NCBI GenBank assembly: GCA_028689145.1
Contig: JAQTWT010000003.1
Location: forward strand, 1 to 64,000
Direction: 5' to 3'
DNA from: Gallionella sp.
GTDB lineage: Bacteria > Pseudomonadota > Gammaproteobacteria > Burkholderiales > Gallionellaceae
DNA length: 64,000 nt
The notes below the pieces were generated by a model. It did no database searches. It saw nothing but the letters and a program-made list of their open reading frames with translations, and had not been told where the DNA came from. Position numbers and translations under genes: made by a program. How positions within the stretch are numbered: position 1 is the stretch's first letter; every line of letters begins with the position of its first letter. Shown here in pieces: positions 1 through 64,000 of the stretch.

Positions 1-18
1 ACTCTGGTATTCTTTCAT
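1..18 (-). CDS. Start of IS200-type transposase TnpA (partial)
   Basis: Only ATG AAA GAA TAC CAG AGT (MKEYQS) is inside the window; the gene continues leftward beyond position 1. A GGAG ribosome-binding site sits about 9 bases upstream of the ATG. Many IS200-family Y1 transposases begin with an almost identical MKEYQSLSHT-type sequence, which is the reason for the call. Six residues are not proof. The HUH and catalytic tyrosine motifs that would confirm it lie outside the window. Confidence 0.5.
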
Positions 19-112
19 CGTGAATCTCCATCTCTTAGTCGAGATTACAGATTCACTCTCACCGTGGTATAGGTCAAACCTTTGTGAGTCCCCCGGCATA
101 GCCGGGGGTTTA
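1..112 (-). mobile_element. Edge of an IS200/IS605-like insertion sequence
   Basis: The left edge holds the first six codons of a minus-strand ORF and, upstream of it, a perfect 8-bp hairpin (CCCCCGGC-ATA-GCCGGGGG, 90-108). A subterminal hairpin in front of a small transposase gene is the architecture of the left end of IS200/IS605 elements, which move as single-stranded DNA and leave no inverted terminal repeats. The element boundary on the right is not defined exactly; it probably lies just past the hairpin, before the glycosyltransferase stop at 139. The assignment is inferred from the hairpin plus the ORF start, because the body of the element is outside the window. Confidence 0.55.
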
Positions 113-138
113 CCTCAGTGAATTATAGAGCGCCCGGA

Positions 139-2103
139 TCAGCCTTGCCCAATCTTTCTATATGCCGCCTCCAAAGCAAGCGCACGCACAATGTCAGCGG
201 CTTGCCGAACCGGCTCCATCCAAGATTCACCGAATTTTCGTCCGATGGAGGTCATTGAGGGGAAAAACGGGTTATGGTCGGCACCCAGATTAAAATAATC
301 ATACCCTGAGAATAATCTGATCGTTGGCGCACCCACTGCTGCTGCAATCAACGCTGATGATCCGTCCGTTCCGATCACTAAATCGCATGCTTTCATTAAA
401 GCAGCCGAGGTATCTATATCATCAAAATGGTCAACATTTTCGAAATTCACAATAGATATACCGAATTGCTGTTCGGCTTTTTTTAATTCTTCAGTTACTT
501 CGCCATGCTGCAGGTTAACCCAAATAATATTCGGAATATCGAATAGTGCCTGCCAGAATTCCAGATAAGGATAAAGCGCCCGGCGGCTCAGGGTCAGCAG
601 GCGACCACGCCATGCAATACCAATCACCAATGAGCCATGTTTGAGAGCAAGCTGTTCACGAAAAATATCCACTTTTTTCGGGTCTGGCAGGAGAAACTGG
701 TGATGCAGCGGGAAAGACTCCAAATTCGGCCGCACAATAGGCAGCAAGCCGCCAATGGCAATTTGCCAGTCCAAATCCGCTATATCTGCCTCAGTCAGCG
801 CATCAGCCCCGCTGCGAAATTCTATTTTTGGGAAACTTCGCGCAAACAAGGGTTTCAGCTTGGCTTGGCAAACACAAACAATACGCTCAAACCGATTAAG
901 AATATCAGGAAGGCAGCTCGCAAAAAATATTTCGTCGCCGATACCCTGTTCGCGATAAACCAGCAAGGATCGCCCTGTGCTTGGCGTGCCGGTCCACTCC
1001 GCCACCGGAAGATTCGGCTTGCTGCCGCTATCTTTCAGTTGCCAACGAAGCTCCCAATTTTTGTATGCTTCCCTAAGCTGCCCAAGTGCAAAGTGTGTTT
1101 CGCTTAGCGCATAGCGCATTTGCGCATTATCCGGTGATCCTGCCAGAGCCGCATAACCATGCTCGAGCGCGAGATCAGGCCGCCCCGCATTGCGCAAAAA
1201 ACCCGCCAAATGATAATGCAATATGGAATTCTCCGGATCTATGGCAAGGGCCTTATCAAACCAGCCAATCGCGTCACACAAGTCTTCCTGATAAACGGCA
1301 AGCTTGGCAAGGTTGACATAAGGTTCGATATTTTTTGGTGCAAGCGCATTGGCTTTTTCGAATTGCACTTTGGCCGCATCAGGCTCGTCCATATCCATCA
1401 GGATCACACCGTAATCAGTGACTATCTTGGGCAGAAGTTCGCGATGTTCCGGTTTGGCGGAATGTTCCAGCTCGCTGATGATATTTTCGGCCAACTCTCT
1501 GGCTTCGCCAAATGCTCGCGTTAGCCACAAGGAAGAGATGAGATTGACTTTAAAGTTCAATCGATTGCCGGGGGCAATATGTTCAATAGCGCATTTGGCA
1601 ACCTGTACGGCTTCTTGATGACGCGCGTTTGCATTAAGTACCTGATACCAATTGCGGTATGCCATTTCAAATGACGCGTCGAGTTTGCAAGCAGTTTCAA
1701 ATGCCTGCAATGCAGGCTCAAGATGACCTTGTTCGGCCATGATGACACCCATTTCGTTTAGCGCCGCAGAGTGGCCGGGGTTAACTTGCAACAGGTTGGT
1801 CAGTGTTGCAACAGCGGCATCAATCCGGTTGGTAAGTTTGAACACTTTTGATAAACCGTATAAGGCCTCGACATCAGAGCGATTTACGGTCAATGCTTCC
1901 ATAAAATAATGCTCTGCCAATGGCCAGTTCTCAAGCCGTGCAGCAAAATTTGCAGCCAAAATAAGCGCCCGCAGATCGCGCGGCTGTTTGCCCAAATGCG
2001 TTTGAATAAGTTCAAGCGCATTCTTGTCTTTGCCCTGCGCCGAGAGCGAAATTGCTCTCTGAATTAAATTGGTTTGGCGGGCATGCGACATGTGGTTGTT
2101 CAT
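139..2103 (-). CDS. TPR-repeat glycosyltransferase, FlmG-like (copy 1)
   Basis: The N-terminal half (roughly residues 10-350) is a run of tetratricopeptide repeats, visible as repeated 34-residue units such as GHLEPALQAFETACKLDAS and DLCDAIGWFDKALAIDPEN. The C-terminal 280 residues form a GT-B type glycosyltransferase domain (motifs GIGDEIFFASCLPD, VIGIAWRG, CDLVIGTDGSSA). The same TPR-plus-GT layout is found in FlmG of Caulobacter, which binds flagellin through the TPRs and transfers a nonulosonic acid. It is the last gene of the glycan operon that starts next to fliC, so flagellin is the likely acceptor. The track start at 2157 adds 18 residues; the ATG at 2103 is preferred because it aligns exactly with the N-terminus of the adjacent paralogue. 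Function is inferred from architecture and context. Confidence 0.75.
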   Translation of the reverse strand: MNNHMSHARQTNLIQRAISLSAQGKDKNALELIQTHLGKQPRDLRALILAANFAARLENWPLAEHYFMEALTVNRSDVEALYGLSKVFKLTNRIDAAVATLTNLLQVNPGHSAALNEMGVIMAEQGHLEPALQAFETACKLDASFEMAYRNWYQVLNANARHQEAVQVAKCAIEHIAPGNRLNFKVNLISSLWLTRAFGEARELAENIISELEHSAKPEHRELLPKIVTDYGVILMDMDEPDAAKVQFEKANALAPKNIEPYVNLAKLAVYQEDLCDAIGWFDKALAIDPENSILHYHLAGFLRNAGRPDLALEHGYAALAGSPDNAQMRYALSETHFALGQLREAYKNWELRWQLKDSGSKPNLPVAEWTGTPSTGRSLLVYREQGIGDEIFFASCLPDILNRFERIVCVCQAKLKPLFARSFPKIEFRSGADALTEADIADLDWQIAIGGLLPIVRPNLESFPLHHQFLLPDPKKVDIFREQLALKHGSLVIGIAWRGRLLTLSRRALYPYLEFWQALFDIPNIIWVNLQHGEVTEELKKAEQQFGISIVNFENVDHFDDIDTSAALMKACDLVIGTDGSSALIAAAVGAPTIRLFSGYDYFNLGADHNPFFPSMTSIGRKFGESWMEPVRQAADIVRALALEAAYRKIGQG

Positions 2104-2169
2104 AACGGACTGATGAAAAAATTTAATATCCCGCTTGCATATGCAAAGATCATGCAACGAAAACCATGA

Positions 2170-4134
2170 TCACGGCGATTGGTGCACGCGCTGGGCATGC
2201 TCTTCTGCAAGTGTGCGCACAATATCAGCGACTCGCTTAACAGGCACCTCCCAAGTTTCACCAAAGTGGCGCTTGACTGGAATTATGTTGGGGAACCACG
2301 GATCGTGATCCGTACCCATACAGAAAAGATCGACATAGGGGAAAATTCTAAATGTTGGCACCCCTACACCAGCCGCTATAAAAGTTGTGGAAGAGCCCGG
2401 GCCGATAACTATGTCGCAGGCTTTCATTAGTGCTGCAGATGAGTCAAGGTCATCGAAATGATCAACATCGGGAAAATTGATAATACTAACCCCAAAGTCG
2501 CGCTCTGCCTGTTTGATTTCTTCTCCGACATCACCATACTGAAGATTAACCCATACTATATTTTGCAGTTCAAACAGCGGCTTCCAAAACTCGAGTTGCG
2601 GATAAATAGAACGGCGCACAATGTTTTCGACTGAACTCCTCCAGCCAACCCCGACAATCAGTTTGCCGTTATTTTGCGGCAACCGATTACGAAATAACGA
2701 GACTTTTGCCGCATCCGGCATTAATAACTGCTGCAGATTGGGGAAATCCTCGATTCTTTTCCGGAAAATACGAGGCAAACTGCCGATAGGTATCTGGAAC
2801 TCAGGGTTCCCCAAATCTGCCGCTGTGAGATTGCTATCCAAATCACGAAATTCAATTTTTGGAAAACTTCGTGCAAACAGGGTCTTTAACTTGGGGTGGC
2901 AAATGCAAACAATATGCTCGAATCGTCCAAGCAGATCCGGCAGGCAGGTGGCAAATACAACTTCGTCACCCAAGCCCTGTTCTTTATAAACAAATATGGA
3001 TCGCCCAAACCCCGGAGATCCTGTCCATTCCGGAATCGCGAGCTGAGATTTAACCCCGCCTTCACGCCGCGCCCAGCGTAACTCATAGTTCTCGTAAGCC
3101 TGATCCAAGTGTCCAAGCGCAAACTGCGTCATGCCTAGATAGCAGCGCAATTCAGGGTTGGCAGGTGATTGAACGACGGCGGATTGCATATAAGGCAATG
3201 CCAGTTCCGGACGCCCTGCATCGCGCAGCACAGTGCCCAAATGAAGGTGCAATTCCGCATTACCCGGTGCAATTTTTAGCGCTTCATCAAACCAATGAAT
3301 AGCCTGCAATAGATCCTCCACATACCAATAGGATTTTGCGAGGTTAATATAAGGCTCGATATTTTCCGGGTCCAGCGAAATCGCTTTTCTGAATTGTTCC
3401 TGGGCTGGTTCAACCTCATTTAGCTCCATGAATACGATGCCATAATGGGAATAAGCTCGCGCTAAAAGCTTCCGATACTGCAGGCCATTCAACGGTGTCA
3501 GTTCGGCGATAATATCTTCCGCCGCCAATCGTCCTTCTTGAATCGCACCCGATTTAGAGAGACAAACAACAAGGTCAACCTTGAAGGTGTAACGATAATC
3601 AGTAGTGCTATTTTGAATAGCCAATTTGGCGGCCAGCGCTGCCTCCTCATATCGGCTGCAAGTAATCAATGCGGCATATAGATTGCGATATCCCAACTCA
3701 AACGAAGGGGCAAGTTGAACACATTTGTCGAATGTTTGTAGAGCAGAAGCCATGTCACCTTGCCCGACAAGCAGCACCCCGCGTTCATTGAGAACGTTGA
3801 CGTTATCCGGTTCAAGCTCGAGTATTCTGGATAACATCCCATCTGCTTCATCCAGACGATTTAAAACTTTAAGCACCTCAAACAACTTGTAAAGAACGTT
3901 AATATCAACCTTGTTAATAGCCAGCATACCCGCAAAGCACTTTTCAGCAAGTGCCCAGTCCTCCAGCCGCATAGCAAGCATTCCGGCCAAATTGAGCGCA
4001 TCAATATCGTCCGGCGATTGGTGCAAATGTGCTTGAATAACCGTTAGGGCTTGCTTGTCGTTACCCTGGGCAGAAAGTCTGCTTGCTTTCCGGATAGCCG
4101 CGTTCATGTGTGGCTGGTCACTGCGCTTTACCAT
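2170..4134 (-). CDS. TPR-repeat glycosyltransferase, FlmG-like (copy 2)
   Basis: This is a paralogue of the downstream gene: it has the same N-terminal TPR array (about residues 10-350) and the same C-terminal glycosyltransferase domain, with motifs GLGDEVVFATCLPDLL and CDIVIGPGSSTTFIAAGVG. The two proteins are about half identical over the GT domain, so they arose by tandem duplication and have since diverged. The TPR parts differ more, which could mean different protein acceptors or different sites. A 105-base gap separates it from the methyltransferase upstream, the largest spacing in this operon. Likely role: transfer of a nonulosonic acid or a following sugar to flagellin. Not a Maf-type transferase; no Maf gene is present in the window. 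Confidence 0.75.
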   Translation of the reverse strand: MVKRSDQPHMNAAIRKASRLSAQGNDKQALTVIQAHLHQSPDDIDALNLAGMLAMRLEDWALAEKCFAGMLAINKVDINVLYKLFEVLKVLNRLDEADGMLSRILELEPDNVNVLNERGVLLVGQGDMASALQTFDKCVQLAPSFELGYRNLYAALITCSRYEEAALAAKLAIQNSTTDYRYTFKVDLVVCLSKSGAIQEGRLAAEDIIAELTPLNGLQYRKLLARAYSHYGIVFMELNEVEPAQEQFRKAISLDPENIEPYINLAKSYWYVEDLLQAIHWFDEALKIAPGNAELHLHLGTVLRDAGRPELALPYMQSAVVQSPANPELRCYLGMTQFALGHLDQAYENYELRWARREGGVKSQLAIPEWTGSPGFGRSIFVYKEQGLGDEVVFATCLPDLLGRFEHIVCICHPKLKTLFARSFPKIEFRDLDSNLTAADLGNPEFQIPIGSLPRIFRKRIEDFPNLQQLLMPDAAKVSLFRNRLPQNNGKLIVGVGWRSSVENIVRRSIYPQLEFWKPLFELQNIVWVNLQYGDVGEEIKQAERDFGVSIINFPDVDHFDDLDSSAALMKACDIVIGPGSSTTFIAAGVGVPTFRIFPYVDLFCMGTDHDPWFPNIIPVKRHFGETWEVPVKRVADIVRTLAEEHAQRVHQSP

Positions 4135-4239
4135 GGTGCACTGCCTATTCTAAAAAGAAGCTGGTTATTCATTGTGCATTCACAAAAAATTTATACGAAC
4201 ATTCATCTTGCAAATCTGTGTTTTCGAATCCGCACATAC

Positions 4240-4905
4240 CTATACCTTCTCTGCTACCAGATTCCACGAGGCAAACAAATGCATTGTTTGAGGAATTGCT
4301 GAAACAATCTGCTTGTGCTCCAACCGGACTATCGCCATACCGGCCTCCGAGAACAATTCGATCAGATGTTCCTTGCTTGAAAAATGCACATTACCGACAC
4401 CGGCAAATTGCCCCTCTGTAATATTAGCCCGTGTATATTCATCAATCCGTTCTCCCAAGCCAAAGCCGGAGTGTTCAACCGAGAACCAATCAACACCGAT
4501 ATATTTGGCACCCGGCCTCATGGCAGCACATAGATTTTTAAGTCCCAGCTTAATCGCACTGGTATCGTTATGCGTCATTGAACTCCGATCAATCACAAGA
4601 TCGTACATGTCCGAATGTTTTTGGGAAATAAAATCGCCGGTTTTCAGTCTGTTTTTAAGTTCAGGATATTGTTCACGAACGCGCGCCGCGATTGAGTCGC
4701 TGCCTTCGATCCCATAGTAGTCCACGCCGATTGAGAGAAAGAAGGGAATATTAGCGCCAGCACCGAACCCGATCTCCAATACTTTGGTGCTGGACGAGAA
4801 TGGTTTCGCATAGCGATGCATATAACTGACCAAGTCAGACCACGGCCAAATAGAGATATTGGATTGTTCGCGATAGACCTGCTCCCACTGTGGTGAGAAA
4901 GACAT
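4240..4905 (-). CDS. Class I SAM-dependent methyltransferase
   Basis: 221 residues with the glycine-rich SAM-binding motif I, VLEIGFGAGANIPFF, at about residue 42, and an acidic residue ending the second strand (YYGIEGSD). The rest fits a Rossmann-like methyltransferase without an obvious subfamily. The ATG follows directly on the stop codon of the upstream TylF-like gene (TAAATG), so translation is coupled. Placed in the flagellin glycan operon, it most likely methylates the sugar or a sugar-nucleotide precursor. The substrate cannot be read from the sequence. Confidence 0.75.
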   Translation of the reverse strand: MSFSPQWEQVYREQSNISIWPWSDLVSYMHRYAKPFSSSTKVLEIGFGAGANIPFFLSIGVDYYGIEGSDSIAARVREQYPELKNRLKTGDFISQKHSDMYDLVIDRSSMTHNDTSAIKLGLKNLCAAMRPGAKYIGVDWFSVEHSGFGLGERIDEYTRANITEGQFAGVGNVHFSSKEHLIELFSEAGMAIVRLEHKQIVSAIPQTMHLFASWNLVAEKV

Positions 4906-5592
4906 TTAGAGCACCATATAACTAATGTTGGGTTCATACTCGAAGCAGCGTAGCTCACAATCCCTAATATTTAGCTGTTCAAGCATAGCCTTGGTTTCGC
5001 CGGGCCAATCCGCATTGTTGACCTCATCAAAAGCAAGCACTGCTCCTTTGGGCATTCTCGGCAACAATGTCTTTAATGCGGTGACAGTCGGTTCATAAAC
5101 ATCAAAGTCGAGATATAAAAGGGACACCAGTAGATGTGGATTTTTTTCAAGATATTCGGGTATTTTCAAATTCGCATCACCCTGAACCAGATCGATTTTT
5201 GGAATATGGTTCAAGAATCTGTTTTCATCGTATTCCTTCACACACAAATTCAATTCATCGTAGATATTGTAAGCCTCCGAGAACATCCCTGCTTTTACAT
5301 CTGATCGGTTTAATACATCAATGGGCGCAACATGGGGAAAACCTGCAAAAGTGTCGAACCCGATAATTTTTCGATGATAATTATAGGGTTCAAGAGTAGT
5401 TGACAACTTTGCCCAAGCCATTACTCCACCGCCATGATGTACACCGCATTCAACGATACTGCCTTTTACCGGCAACTGCAGTTTAAATATTTCTGTTTGC
5501 GCCAGAAATCTTGCAATATTTTGACGGCGTACATATTTTGAAAAATTGGCTAATTTTTTATCCACCGCACAAGAACTTTCTTCGAAAATCAT
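4906..5592 (-). CDS. TylF/MycF-family sugar O-methyltransferase
   Basis: The protein has the family signature IVECGVHHGGGVMAWAKL near residue 50, followed by GFDTFAGFP and later LLYLDFDVYEPTVTALK and GAVLAFDEVNN, which are the metal- and SAM-binding landmarks of macrocin O-methyltransferase relatives. Members methylate hydroxyls of deoxysugars or of polysaccharide residues. The start codon overlaps the stop of wbqC by one base (TAATG). With the methyltransferase just downstream it suggests that the flagellar glycan carries methyl groups. The exact acceptor hydroxyl is unknown. Confidence 0.8.
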   Translation of the reverse strand: MIFEESSCAVDKKLANFSKYVRRQNIARFLAQTEIFKLQLPVKGSIVECGVHHGGGVMAWAKLSTTLEPYNYHRKIIGFDTFAGFPHVAPIDVLNRSDVKAGMFSEAYNIYDELNLCVKEYDENRFLNHIPKIDLVQGDANLKIPEYLEKNPHLLVSLLYLDFDVYEPTVTALKTLLPRMPKGAVLAFDEVNNADWPGETKAMLEQLNIRDCELRCFEYEPNISYMVL

Positions 5593-6302
5593 TATTTATC
5601 TCCCTGATAATTGCGAATATTCCCCGACATCAGAATCTCCAAGGATTCTGGTCCAACATTAAATAAAAGATCTATGACCGACATATATGGTTCAAAATCC
5701 CCATGAAGCTGCGGGTACACCGGGTGATGGTAATCCTGAAAATATACTTTTATCCCGCAGTCTGAAAATGACTCCACATTTGCATAATTGCTGCCCTGCG
5801 CCCCAAAGATGTAGCTGGTAGCACCAAGCTTCTTGCACATATCCAGCACCAAGTCGGATTTGTTGCCCTGAAAATCATGCGCGCTTGCTGTGTCAATGGG
5901 CACATTGATACCGAGTGATTTAAGCCCGAATTCGAGTGTCGCAAAATTCAAATCGGCCAAATAAGTGTATGTCCGGCTTGCCAATATAGCCTCCAGCTCA
6001 CCTATATAGTCGGAATAAAACGGCGCTTTGCGATAAGCCAGATCAATAGATTTGAAATGCTTTCTGTTCCAGCCATTGTTTACAATTTTGATGTCGCAGA
6101 GCTTTTTTTCAAAGTGACCCTTAGACTCAACGGGTACCGATAACCAGATCGGGCCGGCATTGGTTTTAATCTTGTTGCGGTTATTAAAGTCTTTAGTTTG
6201 ATATTGTGCAATATCAAAAATACAAAATCGTTCGGCGAGCGCTATCTTGTGAAAAAGACCGAGCCAAGGCATATATACGGGTTGATGAGCAGTTAAAATC
6301 AT
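5592..6302 (-). CDS. WbqC-like family protein
   Basis: The start MILTAHQPVYMPWLGLFHK is the hallmark of the WbqC-like family, found scattered in O-antigen and other surface-glycan clusters. Full length for the family at 236 residues. A biochemical role has not been firmly established; members often sit beside DegT-type aminotransferases and acyltransferases, as here, which hints at N-acylation of an amino sugar. The ATG overlaps the stop of the upstream aminotransferase by four bases (ATGA), showing tight coupling. No signal peptide or membrane segment is seen, so it should be cytoplasmic. Confidence 0.8.
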   Translation of the reverse strand: MILTAHQPVYMPWLGLFHKIALAERFCIFDIAQYQTKDFNNRNKIKTNAGPIWLSVPVESKGHFEKKLCDIKIVNNGWNRKHFKSIDLAYRKAPFYSDYIGELEAILASRTYTYLADLNFATLEFGLKSLGINVPIDTASAHDFQGNKSDLVLDMCKKLGATSYIFGAQGSNYANVESFSDCGIKVYFQDYHHPVYPQLHGDFEPYMSVIDLLFNVGPESLEILMSGNIRNYQGDK

Positions 6303-7312
6303 GCGAAATCCCCGGCGATACCTGCCACTCTTCGAGCATCACCAGCCGCGAGCGTGGGATAAATGGGCAGTGAAACGGTGGTGCTAGCAAGCCTGCTTGC
6401 CATCGGATATTTCTCCGGCTCGTCGAGCAACTCCCATTGCTCTACGGGAACAATGGCGCGAATACCATTGTTTTGCAACGTCTCGATCAGCCGACTCGGG
6501 GCGGTGCAGCGCATTACCGCACGGTAGCGCACTGGCTGCATCGACGCTGTTAATGGCCCAAGCAGTTCCAAACCGGCATTGGCATAGATTCCAAACAGAC
6601 GTTCGCGCTGCTCCACAAATTCGGGCAGCTTGGCAAGCTGCACCCTGCCCACGGCCGCTTGCATATCCGTCATCTGGAAGTTGAAACGAAGCCTTGTATC
6701 CTTGCGCGAGTCAAATTGACGGTAGTCACGAACCCTCTCAATCAATGCACGGTCACGACTGATTACTGCGCCACCCTGTCCACCGGTGGTTATCAGCTTG
6801 GTGGCGTAGAAGGAACAAATACCCAATTCACCGCGCAACCCGATTCGTTCGCCACCAACTCTTGCACCGAGCGCCTGCGCCAAATCTTCAATAAGCAGGT
6901 AATCGCGGGCATTTGGCAAATCGACCGGAATGCCAAACATCGAGGGCGCAATCAAAATATCAACACCCGCTTTTGCAGCGGCAGCCATATCGACATTGGG
7001 GCCATTTTCTTCGCAGTCGAGATATGCGCATTTTCCTTCAACCAGCCCCACGGCATTGCGCAATGCCGCGCAGGCATAAACCGGCAAGCCTATCAGCTTA
7101 TTCTTTCCATCCAATGCCCACAAAGCCAAAAAAAGTGCGGCTGAACCACTCGACACAGCTATCGCGTGTCCGTCCGGGAGACCCAGAAAACGGCATAATT
7201 CATTCTCAAACTCCTCAACTTCCGGTCCCTGTGCAACCCAACCGCTTGCCAGTACTCTGGCAGCGGCAGCTTGTTCTTCCATTCCAAGCGTTGGAAGATT
7301 ATGCGGGATCAT
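6299..7312 (-). CDS. DegT/DnrJ/EryC1/StrS-family aminotransferase
   Basis: PLP-dependent sugar aminotransferase of about 337 residues. The PLP-binding lysine is in CSFYATKLITTGGQGG, followed by the family's typical arginine-rich segment (FNFQMTDMQAAVGRVQLAKL). Such enzymes convert a keto-sugar nucleotide to an amino sugar. It is a second aminotransferase in the operon, distinct from PseC, so another amino group may be installed on the glycan or on a linked sugar. The track start (TTG, 7324) adds four residues; the ATG at 7312, preceded by GAGGGTGG, is preferred. It overlaps the end of the acyltransferase gene by 14 bases. Confidence 0.8.
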   Translation of the reverse strand: MIPHNLPTLGMEEQAAAARVLASGWVAQGPEVEEFENELCRFLGLPDGHAIAVSSGSAALFLALWALDGKNKLIGLPVYACAALRNAVGLVEGKCAYLDCEENGPNVDMAAAAKAGVDILIAPSMFGIPVDLPNARDYLLIEDLAQALGARVGGERIGLRGELGICSFYATKLITTGGQGGAVISRDRALIERVRDYRQFDSRKDTRLRFNFQMTDMQAAVGRVQLAKLPEFVEQRERLFGIYANAGLELLGPLTASMQPVRYRAVMRCTAPSRLIETLQNNGIRAIVPVEQWELLDEPEKYPMASRLASTTVSLPIYPTLAAGDARRVAGIAGDFA

Positions 7313-7772
7313 GCCCACCCTCAAGCCGATTCAGGTAATACCCGGATTTGACGACCGCCGGATTTCCAACTACCAGCGAATATGGCGGCACCTCGACGGC
7401 ACCGACTATCGTTCCTGCTGCAATGACCGAGTGATGCCCGATTCGTGCTCCTCCTTTGATGACTGAATGTGAGCCAACAAATACGTGGTTTTCGATCAAA
7501 ATATCCCGGCGCTCTACTTCCTCAGACAAGCCGATGCATTTCTTGTGAGAGTCAGCGCAATTAATGGTGACAAAAGACGCAATATCGCAATTGTCGCCAA
7601 TACTGACTCGCGCGCCCTTTGCATTTACTTCTGAAAAACCGCCAATATAGACATCCGTACCGATTTCCGGATCACCGACTACCCAAACTAATGGGTGAAA
7701 ACGGTTTGAGGGAAAAGTAGTCAGCCTGGTAAACCACTCCTGAAGCGCTGCATCATCGGGCTGGTCATTCAT
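7299..7772 (-). CDS. Left-handed beta-helix (hexapeptide-repeat) acyltransferase
   Basis: Residues 30-140 show repeated hexapeptide units, e.g. IGTDVYIGGFSEVNAKGARVS and VFVGSHSVIKGGARIGHHSV, ending in PPYSLVVGNPAVVKSG, the classic end of trimeric hexapeptide acetyltransferases of sugars. It probably N- or O-acetylates a sugar nucleotide. This matters because the usual PseH (GNAT fold) of pseudaminic acid synthesis is absent from the operon; this enzyme could replace it, or could act with the neighbouring DegT aminotransferase as a VioA/VioB-like pair. The ATG overlaps the pseI stop by four bases. Confidence 0.8.
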   Translation of the reverse strand: MNDQPDDAALQEWFTRLTTFPSNRFHPLVWVVGDPEIGTDVYIGGFSEVNAKGARVSIGDNCDIASFVTINCADSHKKCIGLSEEVERRDILIENHVFVGSHSVIKGGARIGHHSVIAAGTIVGAVEVPPYSLVVGNPAVVKSGYYLNRLEGGHDPA

Positions 7773-8836
7773 ACGCGCATATCTCCAAGTGATAGCCGCT
7801 CCCCTTTTTTAATGTCACGAGTCGCGGTTAATCCAAGTACTTTACCGATCATATCCGGAGACAGACCGCCACCCGGTCGCCGCAAACCCGTATTGGCGCT
7901 ATCGAACGTTGTACCAAGAGCTATGTCACGCAATGCAACCACACTCCGTCGCGCGACCAATCGCATTGCTTGCTCGGCTTTTGTGGGCTGCACCAATGGA
8001 CTACCCAGAATGATGTCCGCTATTCGAATATTATTAATCCACTCGGCAAGCCCCGCAGGCTCTTCTGAAAACCAGTGATCCGGCCCCGGCATATCCTTTC
8101 CGAGTGTGAAATGCTTCTCGAAAACCCTGGCACCCCGGGAGACGGCCAGCGCAGCCGCTAGCGCACCTTGGGTATGGTCGGAAAAACCCACCAGCAAACC
8201 GGGAAATGCTTGTTGCAGCGTGGTGAGCTTTGCGATGTTCACGTCCTCGGGAGGTGTCGGATACTGCGAAGTACACAGCAACAGCGCCACAGGATAACCA
8301 TCGAACCACCCTACCGCATCAAGCGCTTGGTGAACTTCCGCCAGATCGCTCATACCGCACGAGAGAATCAGCGGCAACTTGCTTCCGACATAGCTTCGCA
8401 ACAGCGGCAGGTTGGTAAAATCATCCGAACCGATTTTAATGGCGGGCACGCCGATTTCCATTAGCAGCTCAAGATCGCTAAGGTTTTGCGGCGTTGAAAA
8501 AAAAGTAATACCGACGGCTTCACAATACGCTTTAATTTCTCGCCAACTTCCCGCGGGCAGCTCATAGCGCCGGAACATCCCCAGCATTGACTCTGTAACA
8601 GCCTTTCCCTGCGACTGGTAAGTAAAGGTCTGATCCGGATCGCCGCAAAACTCTTCAGCCTTGAATGTCTGAAATTTGACCGCATCAGCACCGGCTGCCT
8701 TGGCTGCCTCTATCATCCGCTTGGCAATGGCGAGGTCGCCGTTATGATTAATGCCGACCTCGGCAATACAATAGGGGGGGCTGCTAACGCCGATGCTTCG
8801 TCCAGCGATTTGGAATGTTCCTGGTTGGTTTGGCAT
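7769..8836 (-). CDS. pseI: Pseudaminic acid synthase (NeuB family)
   Basis: NeuB-type synthase: an N-terminal TIM barrel (YCIAEVGINHNGDLAIAKRM near residue 22, FQTFKAEEF, ILSCGMSDLAEV, GFSDHTQG) and a C-terminal antifreeze-like SAF domain (about residues 290-355, RSVVALRDIALGTTF). It condenses phosphoenolpyruvate with the 6-deoxy-altrose derivative released by PseG to give a nonulosonic acid. Neighbouring pseB, pseC, pseF and pseG support pseudaminic rather than legionaminic or sialic acid. At 355 residues it is family-typical. A 32-base gap separates it from pseG. Confidence 0.88.
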   Translation of the reverse strand: MPNQPGTFQIAGRSIGVSSPPYCIAEVGINHNGDLAIAKRMIEAAKAAGADAVKFQTFKAEEFCGDPDQTFTYQSQGKAVTESMLGMFRRYELPAGSWREIKAYCEAVGITFFSTPQNLSDLELLMEIGVPAIKIGSDDFTNLPLLRSYVGSKLPLILSCGMSDLAEVHQALDAVGWFDGYPVALLLCTSQYPTPPEDVNIAKLTTLQQAFPGLLVGFSDHTQGALAAALAVSRGARVFEKHFTLGKDMPGPDHWFSEEPAGLAEWINNIRIADIILGSPLVQPTKAEQAMRLVARRSVVALRDIALGTTFDSANTGLRRPGGGLSPDMIGKVLGLTATRDIKKGERLSLGDMRV

Positions 8837-8868
8837 GATTGACCGCTTTTTTAGTTTTGAATCATTAG

Positions 8869-9936
8869 TTAGGCCAACAGCAGAATATCTGCCACCCGCT
8901 CTGCACCCAGAGCATCGACAAGCGCCAATGCCTTTTCAGACATGCCGGCAAGCTGCTGGCGGTTCAGCGAGCACAGCGCATCCGCATAATTTTCTGCTTG
9001 CAGGTCATGACACCGACCGAGATTATGTACAACGCCTGCGTTATCCAATGCCTGCGCAATCAATACCTGATTCTCCGCAAGCACTGTAACCAAAGCCGGC
9101 ACACCGAGCGCGCAACGTTCCCAATTACTGGACCCACCTGCCCCGATAGCAAGATCGGCCCGAGCAATTAATGCCGGCATGTAATCAATCTGGCAGTGAT
9201 ACCCCCAATGAAGCGCCTCGCACTTTTCAATTATTGCTGCATTATTCGGGTTCGATGTGCCTGTGACCACATCGACACCGTCGGCTTTTCCGTAAAGCTC
9301 GATACCTCGCATGGCTTTCAGCGTTTCCCCCTGATCATCGCCAGCGGTAAAGAAAACCAGAATCCTCCTTAAGTCATGCAGCCGAGTCTCGATCCGATCC
9401 CGCATATCTTTGAAATCTTTTTTCAGCAATGCATAACCGGAGCCCAGCAGGATTTTACACTGCACCGGCACAAGCCCCGCGTAACGCTGGCTGCCGTCTG
9501 CCGAATAGTTTTGATCCAACAATAGATCGCAGTCATGTTTACGATTGGCAAGATCATCAATCACCATCAATTTTCCAACATGCGAACGCAGACGCATTTC
9601 CCATTCGATACTCAGCCCATAATGGTCCACTACCAACCAATCCGGTTTTTTGCCGCCAAATGCCTCAATGCTCTGGTCAGCGTCTTCTGCCTGCGAAACG
9701 CCCAGCCATGTGGCATAGCCAACATCAGTTATTGCATTACCCGTCGTCGGTGCAGGCAACACCGAGACCGGCATGCCTTTCTGTTGAAGCAGCGCAATCA
9801 TATGACCGGCATGCTCGCGACAAATAAATTGTATCTGCACGCCGCGTCCGCGTAGCGCTTCCGCCAATGTCAGACAGCGCATAAGATGGCCGGCACCGAT
9901 GCGCGCCGACGAATCGACGCGGAAAAAAACCTTCAT
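8869..9936 (-). CDS. pseG: UDP-2,4-diacetamido-2,4,6-trideoxy-beta-L-altropyranose hydrolase
   Basis: The N-terminus VDSSARIGAGHLMRCLTLAE is characteristic of PseG, a GT-B fold enzyme related to MurG that removes UDP from the altrose intermediate. Further support comes from DWLVVDHYGL, VIDDLANRKHDCDLLLDQN and the C-terminal nucleotide-binding stretch ADLAIGAGGSSNWERCALG. Length (355) is typical. The start overlaps the PIG-L stop by four bases. It supplies the substrate of PseI, encoded immediately downstream. Confidence 0.88.
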   Translation of the reverse strand: MKVFFRVDSSARIGAGHLMRCLTLAEALRGRGVQIQFICREHAGHMIALLQQKGMPVSVLPAPTTGNAITDVGYATWLGVSQAEDADQSIEAFGGKKPDWLVVDHYGLSIEWEMRLRSHVGKLMVIDDLANRKHDCDLLLDQNYSADGSQRYAGLVPVQCKILLGSGYALLKKDFKDMRDRIETRLHDLRRILVFFTAGDDQGETLKAMRGIELYGKADGVDVVTGTSNPNNAAIIEKCEALHWGYHCQIDYMPALIARADLAIGAGGSSNWERCALGVPALVTVLAENQVLIAQALDNAGVVHNLGRCHDLQAENYADALCSLNRQQLAGMSEKALALVDALGAERVADILLLA

Positions 9937-10613
9937 GTCAGTTGCCGGCCCAATACGAATGCCTCCGCGGCTTCCGCGCCCACAGTGGCACCGCGCCAGC
10001 GGGCCAGATGCTCGACACCCTGCCTTGAGCGCGGATGCGGCCAGTCACGCAGTTCGGCCGCATAGGCATCCAGTGCGGCGAACTTACGATCCAAGGTATC
10101 CGAAATATCCACAAACCAGTTCGGGGCAAAAAACGGCGCACTGCCAGACAACTGCCATTCGGTGCTGGACGGCACCTCGAAACACAGCAGCGTCTTCACC
10201 GGATGGCCGCACTGCGGCCGGCAGGCGGTTGCTACCGCTTCATGCACGCGCCGATGGTCAACATTTAAATCTCCCGAGTGGTGAGTCAAGATCGTATCGG
10301 GCCGGTACAGATCAATTAGCCTCTCCACCTCCCTGATGATATCGAGAAGAGCGACAGCATCCATACGGTTATCCGGAAAATCGCCAAAAGACAAAGAATT
10401 GATATGCAGAATATCGCAGGATTTTTGGGCAGCTTCACGGCGTGCGTCTAAAACACCCCTGCCCAATTTATCTTCACCGGTGCGCGAGGACACACCATCG
10501 GCCAAAAAAGCCGCATGAATAATTGCACCCTGATTTGCCAGCTTGGCGATGGTGCCGCCACAGCCTAGAACCTCGTCGTCAGGGTGTGCTGCAATAATTA
10601 GGATTGATTTCAT
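9933..10613 (-). CDS. PIG-L/LmbE-family deacetylase
   Basis: Zinc-dependent N-deacetylase of 226 residues with the two signature motifs: AAHPDDEVLGCGG at residues 8-20 and HHSGDLNVDHRRVHEA at about 110, which together hold the metal ligands and the catalytic aspartate. Members deacetylate GlcNAc-type sugars or nonulosonic acid derivatives. Its place inside the pse operon suggests that an N-acetyl group is removed, probably to allow a different N-acyl group. It is not part of the canonical six-enzyme pseudaminic pathway. The start overlaps the methylase stop by four bases. Confidence 0.82.
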   Translation of the reverse strand: MKSILIIAAHPDDEVLGCGGTIAKLANQGAIIHAAFLADGVSSRTGEDKLGRGVLDARREAAQKSCDILHINSLSFGDFPDNRMDAVALLDIIREVERLIDLYRPDTILTHHSGDLNVDHRRVHEAVATACRPQCGHPVKTLLCFEVPSSTEWQLSGSAPFFAPNWFVDISDTLDRKFAALDAYAAELRDWPHPRSRQGVEHLARWRGATVGAEAAEAFVLGRQLT

Positions 10614-11242
10614 CTTTTTTCCATTAAGAACCAGGTGATGTCGTCGTCAGGAAAAGCCGGATCCCTGCGATAGACAAAGCCATAATCAACGAGAGTTAGA
10701 TCAGGATACTTTTCCAGCATTTCACCCGCAAAATCCCTTTTGAACAAGCGATCTGCATGGCCACGATATGAAATCGACACCGGCGATGGGTTGTAATATT
10801 CGCCCAAAAGAATAAAACGTTTCGATGCTTGATATAATTTCTCGTAAACAATAGGCAGCATGTCGGGATGAATGTGAATAAGCACACCCCGTATCAATGA
10901 TATATCCACTTGATCGGATACCTGATATTCGAAAATTGAACCTTCAAACACATTACTTTCACCAATCAAATTCGCCAGCAGCTTTGCGGCAGCAGGGTTA
11001 ATTTCAACTGCCTTCAGATGGATATTTGGATAAAGAAGCTGTAGCGCCTTTAAATTCATCCCTATGTTCGCCCCGAACTCAAGGCAGGAAGAAATACGAC
11101 CTGCTTGTTTTAGTGCTTTCGAAAGCAGGTTCAGGTTTGAAGCCAGCATCTGTGCGCCGTCGTTGCGGTAAATATACTCGGTACCGAATTCTCCAGCCCA
11201 GAACGCTTCTTGTGGCGTTGCATAATTATCCGCAGCTGTCAT
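10610..11242 (-). CDS. Pseudaminic acid biosynthesis-associated methylase
   Basis: 210 residues beginning with the family-typical TPQEAFWAGEFGTEYIYRN, followed by a SAM-binding motif CLEFGANIGMNLKAL at about residue 57. This matches the small methyltransferase family that occurs almost only beside pse genes. It likely methylates the nonulosonic acid or its precursor. Three bases separate it from the pseF stop. Together with two further methyltransferases at the end of the operon, three methyl-transfer steps are possible. Confidence 0.8.
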   Translation of the reverse strand: MTAADNYATPQEAFWAGEFGTEYIYRNDGAQMLASNLNLLSKALKQAGRISSCLEFGANIGMNLKALQLLYPNIHLKAVEINPAAAKLLANLIGESNVFEGSIFEYQVSDQVDISLIRGVLIHIHPDMLPIVYEKLYQASKRFILLGEYYNPSPVSISYRGHADRLFKRDFAGEMLEKYPDLTLVDYGFVYRRDPAFPDDDITWFLMEKR

Positions 11243-11245
11243 AAC

Positions 11246-11935
11246 CTAAAGCACCCCCACTTGATTAAAAATCAGTTCCGCCCTTATCCAGTCGTCCTGT
11301 GTATCGATATCCTGGACGCGCCAGCGTGGAATCACAACCGGTATGGAGTGGCGATCAAAAATGCGTCTTCCCTCGATCCAGGCTGAATGCCGTCCCCAAT
11401 AAAATTGCCCGGCATCGTGTAGCGCCATTGGCAAATCCTGCGAGCGCGTCAGGAAATGTTCCGGATAGAACATTTCTATACCACCATCGCTATTCTGCTT
11501 GAATGAGCGAAAGATCGGCGCGGCAAAATCGGTCACGGTAAACGCATATGACCACTCACCCGATTCCAAGGCCACTAAGCCCCGCTTGAGATCATCCGCT
11601 TGAATAAACGGTGCAGTAGCATAGATGCAGCACACCGCACCCACATCAAAACCTTGTTTTAACGCCCATTGTGCTGCATGCGCAACAACCTCGGTTGTTC
11701 CTGCATAGTCATCCGACAGTTCCGGCGGACGCATGAAAGGCACCTCCGCACCCCATTGTTTCGCCACTTCGGCAATCTCGGCATCATCAGTGGAAACGAT
11801 GATGCGATCAAACAAGCCAGAAGCTTTTGCCGCTTCAATCGACCAAGCTATCATGGGCTTGCCGCAGAAGTCCTTGATATTCTTGCGCGGGATGCGTTTG
11901 CTGCCGCCACGCGCGGGAATAACGGCAATATTCAT
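11246..11935 (-). CDS. pseF: CMP-pseudaminic acid cytidylyltransferase
   Basis: The N-terminus MNIAVIPARGGSKRIPRKNI is the nucleotide-binding loop of the acylneuraminate cytidylyltransferase family. KPMIAWSIEAA, DDAEIAEVA and DIDTQDDW follow as expected. It activates the nonulosonic acid with CTP for transfer. The track ORF begins at a TTG (12049) inside pseC; the ATG at 11935 is the real start because it matches the family N-terminus and forms an ATGA overlap with the pseC stop. That leaves 229 residues, the normal length. Confidence 0.88.
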   Translation of the reverse strand: MNIAVIPARGGSKRIPRKNIKDFCGKPMIAWSIEAAKASGLFDRIIVSTDDAEIAEVAKQWGAEVPFMRPPELSDDYAGTTEVVAHAAQWALKQGFDVGAVCCIYATAPFIQADDLKRGLVALESGEWSYAFTVTDFAAPIFRSFKQNSDGGIEMFYPEHFLTRSQDLPMALHDAGQFYWGRHSAWIEGRRIFDRHSIPVVIPRWRVQDIDTQDDWIRAELIFNQVGVL

Positions 11936-13095
11936 GCGCTTACAGCCTCGCGCAAGGCTACCGCCACCCGGTCTTGCTGCGCTTCCATCAGGGTCGCATA
12001 AATCGGCAAACTGATCGCCTCGGTGTAATATCGCTCTGCCTCCGGACAATATCCGGCCTTGAAGCCCATTTGTTCGTAATATGGCTGTCTGTACACGGGG
12101 ATGTAGTGCAGATTCACGCCGATACCTGCCGCGCGCATCGCATTAAAAACTTCGCGCTGCGTCTTGCCGATCTCTCCCTGTTTCAACCGAATGACATACA
12201 AGTGATATCCGGAATAGCTGTCTGCATGTTGCCTGTGCGTAATCACCGGTAGCTCTGCCAATAACTCCTCATAACGCTTGGCAATAGCATGGCGTCTGGC
12301 AACGAAGTCGTCCAGCCGCTGCATTTGACTCAAGCCTAAGGCGGCATGTATATCGGTCATGCGGTAATTAAAACCCAAGGCTGTCTGCTGATAAAACCAA
12401 AGCTCTCCGGTTGCCCGAGGAAGCATATCCGCCACGTCACTGGTAATGCCGTGGCTGCGCAATAATTTCATACGCTCGGCTAATTGCGCGTCGTTGGTCA
12501 GCGCCATACCTCCCTCTCCGGCGGTGATGATCTTGACCGGATGAAAGCTGAATACGCTGATGTCGCTGTAGCGTCCGCTGCCGATAGGTTCTCCGCGGTA
12601 TTTCCCGCCTACGGCATGCGAAGCATCCTCAATGATTTTGAAACCATAACGCTGGCTTAATGCGTGGATACCTGCCATATCGCACGACTGGCCGCACAAG
12701 TGCACCGGGATGATAATTTTTGGCAAACAACCGGACTGTTCCGCTTGCGCCAGCTTTTCCGACAGGCGCTCCACGCTCATGTTGTAGGAATGCGGGTCGA
12801 TATCCACAAAATCGACCTGTGCACCGCAATACAACGCGCAATTAGCACTGGCCACAAAGGTGATTGGACTGGTCCAGACCACATCTCCCGCACCTGCGCC
12901 AAGCGCCAGACAAGCAACATGCAGTGCACTGGTAGCGCTATTGAGCGCCACTGCATGCTCGGCACCGCAATATGTTGCAATCGCTTTTTCAAATGCCGGT
13001 ACGGCAGGTCCCTGAGTAAGAAAATCCGAGCGCAACACATCCACTACAGCCTGAATGTCGGCATCGGAGATATCCTGGCGACCGTAAGGAATCAT
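11932..13095 (-). CDS. pseC: UDP-4-amino-4,6-dideoxy-N-acetyl-beta-L-altrosamine transaminase
   Basis: DegT-family aminotransferase starting MIPYGRQDISDADIQAVVDV, the typical PseC start. Landmarks are NSATSALHVACLALG, ISVFSFHPVKIITAGEGG with the PLP lysine, and FNYRMTDIHAALGLSQ. It transaminates the keto product of PseB. The track start at 13128 would overlap pseB; the ATG at 13095 lies 10 bases after the pseB stop and matches family N-termini. Length is 387 residues, normal for the family. Confidence 0.88.
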   Translation of the reverse strand: MIPYGRQDISDADIQAVVDVLRSDFLTQGPAVPAFEKAIATYCGAEHAVALNSATSALHVACLALGAGAGDVVWTSPITFVASANCALYCGAQVDFVDIDPHSYNMSVERLSEKLAQAEQSGCLPKIIIPVHLCGQSCDMAGIHALSQRYGFKIIEDASHAVGGKYRGEPIGSGRYSDISVFSFHPVKIITAGEGGMALTNDAQLAERMKLLRSHGITSDVADMLPRATGELWFYQQTALGFNYRMTDIHAALGLSQMQRLDDFVARRHAIAKRYEELLAELPVITHRQHADSYSGYHLYVIRLKQGEIGKTQREVFNAMRAAGIGVNLHYIPVYRQPYYEQMGFKAGYCPEAERYYTEAISLPIYATLMEAQQDRVAVALREAVSA

Positions 13096-13105
13096 GCCCA
13101 AATAT

Positions 13106-14116
13106 TCAAGTACTACGTGTTGAATCAACTTCCGCCTGAATCAATCCGCGCAACTCTTCTACAGTCAGAAAACGATGGTTGCTGCCGCTGTTATAGCAGA
13201 AGCCGGGCTCAACCAGCTTGGCACCCGTTTTTGCACAGTAGTCTGCAATGCTATAGTCTCCGCCAAACGGCAGAATAGCGTAATAACTACCCATGTCTAC
13301 AGTATTGAGGCTGTCGCTTGATGTGACCATTTCCTCATGTATCTTTTCGCCCGGGCGCACCCCTACCACTTGCTGCCTGCATTCCGGCCCGATAGCCATG
13401 GCCACGTCAGTGATGCGATAAGAAGGGATTTTCGGAACCAGTATCTCACCGCCCATGGCGTTATCGATCGCCCATAAAACCATCTCGACACCTTCGCGCA
13501 AGCTGATATTGAAGCGTGTCATGGCAGGGTCGGTTATCGGCAATACCCCGCTTGCCCGTTTTTCAAGAAAAAATGGAATAACCGAGCCGCGGCTGCACAT
13601 CACGTTGCCGTATCGCACCACACTGAAACGAAGATCGCGGCTTCCCTTGATGTTGTTGGCAGCGACGAACAGCTTATCTGAACACAGCTTGGTCGCGCCG
13701 TAGAGATTGATCGGCGCTGCAGCTTTATCGGTAGACAGCGCAACCACCCGCTGCACACCCGAATCAAGACAGGCTTCGATCAGGTTTTGCGCACCGATCA
13801 CATTGGTCTTGATATACTCAAACGGGTTGTATTCGGCAGTCGGAACCTGCTTGAGCGCGGCGGCATGAATCACCACATCAATACCTTCCATTGCACGGCG
13901 CAAGCGTGACTGATCGCGAACATCGCCAATAAAAAATCTAATGTTTTTATTTGGGCTACCGGAAAGCTGCTGTGACATCTCATGTTGCTTGAGTTCGTCA
14001 CGCGAATAAACCACCAGACGCTTAATATCCGGATATTTATTCAGAATAGTTCTAACAAAAGCCTTACCGAAGGAGCCTGTACCACCGGTGATAAGAAGTG
14101 ATTTATTGTTGAGCAT
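13106..14116 (-). CDS. pseB: UDP-N-acetylglucosamine 4,6-dehydratase (inverting)
   Basis: Short-chain dehydrogenase of the FlaA1/PseB type: the Rossmann motif LLITGGTGSFGKAFVRTIL at residues 7-25, YSRDELKQHEM, then AALKQVPTAEYNPFE and STDKAAAPINLYGATK with the catalytic residues. It starts pseudaminic acid synthesis from UDP-GlcNAc by dehydration and C5 epimerisation. It is the first biosynthetic gene after fliC, 60 bases downstream, with a GGAAG site before the ATG; no terminator is visible in that gap, so transcripts may read through from fliC. Confidence 0.9.
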   Translation of the reverse strand: MLNNKSLLITGGTGSFGKAFVRTILNKYPDIKRLVVYSRDELKQHEMSQQLSGSPNKNIRFFIGDVRDQSRLRRAMEGIDVVIHAAALKQVPTAEYNPFEYIKTNVIGAQNLIEACLDSGVQRVVALSTDKAAAPINLYGATKLCSDKLFVAANNIKGSRDLRFSVVRYGNVMCSRGSVIPFFLEKRASGVLPITDPAMTRFNISLREGVEMVLWAIDNAMGGEILVPKIPSYRITDVAMAIGPECRQQVVGVRPGEKIHEEMVTSSDSLNTVDMGSYYAILPFGGDYSIADYCAKTGAKLVEPGFCYNSGSNHRFLTVEELRGLIQAEVDSTRST

Positions 14117-14176
14117 AACGCTTCCCGGAAATGCCGAAGATGTGCTGGATAATGCCCGACTTCAGATTTACACGTA

Positions 14177-15658
14177 TTACTTTAGCAACTGCAACACAGT
14201 ATTAGGCAAAGCGTTCGCCTGCGCCAGCATCGCCGTACCCGCCTGTTGCAATATCTGGTTGCGGGTGAGGTTGGCGGTTTCCAGCGCAAAGTCCGCATCG
14301 CGGATGCGCGAGCGCGAAGCCGACAGGTTCTCCGAAGCGGTCTTCAGGTTCGCCACCGTTGATTCGAAACGCGATTGCACCGCACCGTATTTCGCCCGCA
14401 TGCTATTAACCGACTGCAGCGCCCCGTCCACCAGCGCGATCGTGCGATTTGCCGCATCCACGTTGCCCACGTCCACCTGGCTGGTCTTTTGCAGCGAGGC
14501 CGAAACCGCTGTCGCGGTGTTGCCCCAGTCGGTGGTGTTACCGGCAACCAGGCCGAACGACTTGTCCGAATCCAGCGTCAGCTGGCCCGTGACGTACCCG
14601 AGAATTGTCGTTGCCGTCGCAACACCGCCTATCGACACGGTGCCGGTCACGGTGGAGATTTTGATATCCTCGCCCGACGCGTTGAGCAGCGTGATCCCCG
14701 TTCCCGCCGCATTAACTTTGGCGGTCACCCCGGTCTTCGCGCTGGCATCGTTGATCGCGTTAATCCCGGCGGCGAGGCCGTCCGCATTGACGGCGGTGCC
14801 GACGCTAAAATTGATATTGACCGCCGAGGTGGTGTTGTTCGAATAGAGATTGAACGAATAACTGGTATTCGCGGCATAACCGGTTAAATCAACTTGTGTT
14901 TTGGTGGTCGCCGTCACGCCCGTTGTTGAGGCTTTGTCGTTGATCGCCTTGGCGACCGTTTTGGCGGAAGCGCTGGCGGCGTAGGTGATCGTGGCGGAGC
15001 CGAGCGCGCCGTTGATGGTCAGGCTGCCGCCGGCAACGCGGCCTGCCGCCTGGATGGTAGCAGTCGAACCCAGCATGGCCGACGAGCTGCCCAGCGTCAG
15101 ATCACCCAGCGTGCTGGTGGTAGTGGCCGCCAAAGCGCCCATGCGATAACTACCATAATTGTCGGTACGGAAATTGGTGGTGCTCACCGTGATCACTTCG
15201 CCTGCGTTCGCGCCAACCTGATAGCTGTTCGAGCTTGATCCATCAAGCAACTGCAGGCCGTTAAAGGAGGTGGTAGCGGCGATACGGTCGAGTTCGGAGG
15301 CCAGCTGGCTGACTTCGTTGTTCAGCGCGGCGCGGTCGGCGGCAGAGTTGGTCGCGTTGGCCGATTGCACCGCCAGTTCGCGGATACGCTGCAGGATGCT
15401 GCTGGCCGAACCCAGCGCGCCTTCGCCGGTCTGCGCCAGCGAGATGCCGTCGTTGGCATTGCGCGCCGCCTGGTCGATACCGCGAATTTGCGAAGTGAAA
15501 CGCTCGGAAATCGCCAGACCCGCCGCGTCGTCCTTGGCGGTATTGATACGCAACCCCGAGGACAGCCGCTGCAAAGATGTCGCCAAAGCCAGACCCGACG
15601 ATGTAAGATTCCGCTGTGCATTCAACGACGGAATATTAGTAAGAATCTGTGTTGTCAT
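14177..15658 (-). CDS. fliC: Flagellin
   Basis: The conserved N-terminal D0/D1 region (residues 1-150; [37 protein letters not shown]) and C-terminal D1/D0 region (about 400-493; [20 protein letters not shown], ending NTVLQLLK) flank a variable Thr/Ser/Ala-rich centre of about 250 residues that would be surface-exposed and available for glycosylation. The centre carries a hook-IN-like stretch around [19 protein letters not shown]. The AGGA ribosome-binding site lies about 10 bases before the ATG. It is a single flagellin gene heading a nonulosonic-acid operon, strongly suggesting glycosylated filaments. No other flagellar genes are in the window. Confidence 0.95.
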
Positions 15659-15872
15659 ATTCGCTTTTCCTGACTTTAAATTTTAAGCTCTAAGGAATTC
15701 AGCCCATCACCCATTCCACTTGACACCCACAATCAAGTAATCAAAGCAATGCAGTCTGCATTCACAGCACCCTTGATTCCGCCCACGTCACCAAAAGGAA
15801 ACAGACTTAGGCTCACCACCCGCTATAACGGGAATTTAGTTCGGGCGATTATCATGCATCACAAGACTGGCG

Positions 15873-15895
15873 ATACTCCGAACAGAGGGGAGTAT
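15873..15895. promoter_or_regulatory. 7-bp inverted repeat upstream of fliC
   Basis: ATACTCC, nine bases, GGAGTAT forms a perfect dyad in the fliC leader. It could be an operator or an RNA hairpin in the 5' leader. No known regulator site was recognised. Confidence 0.4.
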
Positions 15896-15920
15896 TCCCT
15901 CTATTTAATTTGTTGGCATT

Positions 15921-15947
15921 CAATCGGCTAGATGCAATCCAGTGTTA
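15921..15947 (-). promoter_or_regulatory. Candidate sigma-28-type promoter for fliC
   Basis: Read on the minus strand, TAACACTG is followed after exactly 11 bases by GCCGATTG, close to the FliA (sigma-28) consensus TAAAGTTT-N11-GCCGATAA, with the -10 element matching six of eight positions. It would give a leader of roughly 250 bases before fliC. The -35 match is weak and the leader is long, so this is tentative. Confidence 0.35.
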
Positions 15948-16357
15948 GCAGCCTCAACGCCATAGCCAATGACCACCGCGCGTTTATGACAAAAAGCGCA
16001 AGTAATTTAACCAGTTCCCCGTATTTCCAGCCCATCAGACAAGTACCGACAGCCGAATTCACCATAATCAGTCAAACACCAATACCGGCCCAGCATCAAA
16101 CAAGGCACTATTTGCTTATTTTTCTCAAAACCAAGCGGCAAATTCATTTACCATGCACAACCGCTTGAAATACATGCTAAAAATCATCCCATATGCAACG
16201 AGAAGCAACCATTCCGGGAACAATAATAATTTGGCCCGCATGCTTTAATCAGCCGGAACATACCGCTGGTTCTAACAACCCCCCCGATTATCGGTTGATG
16301 ATTTACACAGATGGGGCAAGTTCAATAAAGTAAACACAACATAACTTGGGAGTAGCA

Positions 16358-16876
16358 ATGCCAACCAAACAACGACAAACCGGCCTGACGATGATCGAAC
16401 TAATGATTGTCGTCACCATTGCCGCCATACTGGCTGGCATAGCCGCACCATCGTTCAGCGATTTGATCAACAACACGCGCCAGGCTTCCGCCATGTCGCA
16501 GCTCACCAACGATTTAAATCGTGCCCGAAGCGAGGCGATCAAACGTAACCGGCGCGTACTGATTTGCGTGCGCGGCACCGATACAGCCTGCGGAACGGGC
16601 ACTAACTGGCAAAACGGCTGGCTGGTCTGTTATGACGAAGATCAGAATGGCACATGCGATGCCACTTCCACCACCAATCCGAATCCGATTGTGGTACACC
16701 GCGCCATTAATTCGCGCCTTACTCTGACCGGCAGCGCCGCAACAATCTACTTCAACCCCAGCGGTACCCAAGGGGCGGGCGGCGCTGCAACCCTCACGCT
16801 TGCCGGCAACTGGGGCGGAGCAGTCACCAACGTCGCCACCATTGCCGCTACCGGCAACACATCCAGGACACCATAG
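16358..16876 (+). CDS. fimT: Type IV pilus minor pseudopilin, FimT/GspH family
   Basis: Class III signal peptide with the prepilin motif QTGLTMIELMIVV (cleavage after the glycine, glutamate at mature position 5) and one hydrophobic helix, followed by a 140-residue C-terminal domain with ARSEAIKRNRRVLIC, typical of FimT/GspH. The track start (TTG, 16346) adds four residues; the ATG at 16358 follows a GGGAG site at good spacing. First gene of the minor pilin operon, which primes pilus assembly in the inner membrane and cooperates with PilY1. Confidence 0.85.
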   Translation: MPTKQRQTGLTMIELMIVVTIAAILAGIAAPSFSDLINNTRQASAMSQLTNDLNRARSEAIKRNRRVLICVRGTDTACGTGTNWQNGWLVCYDEDQNGTCDATSTTNPNPIVVHRAINSRLTLTGSAATIYFNPSGTQGAGGAATLTLAGNWGGAVTNVATIAATGNTSRTP

Positions 16877-16886
16877 GATTCAACCA

Positions 16887-17432
16887 ATGCGCAGCGATTT
16901 AAAATTCTTTCCTCCCAGCCCGAAACAACGCGGCTTCTCCATGCTGGAAATTCTGATTACGCTGGTGATCGTCGCGATTGCGCTGCTCGGCACTGCGGGT
17001 TTGCAAATCTATGCGATGCGCATGAACAAGGGCGGACAATTCCGCACCCAGGCGATTTTTTTGGCATCGGGCATCGCCGAACGCATGGAAGCCAATAAAG
17101 CAGGTGCCGTTGCGGGCGGTTACATTGCCACCTCTACAGCTCCGACCACGATGATGACTGATTGCGGGGCAGCAGCTTGCGATTCCACCAATCTGGCCAG
17201 ATATGACCTTAGCCAGTGGGAGGCAACCATTACCAACCCCGCACTTCCGTTACCGGGAGCGAGCTGGCAAATTTGCATTGACGCGGACAGCGACAATGTT
17301 TGCGATGCCCTACAAACCCCGACCAATCCGATTAACTACCGCATAGTCATTAATTGGACTGATCGAAGCTCGGTCACAACCGGCAGTGGCGAAACATTTT
17401 CCTACACCTCAACCCGAACCATCGGCAACTGA
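16887..17432 (+). CDS. pilV: Type IV pilus minor pilin PilV
   Basis: Prepilin motif KQRGFSMLEILITLVIVAI near residue 14 with cleavage after Gly and Glu5, then a PilV-like domain (FLASGIAERMEANKAGAV). The ATG at 16887 is preferred to the upstream track start at 16800, which overlaps fimT and would put a long non-hydrophobic leader in front of the prepilin motif. Ten bases separate it from fimT. Length is 181 residues. Predicted to be part of the minor pilin complex at the pilus tip. Confidence 0.85.
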   Translation: MRSDLKFFPPSPKQRGFSMLEILITLVIVAIALLGTAGLQIYAMRMNKGGQFRTQAIFLASGIAERMEANKAGAVAGGYIATSTAPTTMMTDCGAAACDSTNLARYDLSQWEATITNPALPLPGASWQICIDADSDNVCDALQTPTNPINYRIVINWTDRSSVTTGSGETFSYTSTRTIGN

Positions 17433-17436
17433 CACC

Positions 17437-18447
17437 ATGAACGCCTGCACACATAAATGCATACAACATCCTTCGCGTGCCAAGATATCCGGCTTCAGCA
17501 TGGTCGAAATGATGATTTCCATCGCCATCGGGTTGATGATTATCGCCGCTTTAGTCGGCGTGCTGAGCAGCAACTCGCGCAGCACCAAAACCAACGACCG
17601 CACTTCCGAATTACAGAGCAACGGGCGTTATGCCCTGGATCATCTTGCGCACCAACTGCGCCATGCCGGCTACCGCGCCTACACCCCTGTCGCACCCGAA
17701 TCAACCGGCTGGACCACCCCAACCATCACCAATGAATGCGGCACCGCCGGCAGTTTTGTCAAAAACATCCGCCAAGGCGTATGGGGGAGTAACGACAATA
17801 ATGGCAACAACACCGACAATCCGTTTTCAGCAACCTGCATATCCGGCAGCAGCGCGGCCGCAACATATTTGCGCGGGGATGTACTGGTCATTCGCCGCGC
17901 TGCCGACACCCCGACCTTGGCTGCCTCGGCAGTAGCCAACACAATTTACATACGCAGTTCTTATTCAAACGTGAGCGTGCTGCAAGGCTCCGCGTTACCC
18001 GCGGGCACCACTGTCGGCACCGACAATTTGGCACTGCAAGTTTATGTTTATTACATCGGTGGGGACGATAACAACGCGGCTATTCCGGCACTGCGCAGAG
18101 TTACTCTGGTTGGCAATACCATGCTGGACGAAATGGTGGTCAGCGGCATCGAAAATATACAATTCGAATTTGGCCTAACCAACACTGACGGCACTACGCA
18201 ATATTTTACCGCCAACAACATTAACGGCAGCCACAGCGCGACCGGCGCAACCGATTGGGACAAAGTAAGTTCGGTGCGCATCTGGTTGCTGACGCGCAAT
18301 GTCAGACCTGAAAACGGATACAGCAACACCAACAGTTACGAGATGAGCGACCACACCGTACTGAATGGAAATGCATACACCGTAAACGACAGCTTACGGC
18401 GCCAACTACTCACCACCGTTGTGCAACTGCGTAATTTTAGAAGCTGA
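17437..18447 (+). CDS. pilW: Type IV pilus assembly protein PilW
   Basis: The prepilin motif ISGFSMVEMMISIAIGLMI and a large C-terminal domain (336 residues in total) fit PilW. The segment DRTSELQSNGRYALDHLAHQ, just after the membrane helix, is a strong PilW landmark. The ATG at 17437 lies five bases after the pilV stop; the track start at 17386 overlaps pilV. Works with PilV, PilX, FimT and PilE as the pilus-initiating minor pilins and is needed for surface display of PilY1. Confidence 0.85.
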   Translation: MNACTHKCIQHPSRAKISGFSMVEMMISIAIGLMIIAALVGVLSSNSRSTKTNDRTSELQSNGRYALDHLAHQLRHAGYRAYTPVAPESTGWTTPTITNECGTAGSFVKNIRQGVWGSNDNNGNNTDNPFSATCISGSSAAATYLRGDVLVIRRAADTPTLAASAVANTIYIRSSYSNVSVLQGSALPAGTTVGTDNLALQVYVYYIGGDDNNAAIPALRRVTLVGNTMLDEMVVSGIENIQFEFGLTNTDGTTQYFTANNINGSHSATGATDWDKVSSVRIWLLTRNVRPENGYSNTNSYEMSDHTVLNGNAYTVNDSLRRQLLTTVVQLRNFRS

Positions 18448-18449
18448 GG

Positions 18450-18929
18450 ATGAGCATCATGAAATTCGGCCAAACTTTCAAACTACCCGACCGGCAATCC
18501 GGCTCCACCCTGATCATCAGCCTGATCATTCTGATCCTACTGATGCTGCTTGGCGTAACGGCAATGAATGCCTCCGACACCCAATACAAGTTGGCCGGCA
18601 ATTTGCAATTTGAGCAGGCGGCGCTGAACAATGCCGAAGCATCCATAGGTGTTGCTGAACGTTTGCTGGAAACAAACGCCGCCACAGCACCGTCGGCAAG
18701 CGCGGTTAGCGCATTACCCGACCCGCTCACCATGAGCTCGCCCGGCTACATGATTGGCTATGTATCCACCCAGGCCTCACCGGGTGCCGGAGTGGGACTG
18801 GATTGCACCGACCCCAGCAATGAAAAGAATTTCGATTGCGTAAACACTTATCTGGTCACCGCTCGCGGTGAAGGCGGGCGCGGAGCCACCAAATTTATCC
18901 AAACTTATTACGCAGTACCTCTTAAATAG
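18450..18929 (+). CDS. pilX: Type IV pilus assembly protein PilX
   Basis: 159 residues with an N-terminal segment RQSGSTLIISLIILILLMLL: cleavage after Gly, but no glutamate at mature position 5, as is usual for PilX/GspK-like minor pilins. The following LGVTAMNASDTQYKLAGNLQ and ALNNAEASI are typical for PilX. It starts two bases after the pilW stop; a second in-frame ATG three codons on is an alternative. Predicted tip-complex component. Confidence 0.8.
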   Translation: MSIMKFGQTFKLPDRQSGSTLIISLIILILLMLLGVTAMNASDTQYKLAGNLQFEQAALNNAEASIGVAERLLETNAATAPSASAVSALPDPLTMSSPGYMIGYVSTQASPGAGVGLDCTDPSNEKNFDCVNTYLVTARGEGGRGATKFIQTYYAVPLK

Positions 18930-18938
18930 GAGCGCATC

Positions 18939-21900
18939 ATGACCCATCGCATGCTTAATAAAACCCAACCGGCGTACTGGCTATGCGCACTTATTCTATT
19001 GGGCATGATGGGCAATTCTAGCAAGCCGGTGTTTGCCATTACCGCGTTCACCCCTCAAGCCCAGCCGGTCGCTTATCTGGGTCAGGAAGTGGTCACCAAC
19101 GGCACCCTGACCAGCGGCAACGAAACGCTGTTTCGCACCGAATATGAAAAGGAATTCTGGAGCGGCAACATGTATGCCTACCCCATAGATGCGAACGGAA
19201 ACTTGAACACTGTCGCCGAAAGATGGTCGGGCGGCACAGCGGTCCACATTGAAGCGCAAAACTTTAGTACCGGGCGCTTCATCGGCACCATGAAGGATGA
19301 CGGCACCAAGATTCCTTTCCTCTCCGCCAGTTTATCCGTTACGCAACAAGGCACGCTGGCCGCCACGGTAAACTCTGTCGCCTACACCAGCACACAAATT
19401 GTAAATTTCCTGCGCGGCGACCACAGCAACGAAAGCGCGACCACACTGCGCCAGCGCAAAGCACCGCAGGGGTCTTCCAGCACACCAACCGTGCTGGGCG
19501 ATATTATCCACTCCAAGCCTTTCTATCTGGCCGATGCCACCAACCCCACCATTTTTGTCGGTGCGAACGATGGCATGTTGCATGCCATCAAAGCAACCGA
19601 TGGCACGGAACGGTGGGCTTACATACCATCCATGCTGCTGTCTAAAATGAAATCGCTGGCGGCCAATCCCTATACACATGACTATTATGTGGACGGACAG
19701 ATTACGGTAGGCAATGCCACTATAGGCGGCGTTACCACGCGCATTCTGGTCGGCAGCCTGGGTGCCGGGGGCAAAGGTTTGTACGCCTTGAATATTGACG
19801 GCAGTACGGGCTTAACCGCATCTACCGATCAACAGGCGGCCAATAAAGCACTTTGGGAGATCACCCCCACCAAGGTGAACTACGCCACCCCGCAAAACAA
19901 TGACGGCACAGCCAATGCCTCTGCCTACAGCAACCTTGGCTACACCTATGGCACCCCGCAAATCAAGCTGGTTAACGTGGGCACCGCCGCCAGCCCCGTT
20001 CCGCTGCGCGCGGTCATCATCGGTAATGGCTATAACAACGGCGGCGATTACCAGTCTTATCTGTTCATCGTCAATGCAGAAAATGGCAGGCTTGTCAGGG
20101 CGATCAAAGCCGATAACACCGCCACAAACACCACCGGCACAGCCGCAACCAACGGCACTGCCGCCAGCCCAAACGGGCTGTCCAATATTTTGGCTTTTGA
20201 CAGCAACGCCGACGGCTATGTCGATCGCGTTTATGCGGGTGATCTGAACGGCACCATGTGGAAATTTGATTTATCCAGCGCAACGGCTAACTTGGCCGGC
20301 GCAACTGCCAGCGTGCTGCATGTCACTTCGCCAGCACAACCCATTACCGCCACACCTGCCGCAATTCTTCATCCGTCCGGCAGCGGTTACATGGTCAATT
20401 TTGCCACCGGCGGCATTTTTACCGGCACGCAACCGACGACCGGCACAGGAGCCACAGGCGACTTGAGCGACACAGCAACGTTTTACACTTACGGTATATG
20501 GGATGGCGCTCCCGCCGGCAACACCACGTTAACCCAACCCGTTCTGACAGAACGCTGCTACAACAGCTCCGGCATACCCAGCACACTGCCTTGCAGCGCC
20601 GCCGAAACAAGAGTGCGCAGAGTAACATCCGCTCCGCCGAGTTGGGCATCTGGCGGCGATAAAGGCTGGAAGGTCGCCTTGCCGATCGGCGGCGAGCGTG
20701 TCGTGGGTGAAGGCAGCTTTATTTCCAGCAGCCGCTACTACTTTTCCACCTATAACCCGACCATCAGTTACAACGTGCCCGGCACCACCACTTGGGTATG
20801 GGGTGAAAACTGGCAAATGGCACTGGAATCCTTTACCGGCGGCAGCACCGACCCGTTCATGGATCTGAACGGCAACGGTACTGTCACCATTGAAGACCGG
20901 ATTCGCTACACAGCGACGGATACCGAAGTCGTTGCCGCCACCAAAGTAGCCGGCGACCCGATTACCGTCCCCAATGTTGACGGCATCGAGGTCGGCAAAT
21001 GGGTGGCGCGCGGCGTGCAATCCCAGCCGACCCTGGTAAAACTGACCTCTCTATTCACCACCCTGTTCAACACCAATCCGGACGTGACATTCCCGCCCCC
21101 CGCCGCTACGGGGTCTGGGGTGAGCGGCGGTCACTTCGATGAGGATATTTATTTTGGTGCCGTTACCAACAGCGCGCAGGCCACCGCCACCATCACGGTA
21201 AGCAGCACCGGCAGCAGCGCACCCGCAACATTGGGCGGCATACAAGTGGATGGAGAGACCATCGTGCCCGCCTTGACCGTCACGGATATCACCAACGGCA
21301 CAGCCACATCCACCAACGCCACCACCATCAATAGCAAAGTAACCGGTGGGGTTTACACCGCCACCAAATCGGGCAGCACGATTACCATCAAGGCCCCGTC
21401 CGGTGCCAGCTACAACGGCAAAACTCTCACGATACTGGCCGGCACCTCGTCCGTCTCGCCCGGCACTGCACCTGCCAACGGCACACTCGTCATTACAGCT
21501 GTAGCCAAAAATCAGTCTATTAGACTCAGATGCAATAGCGTCTACATCGGCAAGTCCTCTTCGTGGACATCGTCCAATGACAACACTGCCAGCACCAGAC
21601 TAAATGCCCTTTTCGGCGATATTAACGGCACAACTGTCAACGGCTACACCATGACATGCACCAAGAACCCGAACACCACTTCGCCGACCAGCCTGACCTG
21701 CACTGTTTCAGCGCCAGCCGGCGTTTCGGCTTGCAGCGGGGGCTTTTCGGTTGATTCGGATATCACCACAAGCACCAACACCGGACCGTCGGGCGGAACC
21801 GCATCCGTCACCAACTGGAGCGATCTGGCTCCGGCGCTATCGACTACCACCTTCAGCGGCGGCGCGGATGGAGGCACATCCGGCGACACATGCACGTCGG

Positions 21901-23153
21901 GATGCCAATACGACACCCACGTTCACCAATACGACGACAAATATGACGTTACCGGGGTAAACATGCTGAATGCCAGCACCACCTCGTTTAACCTTTCGCG
22001 AGCCATACCCAGCACCTCGCAAAATTTCAAGGTCATCATGCACAACCAGTACCTGAATCCGGCGGTAAAAATCCACATCGGCGACGCGAGCTATTTGCCG
22101 AATGTGGATTTCGGCTACACCAGCATCAAGAATTACACCACCTCCGCCACGCTTGATCTGGCCACCCTGCCCACGTATAACCGCAATCCGGCCTCGGCAG
22201 GAGACGGTTTGACCACGGGAGCAAAATATATCGGCAGTCTGGCCGTCAACATGCCGATTGATGCCCTCACCGCAAAAAACTGGTGGGGCAACGGCGATGT
22301 GCGTGTCGGCCTCATCCCTACCACACCATACTGTGTCTGGGATGCTGCCGGATCAACCGATGGCAACATGTATCAACCCGTATTGGCACCCGCCAATGAT
22401 GCAACCTTGGGTTACCCCCTGGATGGGCCGGGCACATTGGGTTATTCCGGTTCCACAACCCCGGCCACGGCGACCGGCGTTAGACACGGCGGTGCGTTGA
22501 CCATCCAGATCATCCGCGACACCACACCCAACAGCGCGCTTGAACTTAACGATCATCTGGGACGTGCCGAGTACGGTTGGCGTGTCAAATCGGCCTTGTT
22601 CAGCACTTACGTACTGGCGGAATACAACACTTACTGGCACCACCCGAACGGCAAGTGTTTCCACACTTCTGGCTGGACCAAAACTCCCGGCGCGGATACC
22701 GGCAGCAGTACCGCCTCCGCACCGGCTGCCGGTTCCACCGACCCCAAGATCGGCAGTCTGAGCGGTTCCGGCGGCACGGTCAGCAGTGTAGTCACGACCG
22801 GCGACACCACTACCATCACTTACGTTGACGGCTCCAGAGACATTATCCAAAAAATCACAAATGCGAATGGTACCGTTACCACGATAACCATCCATTTCCC
22901 GGCCGGAATCAATGGCACGATTGCCAATATCATCAATGCGGATAGCTCTGTCAGCACCACCATCACGCACGCGGACGGCACCACGGCGACCGGCAGCGCT
23001 GCCGCTGGCGGCTCTGTTACACTAAGCAATGGCGTGATTGTCACCAATGCAACTACCGCAAACACCAGCGGCAGCAGCGGCAGTGGCGGTTTGCTCAATC
23101 AGAATGCGATTGGGTACAGGCGCATATCCTGGAAAGAACTGATTAGAAACTAA
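18939..23153 (+). CDS. pilY1: Type IV pilus tip adhesin/assembly protein PilY1
   Basis: A 1404-residue secreted protein. A signal peptide (about 1-33, ending KPVFA) is followed by the PilY1 beta-propeller from about residue 187 (GDIIHSKPFYLADATN, FVGANDGMLHAI) with the calcium-binding loop DSNADGYVDRVYAGDLNGTM near 425. A second loop, DLNGNGTVTIEDRI (about 642), resembles an EF-hand or dockerin site. No von Willebrand A domain is apparent before the propeller. The C-terminal half is long, rich in Thr, Ser and Gly, and includes repeated short beta-strand-like units (about 1270-1370). It ends in RRISWKELIRN, an ending seen in related PilY1 proteins. Expected role: pilus tip adhesion and control of retraction. 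Confidence 0.88.
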   Translation: MTHRMLNKTQPAYWLCALILLGMMGNSSKPVFAITAFTPQAQPVAYLGQEVVTNGTLTSGNETLFRTEYEKEFWSGNMYAYPIDANGNLNTVAERWSGGTAVHIEAQNFSTGRFIGTMKDDGTKIPFLSASLSVTQQGTLAATVNSVAYTSTQIVNFLRGDHSNESATTLRQRKAPQGSSSTPTVLGDIIHSKPFYLADATNPTIFVGANDGMLHAIKATDGTERWAYIPSMLLSKMKSLAANPYTHDYYVDGQITVGNATIGGVTTRILVGSLGAGGKGLYALNIDGSTGLTASTDQQAANKALWEITPTKVNYATPQNNDGTANASAYSNLGYTYGTPQIKLVNVGTAASPVPLRAVIIGNGYNNGGDYQSYLFIVNAENGRLVRAIKADNTATNTTGTAATNGTAASPNGLSNILAFDSNADGYVDRVYAGDLNGTMWKFDLSSATANLAGATASVLHVTSPAQPITATPAAILHPSGSGYMVNFATGGIFTGTQPTTGTGATGDLSDTATFYTYGIWDGAPAGNTTLTQPVLTERCYNSSGIPSTLPCSAAETRVRRVTSAPPSWASGGDKGWKVALPIGGERVVGEGSFISSSRYYFSTYNPTISYNVPGTTTWVWGENWQMALESFTGGSTDPFMDLNGNGTVTIEDRIRYTATDTEVVAATKVAGDPITVPNVDGIEVGKWVARGVQSQPTLVKLTSLFTTLFNTNPDVTFPPPAATGSGVSGGHFDEDIYFGAVTNSAQATATITVSSTGSSAPATLGGIQVDGETIVPALTVTDITNGTATSTNATTINSKVTGGVYTATKSGSTITIKAPSGASYNGKTLTILAGTSSVSPGTAPANGTLVITAVAKNQSIRLRCNSVYIGKSSSWTSSNDNTASTRLNALFGDINGTTVNGYTMTCTKNPNTTSPTSLTCTVSAPAGVSACSGGFSVDSDITTSTNTGPSGGTASVTNWSDLAPALSTTTFSGGADGGTSGDTCTSGCQYDTHVHQYDDKYDVTGVNMLNASTTSFNLSRAIPSTSQNFKVIMHNQYLNPAVKIHIGDASYLPNVDFGYTSIKNYTTSATLDLATLPTYNRNPASAGDGLTTGAKYIGSLAVNMPIDALTAKNWWGNGDVRVGLIPTTPYCVWDAAGSTDGNMYQPVLAPANDATLGYPLDGPGTLGYSGSTTPATATGVRHGGALTIQIIRDTTPNSALELNDHLGRAEYGWRVKSALFSTYVLAEYNTYWHHPNGKCFHTSGWTKTPGADTGSSTASAPAAGSTDPKIGSLSGSGGTVSSVVTTGDTTTITYVDGSRDIIQKITNANGTVTTITIHFPAGINGTIANIINADSSVSTTITHADGTTATGSAAAGGSVTLSNGVIVTNATTANTSGSSGSGGLLNQNAIGYRRISWKELIRN

Positions 23154-23155
23154 CA

Positions 23156-23187
23156 GTTGGGTACCGCCAACTTTGGCTGTACCCAAC
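23156..23187 (+). promoter_or_regulatory. Strong RNA hairpin between pilY1 and pilE
   Basis: GTTGGGTAC-c-GCCAA-ct-TTGGC-t-GTACCCAAC forms a 14-bp stem with one mismatch and a two-base loop, beginning three bases after the pilY1 stop. No run of T follows, so it is not a standard terminator. It may stabilise the upstream mRNA, partly terminate, or set the ratio of pilE to pilY1 expression. Confidence 0.6.
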
Positions 23188-23211
23188 CGTTTCACTTACC
23201 CGGAGCAGACA

Positions 23212-23670
23212 ATGAAATTTCATCGTAGCAGAGGCTTCAGCCTGATCGAGCTAATGATCGCGGTGGTAATCGTGGGCATTCTGGCCGCCATCGCCGTGCC
23301 GAGTTACCAAAACCATATCGTCAAAGCCTCGCGTGCGGCGGCACAGACCGAATTGCTTGAACTGGCCAGCTTGCAGGAAAAGATCTACCTTAACTCCAAT
23401 GCCTACACACCCAACCTCACCGGTACCTATAACGGCTCCACTGCCGCGAATAATACGGCTGCGGCGGGAGGTCTGAACAGGCCCGCCGGCACGACGGCAG
23501 GGTGCGGCTTGACCGCCGACGGCAAATACGAACTCTGTCTCAACATTGCCGCACCCGCCCAGACCTATACCATCACCGCCACACCGGTCGCCGGAAAAGC
23601 ACAGGAAGGCGACGGCAATCTCACCATCAGCGAAAACGGCCTGCGTTTATGGGGTACCGTTGCCTGGTAG
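23212..23670 (+). CDS. pilE: Type IV pilin PilE
   Basis: Classic type IV pilin: short leader MKFHRSRG, then [20 protein letters not shown] with Glu5, then the alphaC segment [20 protein letters not shown]. 152 residues. The C-terminal half has two cysteines (about residues 100 and 110) that could form the disulfide loop. The ATG at 23212 follows a GGAG site; the track start at 23173 lies in the intergenic hairpin. In this operon type the product is usually a PilE-like minor pilin rather than the major PilA. Confidence 0.85.
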
Positions 23671-23723
23671 CGGCACAGCGCACCGTGCCCGCACCGCCTG
23701 TTTTCGCCCCCCGCGAAGTATTG

Positions 23724-23753
23724 TTGCCATAAGCACCCAAAATAACGTAGAAT
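23724..23753 (+). promoter_or_regulatory. Candidate sigma-70 promoter for the rpsP operon
   Basis: TTGCCA and TAGAAT are separated by 18 bases, about 40 bases upstream of the rpsP ATG. Match and position are good, but assignment is by eye only. Confidence 0.45.
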
Positions 23754-23794
23754 TCGCGCCCTTTCGCTGGGCTAATTATTTTATAGGTTCTTTT

Positions 23795-24049
23795 ATGGTC
23801 ATCATTCGTCTTTCCCGTGGCGGTTCAAAGAATCGTCCGTTTTACAACGTAGTAGTAGCCGATTCGCGCAATCGCCGCGATGGCCGTTTTATCGAGCGCG
23901 TTGGTTTCTACAATCCGCTCGTGTCGGAAGGTCAGGAATCGCTGCGCCTGCAACTGGAGCGTGTGAGCCACTGGCAAAGCAAGGGCGCGCAGTTGAGCCC
24001 TACCGTTGCCAAGCTGGTCAAGCGCGCCGGTGCCACAGCAACCGCCTAA
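23795..24049 (+). CDS. rpsP: 30S ribosomal protein S16
   Basis: 84 residues, [20 protein letters not shown] and [12 protein letters not shown] being unmistakable for bS16. The track ORF starts 83 codons earlier at 23546; the ATG at 23795 gives exactly the conserved protein. First gene of the rpsP-rimM-trmD-rplS operon, which joins ribosome assembly with tRNA modification. Confidence 0.97.
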
Positions 24050-24065
24050 AGATTCAGGCGGCTCC

Positions 24066-24566
24066 ATGGTGATCATGGGGCGTATCGCAGCCGCACACGG
24101 TATTCGCGGCTGGGTCAAAGTTCAGCCGTTCACCGAATACATCGATAGCCTGCTGGATTATCGAACCTGGTGGATCGGCCCGGAGCATGGCCCGTGGCGC
24201 GAAGTCAAAGTCGGGCAATGCGAGGCGCATCACAAAACGCTGGCCGCGCAATTGCCGGATTGCCCGGATCGCACCGCGGCAGAGAAACTGAAAGGTTTGC
24301 TGATCGCGGTACCGCGCGACAGTCTGCCGAAGCAGGACGATGGCGCATACTACTGGTCCGACCTGATCGGTCTGGCAGTAATTAACGAAACGGGTGTAAC
24401 GCTCGGAACGGTAACAAACCTGCTGGAAACCGGCGCGAACGATGTGTTGAGCGTGCAGGGCGACAGCGGCGAAATCCTGATCCCGTTTGTGGCCTCGGCC
24501 ATCAAACAGGTGGATGTGAAGAACAAGACCATCCGCGTGGATTGGTCGGCGGATTACCTGAGATGA
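24066..24566 (+). CDS. rimM: Ribosome maturation factor RimM
   Basis: The start [20 protein letters not shown] is the RimM N-terminal domain; the C-terminal PRC-barrel is visible from about residue 95 ([35 protein letters not shown]). 166 residues. Assists maturation of the 30S head through binding of S19. The ATG at 24066 follows an AGGCGG site; the track start at 24006 overlaps rpsP in another frame. Confidence 0.95.
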
Positions 24567-25336
24567 TCTTCGATGTCATCACATTGTTTCCGCAAATGTT
24601 CGATGCGCTGACGCAATACGGCATCACGAGGCGCGCGGCAGAACAGGGCAATTATGTATTAAAGACGTGGAATCCGCGCGATTTCACCAGCGACAATTAC
24701 CGCACCATCGACGACCGTCCCTACGGCGGCGGCCCTGGGATGGTGATGCTGGCAGAGCCGCTGGCAGGCGCGATCAACGCGGCCAGACAGCGGCAGGCAG
24801 CCAGCGGAGTGGCCAAGAGCCGCGTGGTGTACATGTCACCGCAGGGCAGGTTGCTGACCCATGCGCTGGTCAAGGAATTGGTAGCACAGCCGGAAGAAGG
24901 GCTAATCCTGCTGGCGGGGCGTTACGAAGGCATCGATGAACGCCTGTTGCGCCAGCATGTGGATGAAGAGATTTCCATCGGCGACTACGTGTTGTCCGGT
25001 GGCGAGTTGGCGGCAATGGTGTTGATGGACAGTCTGGTTCGGCAACTGCCCGGCGTATTGGGCGATGCGGAATCCGCCGAGCAGGACTCGTTCGTGCAGG
25101 GCCTGCTGGATTGCCCGCACTACACCCGCCCGGAAATGTTTAATGGTGAAGCCGTGCCCCCGGTGTTGTTGTCCGGCAATCATGCGGATATACAGCGTTG
25201 GCGGCTTCAGCAGTCGTTGGGCAGGACGTGGTTGCGCAGACCGGATTTATTGGCTGAGCGTGATTTTACAAAAGAGGAGTCTGGGCTTCTGGCAGTGTTC
25301 CAGAAGGAACAAGACCCGCATAAAAAGGAGCAGTAA
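24563..25336 (+). CDS. trmD: tRNA (guanine-N1-)-methyltransferase TrmD
   Basis: The protein starts [20 protein letters not shown] and has the trefoil-knot SAM site ([51 protein letters not shown]). It methylates G37 of tRNAs, preventing +1 frameshifts. The ATG overlaps the rimM stop by four bases (ATGA), so the track start at 24542 is too early. 257 residues, normal length. Confidence 0.96.
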
Positions 25337-25699
25337 ATGAACTTGATCGAAACATTGGAACAAGAAGAAATCGCCCGTCTGGGTAAAACCATCCCCTCAT
25401 TCGCACCCGGCGACACCGTCGTGGTTAGCGTGAACGTGGTCGAAGGCGAACGCAAGCGCGTTCAGGCTTTCGAAGGTGTCGTAATCGCCAAGCGCAATCG
25501 CGGCCTGAATTCCGCCTTCATCGTGCGTAAAATATCCGCCGGCGAAGGTGTGGAACGTACTTTCCAGACCTACTCACCAGCCATTGCCACTATCGAAGTA
25601 AAGCGCCGCGGCTCGGTGCGTCGCGCCAAACTGTACTACCTGCGCGAGCGTTCCGGCAAGTCGGCACGTATCAAAGAAAAACTGGCTACCCGCGCTTAA
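25337..25699 (+). CDS. rplS: 50S ribosomal protein L19
   Basis: 120 residues, with [20 protein letters not shown] and [20 protein letters not shown] diagnostic for bL19, located at the interface of the ribosomal subunits. It begins right after the trmD stop with a GGAG site inside the end of trmD. Last gene of the operon; a strong terminator follows. Confidence 0.97.
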
Positions 25700-25723
25700 C
25701 CGCAAACAGTTGTTTAGCATGAC

Positions 25724-25752
25724 AAAAACGGGAGCTAGGCTCCCGTTTTTTA
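25724..25752 (+). terminator. Rho-independent terminator after rplS
   Basis: AAAAACGGGAGC-TAG-GCTCCCGTTTTT: a 12-bp stem with a three-base loop ending in a T tract. The A-rich 5' arm makes it potentially bidirectional. It closes the rpsP operon. Confidence 0.92.
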
Positions 25753-25827
25753 TTGTACCGCCTTGCGCATTCAAGTCCGGTAGCGTGCGCTGTGCGCACG
25801 ACATTATTTGTGCGCTATCATCGCGGC

Positions 25828-26289
25828 ATGAACTACCAAGCCAAAATAAAATCGCCGTTCGGCGTACTCGGCATCCGCAGCAGCGATGCGGCGCTGACCG
25901 GCATCGACTTCCTGCCGTCAACCACCAAACCGCAACACGCCACCAACGCTCTGGCAGAGGCTGTATGTGAGCAGTTACTAAACTATATTGAGAATCCCGA
26001 CGCGCCATTTTCCGTACCACTGGAACTGCACGGCACCGCGCACCAGAAAAAAGTCTGGCAAGCCATGCTGGACATCCCGCGCGGCCAAACGCGCAGCTAC
26101 GGCGAATTGGCCGCCGAACTGAAATCCTGCGCACAGGCCGTCGGCCAAGCCTGCGGCGCGAACCCGATCCCGGTCATCGTCCCCTGCCATCGCGTGGTAG
26201 GCAAAGCAGGCTTGGGCGGTTTCATGAAACACGCCGACGGCGATCCGCTCGACATCAAGCGCTGGCTGTTGGCACATGAACAACGCTGA
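25828..26289 (+). CDS. ogt: Methylated-DNA-[protein]-cysteine S-methyltransferase
   Basis: 153 residues from ATG 25828, a suicide DNA-repair protein that takes alkyl groups from O6-alkylguanine onto its cysteine in the motif PVIVPCHRVVG. The helix-turn-helix arginine finger region (ARTRSYGELA-like, here GQTRSYGELAAEL) is present. The upstream part of the track ORF (25753-25827) lies in the terminator region and is not coding. The stop overlaps the xerD start by 14 bases, indicating co-transcription. Gene symbol ogt is preferred over ada because no Ada N-terminal domain is present. Confidence 0.9.
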   Translation: MNYQAKIKSPFGVLGIRSSDAALTGIDFLPSTTKPQHATNALAEAVCEQLLNYIENPDAPFSVPLELHGTAHQKKVWQAMLDIPRGQTRSYGELAAELKSCAQAVGQACGANPIPVIVPCHRVVGKAGLGGFMKHADGDPLDIKRWLLAHEQR

Positions 26290-27172
26290 ACTGCTCGACG
26301 AGTTCTGCGACAACTTGTGGCTGGAAGACGGCCTGTCGCGCAACACGCTGGACAGCTACCGGCGCGACCTGACCAAGTTCGCCGCATGGCTGGAGAAGCA
26401 GCGCGGCCTGACCATTCTGCAAACCTCGCACGGCGATATACAGGGCTTTCTCGCCCACCTGTTCGTCGAACAGAAAGCCAAACCGAGCAGCACCGGGCGC
26501 AACATCTCCAGCCTCAAGCGGCTATTCCGCTACCTGCTGCGCCAAGGCAAAATAAGCGCCGATCCCACCCTACAGATCGACACGCCCAAGCTGCCGCGCA
26601 ACCTACCCAAGAGCCTCACCGAACAGGATGTCGAGCAACTGCTCGATGCGCCGGATACCCAGACCCCGCTCGGCCTACGCGACCGCACCATGTTTGAAGT
26701 GCTGTACGCCACCGGCCTGCGCGTCTCCGAGCTGGTCACGCTGCGCGTCACGCAGGTGAGCATGGACATGGGCGTGGTGCGCGTGATGGGCAAGGGCAGC
26801 AAGGAACGCCTCGTGCCGCTCGGCGAAGAAGCACTGGACTGGTTGCGCCGCTATCTGGCGGACGGACGCGGCGTGTTGCTGGGCAGACAGATGACCGACG
26901 CGCTGTTCGTCACCGCCAGAGGCGAAGGCATGACTCGGCAGATGTTCTGGTACCTGATCAAGAAGCACGCCAGAACCGGCGGCCTAAACAAACCAATGTC
27001 GCCGCACACCCTGCGCCACGCCTTCGCCACGCACCTGCTCAACCACGGTGCTGATTTGCGCGTGGTGCAGATGTTATTGGGTCATGCGGATATTTCCACC
27101 ACGCAGATTTATACGCATGTGGCGCGGGAGAGGTTGAAGCAATTGCATGCGATGCATCATCCGAGAGGGTAG
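26276..27172 (+). CDS. xerD: Site-specific tyrosine recombinase XerD
   Basis: 298 residues: an N-terminal core-binding domain (1-90) and a catalytic domain with all conserved residues, namely arginine in YATGLRVSELVTL, lysine in VMGKGSKERLVPLG, HTLRHAFATHLL, LGHADISTTQ and the nucleophilic tyrosine in TQIYTHV. With XerC it resolves chromosome dimers at dif. Sequence details (DLRVVQMLLGHADISTTQ, IDTPKLPRNLPKSLTEQDVE) favour XerD over XerC. It overlaps ogt by 14 bases. Confidence 0.93.
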   Translation: MNNAELLDEFCDNLWLEDGLSRNTLDSYRRDLTKFAAWLEKQRGLTILQTSHGDIQGFLAHLFVEQKAKPSSTGRNISSLKRLFRYLLRQGKISADPTLQIDTPKLPRNLPKSLTEQDVEQLLDAPDTQTPLGLRDRTMFEVLYATGLRVSELVTLRVTQVSMDMGVVRVMGKGSKERLVPLGEEALDWLRRYLADGRGVLLGRQMTDALFVTARGEGMTRQMFWYLIKKHARTGGLNKPMSPHTLRHAFATHLLNHGADLRVVQMLLGHADISTTQIYTHVARERLKQLHAMHHPRG

Positions 27173-27314
27173 CCCGGCTTCGCGTTATGCCTTTTCAGAA
27201 AGGAATTGCACCATGCTTTGCGTATTCGAAAAACCGAACGTTCTATTAGAACTTGAAGGTAGGTCTTACGCTTCGACATTGCCGCTCGACAATTGATCCG
27301 GCACTAATTAAGCA

Positions 27315-27412
27315 TCACGTTCGCCCTGAGGTTTCGAAGGGTGAGCGCTGCAAATAAGGGGCTTCGATACGTTTTGCGTACCCTGTGCTGAGTTTGTCGA
27401 AGCATCAGCCAG
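27315..27412. repeat. Intergenic repeat-like sequence downstream of xerD
   Basis: The stretch contains GTTCGCCCTGAGGTTTCGAAGG and, about 65 bases on, CTGTGCTGAGTTTGTCGAAG. Both resemble the CCCTGAGCTTGTCGAAGGG type of dispersed extragenic repeat common in proteobacteria, here degenerate and spaced as a pair. The rest of the 340-base gap 27173-27515 has no supported gene; it lies between convergently transcribed xerD and topA. Confidence 0.4.
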
Positions 27413-27515
27413 AATGAAAACGGAAAGATTATTCGTGCCGGATCAATAAGCTGACAAAGAACGCCAGCCAAGTTGCTAATTATCAGGGCAAACGGATTAT
27501 TTAATCCGCATTTCT

Positions 27516-30191
27516 TTAAGCTTTGCTCTTGGCCGTTTTCTTTGCTGCCGGCTTTTTAGCCGCCGGCTTCTTGGCGACAGCTTTTTTCGCGGCGGGTTTA
27601 GCCGCTTTTTCAACCACTGCCTTTTTTGCTGCAGGTTTTTTAGCAGCAGGTTTGGCCTTCGGTTCGGCTTTGGCTTTTGGCGCGGCTTTCGCCTTGGCAA
27701 TTTTGGCTTTGGTGGTCTTGGCTTTCGCGGCCGGTTTCCTGCCCTTGCCGGTATCGCCCTTCGCCGCTTTGGCGGCGATCAGTTCCAGCGCTTCTTCCAG
27801 GGTGATGTCGTCGGGCGACACGCCCTTCGGCAATGTGGCATTGATCTTGCCGTGGCGCGCGTAGGCGCCGTAGCGGCCGCTGCATATCTCGACGCTGGCC
27901 TTGTCGTCCGGATGGTCGCCGAGGGTGCGCAGCACGGTGGCGCCGCCGTCCCTGGCCTGTGCCAGCAGTTCCACCGCGCGCTGCATGCCGATGTCGAAGA
28001 TGCTGTCACTGCGCGGGATGGATTTGAATTTGCCGTCGTGGCCGATATACGGGCCGAAACGGCCGATGTTGACGATGACCTTCTTGCCGGTTTCGGGATG
28101 GGCGCCGAGCTCGCGCGGCAGCGACAGCAGCTTTAGCGCGCTGGATAGGTCGGCCTGCTCCAGCGGCATTTCTTTCGGCCAGGAGACGCGCTTGGGTTTG
28201 ACCTTTTCGCCTTTGACCGCCTCACCGAGTTGCACGTAATGGCCGTACGGGCCGCGCAGCAGCAGCACCGGCAGCTTGGCTTCGGGATGTTCGCCGAACT
28301 CCACTCTGGCCGAGGCGTCGTCCTGCGATTCGCCGCTCAGGCTGCGTTTGTATTTGCACTCGGGGTAGTTGGTGCAGCTGATGAAGCTGCCGTAGCGGCT
28401 GAGCTTCTTGGCGAGCGGCTTGCCGCACTCCGGGCAGACTTCGTCGATCAATTCCACCGGGCGCTCGATGTCGGCTTTTTCCTTGATCAGTTTGGAAAAA
28501 CCTTTCCAGAACGAGTCCATCACGCCGATCCAGTCGCGCTTACCTTCGGAAACTTCGTCCAGCTCGTCTTCGAGATGGGCGGTGAAACCGTAATCCACAT
28601 AACGGGTGAAGTGGTCGTTGAGGAAGCGCGTGACGACCCGCCCGACATCGGTCGGGACGAAGCGCTTCTTATCCAGAATGGCGTATTCACGGGCTTGCAG
28701 CGTGGAAATAATGGTGGCGTAGGTGGACGGACGACCGATGCCGTATTCTTCCAGCGACTTGACTAGGCTGGCTTCGGAGAAGCGCGGCGGCGGCTGGGTG
28801 AAGTGCTGTTCGCCGTACAGTTTGTCGACCGGTAGCACATCGCCCTCGGCCAGCGGCGGCAGTTTGCCGCCCTCCTCTTCCTCGGCATCGTCCACGTCTT
28901 CCATATACACGCCGATGAAGCCGGGGAATACCAGCACCTGGCCGGAAGCGCGGAACAGCGTGGTGTCGCCGCCCAGCCGGATGTCGAGGCTGACGGTATC
29001 GAAACGCGCCGGAGACATCTGGCACGCGAGTGTGCGCTTCCACACCATTTCGTACAGGCGCGCCTGATCGGCAGTCAGATGGTCGCGGATGCTGTCCGGG
29101 GTGCGCAGGATCGAGGTCGGGCGGATCGCTTCGTGCGATTCTTGCGCGTTCTTGGTCTTGCTCTTGAAAGCGGGCTGAGTGGCGGGCAGGTATTCCGACG
29201 AGTAATTATCCTTGATGTAGTCGCGAATTTCCTGCACCGCTTCCTTGGCCAGCGATACCGAGTCGGTACGCATGTAGGAGATCAGACCGACGGTCTGTCC
29301 GCCGATGTCCACGCCTTCATACAGCGACTGCGCGGTGCGCATGGTGCGGTCGGCGGTCATGCCGAGCTTGCGCACCGCTTCCTGTTGCAGCGTGGAGGTG
29401 GTGAACGGCGCGGCGGCATAGCGCTGCTTGGCCTTCTTCTCGACGCGCACCACCTTGGGCGGCAGCTTGGCATCGTTGAGTTTGGCGAAGATCGCATCGT
29501 ATTCGGCCTGGCTGCCGATGCTGAGTTGCTCCAGCTTCTTGCCCTGATACTGGAACAGCTTGGCAGTGAACGGCTGGTGATCCTTGTGGCTGTCCAGATG
29601 CACCGTCCAGTATTCCTGACTCTTGAACGCCTCGATTTCCAGCTCGCGCTCGACGATCATGCGCAACGCGGGGCTTTGCACGCGCCCAGCGGATAGACCG
29701 GGGCGGATTTTGCGCCACAGCAGCGGCGACAGATTGAAGCCGACCAGATAATCCAGCGCGCGCCGTGCCTGTTGCGCATTCACCAGCGGCATCGAGATTT
29801 CACGGGGGTGAGCGACCGCTTCTTGCACCGCCGACTGGGTGATTTCATAGAACACCACGCGCTGCATGTTCTTGTTTTTCAGCGCGCGCTTGCTCTTGAG
29901 CAACTCGGAAATATGCCAGGCGATCGCCTCCCCTTCGCGGTCCGGATCTGGTGCCAGCAGGATGTTGTCGGCCAGCGCGGCAGCTTTGGCGATCGCGTCC
30001 ACATGCTTGCTGTTGCGCGCGATGGTCTCGTACTGCATCGCGAAACCGTTCTCGGTATCGACCGCGCCGGTCTTGGGCACCAGGTCGCGCACGTGGCCGA
30101 ACGAGGCGAGGACTTCAAAATCCTTGCCCAGATATTTTTTAAGGGTCTTGGCCTTGGCCGGAGACTCGACGATCAGAAGATTTTGTGCCAT
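27516..30191 (-). CDS. topA: DNA topoisomerase I
   Basis: 891 residues: TOPRIM domain (LLIVESPAKAKTLKKYLG at the start; PDPDREGEAIAWH), the type IA core with the catalytic tyrosine in SYMRTDSVSLA (about residue 305), and a C-terminal zinc-finger region (CPECGKPLAKKL ... CTNYPECKYK from about 587) followed by further topo C4/toprim-rich repeats. The last 60 or so residues are an Ala-Lys-Pro tail resembling histone H1, which probably adds non-specific DNA binding. Relaxes negative supercoils. It lies 16 bases after smg in the lysM-dprA-smg-topA operon. Confidence 0.96.
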   Translation of the reverse strand: MAQNLLIVESPAKAKTLKKYLGKDFEVLASFGHVRDLVPKTGAVDTENGFAMQYETIARNSKHVDAIAKAAALADNILLAPDPDREGEAIAWHISELLKSKRALKNKNMQRVVFYEITQSAVQEAVAHPREISMPLVNAQQARRALDYLVGFNLSPLLWRKIRPGLSAGRVQSPALRMIVERELEIEAFKSQEYWTVHLDSHKDHQPFTAKLFQYQGKKLEQLSIGSQAEYDAIFAKLNDAKLPPKVVRVEKKAKQRYAAAPFTTSTLQQEAVRKLGMTADRTMRTAQSLYEGVDIGGQTVGLISYMRTDSVSLAKEAVQEIRDYIKDNYSSEYLPATQPAFKSKTKNAQESHEAIRPTSILRTPDSIRDHLTADQARLYEMVWKRTLACQMSPARFDTVSLDIRLGGDTTLFRASGQVLVFPGFIGVYMEDVDDAEEEEGGKLPPLAEGDVLPVDKLYGEQHFTQPPPRFSEASLVKSLEEYGIGRPSTYATIISTLQAREYAILDKKRFVPTDVGRVVTRFLNDHFTRYVDYGFTAHLEDELDEVSEGKRDWIGVMDSFWKGFSKLIKEKADIERPVELIDEVCPECGKPLAKKLSRYGSFISCTNYPECKYKRSLSGESQDDASARVEFGEHPEAKLPVLLLRGPYGHYVQLGEAVKGEKVKPKRVSWPKEMPLEQADLSSALKLLSLPRELGAHPETGKKVIVNIGRFGPYIGHDGKFKSIPRSDSIFDIGMQRAVELLAQARDGGATVLRTLGDHPDDKASVEICSGRYGAYARHGKINATLPKGVSPDDITLEEALELIAAKAAKGDTGKGRKPAAKAKTTKAKIAKAKAAPKAKAEPKAKPAAKKPAAKKAVVEKAAKPAAKKAVAKKPAAKKPAAKKTAKSKA

Positions 30192-30207
30192 GCGTATGGT
30201 TCGCTGT

Positions 30208-30663
30208 TCAGTGTAATTGTGCGGAATGTAACGGGGACAGCAATTCCTCGATCAGCAGCGGATCGAGGTCGCGATGGCGGTTCCACAGCACCATCAGCAT
30301 GATCAGCTTGAGCTTGTCCAGTTTGATATTGTCCTGTGCCAGCGCGACGGCGCGGTCGATGACCATCTCGCGTTCGACCGCGGAGATCATGTGCTGCTGC
30401 TCGGCGAAGATCAGGAACTGGCGCGCTTCATAGCTGATGCGCTGCAGTTCCAACTCAGCAAAATGGCGCAACCCGGCGTGCTCCAGCGTTTCGGGATAGC
30501 TGTCCGGATTCTGCTGTTGCAGCGCGGACAACCAGGTCAGCGCCTCGTTGATCTCTTCGCCTTCAAAACCGGCGGCGGATAGCTTGCGCGACAGCTTGTC
30601 CGGCTCCGGATAGCTGCCCGCGTCAAAGTAACTTTCAAACAGATACATCAGTATTTCGAACAT
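30208..30663 (-). CDS. smg: Smg family protein (DUF494)
   Basis: 151 residues; MFEILMYLFESYFDAG at the start and DRAVALAQDNIKLDKLKLIM near the end are diagnostic for the Smg/DUF494 family. Its precise function is unknown; the gene is almost always between dprA and topA in gamma- and betaproteobacteria, as here. All-helical and cytoplasmic by appearance. Confidence 0.9.
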   Translation of the reverse strand: MFEILMYLFESYFDAGSYPEPDKLSRKLSAAGFEGEEINEALTWLSALQQQNPDSYPETLEHAGLRHFAELELQRISYEARQFLIFAEQQHMISAVEREMVIDRAVALAQDNIKLDKLKLIMLMVLWNRHRDLDPLLIEELLSPLHSAQLH

Positions 30664-30688
30664 AGTCTATTGTAGCAATGGCGTGGTT

Positions 30689-31789
30689 TTAGTGAATTCT
30701 TTGGTACAAGCCGCCGGGTAACGCACTTATGCGCCCCTCCAGTTCGAATGACAACAGCATGGCGGATAGCTCGGCTATCGTCAAGCCGCTGCGTGTGCCG
30801 AGGGTGTCCAAATCGACCGGATCGAAGCCGAGATGGCCGAGCAGCGCGGTATCCGGGCCTGGTATATCGCTTTGCAGCGCGGTGGCGCGTGCCGGTATGG
30901 CAACCAGCCCGCCCAGCTCCTCCAGGATGTCCTGCGCGGTCTCGACCAGTTTTGCGCCCTGCTTGAGCAGCGCGTGGCAGCCTTTGCTTTGCGGCGCATG
31001 GATCGAGCCGGGGATGGCGAACACGTCCCTGCCCTGCTCCAGCGCCAGCCGCGCGGTGATCAGCGAGCCGCTTTGCAGCGACGCTTCCACCACCAGGCAG
31101 CCTGAACTCATGCCGCTGATGATGCGGTTGCGGCGCGGGAAATTGGCGGCCAGCGGCGGTGTGCCGAGCGGAAACTCCGAGATCAGCGCGCCCAGCTGCG
31201 CGAGTGCATGGGCAAGATCGCGGTTGGCCGACGGGTAGACCTTGTCCAGACCGGTGCCGACCACGCCGATGCTGCTCCCGCAATTGTTTCCTTGGCAACG
31301 CAATGCTCCGCGATGCGCGGCGGCATCGATGCCATGCGCCATGCCGCTGATGATGCACAGCCCGGCTTCGCTCAGGGCCTTGGCAAACGCTTCGGCGCTG
31401 CTGACCCCTTGCGGGGTGGCGTTGCGGCTGCCGACTATCGCCAGCGCGGCACGGTTGAGCAGGTCGAGGCGCCCTTTTACATACAGCAACAGCGGCGGGT
31501 CGGTGATGTTCAGCAGGGCTTGCGGATAGTCGCTGTCGGCGAGAGTGACGATATGGTTGTTGCCGTCTTCCAGCCAATTCAGCGCGGGTGTAACGGAATC
31601 GTCGTCGATGCCTTTGGCGACTTCGGCGGCGACCTCTGCTTTGACCACGGATTTGAGCGTGCCGGTGGATGCGGCGAAAACCGCTTCAGGCGAGCCGAAT
31701 TCCTTCAGCAGGCGGCGCGCGCCTTCGCCGCCCAAGCCCCGCGTTAGGCTTAGGGCCAGCCAAGCCTTGAGCGAAGCATCGGCTTTCAT
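30689..31789 (-). CDS. dprA: DNA-processing protein DprA
   Basis: 366 residues: an N-terminal SAM-like helical region, the extended Rossmann fold (LAIVGSRNATPQGVSSAE, ISGMAHGIDAAAHRGAL, FPRRNRIISGMSSG) and a C-terminal winged-helix domain (about 300-360). It loads RecA on incoming single-stranded DNA in natural transformation. Finding it together with type IV pilus genes in the same window is compatible with competence, but no comEA/comEC is seen here. It starts three bases after the lysM stop. Confidence 0.93.
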   Translation of the reverse strand: MKADASLKAWLALSLTRGLGGEGARRLLKEFGSPEAVFAASTGTLKSVVKAEVAAEVAKGIDDDSVTPALNWLEDGNNHIVTLADSDYPQALLNITDPPLLLYVKGRLDLLNRAALAIVGSRNATPQGVSSAEAFAKALSEAGLCIISGMAHGIDAAAHRGALRCQGNNCGSSIGVVGTGLDKVYPSANRDLAHALAQLGALISEFPLGTPPLAANFPRRNRIISGMSSGCLVVEASLQSGSLITARLALEQGRDVFAIPGSIHAPQSKGCHALLKQGAKLVETAQDILEELGGLVAIPARATALQSDIPGPDTALLGHLGFDPVDLDTLGTRSGLTIAELSAMLLSFELEGRISALPGGLYQRIH

Positions 31790-31792
31790 TGG

Positions 31793-32857
31793 TTAGGGGG
31801 TTTGTGCGCGATCCAGCAGTTGCACCGGCAAGCGGGTCTGCATCACCAGCGCGTACGACACCTTGTCGAATACGCGGAACACGAAGGCCAAGCCATAGCG
31901 TTCATCAGGCAGGGTATATTCCTTGCCTTCGTTCTTTATCACTTCCCCCTTGCGGTACAGTGCCAGCACATGGCCGCTTTCCAGTCCTTCGCGTTTTCCT
32001 TTGTTCAGAGTGATGACGGTATTTTGTCCGGCCTGCGAAACGCCGCCGTACACTGAAATGACGCGCGCGGAGATATTGCCGCTTGGTGCATGCGGCAGGT
32101 AGGCATTGCTTACTTTGTCTGACATGGCGACCAGGCGATCGCCCTTTTGGATCTCCTGAACAGACTTGGTGATGGTGACAGTACTGACATCGGCAAAAGT
32201 TGTCGCGTCGGCATCGCCCAGATAGACAGCCTCGATACCGAGCAATTCCTTGGTATCAGGATCGGTAAAGGCTTTTCCGGGGCGATAAATTTGCCATTTG
32301 CTGCCTTTGTCGGCGGACAAGCCAGTGGCGAAACCGGTATCGTGCGTGCCGAGTATCACACGGCCTTCGCGCGCGCCGATCAGGGTCGGCGCATCCTTCA
32401 GCGCGTTTTCCGCAATGACCAGCGGTTGGCTTAAAAATGGTTCGATGGCGCTTGAGGGGATACTCGGTATCGCATCGTGATCGCTGTGGCCAGCGCGCGC
32501 TCTGGGAGAAAGTATCACAACATCCGAAGTGACGGCAGTGCTGGTTTTGACCGTGCTTACGGTATTGGCAGCAACGGCTGCACCTACGCGCAAAGTGCCG
32601 GTGGCGCGATCCAGTACGATCACATCCCCGGGGTAGATCCAGTGCGGGTCCTTGATGCTTTCCTTGTTCATCCCCCAGATATATTGCCATTTCCACGGGT
32701 CTTTGAAGAATTTGCCGGAGATGTCCCACAGCGTATCGCCTTTGACGACAACGTGCTGATCAGGCGCGTCGCTGCGAAGTTCCGGTGTGGTATCGGGCTG
32801 TGAGGCAAAGGCCAATGCGGGCAACAAAAAGCAAATCAGCGATATAATCTTGCGCAT
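31793..32857 (-). CDS. LysM-domain exported protein
   Basis: Signal peptide MRKIISLICFLLPALAFAS, then a LysM domain (about 38-90: HVVVKGDTLWDISGKFFKDP ... WIYPGDVIVL) that binds peptidoglycan, then a roughly 250-residue C-terminal region without a recognised fold. The ATG at 32857 is preferred over 32878 because it starts the signal peptide. In betaproteobacteria this gene regularly heads lysM-dprA-smg-topA, divergent from def. Function unknown beyond cell-wall association. Confidence 0.85.
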   Translation of the reverse strand: MRKIISLICFLLPALAFASQPDTTPELRSDAPDQHVVVKGDTLWDISGKFFKDPWKWQYIWGMNKESIKDPHWIYPGDVIVLDRATGTLRVGAAVAANTVSTVKTSTAVTSDVVILSPRARAGHSDHDAIPSIPSSAIEPFLSQPLVIAENALKDAPTLIGAREGRVILGTHDTGFATGLSADKGSKWQIYRPGKAFTDPDTKELLGIEAVYLGDADATTFADVSTVTITKSVQEIQKGDRLVAMSDKVSNAYLPHAPSGNISARVISVYGGVSQAGQNTVITLNKGKREGLESGHVLALYRKGEVIKNEGKEYTLPDERYGLAFVFRVFDKVSYALVMQTRLPVQLLDRAQTP

Positions 32858-32959
32858 GTAAAACTCCGGCAGAGTCAATGTAAGGGGTACGCAAAGTGAC
32901 TGCGTTGCGTTAAATTCTGCATCCAGTCATATAAATTAGCAAGCTATTATAGGTCAGGC

Positions 32960-33463
32960 ATGGCGATTCTAAAAATTTTGCAGTACCCGGATGAGCGTTT
33001 GCGCAAAGTCGCCGAACGGGTTGAACAGGTTAATGATGCCACCCGCAAGCTGGTGCGCGACATGGCGGAAACAATGTATGCCGCGCCCGGGGTGGGACTG
33101 GCCGCGACCCAGGTGGACGTGCACCGGCAGATCGTCGTGCTGGATGTTTCCGAAGAGCACAACCAGCTGAAAGTCTTCATCAATCCTGAGATTACCGCCA
33201 GCAGCGGCGAGGAGGAGTGCGAAGAAGGCTGCCTGTCGGTGCCGGGTATCTATGACGTGGTGCGCCGCGCGGAAAAAGTCACGGTGCGCGCGCTGGACGA
33301 GCAAGGCAAACCGTTTACGTTGGAAGCGGATGGTTTTCTGGCCGTATGTATCCAGCACGAGCTGGATCATCTGCGCGGCAAGGTGTTTGTCGAATATCTG
33401 TCGCGACTCAAGCAAACCCGGATTCGCGCCAAACTGAAAAAGCGTTTGCGTGAAACTATGTAA
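32960..33463 (+). CDS. def: Peptide deformylase
   Basis: 167 residues with the three metal-site motifs: GVGLAATQ (about 44), EGCLSVPG (about 93) and HELDHLRGK (about 133). Removes the formyl group from nascent proteins. It is divergent from the lysM gene across a 100-base promoter region. In related genomes fmt follows directly; here a 170-base insertion with an inverted-repeat element separates them. Confidence 0.96.
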
Positions 33464-33514
33464 TGTGTACATCCGGATTAGCAATGGCGGCGGATTGCGC
33501 AGGCCGCACCTTTG

Positions 33515-33607
33515 GTAGGGGCGTATGGCAATACGCCCTCGTGAAACATCTTGTACCGCTCCGAAAGAGCCATGCAATGCCATGGGCGTATTGCCATACG
33601 CCCCTAC
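33515..33607. repeat. MITE-like element with perfect 24-bp inverted repeats
   Basis: GTAGGGGCGTATGGCAATACGCCC (first 20 bases GTAGGGGCGTATGGCAATAC) at 33515-33538 is repeated in exact inverse at 33584-33607, enclosing 45 bases. Each arm is itself partly palindromic (GGGCGTAT/ATACGCCC), so complex folding is possible. It sits between def and fmt with no coding content. The form fits a miniature inverted-repeat element or a large extragenic palindrome; no second copy was noticed in the window. Confidence 0.75.
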
Positions 33608-33633
33608 GAACCGATTAATCCGTATTTAATACC

Positions 33634-34572
33634 TTGCCCAAATTGAAAATCATCTTTGCCGGAACGCCGCAATTTGCGGCCAGCGCGTTGGACGCGCTGC
33701 TCAAGGAACATCAGGTCGTTGCGGTATTGACCCAACCGGATCGCCCGTCGGGGCGCGGTATGCAGCTCTCCGCCAGCCCGGTGAAACAGCTTGCGCTGCA
33801 ACATGGTGTGCCGGTTTTGCAGCCAGCCACCCTGAAGACGGCCGAGGCGCAGCAGGAGATCGCCGCGCTGGATGCCGATGTGATGGTGGTGGCCGCCTAC
33901 GGGTTGATTCTGCCGCAGGCGGTGCTGCAATTGCCGCGCCACGGCTGTTTGAATATCCATGCGTCGCTGCTGCCGCGCTGGCGCGGCGCGGCACCGATAC
34001 AGCGGGCGATTCTGGCGGGCGACCGCGAGACCGGCATCACCATCATGCAGATGGACGAAGGGCTGGATACCGGCGACATGCTGTTGCGCAGTGCCTGTCC
34101 GATCACACCGAATGACACCGCGCAAACTCTGCATGACAAGCTGGCGGAAATTGGTGCCGACAGCATCGTAGAGACGTTGCGCCTGTTGCAGGAGCAACGT
34201 TTGATGCCGGTCAAACAGGACAATGCCGCGGCATGTTATGCGGCCAAGCTGCTCAAGAGCGAAGCGCAGATCGACTGGCAACAGGAAGCGCGGCAGATCG
34301 AGTGCGCGGTGCGCGCCTATAACCCTTTTCCGGTATGCCATGCCAGCCTGAACGGTGTGGCAATCAAGATATGGCAGTCTGCGCTGTGCCAGGGGCAACA
34401 GGGCGAACCGGGCACGATACTGGCGGTTGACAAGCACGGTATCACCGTCGCTTGCGGCAAGGATGCGCTGCGTCTGGAGGTGTTGCAGCGCCCCGGCGGC
34501 AAGGCGCAACCGGCTGTGCAGTTTTTGCAGGCGATGCCGGTCAAGGTCGGCGATATTTTCGCCGCAAACTAA
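33634..34572 (+). CDS. fmt: Methionyl-tRNA formyltransferase
   Basis: 312 residues, starting at a TTG codon (MPKLKIIFAGTPQFAASALD). Family motifs are GCLNIHASLLPRWRGAAPIQ with the catalytic Asn and His, EGLDTGDMLL with the Asp, and a C-terminal OB-like domain from about 205. Formylates initiator tRNA. The TTG start is supported by its exact fit to the family N-terminus; no ATG is available nearby. Confidence 0.95.
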   Translation: MPKLKIIFAGTPQFAASALDALLKEHQVVAVLTQPDRPSGRGMQLSASPVKQLALQHGVPVLQPATLKTAEAQQEIAALDADVMVVAAYGLILPQAVLQLPRHGCLNIHASLLPRWRGAAPIQRAILAGDRETGITIMQMDEGLDTGDMLLRSACPITPNDTAQTLHDKLAEIGADSIVETLRLLQEQRLMPVKQDNAAACYAAKLLKSEAQIDWQQEARQIECAVRAYNPFPVCHASLNGVAIKIWQSALCQGQQGEPGTILAVDKHGITVACGKDALRLEVLQRPGGKAQPAVQFLQAMPVKVGDIFAAN

Positions 34573-35844
34573 ATGCACAACATCCAACTCGCAGCCGGGC
34601 AAATCGTTCAGCAGGTAATTGCAGACGGGCGCAACCTTAATCAAGTGCTGGATGAGTCGCTGCGCCGCAAGTCGGTATGGACTCCGGCGCAGCGCGCGGC
34701 TTTGCAGGACTTGAGTTACGGCACGCTGCGTTTCTACGGGCAATTAAAAACCGTGCTGGGCCTGTTGCTGCACAAGCCGATGCTGGATCAGCGTATCTAC
34801 TACATGCTGCTGGTGGCACTGTACCAGCTGCAATACAGCAAAGCCGCGCAGCATGCGGTGGTCGACCACGCGGTGCGTTCCGCGCAAATGCTCAACGTGA
34901 AAGTCAGCGGTCTGGTAAACGCGATCCTGCGCAATTTCTTGCGCAAACAGGCGGCGTTGCTGGAACAGGCGGCACAGCACGCGGAAGGAAAATACAGCCA
35001 CCCGCAGTGGTGGATAGATGAGCTGCAAGCGCAATATGGCGAGCGCAGCGCGGCGATCCTCGAAGCGGGCAACCGGCATCCGCCGATGACCCTGCGCGTC
35101 AACCGGCGGTGCGGTACGACTGCGGATTATCGGGCGCAGCTTGAACAGCGGAATATTCCGGCACAACCAATCGAGCCGGACGCGCTGCAACTGGACAAGC
35201 CGGTCGGTGTGGACAAGCTGCCGGGATTTTTTGCCGGGCTGGTTTCGGTGCAGGATGCCGGCGCGCAATACGCCGCGCGACTGCTGGATGTTCATGACGG
35301 GATGCGCGTACTGGATGCCTGTGCCGCGCCGGGCGGCAAGACGGCGCATATTCTGGAATGTGCGCAGGCGGAGATGCTGGCGGTAGACAAGGATGAGCAG
35401 CGCTTGCAGCGCGTCGCGGAAAATTTGCGGCGGCTGGAATTGTCCGCGCAACTGCTGGTTGGCGATGCTGCCACACCGGAGAAGTGGTGGGACGGAAAAC
35501 CGTTCCAGCGTATCCTCGCCGATGTGCCCTGCTCCGCTTCCGGCGTGGTGCGCCGCCATCCGGACATCAAGTGGCTGCGGCGCCACTCGGATATTGCCGG
35601 TTTTGCCGCGCAACAGCTCGATATACTGCGTGCATTGTGGCGGCTGCTGGCGCAAGATGGTAAATTGCTCTACGCCACCTGTTCGGTTTTTCATCAGGAG
35701 AACGGACAGGTCATCGCGGCGTTTCTGGCACAGCAGCCGGATGCGCGGCAAGTACCGATAATTTTGCCGGAAAATAGCAGCGGGCAAATGTTGCCTAATA
35801 ACCAGCATGACGGATTCTTTTATGCATTGCTGCAAAAAATTTAG
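34573..35844 (+). CDS. rsmB: 16S rRNA m5C967 methyltransferase RsmB
   Basis: 423 residues: an N-terminal NusB-like RNA-binding domain (1-140), then a Rossmann methyltransferase with DACAAPGGKTAHILE and two cysteines, DVPCSASGVVRRHPDI and YATCSVFHQENGQV, the catalytic and release cysteines of m5C enzymes. The ATG follows the fmt stop without a gap (TAAATG). Part of the fmt-rsmB-DUF4390-ntrY-ntrX array common in betaproteobacteria. Confidence 0.94.
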   Translation: MHNIQLAAGQIVQQVIADGRNLNQVLDESLRRKSVWTPAQRAALQDLSYGTLRFYGQLKTVLGLLLHKPMLDQRIYYMLLVALYQLQYSKAAQHAVVDHAVRSAQMLNVKVSGLVNAILRNFLRKQAALLEQAAQHAEGKYSHPQWWIDELQAQYGERSAAILEAGNRHPPMTLRVNRRCGTTADYRAQLEQRNIPAQPIEPDALQLDKPVGVDKLPGFFAGLVSVQDAGAQYAARLLDVHDGMRVLDACAAPGGKTAHILECAQAEMLAVDKDEQRLQRVAENLRRLELSAQLLVGDAATPEKWWDGKPFQRILADVPCSASGVVRRHPDIKWLRRHSDIAGFAAQQLDILRALWRLLAQDGKLLYATCSVFHQENGQVIAAFLAQQPDARQVPIILPENSSGQMLPNNQHDGFFYALLQKI

Positions 35845-36445
35845 CCTTTTCGCTTTGTTGCGGCGTAGCGCGGGCCTGCTGCTGCGCGCTGTGCTGCTGG
35901 CCGGGGTATGCAGTGCCATGGCTCATGCCGAGGGCATCTCCATCAACAAGGCCGAGGCCCGGATGGGCGATGAGGGCTACCGGCTTTCCGCCAGCTATGA
36001 CATCAATCTGACTTTTGCGGCGCAACAGGCTTTGACGCGCGGCATTCCGCTTTATTTCGTCGGGGAATTTTCCCTGACGCGGTCACGCTGGTATTGGCTG
36101 GACGAGGAAATATTTCAAAGCGAGCATACCGTCAAGCTTTCCTACAATGTGCTGACGCGCCAGTACCGCATTTCACGCGGTGCGCTGTTCCAGAATTTTG
36201 CCAGCATGGAAGACGCGTTAAACATATTGGCCAGACAGAGTTCCGAAACCGTTCCGGCAGAGTTGCTAAAAAATGACGGCAACTTTATCGCCGCGGTGCG
36301 CTTGCGTCTGGACAACACGCAGTTGCCAAAGCTGTTGCAGGTGAACGCGTTGGCAGGCAAAGACTGGACGCTTAATTCAGACTGGTACCGATGGGTGATC
36401 CGCCCGGCGGAAGTCAATGCGCGCGGCGCAGGCAAGGCAGAGTAA
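35807..36445 (+). CDS. DUF4390 exported protein
   Basis: 212 residues with an N-terminal signal peptide (hydrophobic segment SAGLLLRAVLLAGVCSAMAHA) and a conserved beta-rich body (YRLSASYDINLTFAAQQALT, GIPLYFVGEFSLTRSRWYWL). This is the DUF4390 protein that regularly lies between rsmB and ntrY; its role is unknown. The start overlaps rsmB by 38 bases; a second ATG at 35822 gives a shorter signal peptide and less overlap and is equally possible. Confidence 0.82.
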   Translation: MTDSFMHCCKKFSLFALLRRSAGLLLRAVLLAGVCSAMAHAEGISINKAEARMGDEGYRLSASYDINLTFAAQQALTRGIPLYFVGEFSLTRSRWYWLDEEIFQSEHTVKLSYNVLTRQYRISRGALFQNFASMEDALNILARQSSETVPAELLKNDGNFIAAVRLRLDNTQLPKLLQVNALAGKDWTLNSDWYRWVIRPAEVNARGAGKAE

Positions 36446-36452
36446 CCGTATA

Positions 36453-38573
36453 GTGAAATACCTGAATTTCATCAGCATCATCGTCGGCTGCACGCTGTTG
36501 TATCTGCTGTCCAGCAGCAGCGCAAATACCGAAGTATTTTCCGTTAACTATTATGTGTTGCTCGGATTAACCGGTTTGCTGGCATTGTGCCTGACGGGAT
36601 TGGTCGGTTACCAGCTGGTGCGTTTGCGCAACAAGCTCAAAAACAAGGTGTTCGGCGCAAGACTAACCTTGCGGCTGGTGCTGTTTTTTACCCTGATCGC
36701 CGTTTTACCGGGATTGCTGGTTTATGTGGTATCGGTAAATTTTCTGGGTAAGAGTATCGAGTCATGGTTTGATGTGCGCGTTGAAAAAGCGCTGGAAGGC
36801 GGCCTCAATCTTGGCAGAAGCGGCCTTGATAACAGTCTCAAGGAGCTGACCAAAAAGACCCAGTTTATCGGGCTGCTGCTGGCGGAAAAGCAGCCGGAAC
36901 ACTATCAGCGCGCACTGGTTCAACTGGTGGATGAGGCGGTGGCGCAGGAAGCGGCGCTGTTTACCGGCACGGGAAAGCTGGTTGCGTTTTCTTCGACTGA
37001 CAAGTCGCCGTCACCGGACATTCCCGGTGCGGATTTACTCCAAATTGTCAGTGACAAAGGTGCGTATTCGGTAATAGACACGCTGCCCAAAAAAGGACTG
37101 ACCTTGCGCGCATTGGTAAAAGTCAATTCCAATGTGCAAGCCGGCGGACGCTATGTGCTGCAATTCACCCAGCCGGTGCCGAAACAGGTTGAGGCGGATG
37201 CCGAAACGGTGCAGGCGGTGTACCGAGATTATCAGGAGCTTACACTGTCCCGCCTCGGCCTGAAACGTCTGTATGCGATCACCCTGACGCTGTCGCTGTT
37301 GGTGGTGCTGTTGACGGCGGTATCGGCGGCGTTTTTTATCAGCGAACGGCTGGGGTTTTCACTGGAAGCACTGGCGGAAGGCACTCGCGCGGTGGCGCAG
37401 GGAGACTTTACCGGACAGTATCCGATCCAGAGCAGCGATGAACTGGGCGCGCTGACCGGTTTATTCAACCAGATGACGCGGCAACTATTGGAAGCCAAGC
37501 AGGCCAGCGAGCTACAACAGCGCGAAGTCGAAAGCGCCAAAGGCTATCTGGAAAGCGTGCTGACCCATTTATCTTCCGGCGTGCTGGCATTGGATGACAA
37601 ATTGCGCCTGCGTTCGGTCAATACCAGCGCGGCGCAAATCCTTGCCGCACCGTTGCAGGAAATGCAGCGCATGTCGCTGGAGCAGATTGCCGAAAAACAC
37701 AGTCTGCTCAGATCGTTTTGTAATACCGTCACGGAGGCTTTTGCCAAAACGGACAGCGGCGAGTGGCAGCGTCAGATCGAACGCCTGAGCAAGAACGGCA
37801 ACCAGATATTGCTGATGCGCGGCACCCGCCTGCCGCAGGGCGGCGAGGCGGGCTATGTGGTCGTGTTTGACGACATCAGCCATCTGCTGAGGGCTGAGCG
37901 GCAAGCGGCATGGGGCGAGGTGGCACGCCGTCTTGCGCATGAAATCAAAAACCCGCTCACCCCGATCCAGCTTTCGGCGGAGCGTTTGCAGCACAAACTA
38001 GGCAGCAAGCTCGACGAAGCGGACGCGCAACTGTTGCAGCGCGCCACGCAAACCATAGTCAGCCAAGTCGGCGCGATGAAAAATATGGTCAGCGATTTTG
38101 CTGACTATGCGCGCGGCCCGGCGTTGAAGCTGACGCATCTGGATATGCACAACCTGATCAGGGAGGTGTTGGGCTTATATGAAGCGAATGCCATTCCCAA
38201 TGTGCTGAAACTGGGAGCGGCGCGTAGCGAAGTCAACGGGGATGCGACCCGTTTGCGGCAGGTTATCCATAATCTGTTGCAGAATGCGCAGGACGCGTTG
38301 CAGGGAGTCGAACAGCCGAAAATTACGTTGACGACCACGGTGCATCAGGGCGAGATCCGGCTCAGCGTTGAAGATAACGGTGCGGGGTTTCCGGAGAGCG
38401 TATTGCCGCGTGCCTTTGAGCCGTACATGACGACCAAGACCAAGGGCACCGGGCTGGGGCTGGCCATCGTGAAAAAGATAATTGAAGAGCATGGCGGGCA
38501 TATCGCCATTGAGAATAATTTGAACGGCGGCGCATGCGTCAATGTGTGTCTGCCGCTGATCGAGGAGGCGTAA
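36453..38573 (+). CDS. ntrY: Nitrogen-regulation-type sensor histidine kinase NtrY
   Basis: About 706 residues from GTG 36453: three N-terminal membrane helices, a periplasmic segment, a further helix (near 270-300), HAMP (EALAEGTRAVAQGDFTGQYP), a PAS-like region, then HisKA with EVARRLAHEIKNPLTPIQLS and HATPase_c (NLLQNAQDAL, VEDNGAGFPE, KGTGLGLAIVKKI). The GTG, eight bases after the DUF4390 stop, puts the first membrane helix at the N-terminus; the track ATG at 36417 overlaps DUF4390 and adds 12 residues. Signals to NtrX encoded next. The stimulus is unknown; family members respond to nitrogen, redox or envelope conditions. Confidence 0.88.
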   Translation: MKYLNFISIIVGCTLLYLLSSSSANTEVFSVNYYVLLGLTGLLALCLTGLVGYQLVRLRNKLKNKVFGARLTLRLVLFFTLIAVLPGLLVYVVSVNFLGKSIESWFDVRVEKALEGGLNLGRSGLDNSLKELTKKTQFIGLLLAEKQPEHYQRALVQLVDEAVAQEAALFTGTGKLVAFSSTDKSPSPDIPGADLLQIVSDKGAYSVIDTLPKKGLTLRALVKVNSNVQAGGRYVLQFTQPVPKQVEADAETVQAVYRDYQELTLSRLGLKRLYAITLTLSLLVVLLTAVSAAFFISERLGFSLEALAEGTRAVAQGDFTGQYPIQSSDELGALTGLFNQMTRQLLEAKQASELQQREVESAKGYLESVLTHLSSGVLALDDKLRLRSVNTSAAQILAAPLQEMQRMSLEQIAEKHSLLRSFCNTVTEAFAKTDSGEWQRQIERLSKNGNQILLMRGTRLPQGGEAGYVVVFDDISHLLRAERQAAWGEVARRLAHEIKNPLTPIQLSAERLQHKLGSKLDEADAQLLQRATQTIVSQVGAMKNMVSDFADYARGPALKLTHLDMHNLIREVLGLYEANAIPNVLKLGAARSEVNGDATRLRQVIHNLLQNAQDALQGVEQPKITLTTTVHQGEIRLSVEDNGAGFPESVLPRAFEPYMTTKTKGTGLGLAIVKKIIEEHGGHIAIENNLNGGACVNVCLPLIEEA

Positions 38574-39223
38574 TGGCAAGCAAGCAAATTCTGGTGGTGG
38601 ATGACGAGATCGGCATCCGCGAATTATTGTCGGAAATATTGTTCGATGAAGGCTATCAGGTGCATCTGGCGGAAAATGCCGCGCAGGCGCGTGCTTACCG
38701 CAACGAACATGAACCGGACATGGTGTTGCTCGACATCTGGATGCCGGAGACCGATGGCGTAACTTTGCTGAAGGAGTGGGTCGAGCAGGATCTGCTGACC
38801 ATGCCGGTGGTAATGATGTCCGGACACGGAACCATTGAAACGGCGGTCGAAGCGACACGCATCGGCGCAGTGGATTTTCTGGAAAAGCCCATCGCGCTGC
38901 AAAAGCTGCTGAGCACGATTGCCAAAACGCTTAAAGAGGGAGCGTCCAAGCCGCAGATGCCGGACACCGAGGCGAAAGTCCAGGAAATCACCATGGATAT
39001 CGACGGTGAAATGCTGTCATTTTCTTTGCCGCTGGATTTGCCGTTGCGCGAAGCGCGCGATCATTTTGACGCGCTTTACTTCAACTACCATTTACGCAAA
39101 GAGACCGGCAATGTCTCGAGGGTGGCCGACAAGGTCGGCCTGGAGCGCACCCATCTGTACCGCAAACTGAAGCAGCTGGGGATTAAATTCGTCAAGAAGG
39201 GCAGCGAAGACCGGCAGCAGTAG
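38573..39223 (+). CDS. ntrX: NtrX-like response regulator lacking the AAA+ domain
   Basis: Receiver domain (1-120; ILVVDDEIGIRELLSEILFD, phospho-acceptor in MVLLDIWMPETDG, lysine in DFLEKPIAL) joined by a short linker to a Fis-type helix-turn-helix (about 170-216; ETGNVSRVADKVGLERTHLY). Full-length NtrX has a central sigma-54 AAA+ domain of about 240 residues; it is missing here and the ORF is intact, so the protein probably acts as a DNA-binding regulator without sigma-54 activation. The start overlaps the ntrY stop (TAATG). Its 3' end is duplicated at 40023-40084. Confidence 0.88.
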   Translation: MASKQILVVDDEIGIRELLSEILFDEGYQVHLAENAAQARAYRNEHEPDMVLLDIWMPETDGVTLLKEWVEQDLLTMPVVMMSGHGTIETAVEATRIGAVDFLEKPIALQKLLSTIAKTLKEGASKPQMPDTEAKVQEITMDIDGEMLSFSLPLDLPLREARDHFDALYFNYHLRKETGNVSRVADKVGLERTHLYRKLKQLGIKFVKKGSEDRQQ

Positions 39224-39228
39224 CACCG
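39167..39228 (+). repeat. 62-bp direct repeat, copy 1 (3' end of ntrX)
   Basis: The last 57 bases of ntrX plus five more. Copy 2 at 40023-40084 matches at 60 of 62 positions. The pair brackets the toxin-antitoxin module and its attC site. Confidence 0.85.
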
Positions 39229-39326
39229 GCAAACCGGCAAATCAGGCACAACGTTATCCCCCTATTATTCCTACAAGCGGGGAAAACTTTGCTTGAAAAT
39301 CACTGAAAAAAGGCTTTTTCTACAGC

Positions 39327-39389
39327 GGTTAACGTAAAGCTAAGCGGCGCGCCGCTTTTGGCGCGTCTCGCTTGAGCGAGAGGTTAGGC
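39327..39389 (-). repeat. Integron attC site 1 (3' end of the toxin-antitoxin cassette)
   Basis: On the minus strand: R'' GCCTAAC, spacer CTCTCG, L'' CTCAAGCG, an imperfect stem with an AAAA-containing loop, L' CGCTTAG, spacer CTTTAC, R' GTTAACC. L'' pairs with L' except for one protruding C (CT-C-AAGCG against CGCTT-AG), the extrahelical base that directs IntI recombination. Length (63 bp) is in the attC range. R' departs from GTTRRRY at one position. It directly follows, and overlaps, the antitoxin gene in the orientation expected of a gene cassette. Confidence 0.7.
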
Positions 39390-39663
39390 TTGAAGATGAC
39401 TCTACAAGTCGCCCCGATACAAACTTGTGAAGGACACTGGCGATCAGCGTCTGATATGGCAAACCTTCTTCAAGTGCCCGGGCTTGAATATCCATCAGGT
39501 CAGGTGTTGTAAGGCGGATATTCACCCGTTTTTCCTTGAGAAAAGTTGCTGTGGCGGCAGCCTTGAATTTCGCCAGCTTGGCTTTTGAAGGGGAGGTTGT
39601 TTTTAGCTCCCCCCTTTCATATGCGGCCAAAACGTCTTTCTCAAACGCATCAAGTTTTTTCAT
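39340..39663 (-). CDS. CopG/BrnA-like antitoxin with attC-encoded tail
   Basis: 107 residues. The core KRVNIRLTTPDLMDIQARAL and EEGLPYQTLIASVLHKFVSG is typical of the CopG-type antitoxins that pair with BrnT-like toxins: an N-terminal region wrapping the toxin and a ribbon-helix-helix that binds the operator. The last 16 residues (SLTSRSSETRQKRRAA) are read from the attC site and are strongly basic, unlike the rest. It starts four bases after the toxin stop, giving the toxin-first order of brnTA. Expected to neutralise the toxin and repress its own promoter. Confidence 0.8.
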   Translation of the reverse strand: MKKLDAFEKDVLAAYERGELKTTSPSKAKLAKFKAAATATFLKEKRVNIRLTTPDLMDIQARALEEGLPYQTLIASVLHKFVSGRLVESSSSLTSRSSETRQKRRAA

Positions 39664-39667
39664 TTCG

Positions 39668-39943
39668 TTACTCCTTAAGCAAGTAGTCCCTCGTAGCTTT
39701 TCTGCTGGGAATTACTGTTTTCAAGAAATAGTAATCCGGCTCTTCAACGTAAGGTACCAAGTAAACATAACCCTCAAGTGCCACGACAAAAACAGATTGG
39801 TTTGGATATTTTTCCGTGTTTGGGTGGCGCAACTCATCCAATAAGCCATCGGCTTCAATCGCGAGAACTATTTCTTCAAACGAAATACTGCGCTCAACTT
39901 TCAGCGCTTCGTTTTTATCGTGATTCCAGCGAAATGGTTTCAT
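39668..39943 (-). CDS. BrnT-like toxin
   Basis: 91 residues starting MKPFRWNHDKNEALKVERSI, followed by SFEEIVLAIEADGLLDELRH and ending KTVIPSRKATRDYLLKE. The FxWxxxKNxxLxxxRxISFEE pattern is that of BrnT-type RelE-fold ribonucleases; the C-terminal arginines are the likely catalytic or RNA-binding residues. The partner antitoxin gene follows at once. The module is carried as an integron-like cassette, a common home for toxin-antitoxin systems, where they help keep the array. Family call is by pattern, not by search. Confidence 0.72.
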   Translation of the reverse strand: MKPFRWNHDKNEALKVERSISFEEIVLAIEADGLLDELRHPNTEKYPNQSVFVVALEGYVYLVPYVEEPDYYFLKTVIPSRKATRDYLLKE

Positions 39944-40022
39944 TTGGCAAGCTTACTGCAATGTGTGCCTATTGTCACCTTTTGGCGTTTGGTGTTAAAA
40001 CCGTAAAACTGGGGACAGCATG

Positions 40023-40084
40023 CTGAAGCAGTTGGGGATTAAATTCGTCAAGAAGGGCAGCGAAGACAGGCAGCAGTAGCACCG
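40023..40084 (+). repeat. 62-bp direct repeat, copy 2 (ntrX 3'-end fragment)
   Basis: Encodes LKQLGIKFVKKGSEDRQQ-stop, the C-terminus of NtrX, without the rest of the gene. A third partial copy (26 bases, one mismatch) follows at 40101-40126, so the duplication happened at least twice or was nested. Confidence 0.85.
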
Positions 40085-40100
40085 CCAATGTAAAAGTGAA

Positions 40101-40126
40101 GGGCTGCGAAGACCGGCAGCAGTAGC
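40101..40126 (+). repeat. 26-bp direct repeat, copy 3 (ntrX 3'-end fragment)
   Basis: GGGCTGCGAAGACCGGCAGC and six further bases match 39199-39224 with one mismatch, covering the final codons of ntrX including the stop. Confidence 0.7.
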
Positions 40127-40195
40127 GCAAGGCTGCATTTGAAAGTGTTGGTATTTTTATCGGTAGCGCGCGCTGCGCGCCGGGACACACTAAAC

Positions 40196-40219
40196 GGAAG
40201 CCTGCCTAATCAGGCTTCC
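40196..40219 (-). terminator. Terminator hairpin at the end of the GGDEF regulator gene
   Basis: GGAAGCCTG-ATTAGG-CAGGCTTCC, a perfect 9-bp stem on the minus strand that includes the stop codon in its loop region and is followed by GTTT. Probably a rho-independent terminator with a weak T tract. Confidence 0.6.
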
Positions 40220-41129
40220 AGACTATCCGGTTGCGCCCGCGATGCTTCGCCTCGTAGAGCATGGCATCGGCGGTTTCGATGATGCTCATGGCAGCATCGT
40301 TCCCGCCGCACACTGTCACCCCCCCGATGGATACGGTGACATGGGGTGCCGCGACAGAAGCTTCATGCGGGATTGCCAGTTGTTCCACCCCGTCGCGCAC
40401 TTTTTCGGCGATCTCTCGCCCGCCCGCCACATCGGTATCCGGCAGGATCAACACGAATTCTTCGCCGCCGTAACGGGCGGCAAAATCGGACGGACGCCGC
40501 AGCGACCGGGTTAACACGCGCGCCACCATTTTCAAGGCCGCATCGCCGCTGGCATGGCCGTAACGGTCGTTGTATTGCTTGAAGTAATCGAGATCGAGCA
40601 TGACCAGCGAGAACGGCTGGGCATTGCGCTGGTTGCGTCCCCACTCGCGCTCCAGCGTTTCGTCGAAGCGGCGACGGTTGGCGATCTCGGTCAAGCCATC
40701 CCGCCCCGCCAAAACTTCCAGCATCTTGCGCTGGCGCACAAAACCCAGAATATTCGCCACCCGGACTTGCACGATGGCCGGACTGAACGGTTTGCCGATG
40801 TAGTCGCAAGCGCCCAGCCGCAGGCCGCATTCTTCATCGCCGACCGTATTGAGCGCCGTAATGAACATGACCGGAATATCCTTGGTTTTACTGTTGTCCT
40901 TCAGGCGGCGCAGCACCTCGTAGCCATCCAGCTCCGGCATCATTACGTCGAGCAAAATCAGGTCGATCTCCTGCTCCTGCGCCACCCGCTCCAGCGCCTG
41001 CTGGCCGTTCTTGGCCAGCAACACGCGATATTCGCCCTTGAGCAATTCGGACAACACGGCCAGATTCACCCGCTCGTCGTCAACGACGAGTACCGTCTGC
41101 CGTTGCTCCTGCCTGTTGCCACAACTCAT
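40206..41129 (-). CDS. Response regulator with diguanylate cyclase (GGDEF) output
   Basis: 307 residues from ATG 41129: receiver (VLVVDDERVNLAVLSELLKG, phospho-acceptor in LILLDVMMPELDG, lysine in YIGKPFSP), then a GGDEF domain with the intact active site RYGGEEFVLILP and a product-inhibition site RPSD five residues before it. It should make cyclic di-GMP when phosphorylated (PleD/WspR-like layout with one receiver). The ATG is preceded by GGAGGG; the track start at 41231 is 34 codons too early. No cognate kinase is adjacent. Possible link to the pili and flagella encoded nearby is speculative. Confidence 0.9.
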   Translation of the reverse strand: MSCGNRQEQRQTVLVVDDERVNLAVLSELLKGEYRVLLAKNGQQALERVAQEQEIDLILLDVMMPELDGYEVLRRLKDNSKTKDIPVMFITALNTVGDEECGLRLGACDYIGKPFSPAIVQVRVANILGFVRQRKMLEVLAGRDGLTEIANRRRFDETLEREWGRNQRNAQPFSLVMLDLDYFKQYNDRYGHASGDAALKMVARVLTRSLRRPSDFAARYGGEEFVLILPDTDVAGGREIAEKVRDGVEQLAIPHEASVAAPHVTVSIGGVTVCGGNDAAMSIIETADAMLYEAKHRGRNRIVWKPD

Positions 41130-41276
41130 GCGCCCTCCCCAGATTCGCCATCCGTTTTTCCGCCAGAGCCGTCGCGACCTCGAGGTAATAATAAAGGGAT
41201 AGACCCCGAGGTTTCCATTAACGTCAATCACTCGAGAAACCTGAACCGACAGAAACCGGGGACACTGCAGGCTTCA

Positions 41277-41296
41277 GGAAACCGTGGTCTGTCCCC
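41277..41296 (-). repeat. 20-bp inverted repeat, left copy (REP-like)
   Basis: GGAAACCGTGGTCTGTCCCC is the inverse of 42077-42096 with one mismatch. Together they bracket about 780 bases containing the cassette-like genes. Two degenerate relatives (near 41198-41216 and 41252-41264) lie just outside. Similar GGGGACAGACCACGGTTTCC phrases are dispersed in many betaproteobacterial genomes as REP-type sequences. Confidence 0.65.
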
Positions 41297-41304
41297 TATT
41301 GTCC

Positions 41305-41562
41305 CTACCGCTTGGCGGAGAGAAAAGCTAGGCCACCCACCACAACAGCCCCGAAGATTTGCACGAGCAATGTCTTTACGTTTACGCTCGCCGGGATCGA
41401 TGAACCAGACTGCATCGCGTATGACGGAAGGTCAAACAAGAAACCGTACCCGGCCATTATTGTTACCGCCCTGTAGTTCTCAACTATGTAAGGCGGGAAT
41501 ATGACCATCAGGGCAACTACACCAGCAGTAGCTATAAGAATCTTTCGTTGCGTCTCGTTCAT
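41305..41562 (-). CDS. Small two-helix membrane protein (cassette ORF)
   Basis: 85 residues: MNETQRKILIATAGVVALMV begins the first membrane helix (about 8-27), a central YGFLFDLP loop follows, and VKTLLVQIFGAVVVGGLAFL forms the second helix before AKR. Function unknown; short membrane proteins of this look are common among integron cassettes. The gene starts 22 bases after the R' box of attC site 2, exactly where a cassette ORF is expected, with a GAGG ribosome-binding site. The track start at 41589 (TTG) lies inside R'. No attC is recognisable at its 3' end, where REP-like sequence begins. Confidence 0.65.
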   Translation of the reverse strand: MNETQRKILIATAGVVALMVIFPPYIVENYRAVTIMAGYGFLFDLPSYAMQSGSSIPASVNVKTLLVQIFGAVVVGGLAFLSAKR

Positions 41563-41583
41563 GTGGATGACCTCAATGAAAAC

Positions 41584-41643
41584 CCCCAACGTAAAGGTAA
41601 GAGGCTCGCCGTAGGCGAGTCCTGCTTGACCGACAGGTTAGCC
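41584..41643 (-). repeat. Integron attC site 2
   Basis: On the minus strand: R'' GGCTAAC, spacer CTGTCG, L'' GTCAAG, stem GGACTCGCC/GGCGAGCC, L' CTTAC, spacer CTTTAC, R' GTTGGGG. L'' pairs with L' apart from one extruded C (GT-C-AAG against CTTAC), as in site 1. The right half AAGCTTTAC/ACCTTTACGTT and the left half CTGTCGGTCAAGC versus CTCTCGCTCAAGC are clearly homologous to site 1, so the two belong to one attC family. Same strand as site 1, 2.2 kb away. Terminal boxes each depart from consensus by one base. Confidence 0.68.
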
Positions 41644-41682
41644 GCACGCCTGAATAAGACGCGGTTTTTTGGAGAGCTAAAA

Positions 41683-41982
41683 ATGGAAACGTATCTCACG
41701 GAAAAGCCAATATCTGCCGGTGAAAATATAGAGGCGAATAGTTTTGAAGAAGCCAACAACAAGGCCGAAGAATTAGGGCTTAAAGTTGTCGGCGTTCTTG
41801 AGTCAGAACACTTCAAGACCCCTTGTAACCGTTGCGCTGTGCATTGGCAACGCAATCGGATTTATTTACGTATCCTTGAGTGGATGCTCCTACAATATTT
41901 CCGTTTGATGCAGTCCTACGCCAACGCCACTCGCTTTTTGGGTCTTTATAGAATTCCCATTTGTCACCGGCGACACTATTGA
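41683..41982 (+). CDS. Small acidic protein of unknown function, possibly rearranged
   Basis: ATG at 41683 follows GGAGAG at good spacing. The first 45 residues (METYLTEKPISAGENIEANS, FEEANNKAEELGLKVVGVLE) look like a genuine small acidic protein. After residue 45 the frame runs antisense through the DUF1508 gene and the composition changes to Cys, Arg and Trp-rich, so the natural 3' end seems lost and the tail is probably not native. It lies just beyond the R'' side of attC site 2, in reverse orientation to it. I do not recognise the family. Confidence 0.4.
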   Translation: METYLTEKPISAGENIEANSFEEANNKAEELGLKVVGVLESEHFKTPCNRCAVHWQRNRIYLRILEWMLLQYFRLMQSYANATRFLGLYRIPICHRRHY

Positions 41983-41995
41983 TAAGCCCTGCCAT
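41813..41995 (-). CDS. DUF1508 (YegP-like) domain protein
   Basis: 60 residues; WEFYKDPKSEWRWRRTASNG and GYVNKSDCVANAQRNG match the DUF1508 repeat of YegP-type proteins, a small beta-beta-beta-alpha unit of uncertain function that often occurs in integron cassettes and small mobile regions. An excellent AAGGAGG ribosome-binding site precedes the ATG. The C-terminus is short compared with two-repeat YegP, but single-repeat members are common. It overlaps the tail of the plus-strand ORF 41683-41982; this gene is the better supported one in the overlap. Confidence 0.78.
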   Translation of the reverse strand: MAGLINSVAGDKWEFYKDPKSEWRWRRTASNGNIVGASTQGYVNKSDCVANAQRNGYKGS

Positions 41996-42278
41996 GATTA
42001 CCCTCCTTGGTTGTGCTACGGTTGATGAAACTAAAGCGGCTAACGAAGCTGCAGAATAATTGGGTGCAGAATAATTGGGGGCAGACCACGGTTTCCCTTT
42101 CTACAGCCAGCTTTCGCGAACCATATCCCCCAATACCCAGCCCGTCAATATGCCGAAAGGCCTAATTTTCTGACGGTCGGCTGCGACTCAATACGCCAAG
42201 GGGGAAGCTATCCTGAATTGACTCCCCCGCCTGTGCCGCGCTTTTGTTTATAATCCGCCATCTTCAGGAAGCCGCACA
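41996..42278. other. Gene-free stretch before glmU
   Basis: Contains the start of a possible broken lipoprotein gene (ATG 41994, MITLLGCATVDETKAANEAAE then stop, with a lipobox-like LLGC but far too short), a 15-bp tandem duplication and the right REP-like copy. The glmU promoter must lie in 42100-42278. Confidence 0.45.
42077..42096 (+). repeat. 20-bp inverted repeat, right copy (REP-like)
   Basis: GGGGGCAGACCACGGTTTCC, inverse partner of 41277-41296. It is preceded by a 15-bp tandem duplication (GCAGAATAATTGGGT at 42051-42065 and 42066-42080, last base differing). Confidence 0.65.
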
Positions 42279-43643
42279 ATGAAACCATTGCAAATCGTTA
42301 TTCTCGCTGCCGGCAAAGGCACGCGCATGTATTCCGAAAAACCCAAGGTGCTGCATGCGCTGGCGGGCAAGCCGCTGGTGCAGCATGTGCTGGACTGCGC
42401 GGTGGCGTTGCAGCCGCAGCAGGTTTGCGTGGTGTACGGACACGGCGGCGAAGCGGTGCCGCAGGCGATGCGGCAATATCCCGCGCAATTCGTGGTGCAG
42501 GAACCGCAGCTCGGCACCGGCCACGCGGTGCAGCAAGCCATGCCGCAGCTCGCCGATACCGGGCAGGTGATGGTACTGTACGGCGATGTGCCGCTGATCC
42601 AGCACAGCACTTTGCACCGGATGCAGCAGGCGGGCGACGGTCTGGTGCTGCTGACGGTGAATCTGGCTAACCCGACCGGTTACGGGCGCATCGTGCGCAA
42701 CGGGCAGGGCGATGTGCTCGGCATCGTCGAGGAAAAAGATGCCTCGCCGGAACAGCGCGAAATATGCGAAGTGCATACCGGCATCCTGCTGGCTCCGGCC
42801 AAGCAATTGCGCGAGTGGCTGAACAAATTGCGCAACGACAATGCGCAGGGCGAGTATTACCTGACCGACGTGGTCGGCATGGCGGTGCAGCAGGGCGTGA
42901 CGGTGCATACTGTGCAGCCTGCGCACGAGTGGGAGATCCACGGCATCAACAGCAAGGCGCAACTGGCGGTATTGGAGCGCACCTGGCAGCAGGTGGAAGC
43001 GGCGCGCCTGCTGGCGCTCGGCGTGACGCTGGCCGATCCGGCGCGCCTCGATGTGCGCGGTAAGCTGAAGTGCGGGCAGGATGTCGAGATCGATGTCGGC
43101 TGCATTTTCGAGGGCGAGGTGAGCCTCGGCAACAACGTGCAAGTGGGCGCTTACAGTGTCATCCGCAACGCGGTCATTGCCGACGGTACGATCATCGCTC
43201 CTTACAGTTCGATCGACAGCAGCGAAGTGGGCGCCAACTGCCGCATCGGCCCGTATGCGCGGCTGCGCCCCGGCAGCAAACTGCACGACGAGGTGCATAT
43301 CGGCAATTTCGTCGAGGTCAAGAACAGCGAGATCGCGCTGGGCAGCAAAGCCAATCACCTCAGCTATATCGGCGACAGCACGGTGGGCAGCCGGGTCAAT
43401 ATCGGCGCAGGCACCATCACCTGCAATTACGACGGCGCGAACAAGTACCGCACCATCATCGAAGACGATGCATTTATCGGCTCGGACACGCAGCTGGTTG
43501 CGCCGGTGACGGTGGGCAAGGGGGCGACTATCGGCGCCGGTTCCACCATCACCAAGGATGCGCCGGCGGGCGAGCTCACCCTGTCGCGCAGCAAGCAGAT
43601 CACCATTGCCGGATGGAAGCGGCCACAAAAAGGAAAAAAATAG
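42279..43643 (+). CDS. glmU: Bifunctional GlmU: GlcN-1-P acetyltransferase/UDP-GlcNAc pyrophosphorylase
   Basis: 454 residues. The N-terminal uridyltransferase has [20 protein letters not shown]; the C-terminal left-handed beta-helix (from about 250) shows hexapeptide repeats and ends in VSRSKQ-type residues ([17 protein letters not shown]). It makes UDP-GlcNAc, the precursor of peptidoglycan, LPS and, in this organism, the pse pathway. glmS follows one base later. Confidence 0.96.
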
Positions 43644-43644
43644 C

Positions 43645-45477
43645 ATGTGCGGAATCGTAGGCGCCATCGCCAACAACAACGTCGTGCCCTTGCTGGTCGA
43701 GGGGCTGAGCCGGCTGGAATACCGCGGCTACGACTCGGCGGGCATCGCCGTGGTCGGCGCGAACGGGATCAGGCGCGTGCGCGCGGTGGGCCGTGTCGCC
43801 GAGATGCAGGGGCGCGCCGACCGTGAGCAACTCACCGGCAATCTCGGTATCGGCCATACGCGCTGGGCGACGCATGGCGGCGTCACCGAATTCAACGCGC
43901 ATCCGCATATCTCCGGCGACGATATCGCCGTGGTGCACAACGGCATCATCGAGAACCACGACGAGCAGCGCGCGCGCCTGAAGCAGATGGGTTACGTGTT
44001 CGAGTCGCAGACCGACACCGAAGTCATCGCACACCTGATTCACCACTATTTTCAGCAAAGCAAGAACCTGTTCGCAGCGACGCGGCAGGCAGCCGCCGAG
44101 CTGACGGGTGCCTATGCGATCGCCGTCATCAGCCGGCAGGCGCCGGACCGGTTGGTCTGCGCGCGCATGGGCTGCCCGCTGCTGGTCGGTCTGGGAGAAG
44201 GCGAAAATTTCATCGCTTCCGACGTGTCGGCGCTGCTGTCCGCGACGCGGCGGGTGATCTACCTGGAAGACGGCGATTCAGCCGAACTCACCCGCGAGGG
44301 CATTACGCTGCTCGACCGTAGCGGCAACCGCATCGAGCGTCCGGTGCATGTCAGCGACGTGTCGCTGGCCTCGCTGGAACTGGGACCGTATAGCCATTTT
44401 ATGCAGAAGGAAATTCACGAGCAGCCGCGCGCGCTGACCGACAGCATCGAGGCGGTGATCGACAGCAACGGTTTCGATGTCGAACTTTTCGGCGCGCAAG
44501 CCGCCGAGACGTTCCGCGACATCGACTCGATCCTGATCCTCGCCGCCGGCACCAGCTATTACGCCGGGCTTACCGCCAAATACTGGCTGGAGAGCATCGC
44601 CAAACTGCCGACCTCGGTGGAGATCGCCAGCGAATACCGCTACCGCGTTTCGGTACCCAATCCGCGCCAGCTGATTGTCACCATCTCGCAGTCCGGCGAG
44701 ACGCTGGACACGATGGAAGCGCTCAAGCACGCCAAGTCGCTCGGGCAGACGCAGACGCTGTCGATCTGCAACGTGCAGGAGAGCGCCATCCCGCGCGCGT
44801 CGAAACTGGTGTTTTACACCCGCGCAGGCGCGGAGATCGGCGTTGCGTCGACCAAGGCATTCACCACCCAGCTGGTCGCGCTGTTCATCCTCACCGCCAC
44901 ACTGGCGCGTCAGCGCGGCGGTCTGCAGCCGGAGCAGCAGCGCGAAATGCTGGAAGCGCTGCGCCAGTTGCCTGCCAGCGTGCAGCACGCGCTCAACCTC
45001 GAACCGCAGATCCGCGAATGGGCCAAAGCCTTCGCCGACAAGCAGCACGCGCTGTTCCTGGGGCGTGGTATCCACTATCCGATCGCGCTGGAAGGCGCGC
45101 TCAAGCTCAAGGAAATTTCCTACATCCATGCCGAGGCTTATCCGGCCGGCGAGTTGAAACACGGCCCGCTGGCGCTGGTGGACGAGAACATGCCGGTGGT
45201 GGTGATCGCGCCGAACGATGCGCTGCTGGAGAAGGTGAAATCCAATATGCAGGAAGTGCGGGCGCGCGGCGGCCAGGTTTACGTGTTCGCCGACCTCGAC
45301 AGCCATTTCGGCGAGAGCGAGGGGGTGTATGTCATCCGCACCCCGCGTCACGTCGGGCTGCTTTCGCCGATCCTGCATTCGATCCCGGTGCAACTGCTGG
45401 CCTATCACACCGCCCTGCTCAAGGGCACGGATGTGGACAAACCCCGCAATCTTGCAAAATCAGTCACTGTTGAGTGA
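43645..45477 (+). CDS. glmS: Glutamine--fructose-6-phosphate aminotransferase (isomerising)
   Basis: 610 residues from ATG 43645 ([20 protein letters not shown]; Cys2 is the glutaminase nucleophile). Glutaminase domain to about 240, then two SIS domains ([39 protein letters not shown]) and the C-terminal [13 protein letters not shown]. The track start at 43558 lies in glmU in another frame. Makes glucosamine-6-phosphate, feeding GlmU. An AGGAAAAAAA site precedes the start. Confidence 0.96.
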
Positions 45478-45487
45478 CTGATTTTGC
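45454..45487 (+). terminator. Strong hairpin terminator overlapping the end of glmS
   Basis: GCAAAATCAGTCACT-GTTG-AGTGACTGATTTTGC: a perfect 15-bp stem with a four-base loop that contains the last codons and the TGA stop of glmS. The A/T-rich outer stem supplies the T run on both strands. Confidence 0.8.
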
Positions 45488-45694
45488 GCGGGGTTTGCGG
45501 CGCAAGCAGCCCGATCGGGCGCGCTTTACCACAATTCACTTCCAAACCCGCGAAGACGCGGGATATTCCGCCGCTATTCGCGGCGCAATTCGGGCGCAAC
45601 TCTGGCATATTACCCACTGGCGCAAAGCGCGTCCGGCCGACAGACCAAGCGGCGCGACGGCAGGCGAACCTTTGCAATCGTGGAGAAGTCAGAC

Positions 45695-46459
45695 ATGGCG
45701 GTAATCGCCGTATTCAATCAAAAAGGCGGAGTGGGCAAAACCACTACCTGCCTGAACGTGACGGCTGCGCTGAATATTGCGCGGCAGAATCCCATCGCGA
45801 TGGATATGGATCCGCAGGGGCATCTGACTTTGTCCAGCGGCGTAGGCAGGACCCCACCGAATGGCGGCATGGCCGCGTTTTTCAAACACAAGACACCGCT
45901 GTCCAGCCTGCTGCAGCAGACCCCGTCCGGCTGGCGGATCATTCCCTCATCGCTGGAACTGGCAAAAATAGATGCGATGTTCGGCAGCGACCCTAAGGCT
46001 GCCACGCTGTTGCGGCAAGGCTTGCAGGATGAGCGGGCGCTTGCCAATGTGCCCATTCTGATCGACTGTTGCCCGATGCTGGGGGTGCTGACGTTGAACG
46101 CTTTGCTGGCGACCGACCGTGTGCTGATTCCGGTTTCGGCGGATTTTCTCTCGTTGCAGGGGGTGCACCGTCTCGATAGCGCGCTCAATGTCCTTGAGAA
46201 AAAGCTCAACCGCAGGTTCGAAAGGCGCATCGTCGTGACGCGCTTCGACCATCGGCGCAAAATGGCCTACGATATTTTCGAAAAACTCAGGGAGCGCTAC
46301 GGCGCGCTGGTATGCGAAACGCGTATCTGCGAAAACGTCGGTCTGGCAACCAGCCCGATGCACGGCAAGGATGTATTTGAGTTCGCGCCGAACAGTCCGG
46401 GTGCGGCGGATTACCGGTCGCTGACCCAGGAATTGTGGGATAGCGGGTTCTTCGTTTAG
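45695..46459 (+). CDS. ParA-family ATPase (orphan)
   Basis: 254 residues from ATG 45695: deviant Walker A in FNQKGGVGKTTTCLNV, MDMDPQGHLTLSSG as A' region, and VPILIDCCPMLGVLT as Walker B. A GGAG site precedes this ATG; the track's GTG start adds five residues. No parB or parS-like site is nearby, so it is not the chromosome-partition ParA; members of this sort position other cellular cargo. The 210-base stretch before it (45488-45694) has no gene. Confidence 0.82.
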   Translation: MAVIAVFNQKGGVGKTTTCLNVTAALNIARQNPIAMDMDPQGHLTLSSGVGRTPPNGGMAAFFKHKTPLSSLLQQTPSGWRIIPSSLELAKIDAMFGSDPKAATLLRQGLQDERALANVPILIDCCPMLGVLTLNALLATDRVLIPVSADFLSLQGVHRLDSALNVLEKKLNRRFERRIVVTRFDHRRKMAYDIFEKLRERYGALVCETRICENVGLATSPMHGKDVFEFAPNSPGAADYRSLTQELWDSGFFV

Positions 46460-46514
46460 AAAATTGTGCGCATGGCGTATGCTGCGCCGTACCGGATTTC
46501 AGATTGAACCAACC

Positions 46515-48035
46515 TTAGATTGAAGCCCAAATCCCCAAGGCAAGAATAGCCAGCAGCAACAAGCCGATTCTCGCCAGCAAAGTGTTGTAACGTTTTTGCT
46601 GTTCCATTATTTGGCGCAGCATCTCTCCGCTGTAAGTGGCGCCGTCGTTCGTCAGATAGCGGCTCAGGATGCGCGGCAGCTGCGGCAGCAGGGTGGCGTA
46701 GTTCGGCGCTTCGGCGCGCAATGCCTTGAATAATCCGCGCCAGCCGATCTGTTCGTTCATCCAGCGTTCCAGCCACGGCTTGGCGGTTTTCCACAAATCC
46801 AGCTCGGGGTCGAGCTGCAAACCCAGCCCCTCGATATTGAGCAGCGTCTTCTGCAGCAGCACCAGTTGCGGCTGAACCTGGATGCCGAAGCGGCGCGAAG
46901 TCTGGAATAGCCGCAGCAGCACGCGGCCAAACGAAACCTCGCGCAGCGGCCGGTCGAAGATCGGTTCGCATACCGCGCGGATCGCAGCTTCCAGTTCGTC
47001 CACGCGGGTTTCGGCGGGCGCCCAGCCGGATTCGATATGCACCTCGGCGACGCGCTTGTAGTCGCGCTGGAAGAACGCGATGAAGTTCTGCGCGAGGTAA
47101 TGCTTGTCGCTGTCTGTGAGCGAGCCCATGATGCCGAAGTCCAGCGCGATATAGCGGCCGTCCGCAGCCACCTGCACATTGCCGGGATGCATGTCAGCGT
47201 GGAAAAAACCGTCGCGGAACACCTGGGTATAGAAAATCTCCACGCCGTTGGCGGCCAATTGCGCAATGTCGATGCCCGCCTCGCGCAGCGCACCTACCTG
47301 GCTGATCGGCGTGCCGTACATGCGCTGCATCACCATCACTTCGCTGGTGCAAAAATCCCAATATATTTCCGGCACCAGCAGCAACGGTGAGTCGGCGAAA
47401 TTGCGTTTGAGCTGGCTGGCGCTGGATGCTTCGCGCATCAAATCCAGCTCGTCGCGCAAAATCTTTTCGAATTCGCCCACCACTTCACGGGGCCTGAGAC
47501 GGCGTCCGTCCGACCACAGCCGCTCCATCAGCTCGGCGCAGATGTTCAGCAGCGCGATGTCATGCGCGATCACCGGCGCGATGCCGGGGCGCAGGATTTT
47601 TACCGCCGCTTCCCGACCGTCCGGCAGCACCGCGAAATGCACCTGCGCCACCGATGCGCTGGCGACCGGTGTTTCCTCGAAGCTCTGGAATACCTCGCGC
47701 AGCGGCTTGCGGTAAGCATCTTCCAGCACGGCGATGGCTTGCGACGACGGGAACGGCGGTACCTGATCCTGCAACTTGGCGAGTTCGTCGGCTAGGTCGG
47801 ACGGCAGCAGATCGCGCCGCGTGGAAAGCATTTGGCCGAATTTGACGAAGATCGGGCCGAGGCTTTCCAGCGCAAGCCGCAGCCTGACAGCGCGCGGTTC
47901 GGAAGTGTCGCGCAGGAACAGCACCAGATTCAGGGGGATGCGCAGCCAGCGCACCCGCGAATGCGCCAGCAGGAATTCATCCAAGCCGAAACGCAGCACC
48001 ACGAAGATGATCTTGATCAGGCGGAACAGGCGCAT
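46515..48035 (-). CDS. ubiB: Ubiquinone biosynthesis ATPase/kinase-like protein UbiB
   Basis: 506 residues with the KxGQ motif ([17 protein letters not shown], about 72) and AAAS/ADFx-like kinase elements ([29 protein letters not shown]) of the ABC1/AarF/COQ8 family, and C-terminal hydrophobic helices ([19 protein letters not shown]). Required for ubiquinone hydroxylation steps, implying aerobic or nitrate respiration. In many betaproteobacteria ubiE, a Tim44 gene and ubiJ precede it; here only the Tim44 gene remains, with a MITE-like element between. Confidence 0.93.
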
Positions 48036-48064
48036 GCTAATTCCGGTTTATCCCTGAAAATTCA

Positions 48065-48222
48065 TTAGAACCGAATTGCCCCTTCCCCCTTGCAGAGGGG
48101 GAGAGCGAAGCGAGGGGGCAATTGGGATGGGGGTAGAAGCGCTGAAACATACAGGTTTCTACCCCCTCCCTAGCCCTCCCCCTGCAAGGGGGAGGGGATA
48201 TTGTAGTTAATGGATTAACCGG
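48065..48222. repeat. MITE-like repeat, copy A
   Basis: Begins TTAGAACCGAATTG, contains a pair of inverted CCCTTCCCCCTTGC/GCAAGGGGGAGGGG blocks and ends TTGTAGTTAATGGATTA. Copy B at 63209-63349 (opposite strand) shares both ends, both C-rich blocks and TTTCTACCCCCTCCCTAGCC. Non-coding; the gap between ubiB and the Tim44 gene holds nothing else. Confidence 0.85.
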
Positions 48223-48272
48223 GTTTATTTTGAATAGCATTAGTTGGGGTGAATCTAGTCGAACGCTAGTGG

Positions 48273-49121
48273 TTAATGCAGGGTAGTTTGTTGAATGCCG
48301 GCCAGCAGCCATACCGACTTGTTGTCGCGCAGGTTTTTCTGCACGTGCCAGATTTCATCGACGCTTTCCGGCGTGCCGTTGTTCTCGCGCAGTTGTCCGG
48401 TGAAGCGCACGCTGGCAATCGCCAGATCGCCTTCCTCGACCGCTTCCAGCAGTTCGCCGTTGATAGCGACCACGTCGGTTTTTTGCGGCGCATCGTCGCG
48501 TTCCTGCATCTGCATCGAAATTTCCGCGAACATTTCCGGTGTGGTGTATTCGCGGATGTCGTTCAGATCTTTGCGGTCATTGGCGGCCTGCAGGCGGATG
48601 AACGAAGTCTTGGCGCTGCGCAAAAAACTTTCCACCGGAAAATCGGCAGGAATGCGGCCGGTTGTTGAAGACGTTGCGACAGGCGCTACCGAACCGCCGG
48701 ACAATGGCTGCTGCACCGGTTGCGATTCATGATAGGGCGCACCCGCTCCGGCATATTGCATCGCCGGTTGCTGTTTTTTGCGGAACTTCGAGATCAGGAA
48801 CATTACCGCGACACCGGCCAGCAGCGCCATCAGAATACCGCCCATTGCGCCGCCCATGCCCATGCTGGCGAACAGCGCGCCCAGACCGGCACCAATCGCC
48901 AGACCTGCCAGCGGCCCCATCCACTTGTTACCTGCCGCTGCCGGAGCTGCGCCGGGAGTCGGCGCGGGCGCAGCAGCGGGAGCCTTGGGCGCGGCTTGCG
49001 GAGTCATGCTGCGTTGCTTGCCAAAGCTGCTGCCACCACCAAAACGCTTGGCTTCAGCCGTCGCGGCAAACAGGCTCGCACTGGTCAGTGCAATCGCTAA
49101 CAGCAATAAAAATCGTTTCAT
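48273..49121 (-). CDS. Tim44-domain exported protein
   Basis: 282 residues: signal peptide (MKRFLLLLAIALTSASLFAA), a Gly/Pro/Ala-rich linker, a hydrophobic glycine-rich segment (about 70-110, GPLAGLAIGAGLGALFASMG) and a C-terminal Tim44-like domain (about 150-280; DLNDIREYTTPEMFAEISMQ). The family occurs in betaproteobacteria beside ubiE/ubiJ/ubiB; its role is unknown. Predicted inner-membrane anchored. Confidence 0.85.
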   Translation of the reverse strand: MKRFLLLLAIALTSASLFAATAEAKRFGGGSSFGKQRSMTPQAAPKAPAAAPAPTPGAAPAAAGNKWMGPLAGLAIGAGLGALFASMGMGGAMGGILMALLAGVAVMFLISKFRKKQQPAMQYAGAGAPYHESQPVQQPLSGGSVAPVATSSTTGRIPADFPVESFLRSAKTSFIRLQAANDRKDLNDIREYTTPEMFAEISMQMQERDDAPQKTDVVAINGELLEAVEEGDLAIASVRFTGQLRENNGTPESVDEIWHVQKNLRDNKSVWLLAGIQQTTLH

Positions 49122-49527
49122 GTATTTCTCCGTTCGTGGTTAAAGCAAACGGGTATGGCAAGTGCCCACCCTGATAATGAAACTCGCCATGCCCGTTTCC
49201 CCCTATCCAACTTTCCCCCGCAAGCGGGAGAAAGGGCAAACGAATCGCTACGCGAGTTTCACGTTAATGCGCATAAGTATAGCATCGGCGCTATAAACAG
49301 ACCGCAAGGTTATGCGCTCTGCGTTATGAGTCCGGGAACATGGCTGAATCCTATAAACCCAGATAATTGGAGATTATAAGCGCTTCGCGGGGGCGGCAAT
49401 TTTACCGGAATGGAACTGCTTCACTTTGATTGCGCTACGGTGGTCAGGTACAGCCTCGCGGGGGCAGTTCGCTGCTTTGCTGGCTTCGTGCGGGGGAAAC
49501 GTGCTATATTTCAAAGAGATATATTAA
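49122..49527. other. Gene-free divergent region, Tim44 gene / TonB receptor gene
   Basis: Contains a small dyad (TTTCCCCCGCAAGCGGGAGAAA, 49211-49232 area) and three short CGCGGGGG-type phrases between 49385 and 49500. Promoters of the two flanking genes must be here; no Fur box, riboswitch or RNA gene was recognised. Confidence 0.45.
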
Positions 49528-51762
49528 ATGAGTAATCAGGTGTTCTCCAGACAAATGCGCTTTCGTTTTGGCCACATATTGTTTTTATCCATCCTGACCT
49601 GGTGGCAACCGGCTGTTGCAGCGGATACGCTCGACGTTGATCTCGAAAAACTGTATTCCTTGTCGCTGGAGGATTTGATCAACATGCCCATCGTGACGGC
49701 TTCGCGCCAGAACGAAACGCGCGACCAGACCCCTGCGCACATCATGCTCATCACGCGCGAGCAGATCCGTGAACGGCGCTACAAAAATCTGGCGGATTTG
49801 CTGGAAGACATGCCTGGGGTGGATCTCATGCGCGGCACCAAGTCGTCGTCCTACAACAACTTTACCGTGCAGGGCAATGCCGGATCGAACATGCTGATGA
49901 TCATGCTAGACGGGGTTAGGGTAGGGCATCCGGTGGGCGGCACTTTCCCCGTGGCAGAAAACTTTTCGCTGTTTGCCGCCAAACAGGTGGAAATCCTGTT
50001 TGGCCCGGCAGCGGCCCTTTATGGTGCCGATGCGGTTGCGGGCGTGGTCAACATCATCACCGATCATGCCGGTAGGCAGAAAGGAGCTTGGGCTTCCGTG
50101 GGAACGGGCAGCTCCGGCAGCCGCGAAGCATCGTTTATGGCCGGCCTCAAGACCGATGGAGAATTTTCTCTGGATGTCGGCGGACACTGGCAGCGCTCGG
50201 ATCGCGCGGCGCTACAGAATTATTACCCGGCTGAATTTGCCAAAACGGATGCCAGGAATTTTGCCGGCACGGTGGTGGTGCCGGTGGCAATGCGCGAAGA
50301 TTATGTCGGTGGAATCGGCAGCCACAGTCTGTTTGCCCGCATGGACATGGGCAAGGATTTGACCGTCGGTTTTTACCGCAACGGTTTTAGCAGCCTGACC
50401 AGCACCGGCGACAAACCTTCGACCGCCCTGTATCTGAGCGATTCGCACTGGATCAGCAAAACCGATACCGTCTATGGCAAGTACCGTTTCGACTTGAAGC
50501 CAAACCTATCGGGGGAGCTGGTGATCGATTACTCGAACAGGGATGTCGATCCGCAGGCAAAGTATGTCAACATCTACACTGCCTTCGTCGACAGCTACTC
50601 CTATGTGCTGGGCAATCGCCTCGGCATCGAGCAAAACCTGAACTGGAAGCTGAACGACATGCATCGTGCCCAGATGGGCATCGGCTACCAAAAGTATTAC
50701 GCCATCGAAACCTCTTCTTTACCCGGCCCATATGACACTGGCAAGGGGCCGGGCGAGCAGGGGTTCTACTATCCGAACACCAGCATTCCTCTTCCCATAT
50801 ACGATGCTTCGTTCAACAATATTTCGGCTTACGCGCAACTTCAATCCGAGTGGAGTAGCCAGTTTTCGACCATGGCCGGGCTGCGCCTCGATAGACGATC
50901 GGACTACGGCAAGTCGATTAACCCGCGTCTCGGCATGGTGTGGCGGGCCAGCAAGCAGCACCTGTTCAAGGCACTTTATGGCGAGGCTTTTCGTGCGCCT
51001 TCTCCCGAGGAAAGCCTGACTTCCTTCGGCTCCTTCGATGGTTCCAAAGATGCGAATGGGCTTTACAGGGGCACGGGTTTTCGCGCGCCCAACTTCAACC
51101 TCAAGCCGGAAAAGGCCAAAACGCTCAGCCTGACCTGGGACTGGCGACCGCGTGAAGATTTGAATGTTGTCGCCAACGCCTATCACAGCCAGATCCAGAA
51201 CCTGATCGTCACCCTGCCGTCGACAGCGGTGAACGCCATTCCCGGCGCAATTCTGATCAATCCGGAAATCAAGGGCAATGCGGGCACTCAAACGCAAACC
51301 GGCCTCGACCTGATGGCGCAGTGGAACTTTCAGATAAATCCCACTTGGGCGGCCAAGCTGTGGAGCAGCGCCAGTTGGATCGAAGGCAAGAGCAACGAAG
51401 GTGACAGCGTGGAATGGGACCTGAGATACGTCGCCAGCCACAAGTACAAGCTGGGCACGACGCTGAGCTATTTCGACCGAGTCAGCATCACCCCGAAAAT
51501 CCTGTGGATAGGCGGCACGACCAACGGGCGCAAGAAGAATTCGAGAAATCCGCCGGAGCGGCTGGTAACCCCGGGCTATACCCTAACCAATCTGCACATT
51601 GGCTGGCATAAACTTCTCGATGGCAAGGGCACGCTCTGGCTGGATGTATACAATCTGTTCGACAAGCGCTATTACGCCGCCGCCGGTTCGGGCAGCCTCA
51701 CTTTCTTCGACATGCCGCAACAGCCGCGCAGCGGGATGGTTGCGTTCGAATATAATTTTTGA
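49528..51762 (+). CDS. TonB-dependent outer-membrane receptor
   Basis: 744 residues: signal peptide (about 1-31), then SLSLEDLINMPIVTASRQ, a plug domain (about 50-170; LADLLEDMPGVDLMRGT, VEILFGPAAALYGADAVAGV, VNIITDHAG) and a beta-barrel ending in a terminal Phe (MVAFEYNF), the BAM signal. LxLEDLxxxxVxxASR starts are common in receptors for haem, colicin-type or uncharacterised ligands. No transporter genes are adjacent, so the substrate cannot be inferred. Transport uses TonB-ExbBD encoded elsewhere. Confidence 0.88.
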   Translation: MSNQVFSRQMRFRFGHILFLSILTWWQPAVAADTLDVDLEKLYSLSLEDLINMPIVTASRQNETRDQTPAHIMLITREQIRERRYKNLADLLEDMPGVDLMRGTKSSSYNNFTVQGNAGSNMLMIMLDGVRVGHPVGGTFPVAENFSLFAAKQVEILFGPAAALYGADAVAGVVNIITDHAGRQKGAWASVGTGSSGSREASFMAGLKTDGEFSLDVGGHWQRSDRAALQNYYPAEFAKTDARNFAGTVVVPVAMREDYVGGIGSHSLFARMDMGKDLTVGFYRNGFSSLTSTGDKPSTALYLSDSHWISKTDTVYGKYRFDLKPNLSGELVIDYSNRDVDPQAKYVNIYTAFVDSYSYVLGNRLGIEQNLNWKLNDMHRAQMGIGYQKYYAIETSSLPGPYDTGKGPGEQGFYYPNTSIPLPIYDASFNNISAYAQLQSEWSSQFSTMAGLRLDRRSDYGKSINPRLGMVWRASKQHLFKALYGEAFRAPSPEESLTSFGSFDGSKDANGLYRGTGFRAPNFNLKPEKAKTLSLTWDWRPREDLNVVANAYHSQIQNLIVTLPSTAVNAIPGAILINPEIKGNAGTQTQTGLDLMAQWNFQINPTWAAKLWSSASWIEGKSNEGDSVEWDLRYVASHKYKLGTTLSYFDRVSITPKILWIGGTTNGRKKNSRNPPERLVTPGYTLTNLHIGWHKLLDGKGTLWLDVYNLFDKRYYAAAGSGSLTFFDMPQQPRSGMVAFEYNF

Positions 51763-52151
51763 CCGGACGAGGGTTGTCGCACAAACGATGCTGGGGCGGA
51801 ACCTTCTAAGATTAAAGGTACCGGAGTCGAATTGTTTTGGGTGAACCAATATCCTCAGGATCTACTCCGCGTTACTTTCTCCTGTCGGGTTGGGTTACGC
51901 AATGTTCACCCTGCCGTTGGGAGCAAATAGAACTGTCCAGATGGCCTTTTTGCGCCATACGACGACATCAATATCCACAAGACGCTGCACAAGGCGGCGT
52001 AGAAAATGACCATTTGAAGCGGAATTTATCCCAAAGAGCTAAAGGGTGGCGCCTTTACGCTTCCAAATTTTTGATGGGGTAATTCGGTCATTTGCTGTCC
52101 CGCAGACGATTGATTACAATGATGGCAATGCAATCATTATTGGGGGCTAAC
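51763..52151. other. Gene-free stretch between receptor gene and fitAB
   Basis: No supported ORF, hairpin or repeat was found in these 390 bases. An in-frame extension of the antitoxin ORF to 52092 has no ribosome-binding site. The fitAB promoter is expected just before 52152. Confidence 0.4.
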
Positions 52152-52397
52152 ATGGCGGCACTTACGATCAGAAATATTGATGATGAGGTCAAGAACCGTT
52201 TGCGTTTACAGGCAGCGCAGCACGGTTGTTCTATGGAGCAGGAGGTGCGCGAGATTCTGTTGCGTGCGGTTTTGCCGAAGAGAAACCAGCCGGCATTTGC
52301 GCAACGTATTCAAAAGCATTTTGCCGCTCTGGAGTTGGATGTTTTGCCTATTCCCGAGCGTCAGATGGCAAGAACTCCGCCTTCGATGGAGGGCTGA
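52152..52397 (+). CDS. FitA-like ribbon-helix-helix antitoxin
   Basis: 81 residues from ATG 52152, MAALTIRNIDDEVKNRLRLQ then AAQHGCSMEQEVREILLRAV: the Arc/FitA-type DNA-binding domain (1-42), followed by a toxin-binding tail. The track start (52092) adds 20 residues without support; ATG 52152 follows a GGGGG stretch and matches family N-termini. The toxin gene starts two bases after the stop. Expected to bind FitB and autoregulate the pair. Confidence 0.88.
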   Translation: MAALTIRNIDDEVKNRLRLQAAQHGCSMEQEVREILLRAVLPKRNQPAFAQRIQKHFAALELDVLPIPERQMARTPPSMEG

Positions 52398-52399
52398 TC

Positions 52400-52831
52400 A
52401 TGCAGGGCGTGTTGCTGGACACCAATGTGCTGTCTGAGTTGATGCGTCCACAGCCGTCTTCGGTGGTGCTTGATTGGTTTGCGCAACAAGAGGGTGCCGA
52501 GTTTTATACCAGCGCAATTACTCAAGCTGAATTGTTGCTGGGTGTGGCTTTGTTGCCGGGCGGCAAGCGCAGAGATGCAATGGCCGATGCGTTGGAGCAG
52601 ATGTTCGATCAGGACTTTGTCGGACGGTGCCTGCCGTTTGAGGAGTTAGCTGCGCATGAGTATGCCGCTTTGGTTGCTACCCGTAATAAGCTCGGCATGC
52701 CAATTTCTGCCGAGGATGCGCAGATAGCGGCCATTGCGCTACGAAATGGCTTGGTCTTGGCAACCCGTAACACTAAAGATTTTCGCAACATAAGTGAGTT
52801 GGTCTTGGTTGATCCGTGGCTTGCGCGCTAA
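52400..52831 (+). CDS. FitB/VapC-type PIN-domain toxin
   Basis: 143 residues from ATG 52400. PIN-domain acidic residues are in place: LLDTNVLSELMRP (Asp), SAITQAELLLG (Glu), MPISAEDAQIAAIA (Asp) and ATRNTKDF (Asp). It should be a magnesium-dependent ribonuclease. The track ORF begins 58 codons upstream inside the antitoxin gene in another frame. With the antitoxin it forms a complete VapBC-family module. Confidence 0.9.
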   Translation: MQGVLLDTNVLSELMRPQPSSVVLDWFAQQEGAEFYTSAITQAELLLGVALLPGGKRRDAMADALEQMFDQDFVGRCLPFEELAAHEYAALVATRNKLGMPISAEDAQIAAIALRNGLVLATRNTKDFRNISELVLVDPWLAR

Positions 52832-52845
52832 AGGTCTAAATTAAA

Positions 52846-54990
52846 GTGGCTCACATTAGTTCGCTAAATTTTCCACGAGTCATGGCTTCCCTGCTGGCCA
52901 TACTGCTGTCCGCCTGCGACGGCGGGTTGTGGAACAACCCCTATCCGGCGGCGGATGGTGGCAAGCCGATCCTCTATACCGCGTTCACCGAACGCCCCAA
53001 GCATCTCGATCCGGCGCAGGCCTACAGCGAAAACGAGTACGAATTCCTCGCGCAGATTTACGCGCCGCCGCTGCAATACCATTATCTGAAGCGCCCTTAC
53101 GAGCTGATCCCGCTGGCCGCCAGCGCGATGCCGACGGTGCGCTATCTGGACAAGCAGCGCCGTCCATTGCCGGACAATGTAGCGCCGGAAAAAATCGCAT
53201 TCAGCGTGTATGAAATCCACATCAAGCCGAATATGCGTTATCAGCCGCATCCGGCATTCGCCCCGAAAAACGCCGTGCTGACTTCGGACGCGCTGCGCGA
53301 TATTCATGCATTGGGGGACTTTAAGCACAGCGGCACGCGCGCTGTCACGGCGGCGGATTATGTGTACCAGATCAAACGCCTTGCGCATCCGCAGTTGCAT
53401 CTGCCGATCTTCGGCGTGATGAGCGAATACATCGTCGGACTGAAAGACTACGCCGCGACGCTGCAGCAGGCGCTGAAAAATAATCCCGACGCGTTCCTCG
53501 ACCTGAATGCCTATCCATTGCCGGGGGCGCAAGTGGTGGACGAACATACCTACCGCATCGAGGTGCAGGGCAAGTATCCGCAGTTTGCCTACTGGCTGGC
53601 GATGCCGTTTTTCGCGCCGATGCCGCACGAGGCCGAACGCTTTTACGCGCAGCCCGGAATGCGCGAACGCAACCTGACGCTGGACTGGTGGCCGGTCGGT
53701 AGCGGCCCGTATTACCTGTCCGAGAACGATCCCAACCGGCGCATGGTATTGAGCCGCAACCCTTATTACGACAGCGAAACTTATCCGGCGCAAGGCGAAG
53801 CGGACGATGCGCAGGCTGGGCTGCTGGCGGATGCGGGCAAGCCGTTGCCGTTGATCGACCAAGTGATATTCAGTCTGGAAAAAGAAACCATTCCGTACTG
53901 GAATAAATTTTTGCAGGGCTATTACGATGCCTCGGGCATCAGCTCGGACAGCTTCGATCAGGCGGTGCAGGTGAACGTCGGCGGCGAAGCGGCGGTGACC
54001 GACGGAATGAAAGTGCAGGGCATCAGTCTTTCGACCGAGGTTTCGACTTCAACAATGTACACCGGCTTTAACTGGCTTGATCCGGTGGTTGGGGGCAATT
54101 CTGAAAAGGCGCGCAAACTGCGCCAAGCCATCGCCATCGCGGTGGATTTCGAGGAGTTTGTGTCAATTTTCGCCAACGGGCGCGGCATCGCGGCGCAGTC
54201 GCCGCTGCCGCCCGGCATTTTTGGTTACCGTAACGGCGAAGCGGGCGTCAACCGCACGGTGTATGACTGGGTGGACGGCGCGCCGAGGCGCAAAACTGTC
54301 GGGGAGGCCAAGCGGTTGCTCGCTGAAGCGGGCTATGCCAATGGTGTGGACGCAAAGACCATGCAGCCGTTGGTAATACATATGGATACAACCGCGACCG
54401 GGGTGGGCGGCAAGTCGCGATTGGATTGGCTGCGCAAACAATTTGAGAAAATCAACGTACAACTCGATGTGCGCAGCACGGACTGGAATCGTTTTCAGGA
54501 CAAGATACGGCGCGGCGATACGCAAATGTTCTACATGGGCTGGAACGCCGACTACCCCGACCCGGAGAACTTCCTGTTCCTGCTGCACGGCGCGCAGGCC
54601 AAGGTGGGCAAAAGCGGCGAGAACGCGGCGAACTACAGCAACCCGGAATACGACCGGTTGTTCGAGCAGATGAAAAACATGGAAAATAGCCCGGAACGGC
54701 TGGTCATCATCGACCGGATGCTGGGAATTCTGCGCCGCGATTCGCCGTGGCTATGGGGCTTTCACCCGAAGAGCTACGTGTTGCAGCACGGCTGGCTGCA
54801 TAACGTGAAGCCCAATGTGATGGCGAACAACAAGCTCAAATATTGGCGCGTTGATACGGCGCAGCGCGGTAAACTGCGCCGCAGCTGGAACCAGCCGGAT
54901 TACTGGCCGCTAGGGCTGGGTGCCGCGGTGTTGCTGTTGTTGGGCGGATGGATGCGGCGCGCATTGCGTCGCCGTGAAGAACAGGCCTAG
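52846..54990 (+). CDS. Family-5 extracellular solute-binding lipoprotein with C-terminal anchor
   Basis: 714 residues from a GTG start: lipobox in SLLAILLSACDGG (Cys about 25), then the SBP_bac_5 fold (TERPKHLDPAQAYSENEYEF; VGSGPYYLSENDPNRRMVLS; MFYMGWNADYPDPENFLFLL), which usually binds oligopeptides. Unusually, the C-terminus has a membrane helix (LGLGAAVLLLLGGWMRRAL) followed by Arg residues. No permease or ATPase genes are adjacent. An alternative ATG at 52882 would leave an uncharged signal sequence, so the GTG is preferred. It may deliver ligands to a transporter encoded elsewhere or act as a sensor partner for the kinase gene next to it. Confidence 0.82.
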   Translation: MAHISSLNFPRVMASLLAILLSACDGGLWNNPYPAADGGKPILYTAFTERPKHLDPAQAYSENEYEFLAQIYAPPLQYHYLKRPYELIPLAASAMPTVRYLDKQRRPLPDNVAPEKIAFSVYEIHIKPNMRYQPHPAFAPKNAVLTSDALRDIHALGDFKHSGTRAVTAADYVYQIKRLAHPQLHLPIFGVMSEYIVGLKDYAATLQQALKNNPDAFLDLNAYPLPGAQVVDEHTYRIEVQGKYPQFAYWLAMPFFAPMPHEAERFYAQPGMRERNLTLDWWPVGSGPYYLSENDPNRRMVLSRNPYYDSETYPAQGEADDAQAGLLADAGKPLPLIDQVIFSLEKETIPYWNKFLQGYYDASGISSDSFDQAVQVNVGGEAAVTDGMKVQGISLSTEVSTSTMYTGFNWLDPVVGGNSEKARKLRQAIAIAVDFEEFVSIFANGRGIAAQSPLPPGIFGYRNGEAGVNRTVYDWVDGAPRRKTVGEAKRLLAEAGYANGVDAKTMQPLVIHMDTTATGVGGKSRLDWLRKQFEKINVQLDVRSTDWNRFQDKIRRGDTQMFYMGWNADYPDPENFLFLLHGAQAKVGKSGENAANYSNPEYDRLFEQMKNMENSPERLVIIDRMLGILRRDSPWLWGFHPKSYVLQHGWLHNVKPNVMANNKLKYWRVDTAQRGKLRRSWNQPDYWPLGLGAAVLLLLGGWMRRALRRREEQA

Positions 54991-55077
54991 TTTGAAATAG
55001 AACGCGGGCAAAGAGCAGAGGTAGTCAGCTGCCGGATTGTGCCTATAATGAACCGGTTCATCCGCAAAGGAGGCAGC

Positions 55078-57039
55078 TTGAGCGAAAAGCCAAACGAGCA
55101 AGACTTGCTGCGCGTAGCCGCCGAAGCGAAGCTCGCGCACGTGCCGAAATTGCCGCCGCGTCCCGCCGAGGTATTGTTGCACGAGCTTCAGGTTTACCAG
55201 ATCGAACTGGAGATGCAGAACGAGCAATTGCGTCAGACGCAGCTCGCGCTGGAGGAATCGCGCGACCGTTTCATGAATCTGTATGAATTCGCGCCGGTCG
55301 GTTATCTCACCCTCAACGAACAAGGCCTGATCAGCGAGATTAATCTCACCGGGGCCGCATTGCTCAAGCGGGAGCGAGGCAAGCTGCTGCACAAGCGCTT
55401 CAATCTTTTCGTTGCGCCGGAATCTCACGAGCGATGGCATGTGCAGTTCGCGGATTTATTGCGGCATGCGGGGAGCCAGAGTCTGGAGCTTGTCCTCAAA
55501 AACGGCGACGGGGAAATAATGCTGGCTTATCTGGACTGCAGGCATCATGTGGCCGATGACAAGCAACATGTGTTGCGCATCTCGTTCAGCGACATCACCT
55601 ATTGGCGCAAGGCTGAAGAGTCCATGCGCGAATGGCAGGCATTCGTCGAAAATGCCACTTGGGGTATGACCATCGGGGAAGTCGAGAGTCGGGTGATCAG
55701 GCTGGCAAATCCTGCTTATGCGCGTATGCACGGTTATACCGTGGAGGAGTTGCACAATCTTCAGGCGGATGTCATGTACGCGCCGGAAAGCCGCGCCAAC
55801 CTGCCGCATTATGTTGAATGTGTGCGCAAAAACGGATACCACAGCTTTGAATGTGTGCGTCTGCGCAAGGACGGCAGCACGTTTCCGGCCGAAGTGGATA
55901 TTTCAGTGGTTGACGGCATCGGCGGAAAAGCCACCGTCATGGTCAACGTAAAAGATATCACCGAACGCAAACTGGCCAAATTACAACTGATAGAAAGCGA
56001 GCATAAATTCGGGATTTTGGCGGATTCCGGGCAGGCATTGATATGGACATCAGGTACGGACAAACTACGCAACTATTTCAACCAGACCTGGCTGAATTTT
56101 ACCGGGCGCAGTCTGGAACAGGAAATCGGCAACGGCTGGAAAGAAGGTGTGCACCCGGATGATTTGCAACGCTGTATTGGGGTATATACAGCAGCCTTCG
56201 GGCGACGTGAGAAATTCAGTATGGATTACCGGTTGATGCACCGCGACGGCAATTATCGCTGGGTACAGGACGATGGATGTCCGCGCTATAACAGCAAGAA
56301 TGAGTTCGTCGGTTACATCGGCTATTGTCTCGATATCACAGTGCGCAAGAAGATGGAACGCAAAATGCGTGAACTCGCCTCGCATCTGCAAACTGTGCGC
56401 GAGGAAGAAAAAACCAGAATCGCACGAGAATTGCACGACGAACTGGGCGGCACATTGACGGCGCTTAAACTGGATAATTATTGGTTGGCACGAAAACTGC
56501 CGGCAAATGAAGAAACAGCGCTGTTTAGCGAGCGTATCGAGTCGATGTCGCAATTGATTGACAATGCGGTGGGTGTCACTCGGCGGATCATCTCGGATTT
56601 GCGCCCGACTATTCTGGACGATCTGGGGTTACTGGCTGCTCTGGAATGGCAAGCCGTTCAATTCAACAAACATACCGGGATCGAATGCAGGGTGACTTGT
56701 ATTGAAGATCAAGGCGGGTTGGACAAGCCGCGCTCGATTGCGTTGTTCCGTATCCTTCAAGAGTCGCTGAATAATGTTTCACGGCATTCCGGTGCCTCCA
56801 AAGTGGAGATAGAATTTATCCACGGTCAAAACGAACTCAGCTTAACGGTAAGCGACAATGGTCGGGGTATACCGGACAATCACGTTGTTTTACCCAGTTC
56901 CTATGGCATGCTCGGCATGACCGAGCGAGCCAATCAGCTGGGTGGCCGAATCAGCTTCGGCAGTTCGCCCAGTGGCGGATTGAGTGTGGTGGTGACTTTG
57001 CCGCTGCCTGACAAGAATAACCGGGAAAAAGACGAATGA
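55078..57039 (+). CDS. PAS-domain sensor histidine kinase, NarL-type (HisKA_3)
   Basis: About 653 residues from TTG 55078, which follows AAAGGAGG; the track's GTG 55039 and an ATG at 55048 lie upstream of this strong site. No membrane helices, so cytoplasmic. At least three PAS domains (about 50-165, 180-300, 305-425; e.g. FAPVGYLTLNEQGLISEINL, MREWQAFVENATWGM, LIWTSGTDKLRNYF), then HisKA_3 with RIARELHDELGGTLTALKLD (His about 445) and HATPase_c (NVSRHSGASKVEIEF, VSDNGRGIPDN). It overlaps the regulator gene by four bases and surely phosphorylates its product. Confidence 0.88.
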   Translation: MSEKPNEQDLLRVAAEAKLAHVPKLPPRPAEVLLHELQVYQIELEMQNEQLRQTQLALEESRDRFMNLYEFAPVGYLTLNEQGLISEINLTGAALLKRERGKLLHKRFNLFVAPESHERWHVQFADLLRHAGSQSLELVLKNGDGEIMLAYLDCRHHVADDKQHVLRISFSDITYWRKAEESMREWQAFVENATWGMTIGEVESRVIRLANPAYARMHGYTVEELHNLQADVMYAPESRANLPHYVECVRKNGYHSFECVRLRKDGSTFPAEVDISVVDGIGGKATVMVNVKDITERKLAKLQLIESEHKFGILADSGQALIWTSGTDKLRNYFNQTWLNFTGRSLEQEIGNGWKEGVHPDDLQRCIGVYTAAFGRREKFSMDYRLMHRDGNYRWVQDDGCPRYNSKNEFVGYIGYCLDITVRKKMERKMRELASHLQTVREEEKTRIARELHDELGGTLTALKLDNYWLARKLPANEETALFSERIESMSQLIDNAVGVTRRIISDLRPTILDDLGLLAALEWQAVQFNKHTGIECRVTCIEDQGGLDKPRSIALFRILQESLNNVSRHSGASKVEIEFIHGQNELSLTVSDNGRGIPDNHVVLPSSYGMLGMTERANQLGGRISFGSSPSGGLSVVVTLPLPDKNNREKDE

Positions 57040-57668
57040 TTCGTATCATGATTGCCGACGACCACGCCATCGTGCGCCATGGATTGAGGCAAATTCTGGA
57101 GGAAGACAGCGAAATGAAGGTCGTGGCGGAGCATGCCAACGGCATTGATGCGCTGAACTGGATTCGCAGCAATAACTGCGACATTGCGTTGATTGATATT
57201 GCCATGCCGGGCATGAACGGTATCGATATGATCAAGCAGTTGCGCAAAGATGTACCGGGGTTACCGGTGCTGGTTATCAGCATTTATGCGGAAGACCAAT
57301 ACGCTGTGCGCCTCATCAAGGCTGGCGCAGCCGGCTACCTGACCAAGGAGTGCGCGCCGGCTAAAATCGTGGACGCGGTACGGTGTGTGGCGGGCGGAAA
57401 GAAATACCTCAGCCCGGCGGTGATTGAATTGCTCGCCAACGAAATCGGCGATGCGCATCAGGACTCGCCGCATGAAACCCTGTCGGATCGCGAATACCAG
57501 ATTTTTCTGTTGCTCGCCTCGGCGCATCCGGTGATGAAAATTGCCGAGATGCTGAACCTGAGTGTGAAAACCATCAGTACCTACCGCAGCCGCATTATGG
57601 AGAAAATGCATCTGAGCAACAATGCCGAACTGATGCACTATGCTTTCGACAAACGTCTAATTGAATGA
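57036..57668 (+). CDS. NarL/FixJ-type response regulator
   Basis: 210 residues: receiver (MIADDHAIVRHGLRQILEED, phospho-acceptor in ALIDIAMPGMNGID, lysine in GYLTKECAP) and a LuxR-type helix-turn-helix (about 148-205; LSDREYQIFLLLASAHPVMK, LNLSVKTISTYRSRIMEKMH). ATGA overlap with the kinase gene. The pair forms a complete two-component system of unknown target. Confidence 0.92.
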   Translation: MIRIMIADDHAIVRHGLRQILEEDSEMKVVAEHANGIDALNWIRSNNCDIALIDIAMPGMNGIDMIKQLRKDVPGLPVLVISIYAEDQYAVRLIKAGAAGYLTKECAPAKIVDAVRCVAGGKKYLSPAVIELLANEIGDAHQDSPHETLSDREYQIFLLLASAHPVMKIAEMLNLSVKTISTYRSRIMEKMHLSNNAELMHYAFDKRLIE

Positions 57669-57870
57669 TTGATATCGCAAACTTTCGGTAATTTATTGCA
57701 TATCCCGCCAAGTCACGCTTTTCTTGCTGTCAGACAAACACTGACAACAGAACCTCCTGCCCTCCTACACAATTATCAGATAAAAACCTATGCGCAACAC
57801 CTGCGCAAAGGAACATTATTCTCACACTGAAATTCCTGATGTAACGCGGTTCAACCAATAGCGGGGTGGC

Positions 57871-58287
57871 ATGATGAATGTATTTGTGGTGGAAGATTCG
57901 GATGCCGTACGGGGGCATTTGCAGCATATGCTTTCCGATATTCCCGGCGTTGAGTTAATCGGTTATGCAAAGGATGAACAGGGAGCGATCGAAAGCATCG
58001 ACAAATTGCTGCCGGACGTGGTGATTCTCGATATCAGGCTACAACCCGGATCGGGAATCGCGGTTCTGGAAAATATTAAAAACAACCATGCCATGATTAA
58101 AGTCATCGTGCTGACCAACTACATCGACGAGTTTTATGCGGATTACTGCAAGAATGCCGGTGCGGACTGCTTCTTCGACAAAACTTTCCAGTTTTCGCGG
58201 GTTCGTTCGGCATTGTGGTCGTGGGTGTATGCCGATGGAGCAGGCGGTATGGTAAAGGCAGAAAGTGGCGAAATGCGCGGTGTTTGA
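57871..58287 (+). CDS. Single-domain response regulator (receiver only)
   Basis: 138 residues: acidic pocket VVEDSDAVRGHL, phospho-acceptor in VVILDIRLQPGSG, threonine in VLTNYIDEF and lysine in CFFDKTFQF; nothing after the receiver except a short tail. Such stand-alone receivers work as CheY-like outputs or phosphate shuttles. It lies 200 bases after the NarL-type regulator and before cheW, so it may link the PAS kinase to the chemoreceptor genes. Several in-frame codons after 58240 are of low complexity and may not be structured. Confidence 0.85.
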   Translation: MMNVFVVEDSDAVRGHLQHMLSDIPGVELIGYAKDEQGAIESIDKLLPDVVILDIRLQPGSGIAVLENIKNNHAMIKVIVLTNYIDEFYADYCKNAGADCFFDKTFQFSRVRSALWSWVYADGAGGMVKAESGEMRGV

Positions 58288-58500
58288 TTCGGTATTAAGA
58301 CACGGTCGCACAGTCAAATAATCGCAACAATCGGCTGCTATTGTATCGCCAACTTGGCAACCAGCTTGCCGTATCTGGTGGATAAGTTGATCGTGGCGTG
58401 CAAACCGACAGTGCGTGAAAAAGTTGCGAACTGATTGGGTGGGCAGCCATGCATCGTGAGCGAAACTCATCGGAAGCATTAAACCGAATGGGGGTGCATC

Positions 58501-58986
58501 ATGCAAGCAAACGAAGGAAAAACAACGGAAGGCAATAGCCGTGAGCTGTTAACTTTTACGCTGGGCAAAGAAGAATACGGTATCGATATTCTCAAGGTTC
58601 AGGAAATCCGCGGCTACGATGCGGTCACCACCATCGCCAATTCGCCCGAGTTCATCAAGGGCGTGATCAACCTGCGCGGCATCATCGTGCCGATCATCGA
58701 CATGCGCATCAAATTTAACCTCTGCAACGTAACCTATAACGAACTGACTGTGGTCATCATTCTCAATGTTGCCCATCGCGTGATGGGCATCGTGGTGGAC
58801 GGCGTATCGGATGTGATCGCTTTGACTGCCGACCAAATCAAGCCTGCACCAGAATTCAGCGCCTCGCTGGACATGCAATACATCACCGGTGTTGGCACAG
58901 TGGACGAACGCATGATCATCGTAATCGACATCGAAAAACTAATGACCAGCCGCGACATGGATCTGGTCGAGGCCGTTGCGGCTTAA
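58501..58986 (+). CDS. cheW: Chemotaxis coupling protein CheW
   Basis: 161 residues, one CheW SH3-like domain: [40 protein letters not shown] and [18 protein letters not shown]. Connects receptors to CheA. Located 29 bases before the chemoreceptor gene, so both are probably co-transcribed. No cheA or cheY of the classical kind is in the window. The 213 bases before it hold no supported gene. Confidence 0.94.
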
Positions 58987-59015
58987 CAATACAACTATCG
59001 TCAGGAGAAAACATC

Positions 59016-61313
59016 ATGTTCAAGAACCTTACCATCAAGGCGCGCCTGATCTACCTGATCGCGTTCCTGTCGGTCGCGCTCGCGATCGTCGGCTTCGTTG
59101 GCTTGCGCGGCATGGGGCAGGCCAACGACGGGCTGCGCACAGTGTATTTGGATCGCACCATTCCGCTGGATCAGATCGCCGAGATTTCCGACCTGATGGC
59201 GGAAAATATCCGCCAATTGCATCTGGCCAGCATGCACGACCCGCGCATGGAAGAAAGCAAGTTGCACGACCACCCGATCGCAATGCATACCGACAAGGTC
59301 GAGCAGAACATCGCCGAGATCACCAAGGTCTGGGGCAGTTACATGGAGACCTACCTGACGCCGGAAGAGCGGAGGATAGCCGAAGAATATATTTTGGCGC
59401 GCAAGGACTTCGTCCAGAACGGGCTGCTGGTTGCGATGGATATGTACAAACAGGGGCGCTACCCTGAAGCGAATGCACAGATGGTCAAGTCCGTCGGCCC
59501 CAAGGGACTCAAGGCGATGGATCTGGCCGACGATCTGAAAACCCTGCAGACTGATGTCGCCAAGGAGGAATACGAGAAAGCCGAGGCGGCCTACAATGCT
59601 ACTTGGATCATCTCCATTGCGTCCATCACGCTCGGCATTGGCCTTGCTGTATTCATCGGCTTCATGCTGATCCGCAACATCTCGCGTTCGATGGAAGCAG
59701 CGCAGAATGTTGCGGGCGCGATCGCGGGTGGCGACTTGAGTTCGGATATAGACACCAGTCAGCATGACGAGATCGGCGTGCTACTGCGCTCTCTCAAAGC
59801 CATGCAGGATAGCCTGCGCGCCATCGTCGCCGAGATCAAGCAGATCGTCGAAGATGCCGCGGTGCGCGGCAGCTTCGATTACAAGATGAAAATGGAAGGC
59901 AAGGCTGGTTTCACCAAAGAGCTGTCCGAGTTGCTCAACCAGTTGAGTGACACCGTTGACGACGCGTTGAAGGATACCGTCCGCGTGGCCACCGCTCTGG
60001 CCAACGGCGACTTATCGCAAAAGGTCACCAAAGAATATCAGGGCATGTTCGGCCAGACCAAAGAAGGGGTGAACGGCACCGTGGATTCGCTAACTAAGAT
60101 CGTCGCCGAAATCCAGAACATCGTCGAAGACGCGGCAGTACATGGCAGTTTCAGCACCAAGATGGACTTGAACGGCAAACAGGGTTACACCAAAACCCTG
60201 TCCGAGTTGCTCAACCAGCTGTCCAACGTCACCGAAACCGGCATCGCCGACGTGGTGCGTGTCGCCAATGCGCTGGCCAAGGGCGACCTAACACAGACCA
60301 TCGCCAAGGACTACCCAGGCTCGTTCGGCGACATGAAGGCCGGTGTGAACGGCACGGTAGACAACCTCAAGGTGCTAGTCGGCGAAATCAAGGAGGCGAC
60401 CGACACCATCGCCACAGCGTCCAAGGAAATAGCCCAAGGCAATCAGGATTTGTCGCAACGCACCGAAGAACAGGCCTCCAGTCTGGAAGAAACAGCTTCC
60501 AGTATGGAAGAACTCACTTCCACCGTGAAACAGAACGCCGAAAATGCCAAACAGGCCAACCAACTGGCCATCGGTGCCTCGGACGTGGCGGGCAAAGGCG
60601 GCGCGGTGGTCGGTCAAGTGGTGACCACCATGGACTCGATCAACGAATCGTCGCGCAAGATCGTGGATATTATTTCCGTGATCGACGGTATCGCGTTCCA
60701 GACCAATATTCTGGCGCTGAATGCCGCGGTTGAAGCGGCCAGAGCCGGTGAACAGGGACGCGGTTTTGCGGTGGTCGCCGGTGAAGTGCGTAACCTTGCC
60801 CAAAGAAGTGCCGCAGCAGCCAAGGAAATCAAGACGCTGATTGGCGATTCGGTGGGTAAGGTCGAGGAAGGCAGCAAGCTGGTCGCGCAGGCCGGACAGA
60901 CCATGGAAGAGATTGTCACCAGCATCAAGCGCGTGACCGACATCATGTCCGAGATCACTGCGGCATCCCAAGAACAAAGCCAGGGTATCGAGCAGGTCAA
61001 TACCGCCATCACCCAGATGGACGAAGTGACCCAGCAGAATGCCGCGTTGGTCGAGGAAGCCGCCGCTGCCGCCGAATCGCTGGAAGAGCAGGCGCAGAAC
61101 CTGTCGGTATCGGTCGGGACGTTCAAGATGGACAGCCATTCAAATACGGCAGTTGCGGTGGTACGCCGCGAGTCCGCTCCTGTCGTCAAACATGCGGCAC
61201 CGGCACGCAAGGGATCTGTTGTGACCAAATCCGCAGCGGTTAAAGATGTACCGGTAAAACCGCCAGCCAAGCAGCAAATGCAGGACAAAGACGGCGAATG
61301 GGCAGAGTTTTGA
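59016..61313 (+). CDS. Methyl-accepting chemotaxis protein with tandem HAMP-like repeats
   Basis: 765 residues: membrane helix 1 (10-32), a periplasmic four-helix-bundle sensor with several His and Met residues ([20 protein letters not shown]), membrane helix 2 (about 195-215), HAMP, then two tandem 92-residue repeats (beginning [17 protein letters not shown] at about 273 and [17 protein letters not shown] at about 365), and the signalling domain with hairpin tip [20 protein letters not shown] (about 560). The C-terminus DGEWAEF resembles the NWETF-type tether for CheR/CheB. The His/Met-rich sensor could bind a metal; that is a guess. Confidence 0.92.
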
Positions 61314-61331
61314 AGAGCTGATTTTCCTCCC

Positions 61332-61380
61332 CCGCCGGCCGATTTCTTCCTCTCCCCCCTTTTTCAGCCGGCGGTTTTTT
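61332..61380 (+). terminator. Terminator after the chemoreceptor gene
   Basis: CCGCCGGC, 27 bases, GCCGGCGG followed directly by TTTTTTATTAG. The long pyrimidine-rich loop is unusual, but stem and T tract are clear. Confidence 0.75.
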
Positions 61381-61516
61381 ATTAGTATCACGGTTGCCTC
61401 AGGCAGCGTGTGTTGCAGGTTGGGCAACAGTCTGGCCGAATAACTCGGGTTTATGGTTGCTTGGCGAAATGGTTAAACGGGGAACGCATTTCAAATGCGC
61501 CTGTTGATAAACAAAA

Positions 61517-63157
61517 TTACACCAGCGTGAAGCCGACGCGTTCGTAATCCAAGCCGTGTTCTATACTGAGACTCATTTTTGCATTCTGTTTTTCGGTGTT
61601 CTGGTGCAGGACTTCCACCACCCGTCCAGTCTGAAACCAGCCGCGCGGAATGACCAGGCTGGCGGGAATCTTGAGCGCCACAACAGCAGGCAGCAAAAAA
61701 GCCGGAACATAGGTGTCCGACACGGTCATGTTGATGCCGGTGGCGCGGATGCTGACGGCTTCCGCACTTCCCGGCAGATAGCGCACGCCGAGCTGCAATT
61801 GTCCGCTGCGCGTGATGTTGGTCCAAGCCGTGCTGCACAGTATGAAGGTCCCGTGATCGCCCGCGCGCAGGCCGACCAACTGGTTGCGGTTTAACCGTTC
61901 GCCAAAGCTGTCAAGGCGCGTCAGCTGTGCTCCCAGAATGCTTTCATTGTCGAATTGCCATGTTTCCAGCGGAGGTATAGCTGGTGCATGTTCCTTGTTG
62001 GAGTCTTTTTGCAAAACCCGGCCAAAGGTCTCGATCTGTTTGCGTGCTGTACTGCTCAATGTGCTATCGCTGCGTCCCGGTTGTTTGAATAATTTTCCGG
62101 ATATATGCGCGTAAATGCCTTCCGGTTTGTAGCACAGTTGCGCATGATGCGCGGCCGGATGGCGTTCACCGAAACGGGCGCTGATGTCTTCGCACCAGCT
62201 TTGATGCAGAAAAGTCAGCAACTCGATGCAATCATTGCTGTTGCAGTGTTCGCACAGACCGATTTGTTGCGGTGTTTGACCCTGCTGCAGCATGATCGTT
62301 TTGACGCGCAGCAATTTGCTTAACGGAACCATCGCCAGATAGCGCATGCTGTCGTTGTGGGTCTCAGGCAAAGCCGCCACTTGTTTGGCGGGCTGCAAAC
62401 CGCGCGTGCCGGACAAGTCTGCCGCGAGCGGCTGCGCGTCACCTTGGCTGGCGGTATAGCCGCGCTCCACGGTCAGCATGCCGCTCCATTGCGTCAGCCA
62501 GCTGTCCAGCAGTTGCAGTTGCGAGCGGTTTAGCTCGGCAGGACGCGCATAGCAGGCCAGCAGGGTTTTGATATAGCTGCCGGCGCAGCTGCTGTGTGGT
62601 TGTTTGGTGTTCAGCGGGTCGGGTATTTGGGTCGTTTGCCAACCCCGTTCTTCGGCGAAGGCATACAACTCATGCAGTTGTTGCCATAGTTTGGTATCAA
62701 ATTCGTAGCCGGTGCGCAGATGCTCGAAAATTTCCAGCCCGCTATACATCAGACAGCGCTGGCACAGCAAGGCACCGTGCTTTTCAAGTTGTTTGTCGCC
62801 GGCAATCAAAGCTTGCAGGCAGCGCTGATAGCCCAAGACCAGAGCCTGCCAGAGTTGCACGATGGCAGCGAACACGATCAATTCGTGTTCGCTCAGCGGC
62901 AACGGTTTCGCGATCAGTTTTTTGGCGTAATCGTCCTGTACATAGCCGACGGTTTCGCGCAGCAGTTCCAGGGTGTGCAGGCGCTCCAGACCGCGCATCG
63001 GAAAACGGTTGAGCTGGTTGATTTGGGTGAGCAACAGGCTGTGTGCCAGCTGCAGGTTGGTTAGCTGCAACTGCCCGAGCCATAACGCGCAACCCGCCGC
63101 ATCCTTGAAATGCGGATTGGCGCGGTCGTCGGTCGGTTCGAGCGGAAGTGTAAGCAT
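61517..63157 (-). CDS. Conserved betaproteobacterial protein of unknown function
   Basis: 546 residues from ATG 63157; the track start is a TTG three codons earlier. The N-terminal two thirds are helical (QLTNLQLAHSLLLTQINQLN; LERLHTLELLRETVGYVQDD), with a CxHC-like pair (GLCEHCNSNDCIELL, about 310). The C-terminal 170 residues look beta-rich (GDHGTFILCSTAWTNITRSG, RGWFQTGRVVEVLHQ) and could be a PilZ-like barrel, but no clear RxxxR motif is seen. No signal peptide or membrane helix. Relatives are found in many betaproteobacteria without an assigned role. It stands alone between the chemoreceptor gene and a MITE copy. Confidence 0.6.
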   Translation of the reverse strand: MLTLPLEPTDDRANPHFKDAAGCALWLGQLQLTNLQLAHSLLLTQINQLNRFPMRGLERLHTLELLRETVGYVQDDYAKKLIAKPLPLSEHELIVFAAIVQLWQALVLGYQRCLQALIAGDKQLEKHGALLCQRCLMYSGLEIFEHLRTGYEFDTKLWQQLHELYAFAEERGWQTTQIPDPLNTKQPHSSCAGSYIKTLLACYARPAELNRSQLQLLDSWLTQWSGMLTVERGYTASQGDAQPLAADLSGTRGLQPAKQVAALPETHNDSMRYLAMVPLSKLLRVKTIMLQQGQTPQQIGLCEHCNSNDCIELLTFLHQSWCEDISARFGERHPAAHHAQLCYKPEGIYAHISGKLFKQPGRSDSTLSSTARKQIETFGRVLQKDSNKEHAPAIPPLETWQFDNESILGAQLTRLDSFGERLNRNQLVGLRAGDHGTFILCSTAWTNITRSGQLQLGVRYLPGSAEAVSIRATGINMTVSDTYVPAFLLPAVVALKIPASLVIPRGWFQTGRVVEVLHQNTEKQNAKMSLSIEHGLDYERVGFTLV

Positions 63158-63208
63158 GGTTTTCAAGTAGGGGAGTGATTTATCACGCCCATTTGCTGTT
63201 GCAATAAT

Positions 63209-63349
63209 CCCAGGTAATCTATTATCTACAACATCCCCTCCCCCTTGCAGGGGGAGGGCTAGGGAGGGGGTAGAAACGTCTACACTTCACCACCTCTACC
63301 CCCATCCTAACCTTCCCCCTGCAAGGGGGAAGGGACAATTCGGTTCTAA
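63209..63349. repeat. MITE-like repeat, copy B
   Basis: Inverse orientation to copy A at 48065. Read on the minus strand it starts TTAGAACCGAATTG, has the same two C-rich/G-rich palindromic blocks and ends TTGTAGATAATAGATTACC. 141 bases, about 15 shorter than copy A because of an internal deletion or insertion. Fills most of the gap 63158-63393; nothing else is seen there. Confidence 0.85.
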
Positions 63350-63393
63350 GGAACCTTTTGGGGTAATAAATCAAAGCGCGATAAATTACTCAC

Positions 63394-64000
63394 CTACAGT
63401 AGAACCCTCTCAATGCCGCCGTTATTTGCCTTTGCTACATAGTCCGCCAACCAGTTCTCACCGAGCAGATACTTGGCCATTTCAACCACGATATAGTCGG
63501 GCGCGGTGTCGCAATCCTCGTTGTAGCGCGACAGCCCCTGATTACAGGCAGGGCAGGAAGTGAGTATTTTGATTTTGCCGGCATAGCCGTCGGCGCGCAG
63601 CGAGTTTACCCCTTTGCGCAGCTCCTCTTCCTTGCGGAAACGCACCTGCGTGGCAATGTGCGGCAGCGTCACGCCGAAGCTGCCCGCTTCGCCGCAGCAG
63701 CGGTCATTGAGCGGTACAGTTACGCCCATCAGCTCGCTTGCCACCTTGAGCGGCTGGTGGGTTTTCATCGGCGAGTGGCACGGGTCGTGAAGCATATAGC
63801 GCAACCCGGTGGGAGTTTGCAGTTTCACGCCTTTTTCCAGCAGGTATTCGTGGATATCCAGCAGGCGGCAGCCGGGAAAGATTTTCTCGAACTGATATTT
63901 CAGCAATTGATCCAGACAGGTGCCGCACGACACGATCACCGTCTTGATGTCGAGATAGTTCAGCGTGTTGGCCACACGGTGGAACAGCACGCGGTTGTCG
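63394..64000 (-). CDS. Fe-S oxidoreductase with CCG domains, C-terminal part (truncated by window end)
   Basis: The reading frame is open to the right edge; the track's start at 63990 is an internal GTG, so the true N-terminus lies beyond 64000. About 200 residues are visible: VSCGTCLDQLLKYQF, MLHDPCHSPMKTHQ, DRCCGEAGSFGVTLPH and LTSCPACNQGLSRY, the cysteine motifs of the heterodisulfide-reductase/GlcF CCG domain. Likely the C-terminal part of a large FAD-linked oxidase/Fe-S protein of the D-lactate or glycolate dehydrogenase type, but only the CCG part can be confirmed here. Confidence 0.8.
   Translation of the reverse strand, partial: DNRVLFHRVANTLNYLDIKTVIVSCGTCLDQLLKYQFEKIFPGCRLLDIHEYLLEKGVKLQTPTGLRYMLHDPCHSPMKTHQPLKVASELMGVTVPLNDRCCGEAGSFGVTLPHIATQVRFRKEEELRKGVNSLRADGYAGKIKILTSCPACNQGLSRYNEDCDTAPDYIVVEMAKYLLGENWLADYVAKANNGGIERVLL

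Follow-up and report, generated by a model that had tools for sequence, protein, structure and literature searches.

In Caulobacter crescentus, six flagellins are handled by one glycosyltransferase, FlmG (CCNA_01524), which binds them via its TPR part (PMC7591256). FlmG joins an N-terminal TPR half to a C-terminal GT-B half and is found in a Maf-free genome with a pseudaminic-type pathway; judged by locus number, most flm genes are not close to flmG. Pairs of flagellin glycosyltransferases are described as well. Maf-1 and Maf-2 are paralogous flagellin nonulosonate transferases of another family (PF01973), with a C-terminal TPR acceptor domain in Maf-1. P. syringae Fgt1 and Fgt2, whose genes adjoin fliC, attach a rhamnose-based glycan.

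We analysed a window of 64,000 nucleotides from Gallionella sp. (contig JAQTWT010000003.1), in which two tandem genes, designated GT1 and GT2, are predicted to encode transferases of the FlmG class. Domain order, a pseudaminic-type pathway and lack of Maf are shared with C. crescentus, and near relatives of FlmG from Caulobacter and Phenylobacterium belong to the same clade as GT1 and GT2. In contrast to flmG, two copies are present here inside a fliC-pse run, and their donor is probably not plain pseudaminic acid. The pair resembles Maf-1 and Maf-2 as paralogues with the same predicted function, but differs from them in family and in the position of TPRs; it resembles Fgt1 and Fgt2 by arrangement.

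Runs of pse genes, an FlmG-like transferase gene and fliC also occur in Sulfuricella sp. (L100) and Chitinilyticum piscinae (L115). Unlike the window, both have one transferase, and Sulfuricella has a true PseI. Solimicrobium silvestre (L127) carries two adjoining genes of the FlmG class, with fliC and nonulosonate genes next to them; the two are, however, each other's nearest relatives in the tree, which points to an independent duplication.

Two TPR-glycosyltransferases close a flagellin operon

GT1 and GT2 close an apparent operon of minus-strand genes that starts with fliC and embeds one nonulosonic acid pathway (Table 1). Both are linked to flagellin and CMP-nonulosonate genes. The original prediction of a flagellin glycan operon is borne out by fliC, pseB, pseC, pseF, pseG and a Pse-associated methylase gene, all upstream on the same strand. 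Scans for promoters and terminators across the operon yielded no more than shuffled sequence. On the opposite strand, a minor-pilin/PilY1 (type IV pilin) cluster adjoins fliC from position 16346. About 125 bases of the multicopy element at the contig end are matched at 100% in nine places, the window's own included, mostly contig ends.

Table 1. Features of the flagellin operon and its downstream end
Feature	Position	Strand	Remarks
Multicopy element (end), IS200/IS605-like by eye	1..126		contig end; ~12 bases from GT1 stop codon
GT1, TPR + GT-B flagellin glycosyltransferase, FlmG class (predicted)	139..2103	-	654 aa from ATG at 2103; TTG at 2157 is alternative start
GT2, TPR + GT-B flagellin glycosyltransferase, FlmG class (predicted)	2170..4134	-	654 aa
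SAM-dependent methyltransferase of glycan cassette	4240..4905	-	homologues in same cassette in L120, L121, L220-L223
TylF-like methyltransferase	4906..5592	-	PF05711; found in L220 too
WbqC-family protein	5592..6302	-	PF08889, 239 bits
Second DegT/DnrJ/EryC1 aminotransferase, not PseC	6299..7324	-	
Hexapeptide-repeat acyltransferase, candidate PseH replacement	7299..7772	-	
NeuB-family nonulosonate synthase	7769..8836	-	below cut-offs of both NnaB (343 bits) and PseI (241 bits)
PseG, UDP-sugar hydrolase	8869..9936	-	290 bits, cut-off 153.6; without the fused PseH of congeners
PIG-L family de-N-acetylase	9933..10613	-	PF02585
Pseudaminic-acid-associated methylase (TIGR03587)	10610..11242	-	292 bits, cut-off 112
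PseF, CMP-pseudaminic acid synthetase	11246..11935	-	331 bits, cut-off 206; ORF listed from TTG at 12049
PseC aminotransferase	11932..13128	-	560 bits, cut-off 424
PseB dehydratase	13106..14116	-	507 bits, cut-off 408
FliC flagellin, likely acceptor	14177..15658	-	493 aa; first gene of run

Both transferase ORFs are intact and separated by 66 bases; GT1 was listed from the TTG, but its ATG gives the length of GT2. Each protein combines about ten TPRs (residues ~1-350 by Pfam) with a following GT-B domain in a single chain, as expected for the FlmG class of ~600-aa proteins. Pfam and PDB sequence searches named the TPRs only, a Glyco_transf_9 match in one of the two proteins being weak and below cut-off (E 0.0019), so the GT half was judged by fold and tree. 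AlphaFold models (mean pLDDT 92.1 and 91.7) show two Rossmann-like halves behind a TPR superhelix. Over the full length, Foldseek matches them best to SPINDLY and O-GlcNAc transferase, which also combine TPRs with GT-B. Together with overall identity of 50%, this agrees with two diverged paralogues of the proposed architecture. No third full-length copy was found in the window genome. PF01973 search detected no Maf in GT1, GT2 or anywhere in this genome, while the same search scored 109 bits in another genome (G080); the initial impression that Maf-type transferases are missing thus holds genome-wide.

Relationship to FlmG

Phylogeny of the GT domain had been named beforehand as a possible refutation. 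In the tree, GT1 and GT2 fall into one clade with flagellin-linked enzymes of Caulobacter, Phenylobacterium and Hyphomonadaceae, most of which adjoin flagellin genes, and generic TPR-glycosyltransferases (TPR-GTs) split off with support of 100/99. The tree set lacks FlmG of C. crescentus NA1000 itself, which is represented by relatives from Caulobacter sp. with the expected gene neighbourhood. Identity of GT1 and GT2 to Caulobacteraceae-type relatives is about 30-35% in the GT domain. Flagellins beside two FlmG-like clade members (f77) are relatives of FljK/L/M. A flagellin is encoded within ~10 kb at 38 of 77 FlmG-like loci compared with 3 of 20 generic TPR-GT loci (Fisher p 0.006).

The two groups also differ in a motif, W-x-S..R in the FlmG-like clade and W-x-G..D in generic TPR-GTs. 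GT1 has the generic G, but R and tree position of the FlmG-like clade; by tree and motif, neither protein belongs to the generic clade. Positions invariant in other clade members are all kept by GT2 and all but one by GT1. Sequence, fold and context place both proteins among FlmG-class flagellin transferases. While literature found describes this class from Caulobacter alone, homologs show that it is widespread in Betaproteobacteria and beyond; its genes are frequently tandem or encode multi-module proteins, with flagellin near half of the loci. The betaproteobacterial origin proposed for the window fits Sulfuricella as nearest named relative.

Sugar cassette and predicted donor

The locus departs from a canonical pseudaminic acid operon: PseB, PseC, PseF and PseG exceed their cut-offs, whereas PseI and PseH do not. 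No match to PseH over cut-off occurs in the window genome, and true PseI was not found in the operon, where the NeuB-like synthase falls below the PseI cut-off. Congeners and Sulfuricella possess true PseI, and congeners also PseG-PseH fusions. Unexpectedly, the sugar cassette has been exchanged for a rarer one, comprising the NeuB-like synthase, hexapeptide acyltransferase, DegT, WbqC, TylF, methyltransferase and PIG-L proteins. With PseH and true PseI absent and the rare cassette present, the glycan is unlikely to be plain pseudaminic acid; the gene content suggests a Pse-related but altered sugar as donor. The NeuB-like synthase was rejected as plain replacement of PseI, as two other loci (L220 and L221) carry both. 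Because the transferases stayed while the cassette changed, the donor tolerance of FlmG enzymes can be tested directly here.

Duplication and reciprocal loss

GT2 groups with homologs from two congeners, G015 and G016 (support 100/98), and GT1 with the Sulfuricella enzyme (100/97). The congeners have only the GT2 type, accompanied in G016 by a decayed GT1-like remnant; Sulfuricella has only the GT1 type, located beside fliC. This distribution shows an old tandem duplication with later reciprocal losses, so that each type is found alone beside fliC somewhere. Such natural losses provide ready single-enzyme comparisons for acceptor and donor choice. The run of pse genes, transferase and fliC recurs in all three relatives.

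Two flagellins are encoded in the window genome, one of them a short orphan on contig C5. The idea that transferase number follows flagellin number was rejected: G015 and G016 each encode three flagellins with a single intact transferase, the window genome two of each.

Roles of the two copies

We consider it rather probable that both proteins are cytoplasmic FlmG-class O-glycosyltransferases placing one nonulosonic acid onto FliC, GT2 being the main enzyme and GT1 a second copy. The N-terminal TPR superhelix would hold FliC prior to export, and the C-terminal GT-B domain would move the sugar from its CMP-activated form, supplied by upstream operon genes, onto several Ser/Thr residues. Of the two products of the old tandem duplication, GT2 would be the conserved main enzyme in the lineage. 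GT1, more diverged and probably co-transcribed, would probably put the same sugar on this flagellin too, at extra sites or to raise occupancy, instead of adding a second sugar. We infer acceptor, donor, linkage, co-transcription and roles of the copies from these data; the orphan flagellin and the neighbouring pilin cluster are other conceivable acceptors. The original prediction is supported in part: the FlmG-like identity stands by the GT tree, but division of work between two enzymes received no positive support, relatives keeping either copy alone beside fliC.

All other 40 clade members have serine at position 500, where GT1 carries glycine (S500G), the usual residue in generic TPR-GTs. 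Its terminal branch (0.38) is about twice that of the L100 orthologue (0.19), and with S500G this suggests that GT1 could be heading for loss. That GT1 is redundant, decaying or already weak and that GT2 does the work is nevertheless unlikely. Loss of GT1 in both congeners would agree with it, as would substitutions at conserved positions that are private to GT1 (P368A, S452G, Y533H, T608A, W613F; the L100 orthologue retains all five residues) and the multicopy element just past the stop codon. On the contrary, the 654-codon frame is intact and its predicted fold of high confidence. Between GT1 and L100, dN is 0.33 with saturated synonymous sites, which limits the use of dN/dS but indicates that selection maintained GT1 for long. 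GT1 departs at 2 of 36 conserved positions and other clade members at up to 6; the view of GT1 as an extreme was rejected after this check against all clade members.

Partition of substrates, with each enzyme modifying its own Ser/Thr sites of FliC or with FliC served by one enzyme and the short orphan flagellin by the other, seems rather doubtful. Its precedent is Maf-1 and Maf-2, which bind flagellin differently and choose different serine sites (PMC13317340, reporting Unay et al. 2024), and two flagellins do accompany two transferases here. But one intact transferase accompanies three flagellins in the congeners, and FlmG alone modifies six. Specialisation for acceptors would be expected to speed up divergence of the TPR half, but a search for this between the paralogues was negative: TPR and GT parts diverge alike (identities of 45% and 55% between the paralogues, 68% and 76% between GT2 and G016, 53% and 64% between GT1 and L100).

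A further scenario, which we regard as distinctly unlikely, is that the operon swapped its sugar cassette and kept fliC, pseBCF and the transferases, and that GT1, with its changed S500 site, later became adjusted to the new donor; the two enzymes would now work with an undescribed flagellin nonulosonic acid.

Attachment of nonulosonic acid by one enzyme and its extension by the other, also envisaged originally, is very improbable unless the operon is not the sole source of sugar. The operon holds a single NeuB and a single PseF and hence makes one CMP-sugar, which argues against a first and second sugar, and no other complete nucleotide-sugar pathway was seen in it. Two-step systems exist: Aeromonas needs Fgi-1 for its larger flagellin heteroglycan and without it has a single Pse derivative (PMC7874193), and P. 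syringae has a trisaccharide and two enzymes, Fgt1 and Fgt2 (PMC3927599). An extending enzyme, however, would need no TPR half for flagellin binding, and either paralogue type can occur alone beside fliC.

That one or both enzymes serve a different acceptor, for example type IV pilins from the cluster beside fliC or a surface polysaccharide, is the least credible reading: generic TPR-GTs are common in the superfamily, mostly away from flagellin, and the minor-pilin/PilY1 cluster is close, but this cluster lies on the other strand, and tree position, operon and the recurrent gene run in G015, G016 and L100 all point to flagellin.

Tandem FlmG-like transferases

The prediction of two tandem TPR-glycosyltransferase paralogues proved correct: both ORFs are intact and share 50% identity over 641 aligned residues. 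No third full copy was found in the host genome assembly (2.74 Mb, 23 contigs, 96.7% complete), the remaining matches being TPRs alone. Pfam detects TPRs in both proteins; its sole hit in the glycosyltransferase half, a Glyco_transf_9 trace in GT1, falls short of the threshold. PDB sequence search gave no match to this half. Alignment-based AlphaFold models are confident (pLDDT 92.1 and 91.7). Over the whole length, Foldseek ranks SPINDLY and O-GlcNAc transferase, both TPR plus GT-B enzymes, at the top. Global TM-scores are low (0.25-0.4), as is typical where two halves sit at differing angles, and the fold thus speaks for architecture, not for close kinship.

GT-domain search with both proteins covered 101 relatives and 399 genomes of the phylum; a second search, of a named genome collection with wider alignment, yielded 77 loci. 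In two maximum-likelihood trees, both enzymes group with the flagellin-linked, Caulobacteraceae-type clade and are split from generic TPR-glycosyltransferases of the same superfamily (support 97/99 and 100/99). The clade is marked by W-x-S followed by R, whereas generic enzymes display W-x-G and then mostly D. Flagellin genes adjoin most named Caulobacteraceae members, and the flagellins adjacent to two unnamed members are relatives of FljK, FljL and FljM. In a rough comparison, drawn from different collections with many short contigs, a flagellin gene lies within ~10 kb in 38 of 77 FlmG-like loci versus 3 of 20 generic ones (Fisher p 0.006). FlmG binds flagellins via its TPR half and glycosylates all six Caulobacter flagellins (PMC7591256). 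The FlmG likeness claimed in the original prediction is supported by predicted fold, tree and neighbourhood, and the apparent lack of Maf holds genome-wide (PF01973 is absent). This kind of system is already known. The original prediction did not mention that the copies were lost reciprocally, that FlmG-like genes often stand in tandem or that the sugar cassette was apparently exchanged; for the latter two points the locus merits specialist attention.

Features of the locus and of related loci
Feature	Position	Strand	Description
GT1	139-2103	minus	ATG start, TTG at 2157 also possible; 654 aa predicted
GT2	2170-4134	minus	654 aa predicted
Altered sugar cassette	4240-11242		NeuB-like synthase, hexapeptide acyltransferase, DegT, WbqC, TylF, methyltransferase, PIG-L; no PseH or true PseI, unlike congeners
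Type IV pilus minor pilin cluster	16346-23153		GspH/FimT-like, PilW, PilY1; divergent from fliC operon
End of multicopy element	1-126		hairpin and ORF start MKEYQS...
Second fliC of congeners	L067 16950-17310; L068 14880-15060		behind transferase; sigma-28-like promoter (TAAAGTTT...GCCGATAA)
Second NeuB-type cluster (L214)	G000:C19:155000-174999		radical SAM protein, TviC-like epimerase, AAC(3)-like acetyltransferase

The minus-strand operon reads, 5' to 3', fliC, pseB, pseC, pseF, Pse-associated methylase, PIG-L deacetylase, pseG, NeuB-family synthase, hexapeptide acyltransferase, second DegT aminotransferase, WbqC, TylF-like methyltransferase, another methyltransferase, GT2 and GT1. Many adjoining genes overlap or nearly touch; gaps of 105 and 66 bases precede GT2 and GT1, respectively. 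Since promoter- and terminator-like sites in the operon are not more frequent than in shuffles, co-transcription is something we infer. The genome encodes two flagellins, the operon FliC and a short one that stands by itself on contig C5; a third flagellin-type match, on contig C7, is FlgL-like. The second fliC of the congeners was not found in this genome. About 12 bases behind GT1 lies the end of a multicopy element, IS200/IS605-like by eye; most copies are found where contigs end, and the element is the probable cause of the assembly break at this point.

History of the duplication

Congeners G015 and G016 have one such enzyme each, and both of these cluster with GT2 (100/98; 72% identity); the only one of Sulfuricella sp. 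L100 clusters with GT1 (100/97; 58% identity). The tandem pair therefore predates these lineages, each copy being retained alone somewhere. All three single copies seen lie beside fliC. Between transferase and second fliC, G016 contains a decayed stretch (~43 residues) most similar to the GT1 C-terminus (score 111 versus 101 and 95), which is suggestive, not proof, of a GT1-type remnant. No GT2-type enzyme was found elsewhere in the possibly incomplete Sulfuricella assembly.

At least two FlmG-like modules, tandem or within one protein, occur in 42 of 77 loci, including Azospirillum proteins of ~2000 aa beside flagellin. In the tree, the Solimicrobium pair stems from a separate duplication. 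ORFs of ~1700-2500 aa with two to four TPR-glycosyltransferase modules, often adjoining a flagellin gene, were seen in L101, L103, L104 and L108-L118 (Azospirillum and others).

Status of GT1

That GT1 is a decaying copy is a serious rival explanation: its terminal branch (0.38) has double the length of the one leading to its Sulfuricella orthologue (0.19), and S500G (GT2 numbering) alters a serine kept in the other 40 members, this orthologue included. Against this, GT1 retains every other position at which the remaining clade members do not vary, its reading frame is intact and its count of unusual residues is not an outlier. Selection on GT1 must have been long-lasting, and GT1 is probably active but diverged. 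The suggested division of labour between the copies gains no support over redundancy. Their TPR and GT halves diverged in step, giving no sign of change in acceptor choice specifically, and the single CMP-sugar synthetase and single synthase of the operon argue against the two transferases each handling a different sugar.

A probable exchange of the sugar cassette

PseB, PseC, PseG and PseF of the operon score above their cut-offs, and PseB, PseC and PseF share 83-88% identity with G016 counterparts. The NeuB-family enzyme reaches neither the NnaB nor the PseI cut-off, while congeners and Sulfuricella possess true PseI (504-510 bits, cut-off 340). Congeners encode a PseG-PseH fusion, its PseH part (60-62 bits) being under its own cut-off of 93; PseG of the window has no such part, and no PseH above cut-off was found in its genome. 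The NeuB-like, acyltransferase, DegT, WbqC, methyltransferase and PIG-L genes recur mostly together in five other betaproteobacterial loci (Noviherbaspirillum L120, L121/L223, L220, L221 and L222), DegT not being found in L221 and L222. NeuB of this type occurs in only 5 of 399 genomes of the order, this one included. The simplest reading is that the middle of the operon was swapped.

Operons of L220 and L221 carry a PseI-like gene along with window-type NeuB, a pairing suggestive of two nonulosonic acids or of a modification in two steps. The second NeuB-type cluster, ~150 kb away, is a possible sugar source.
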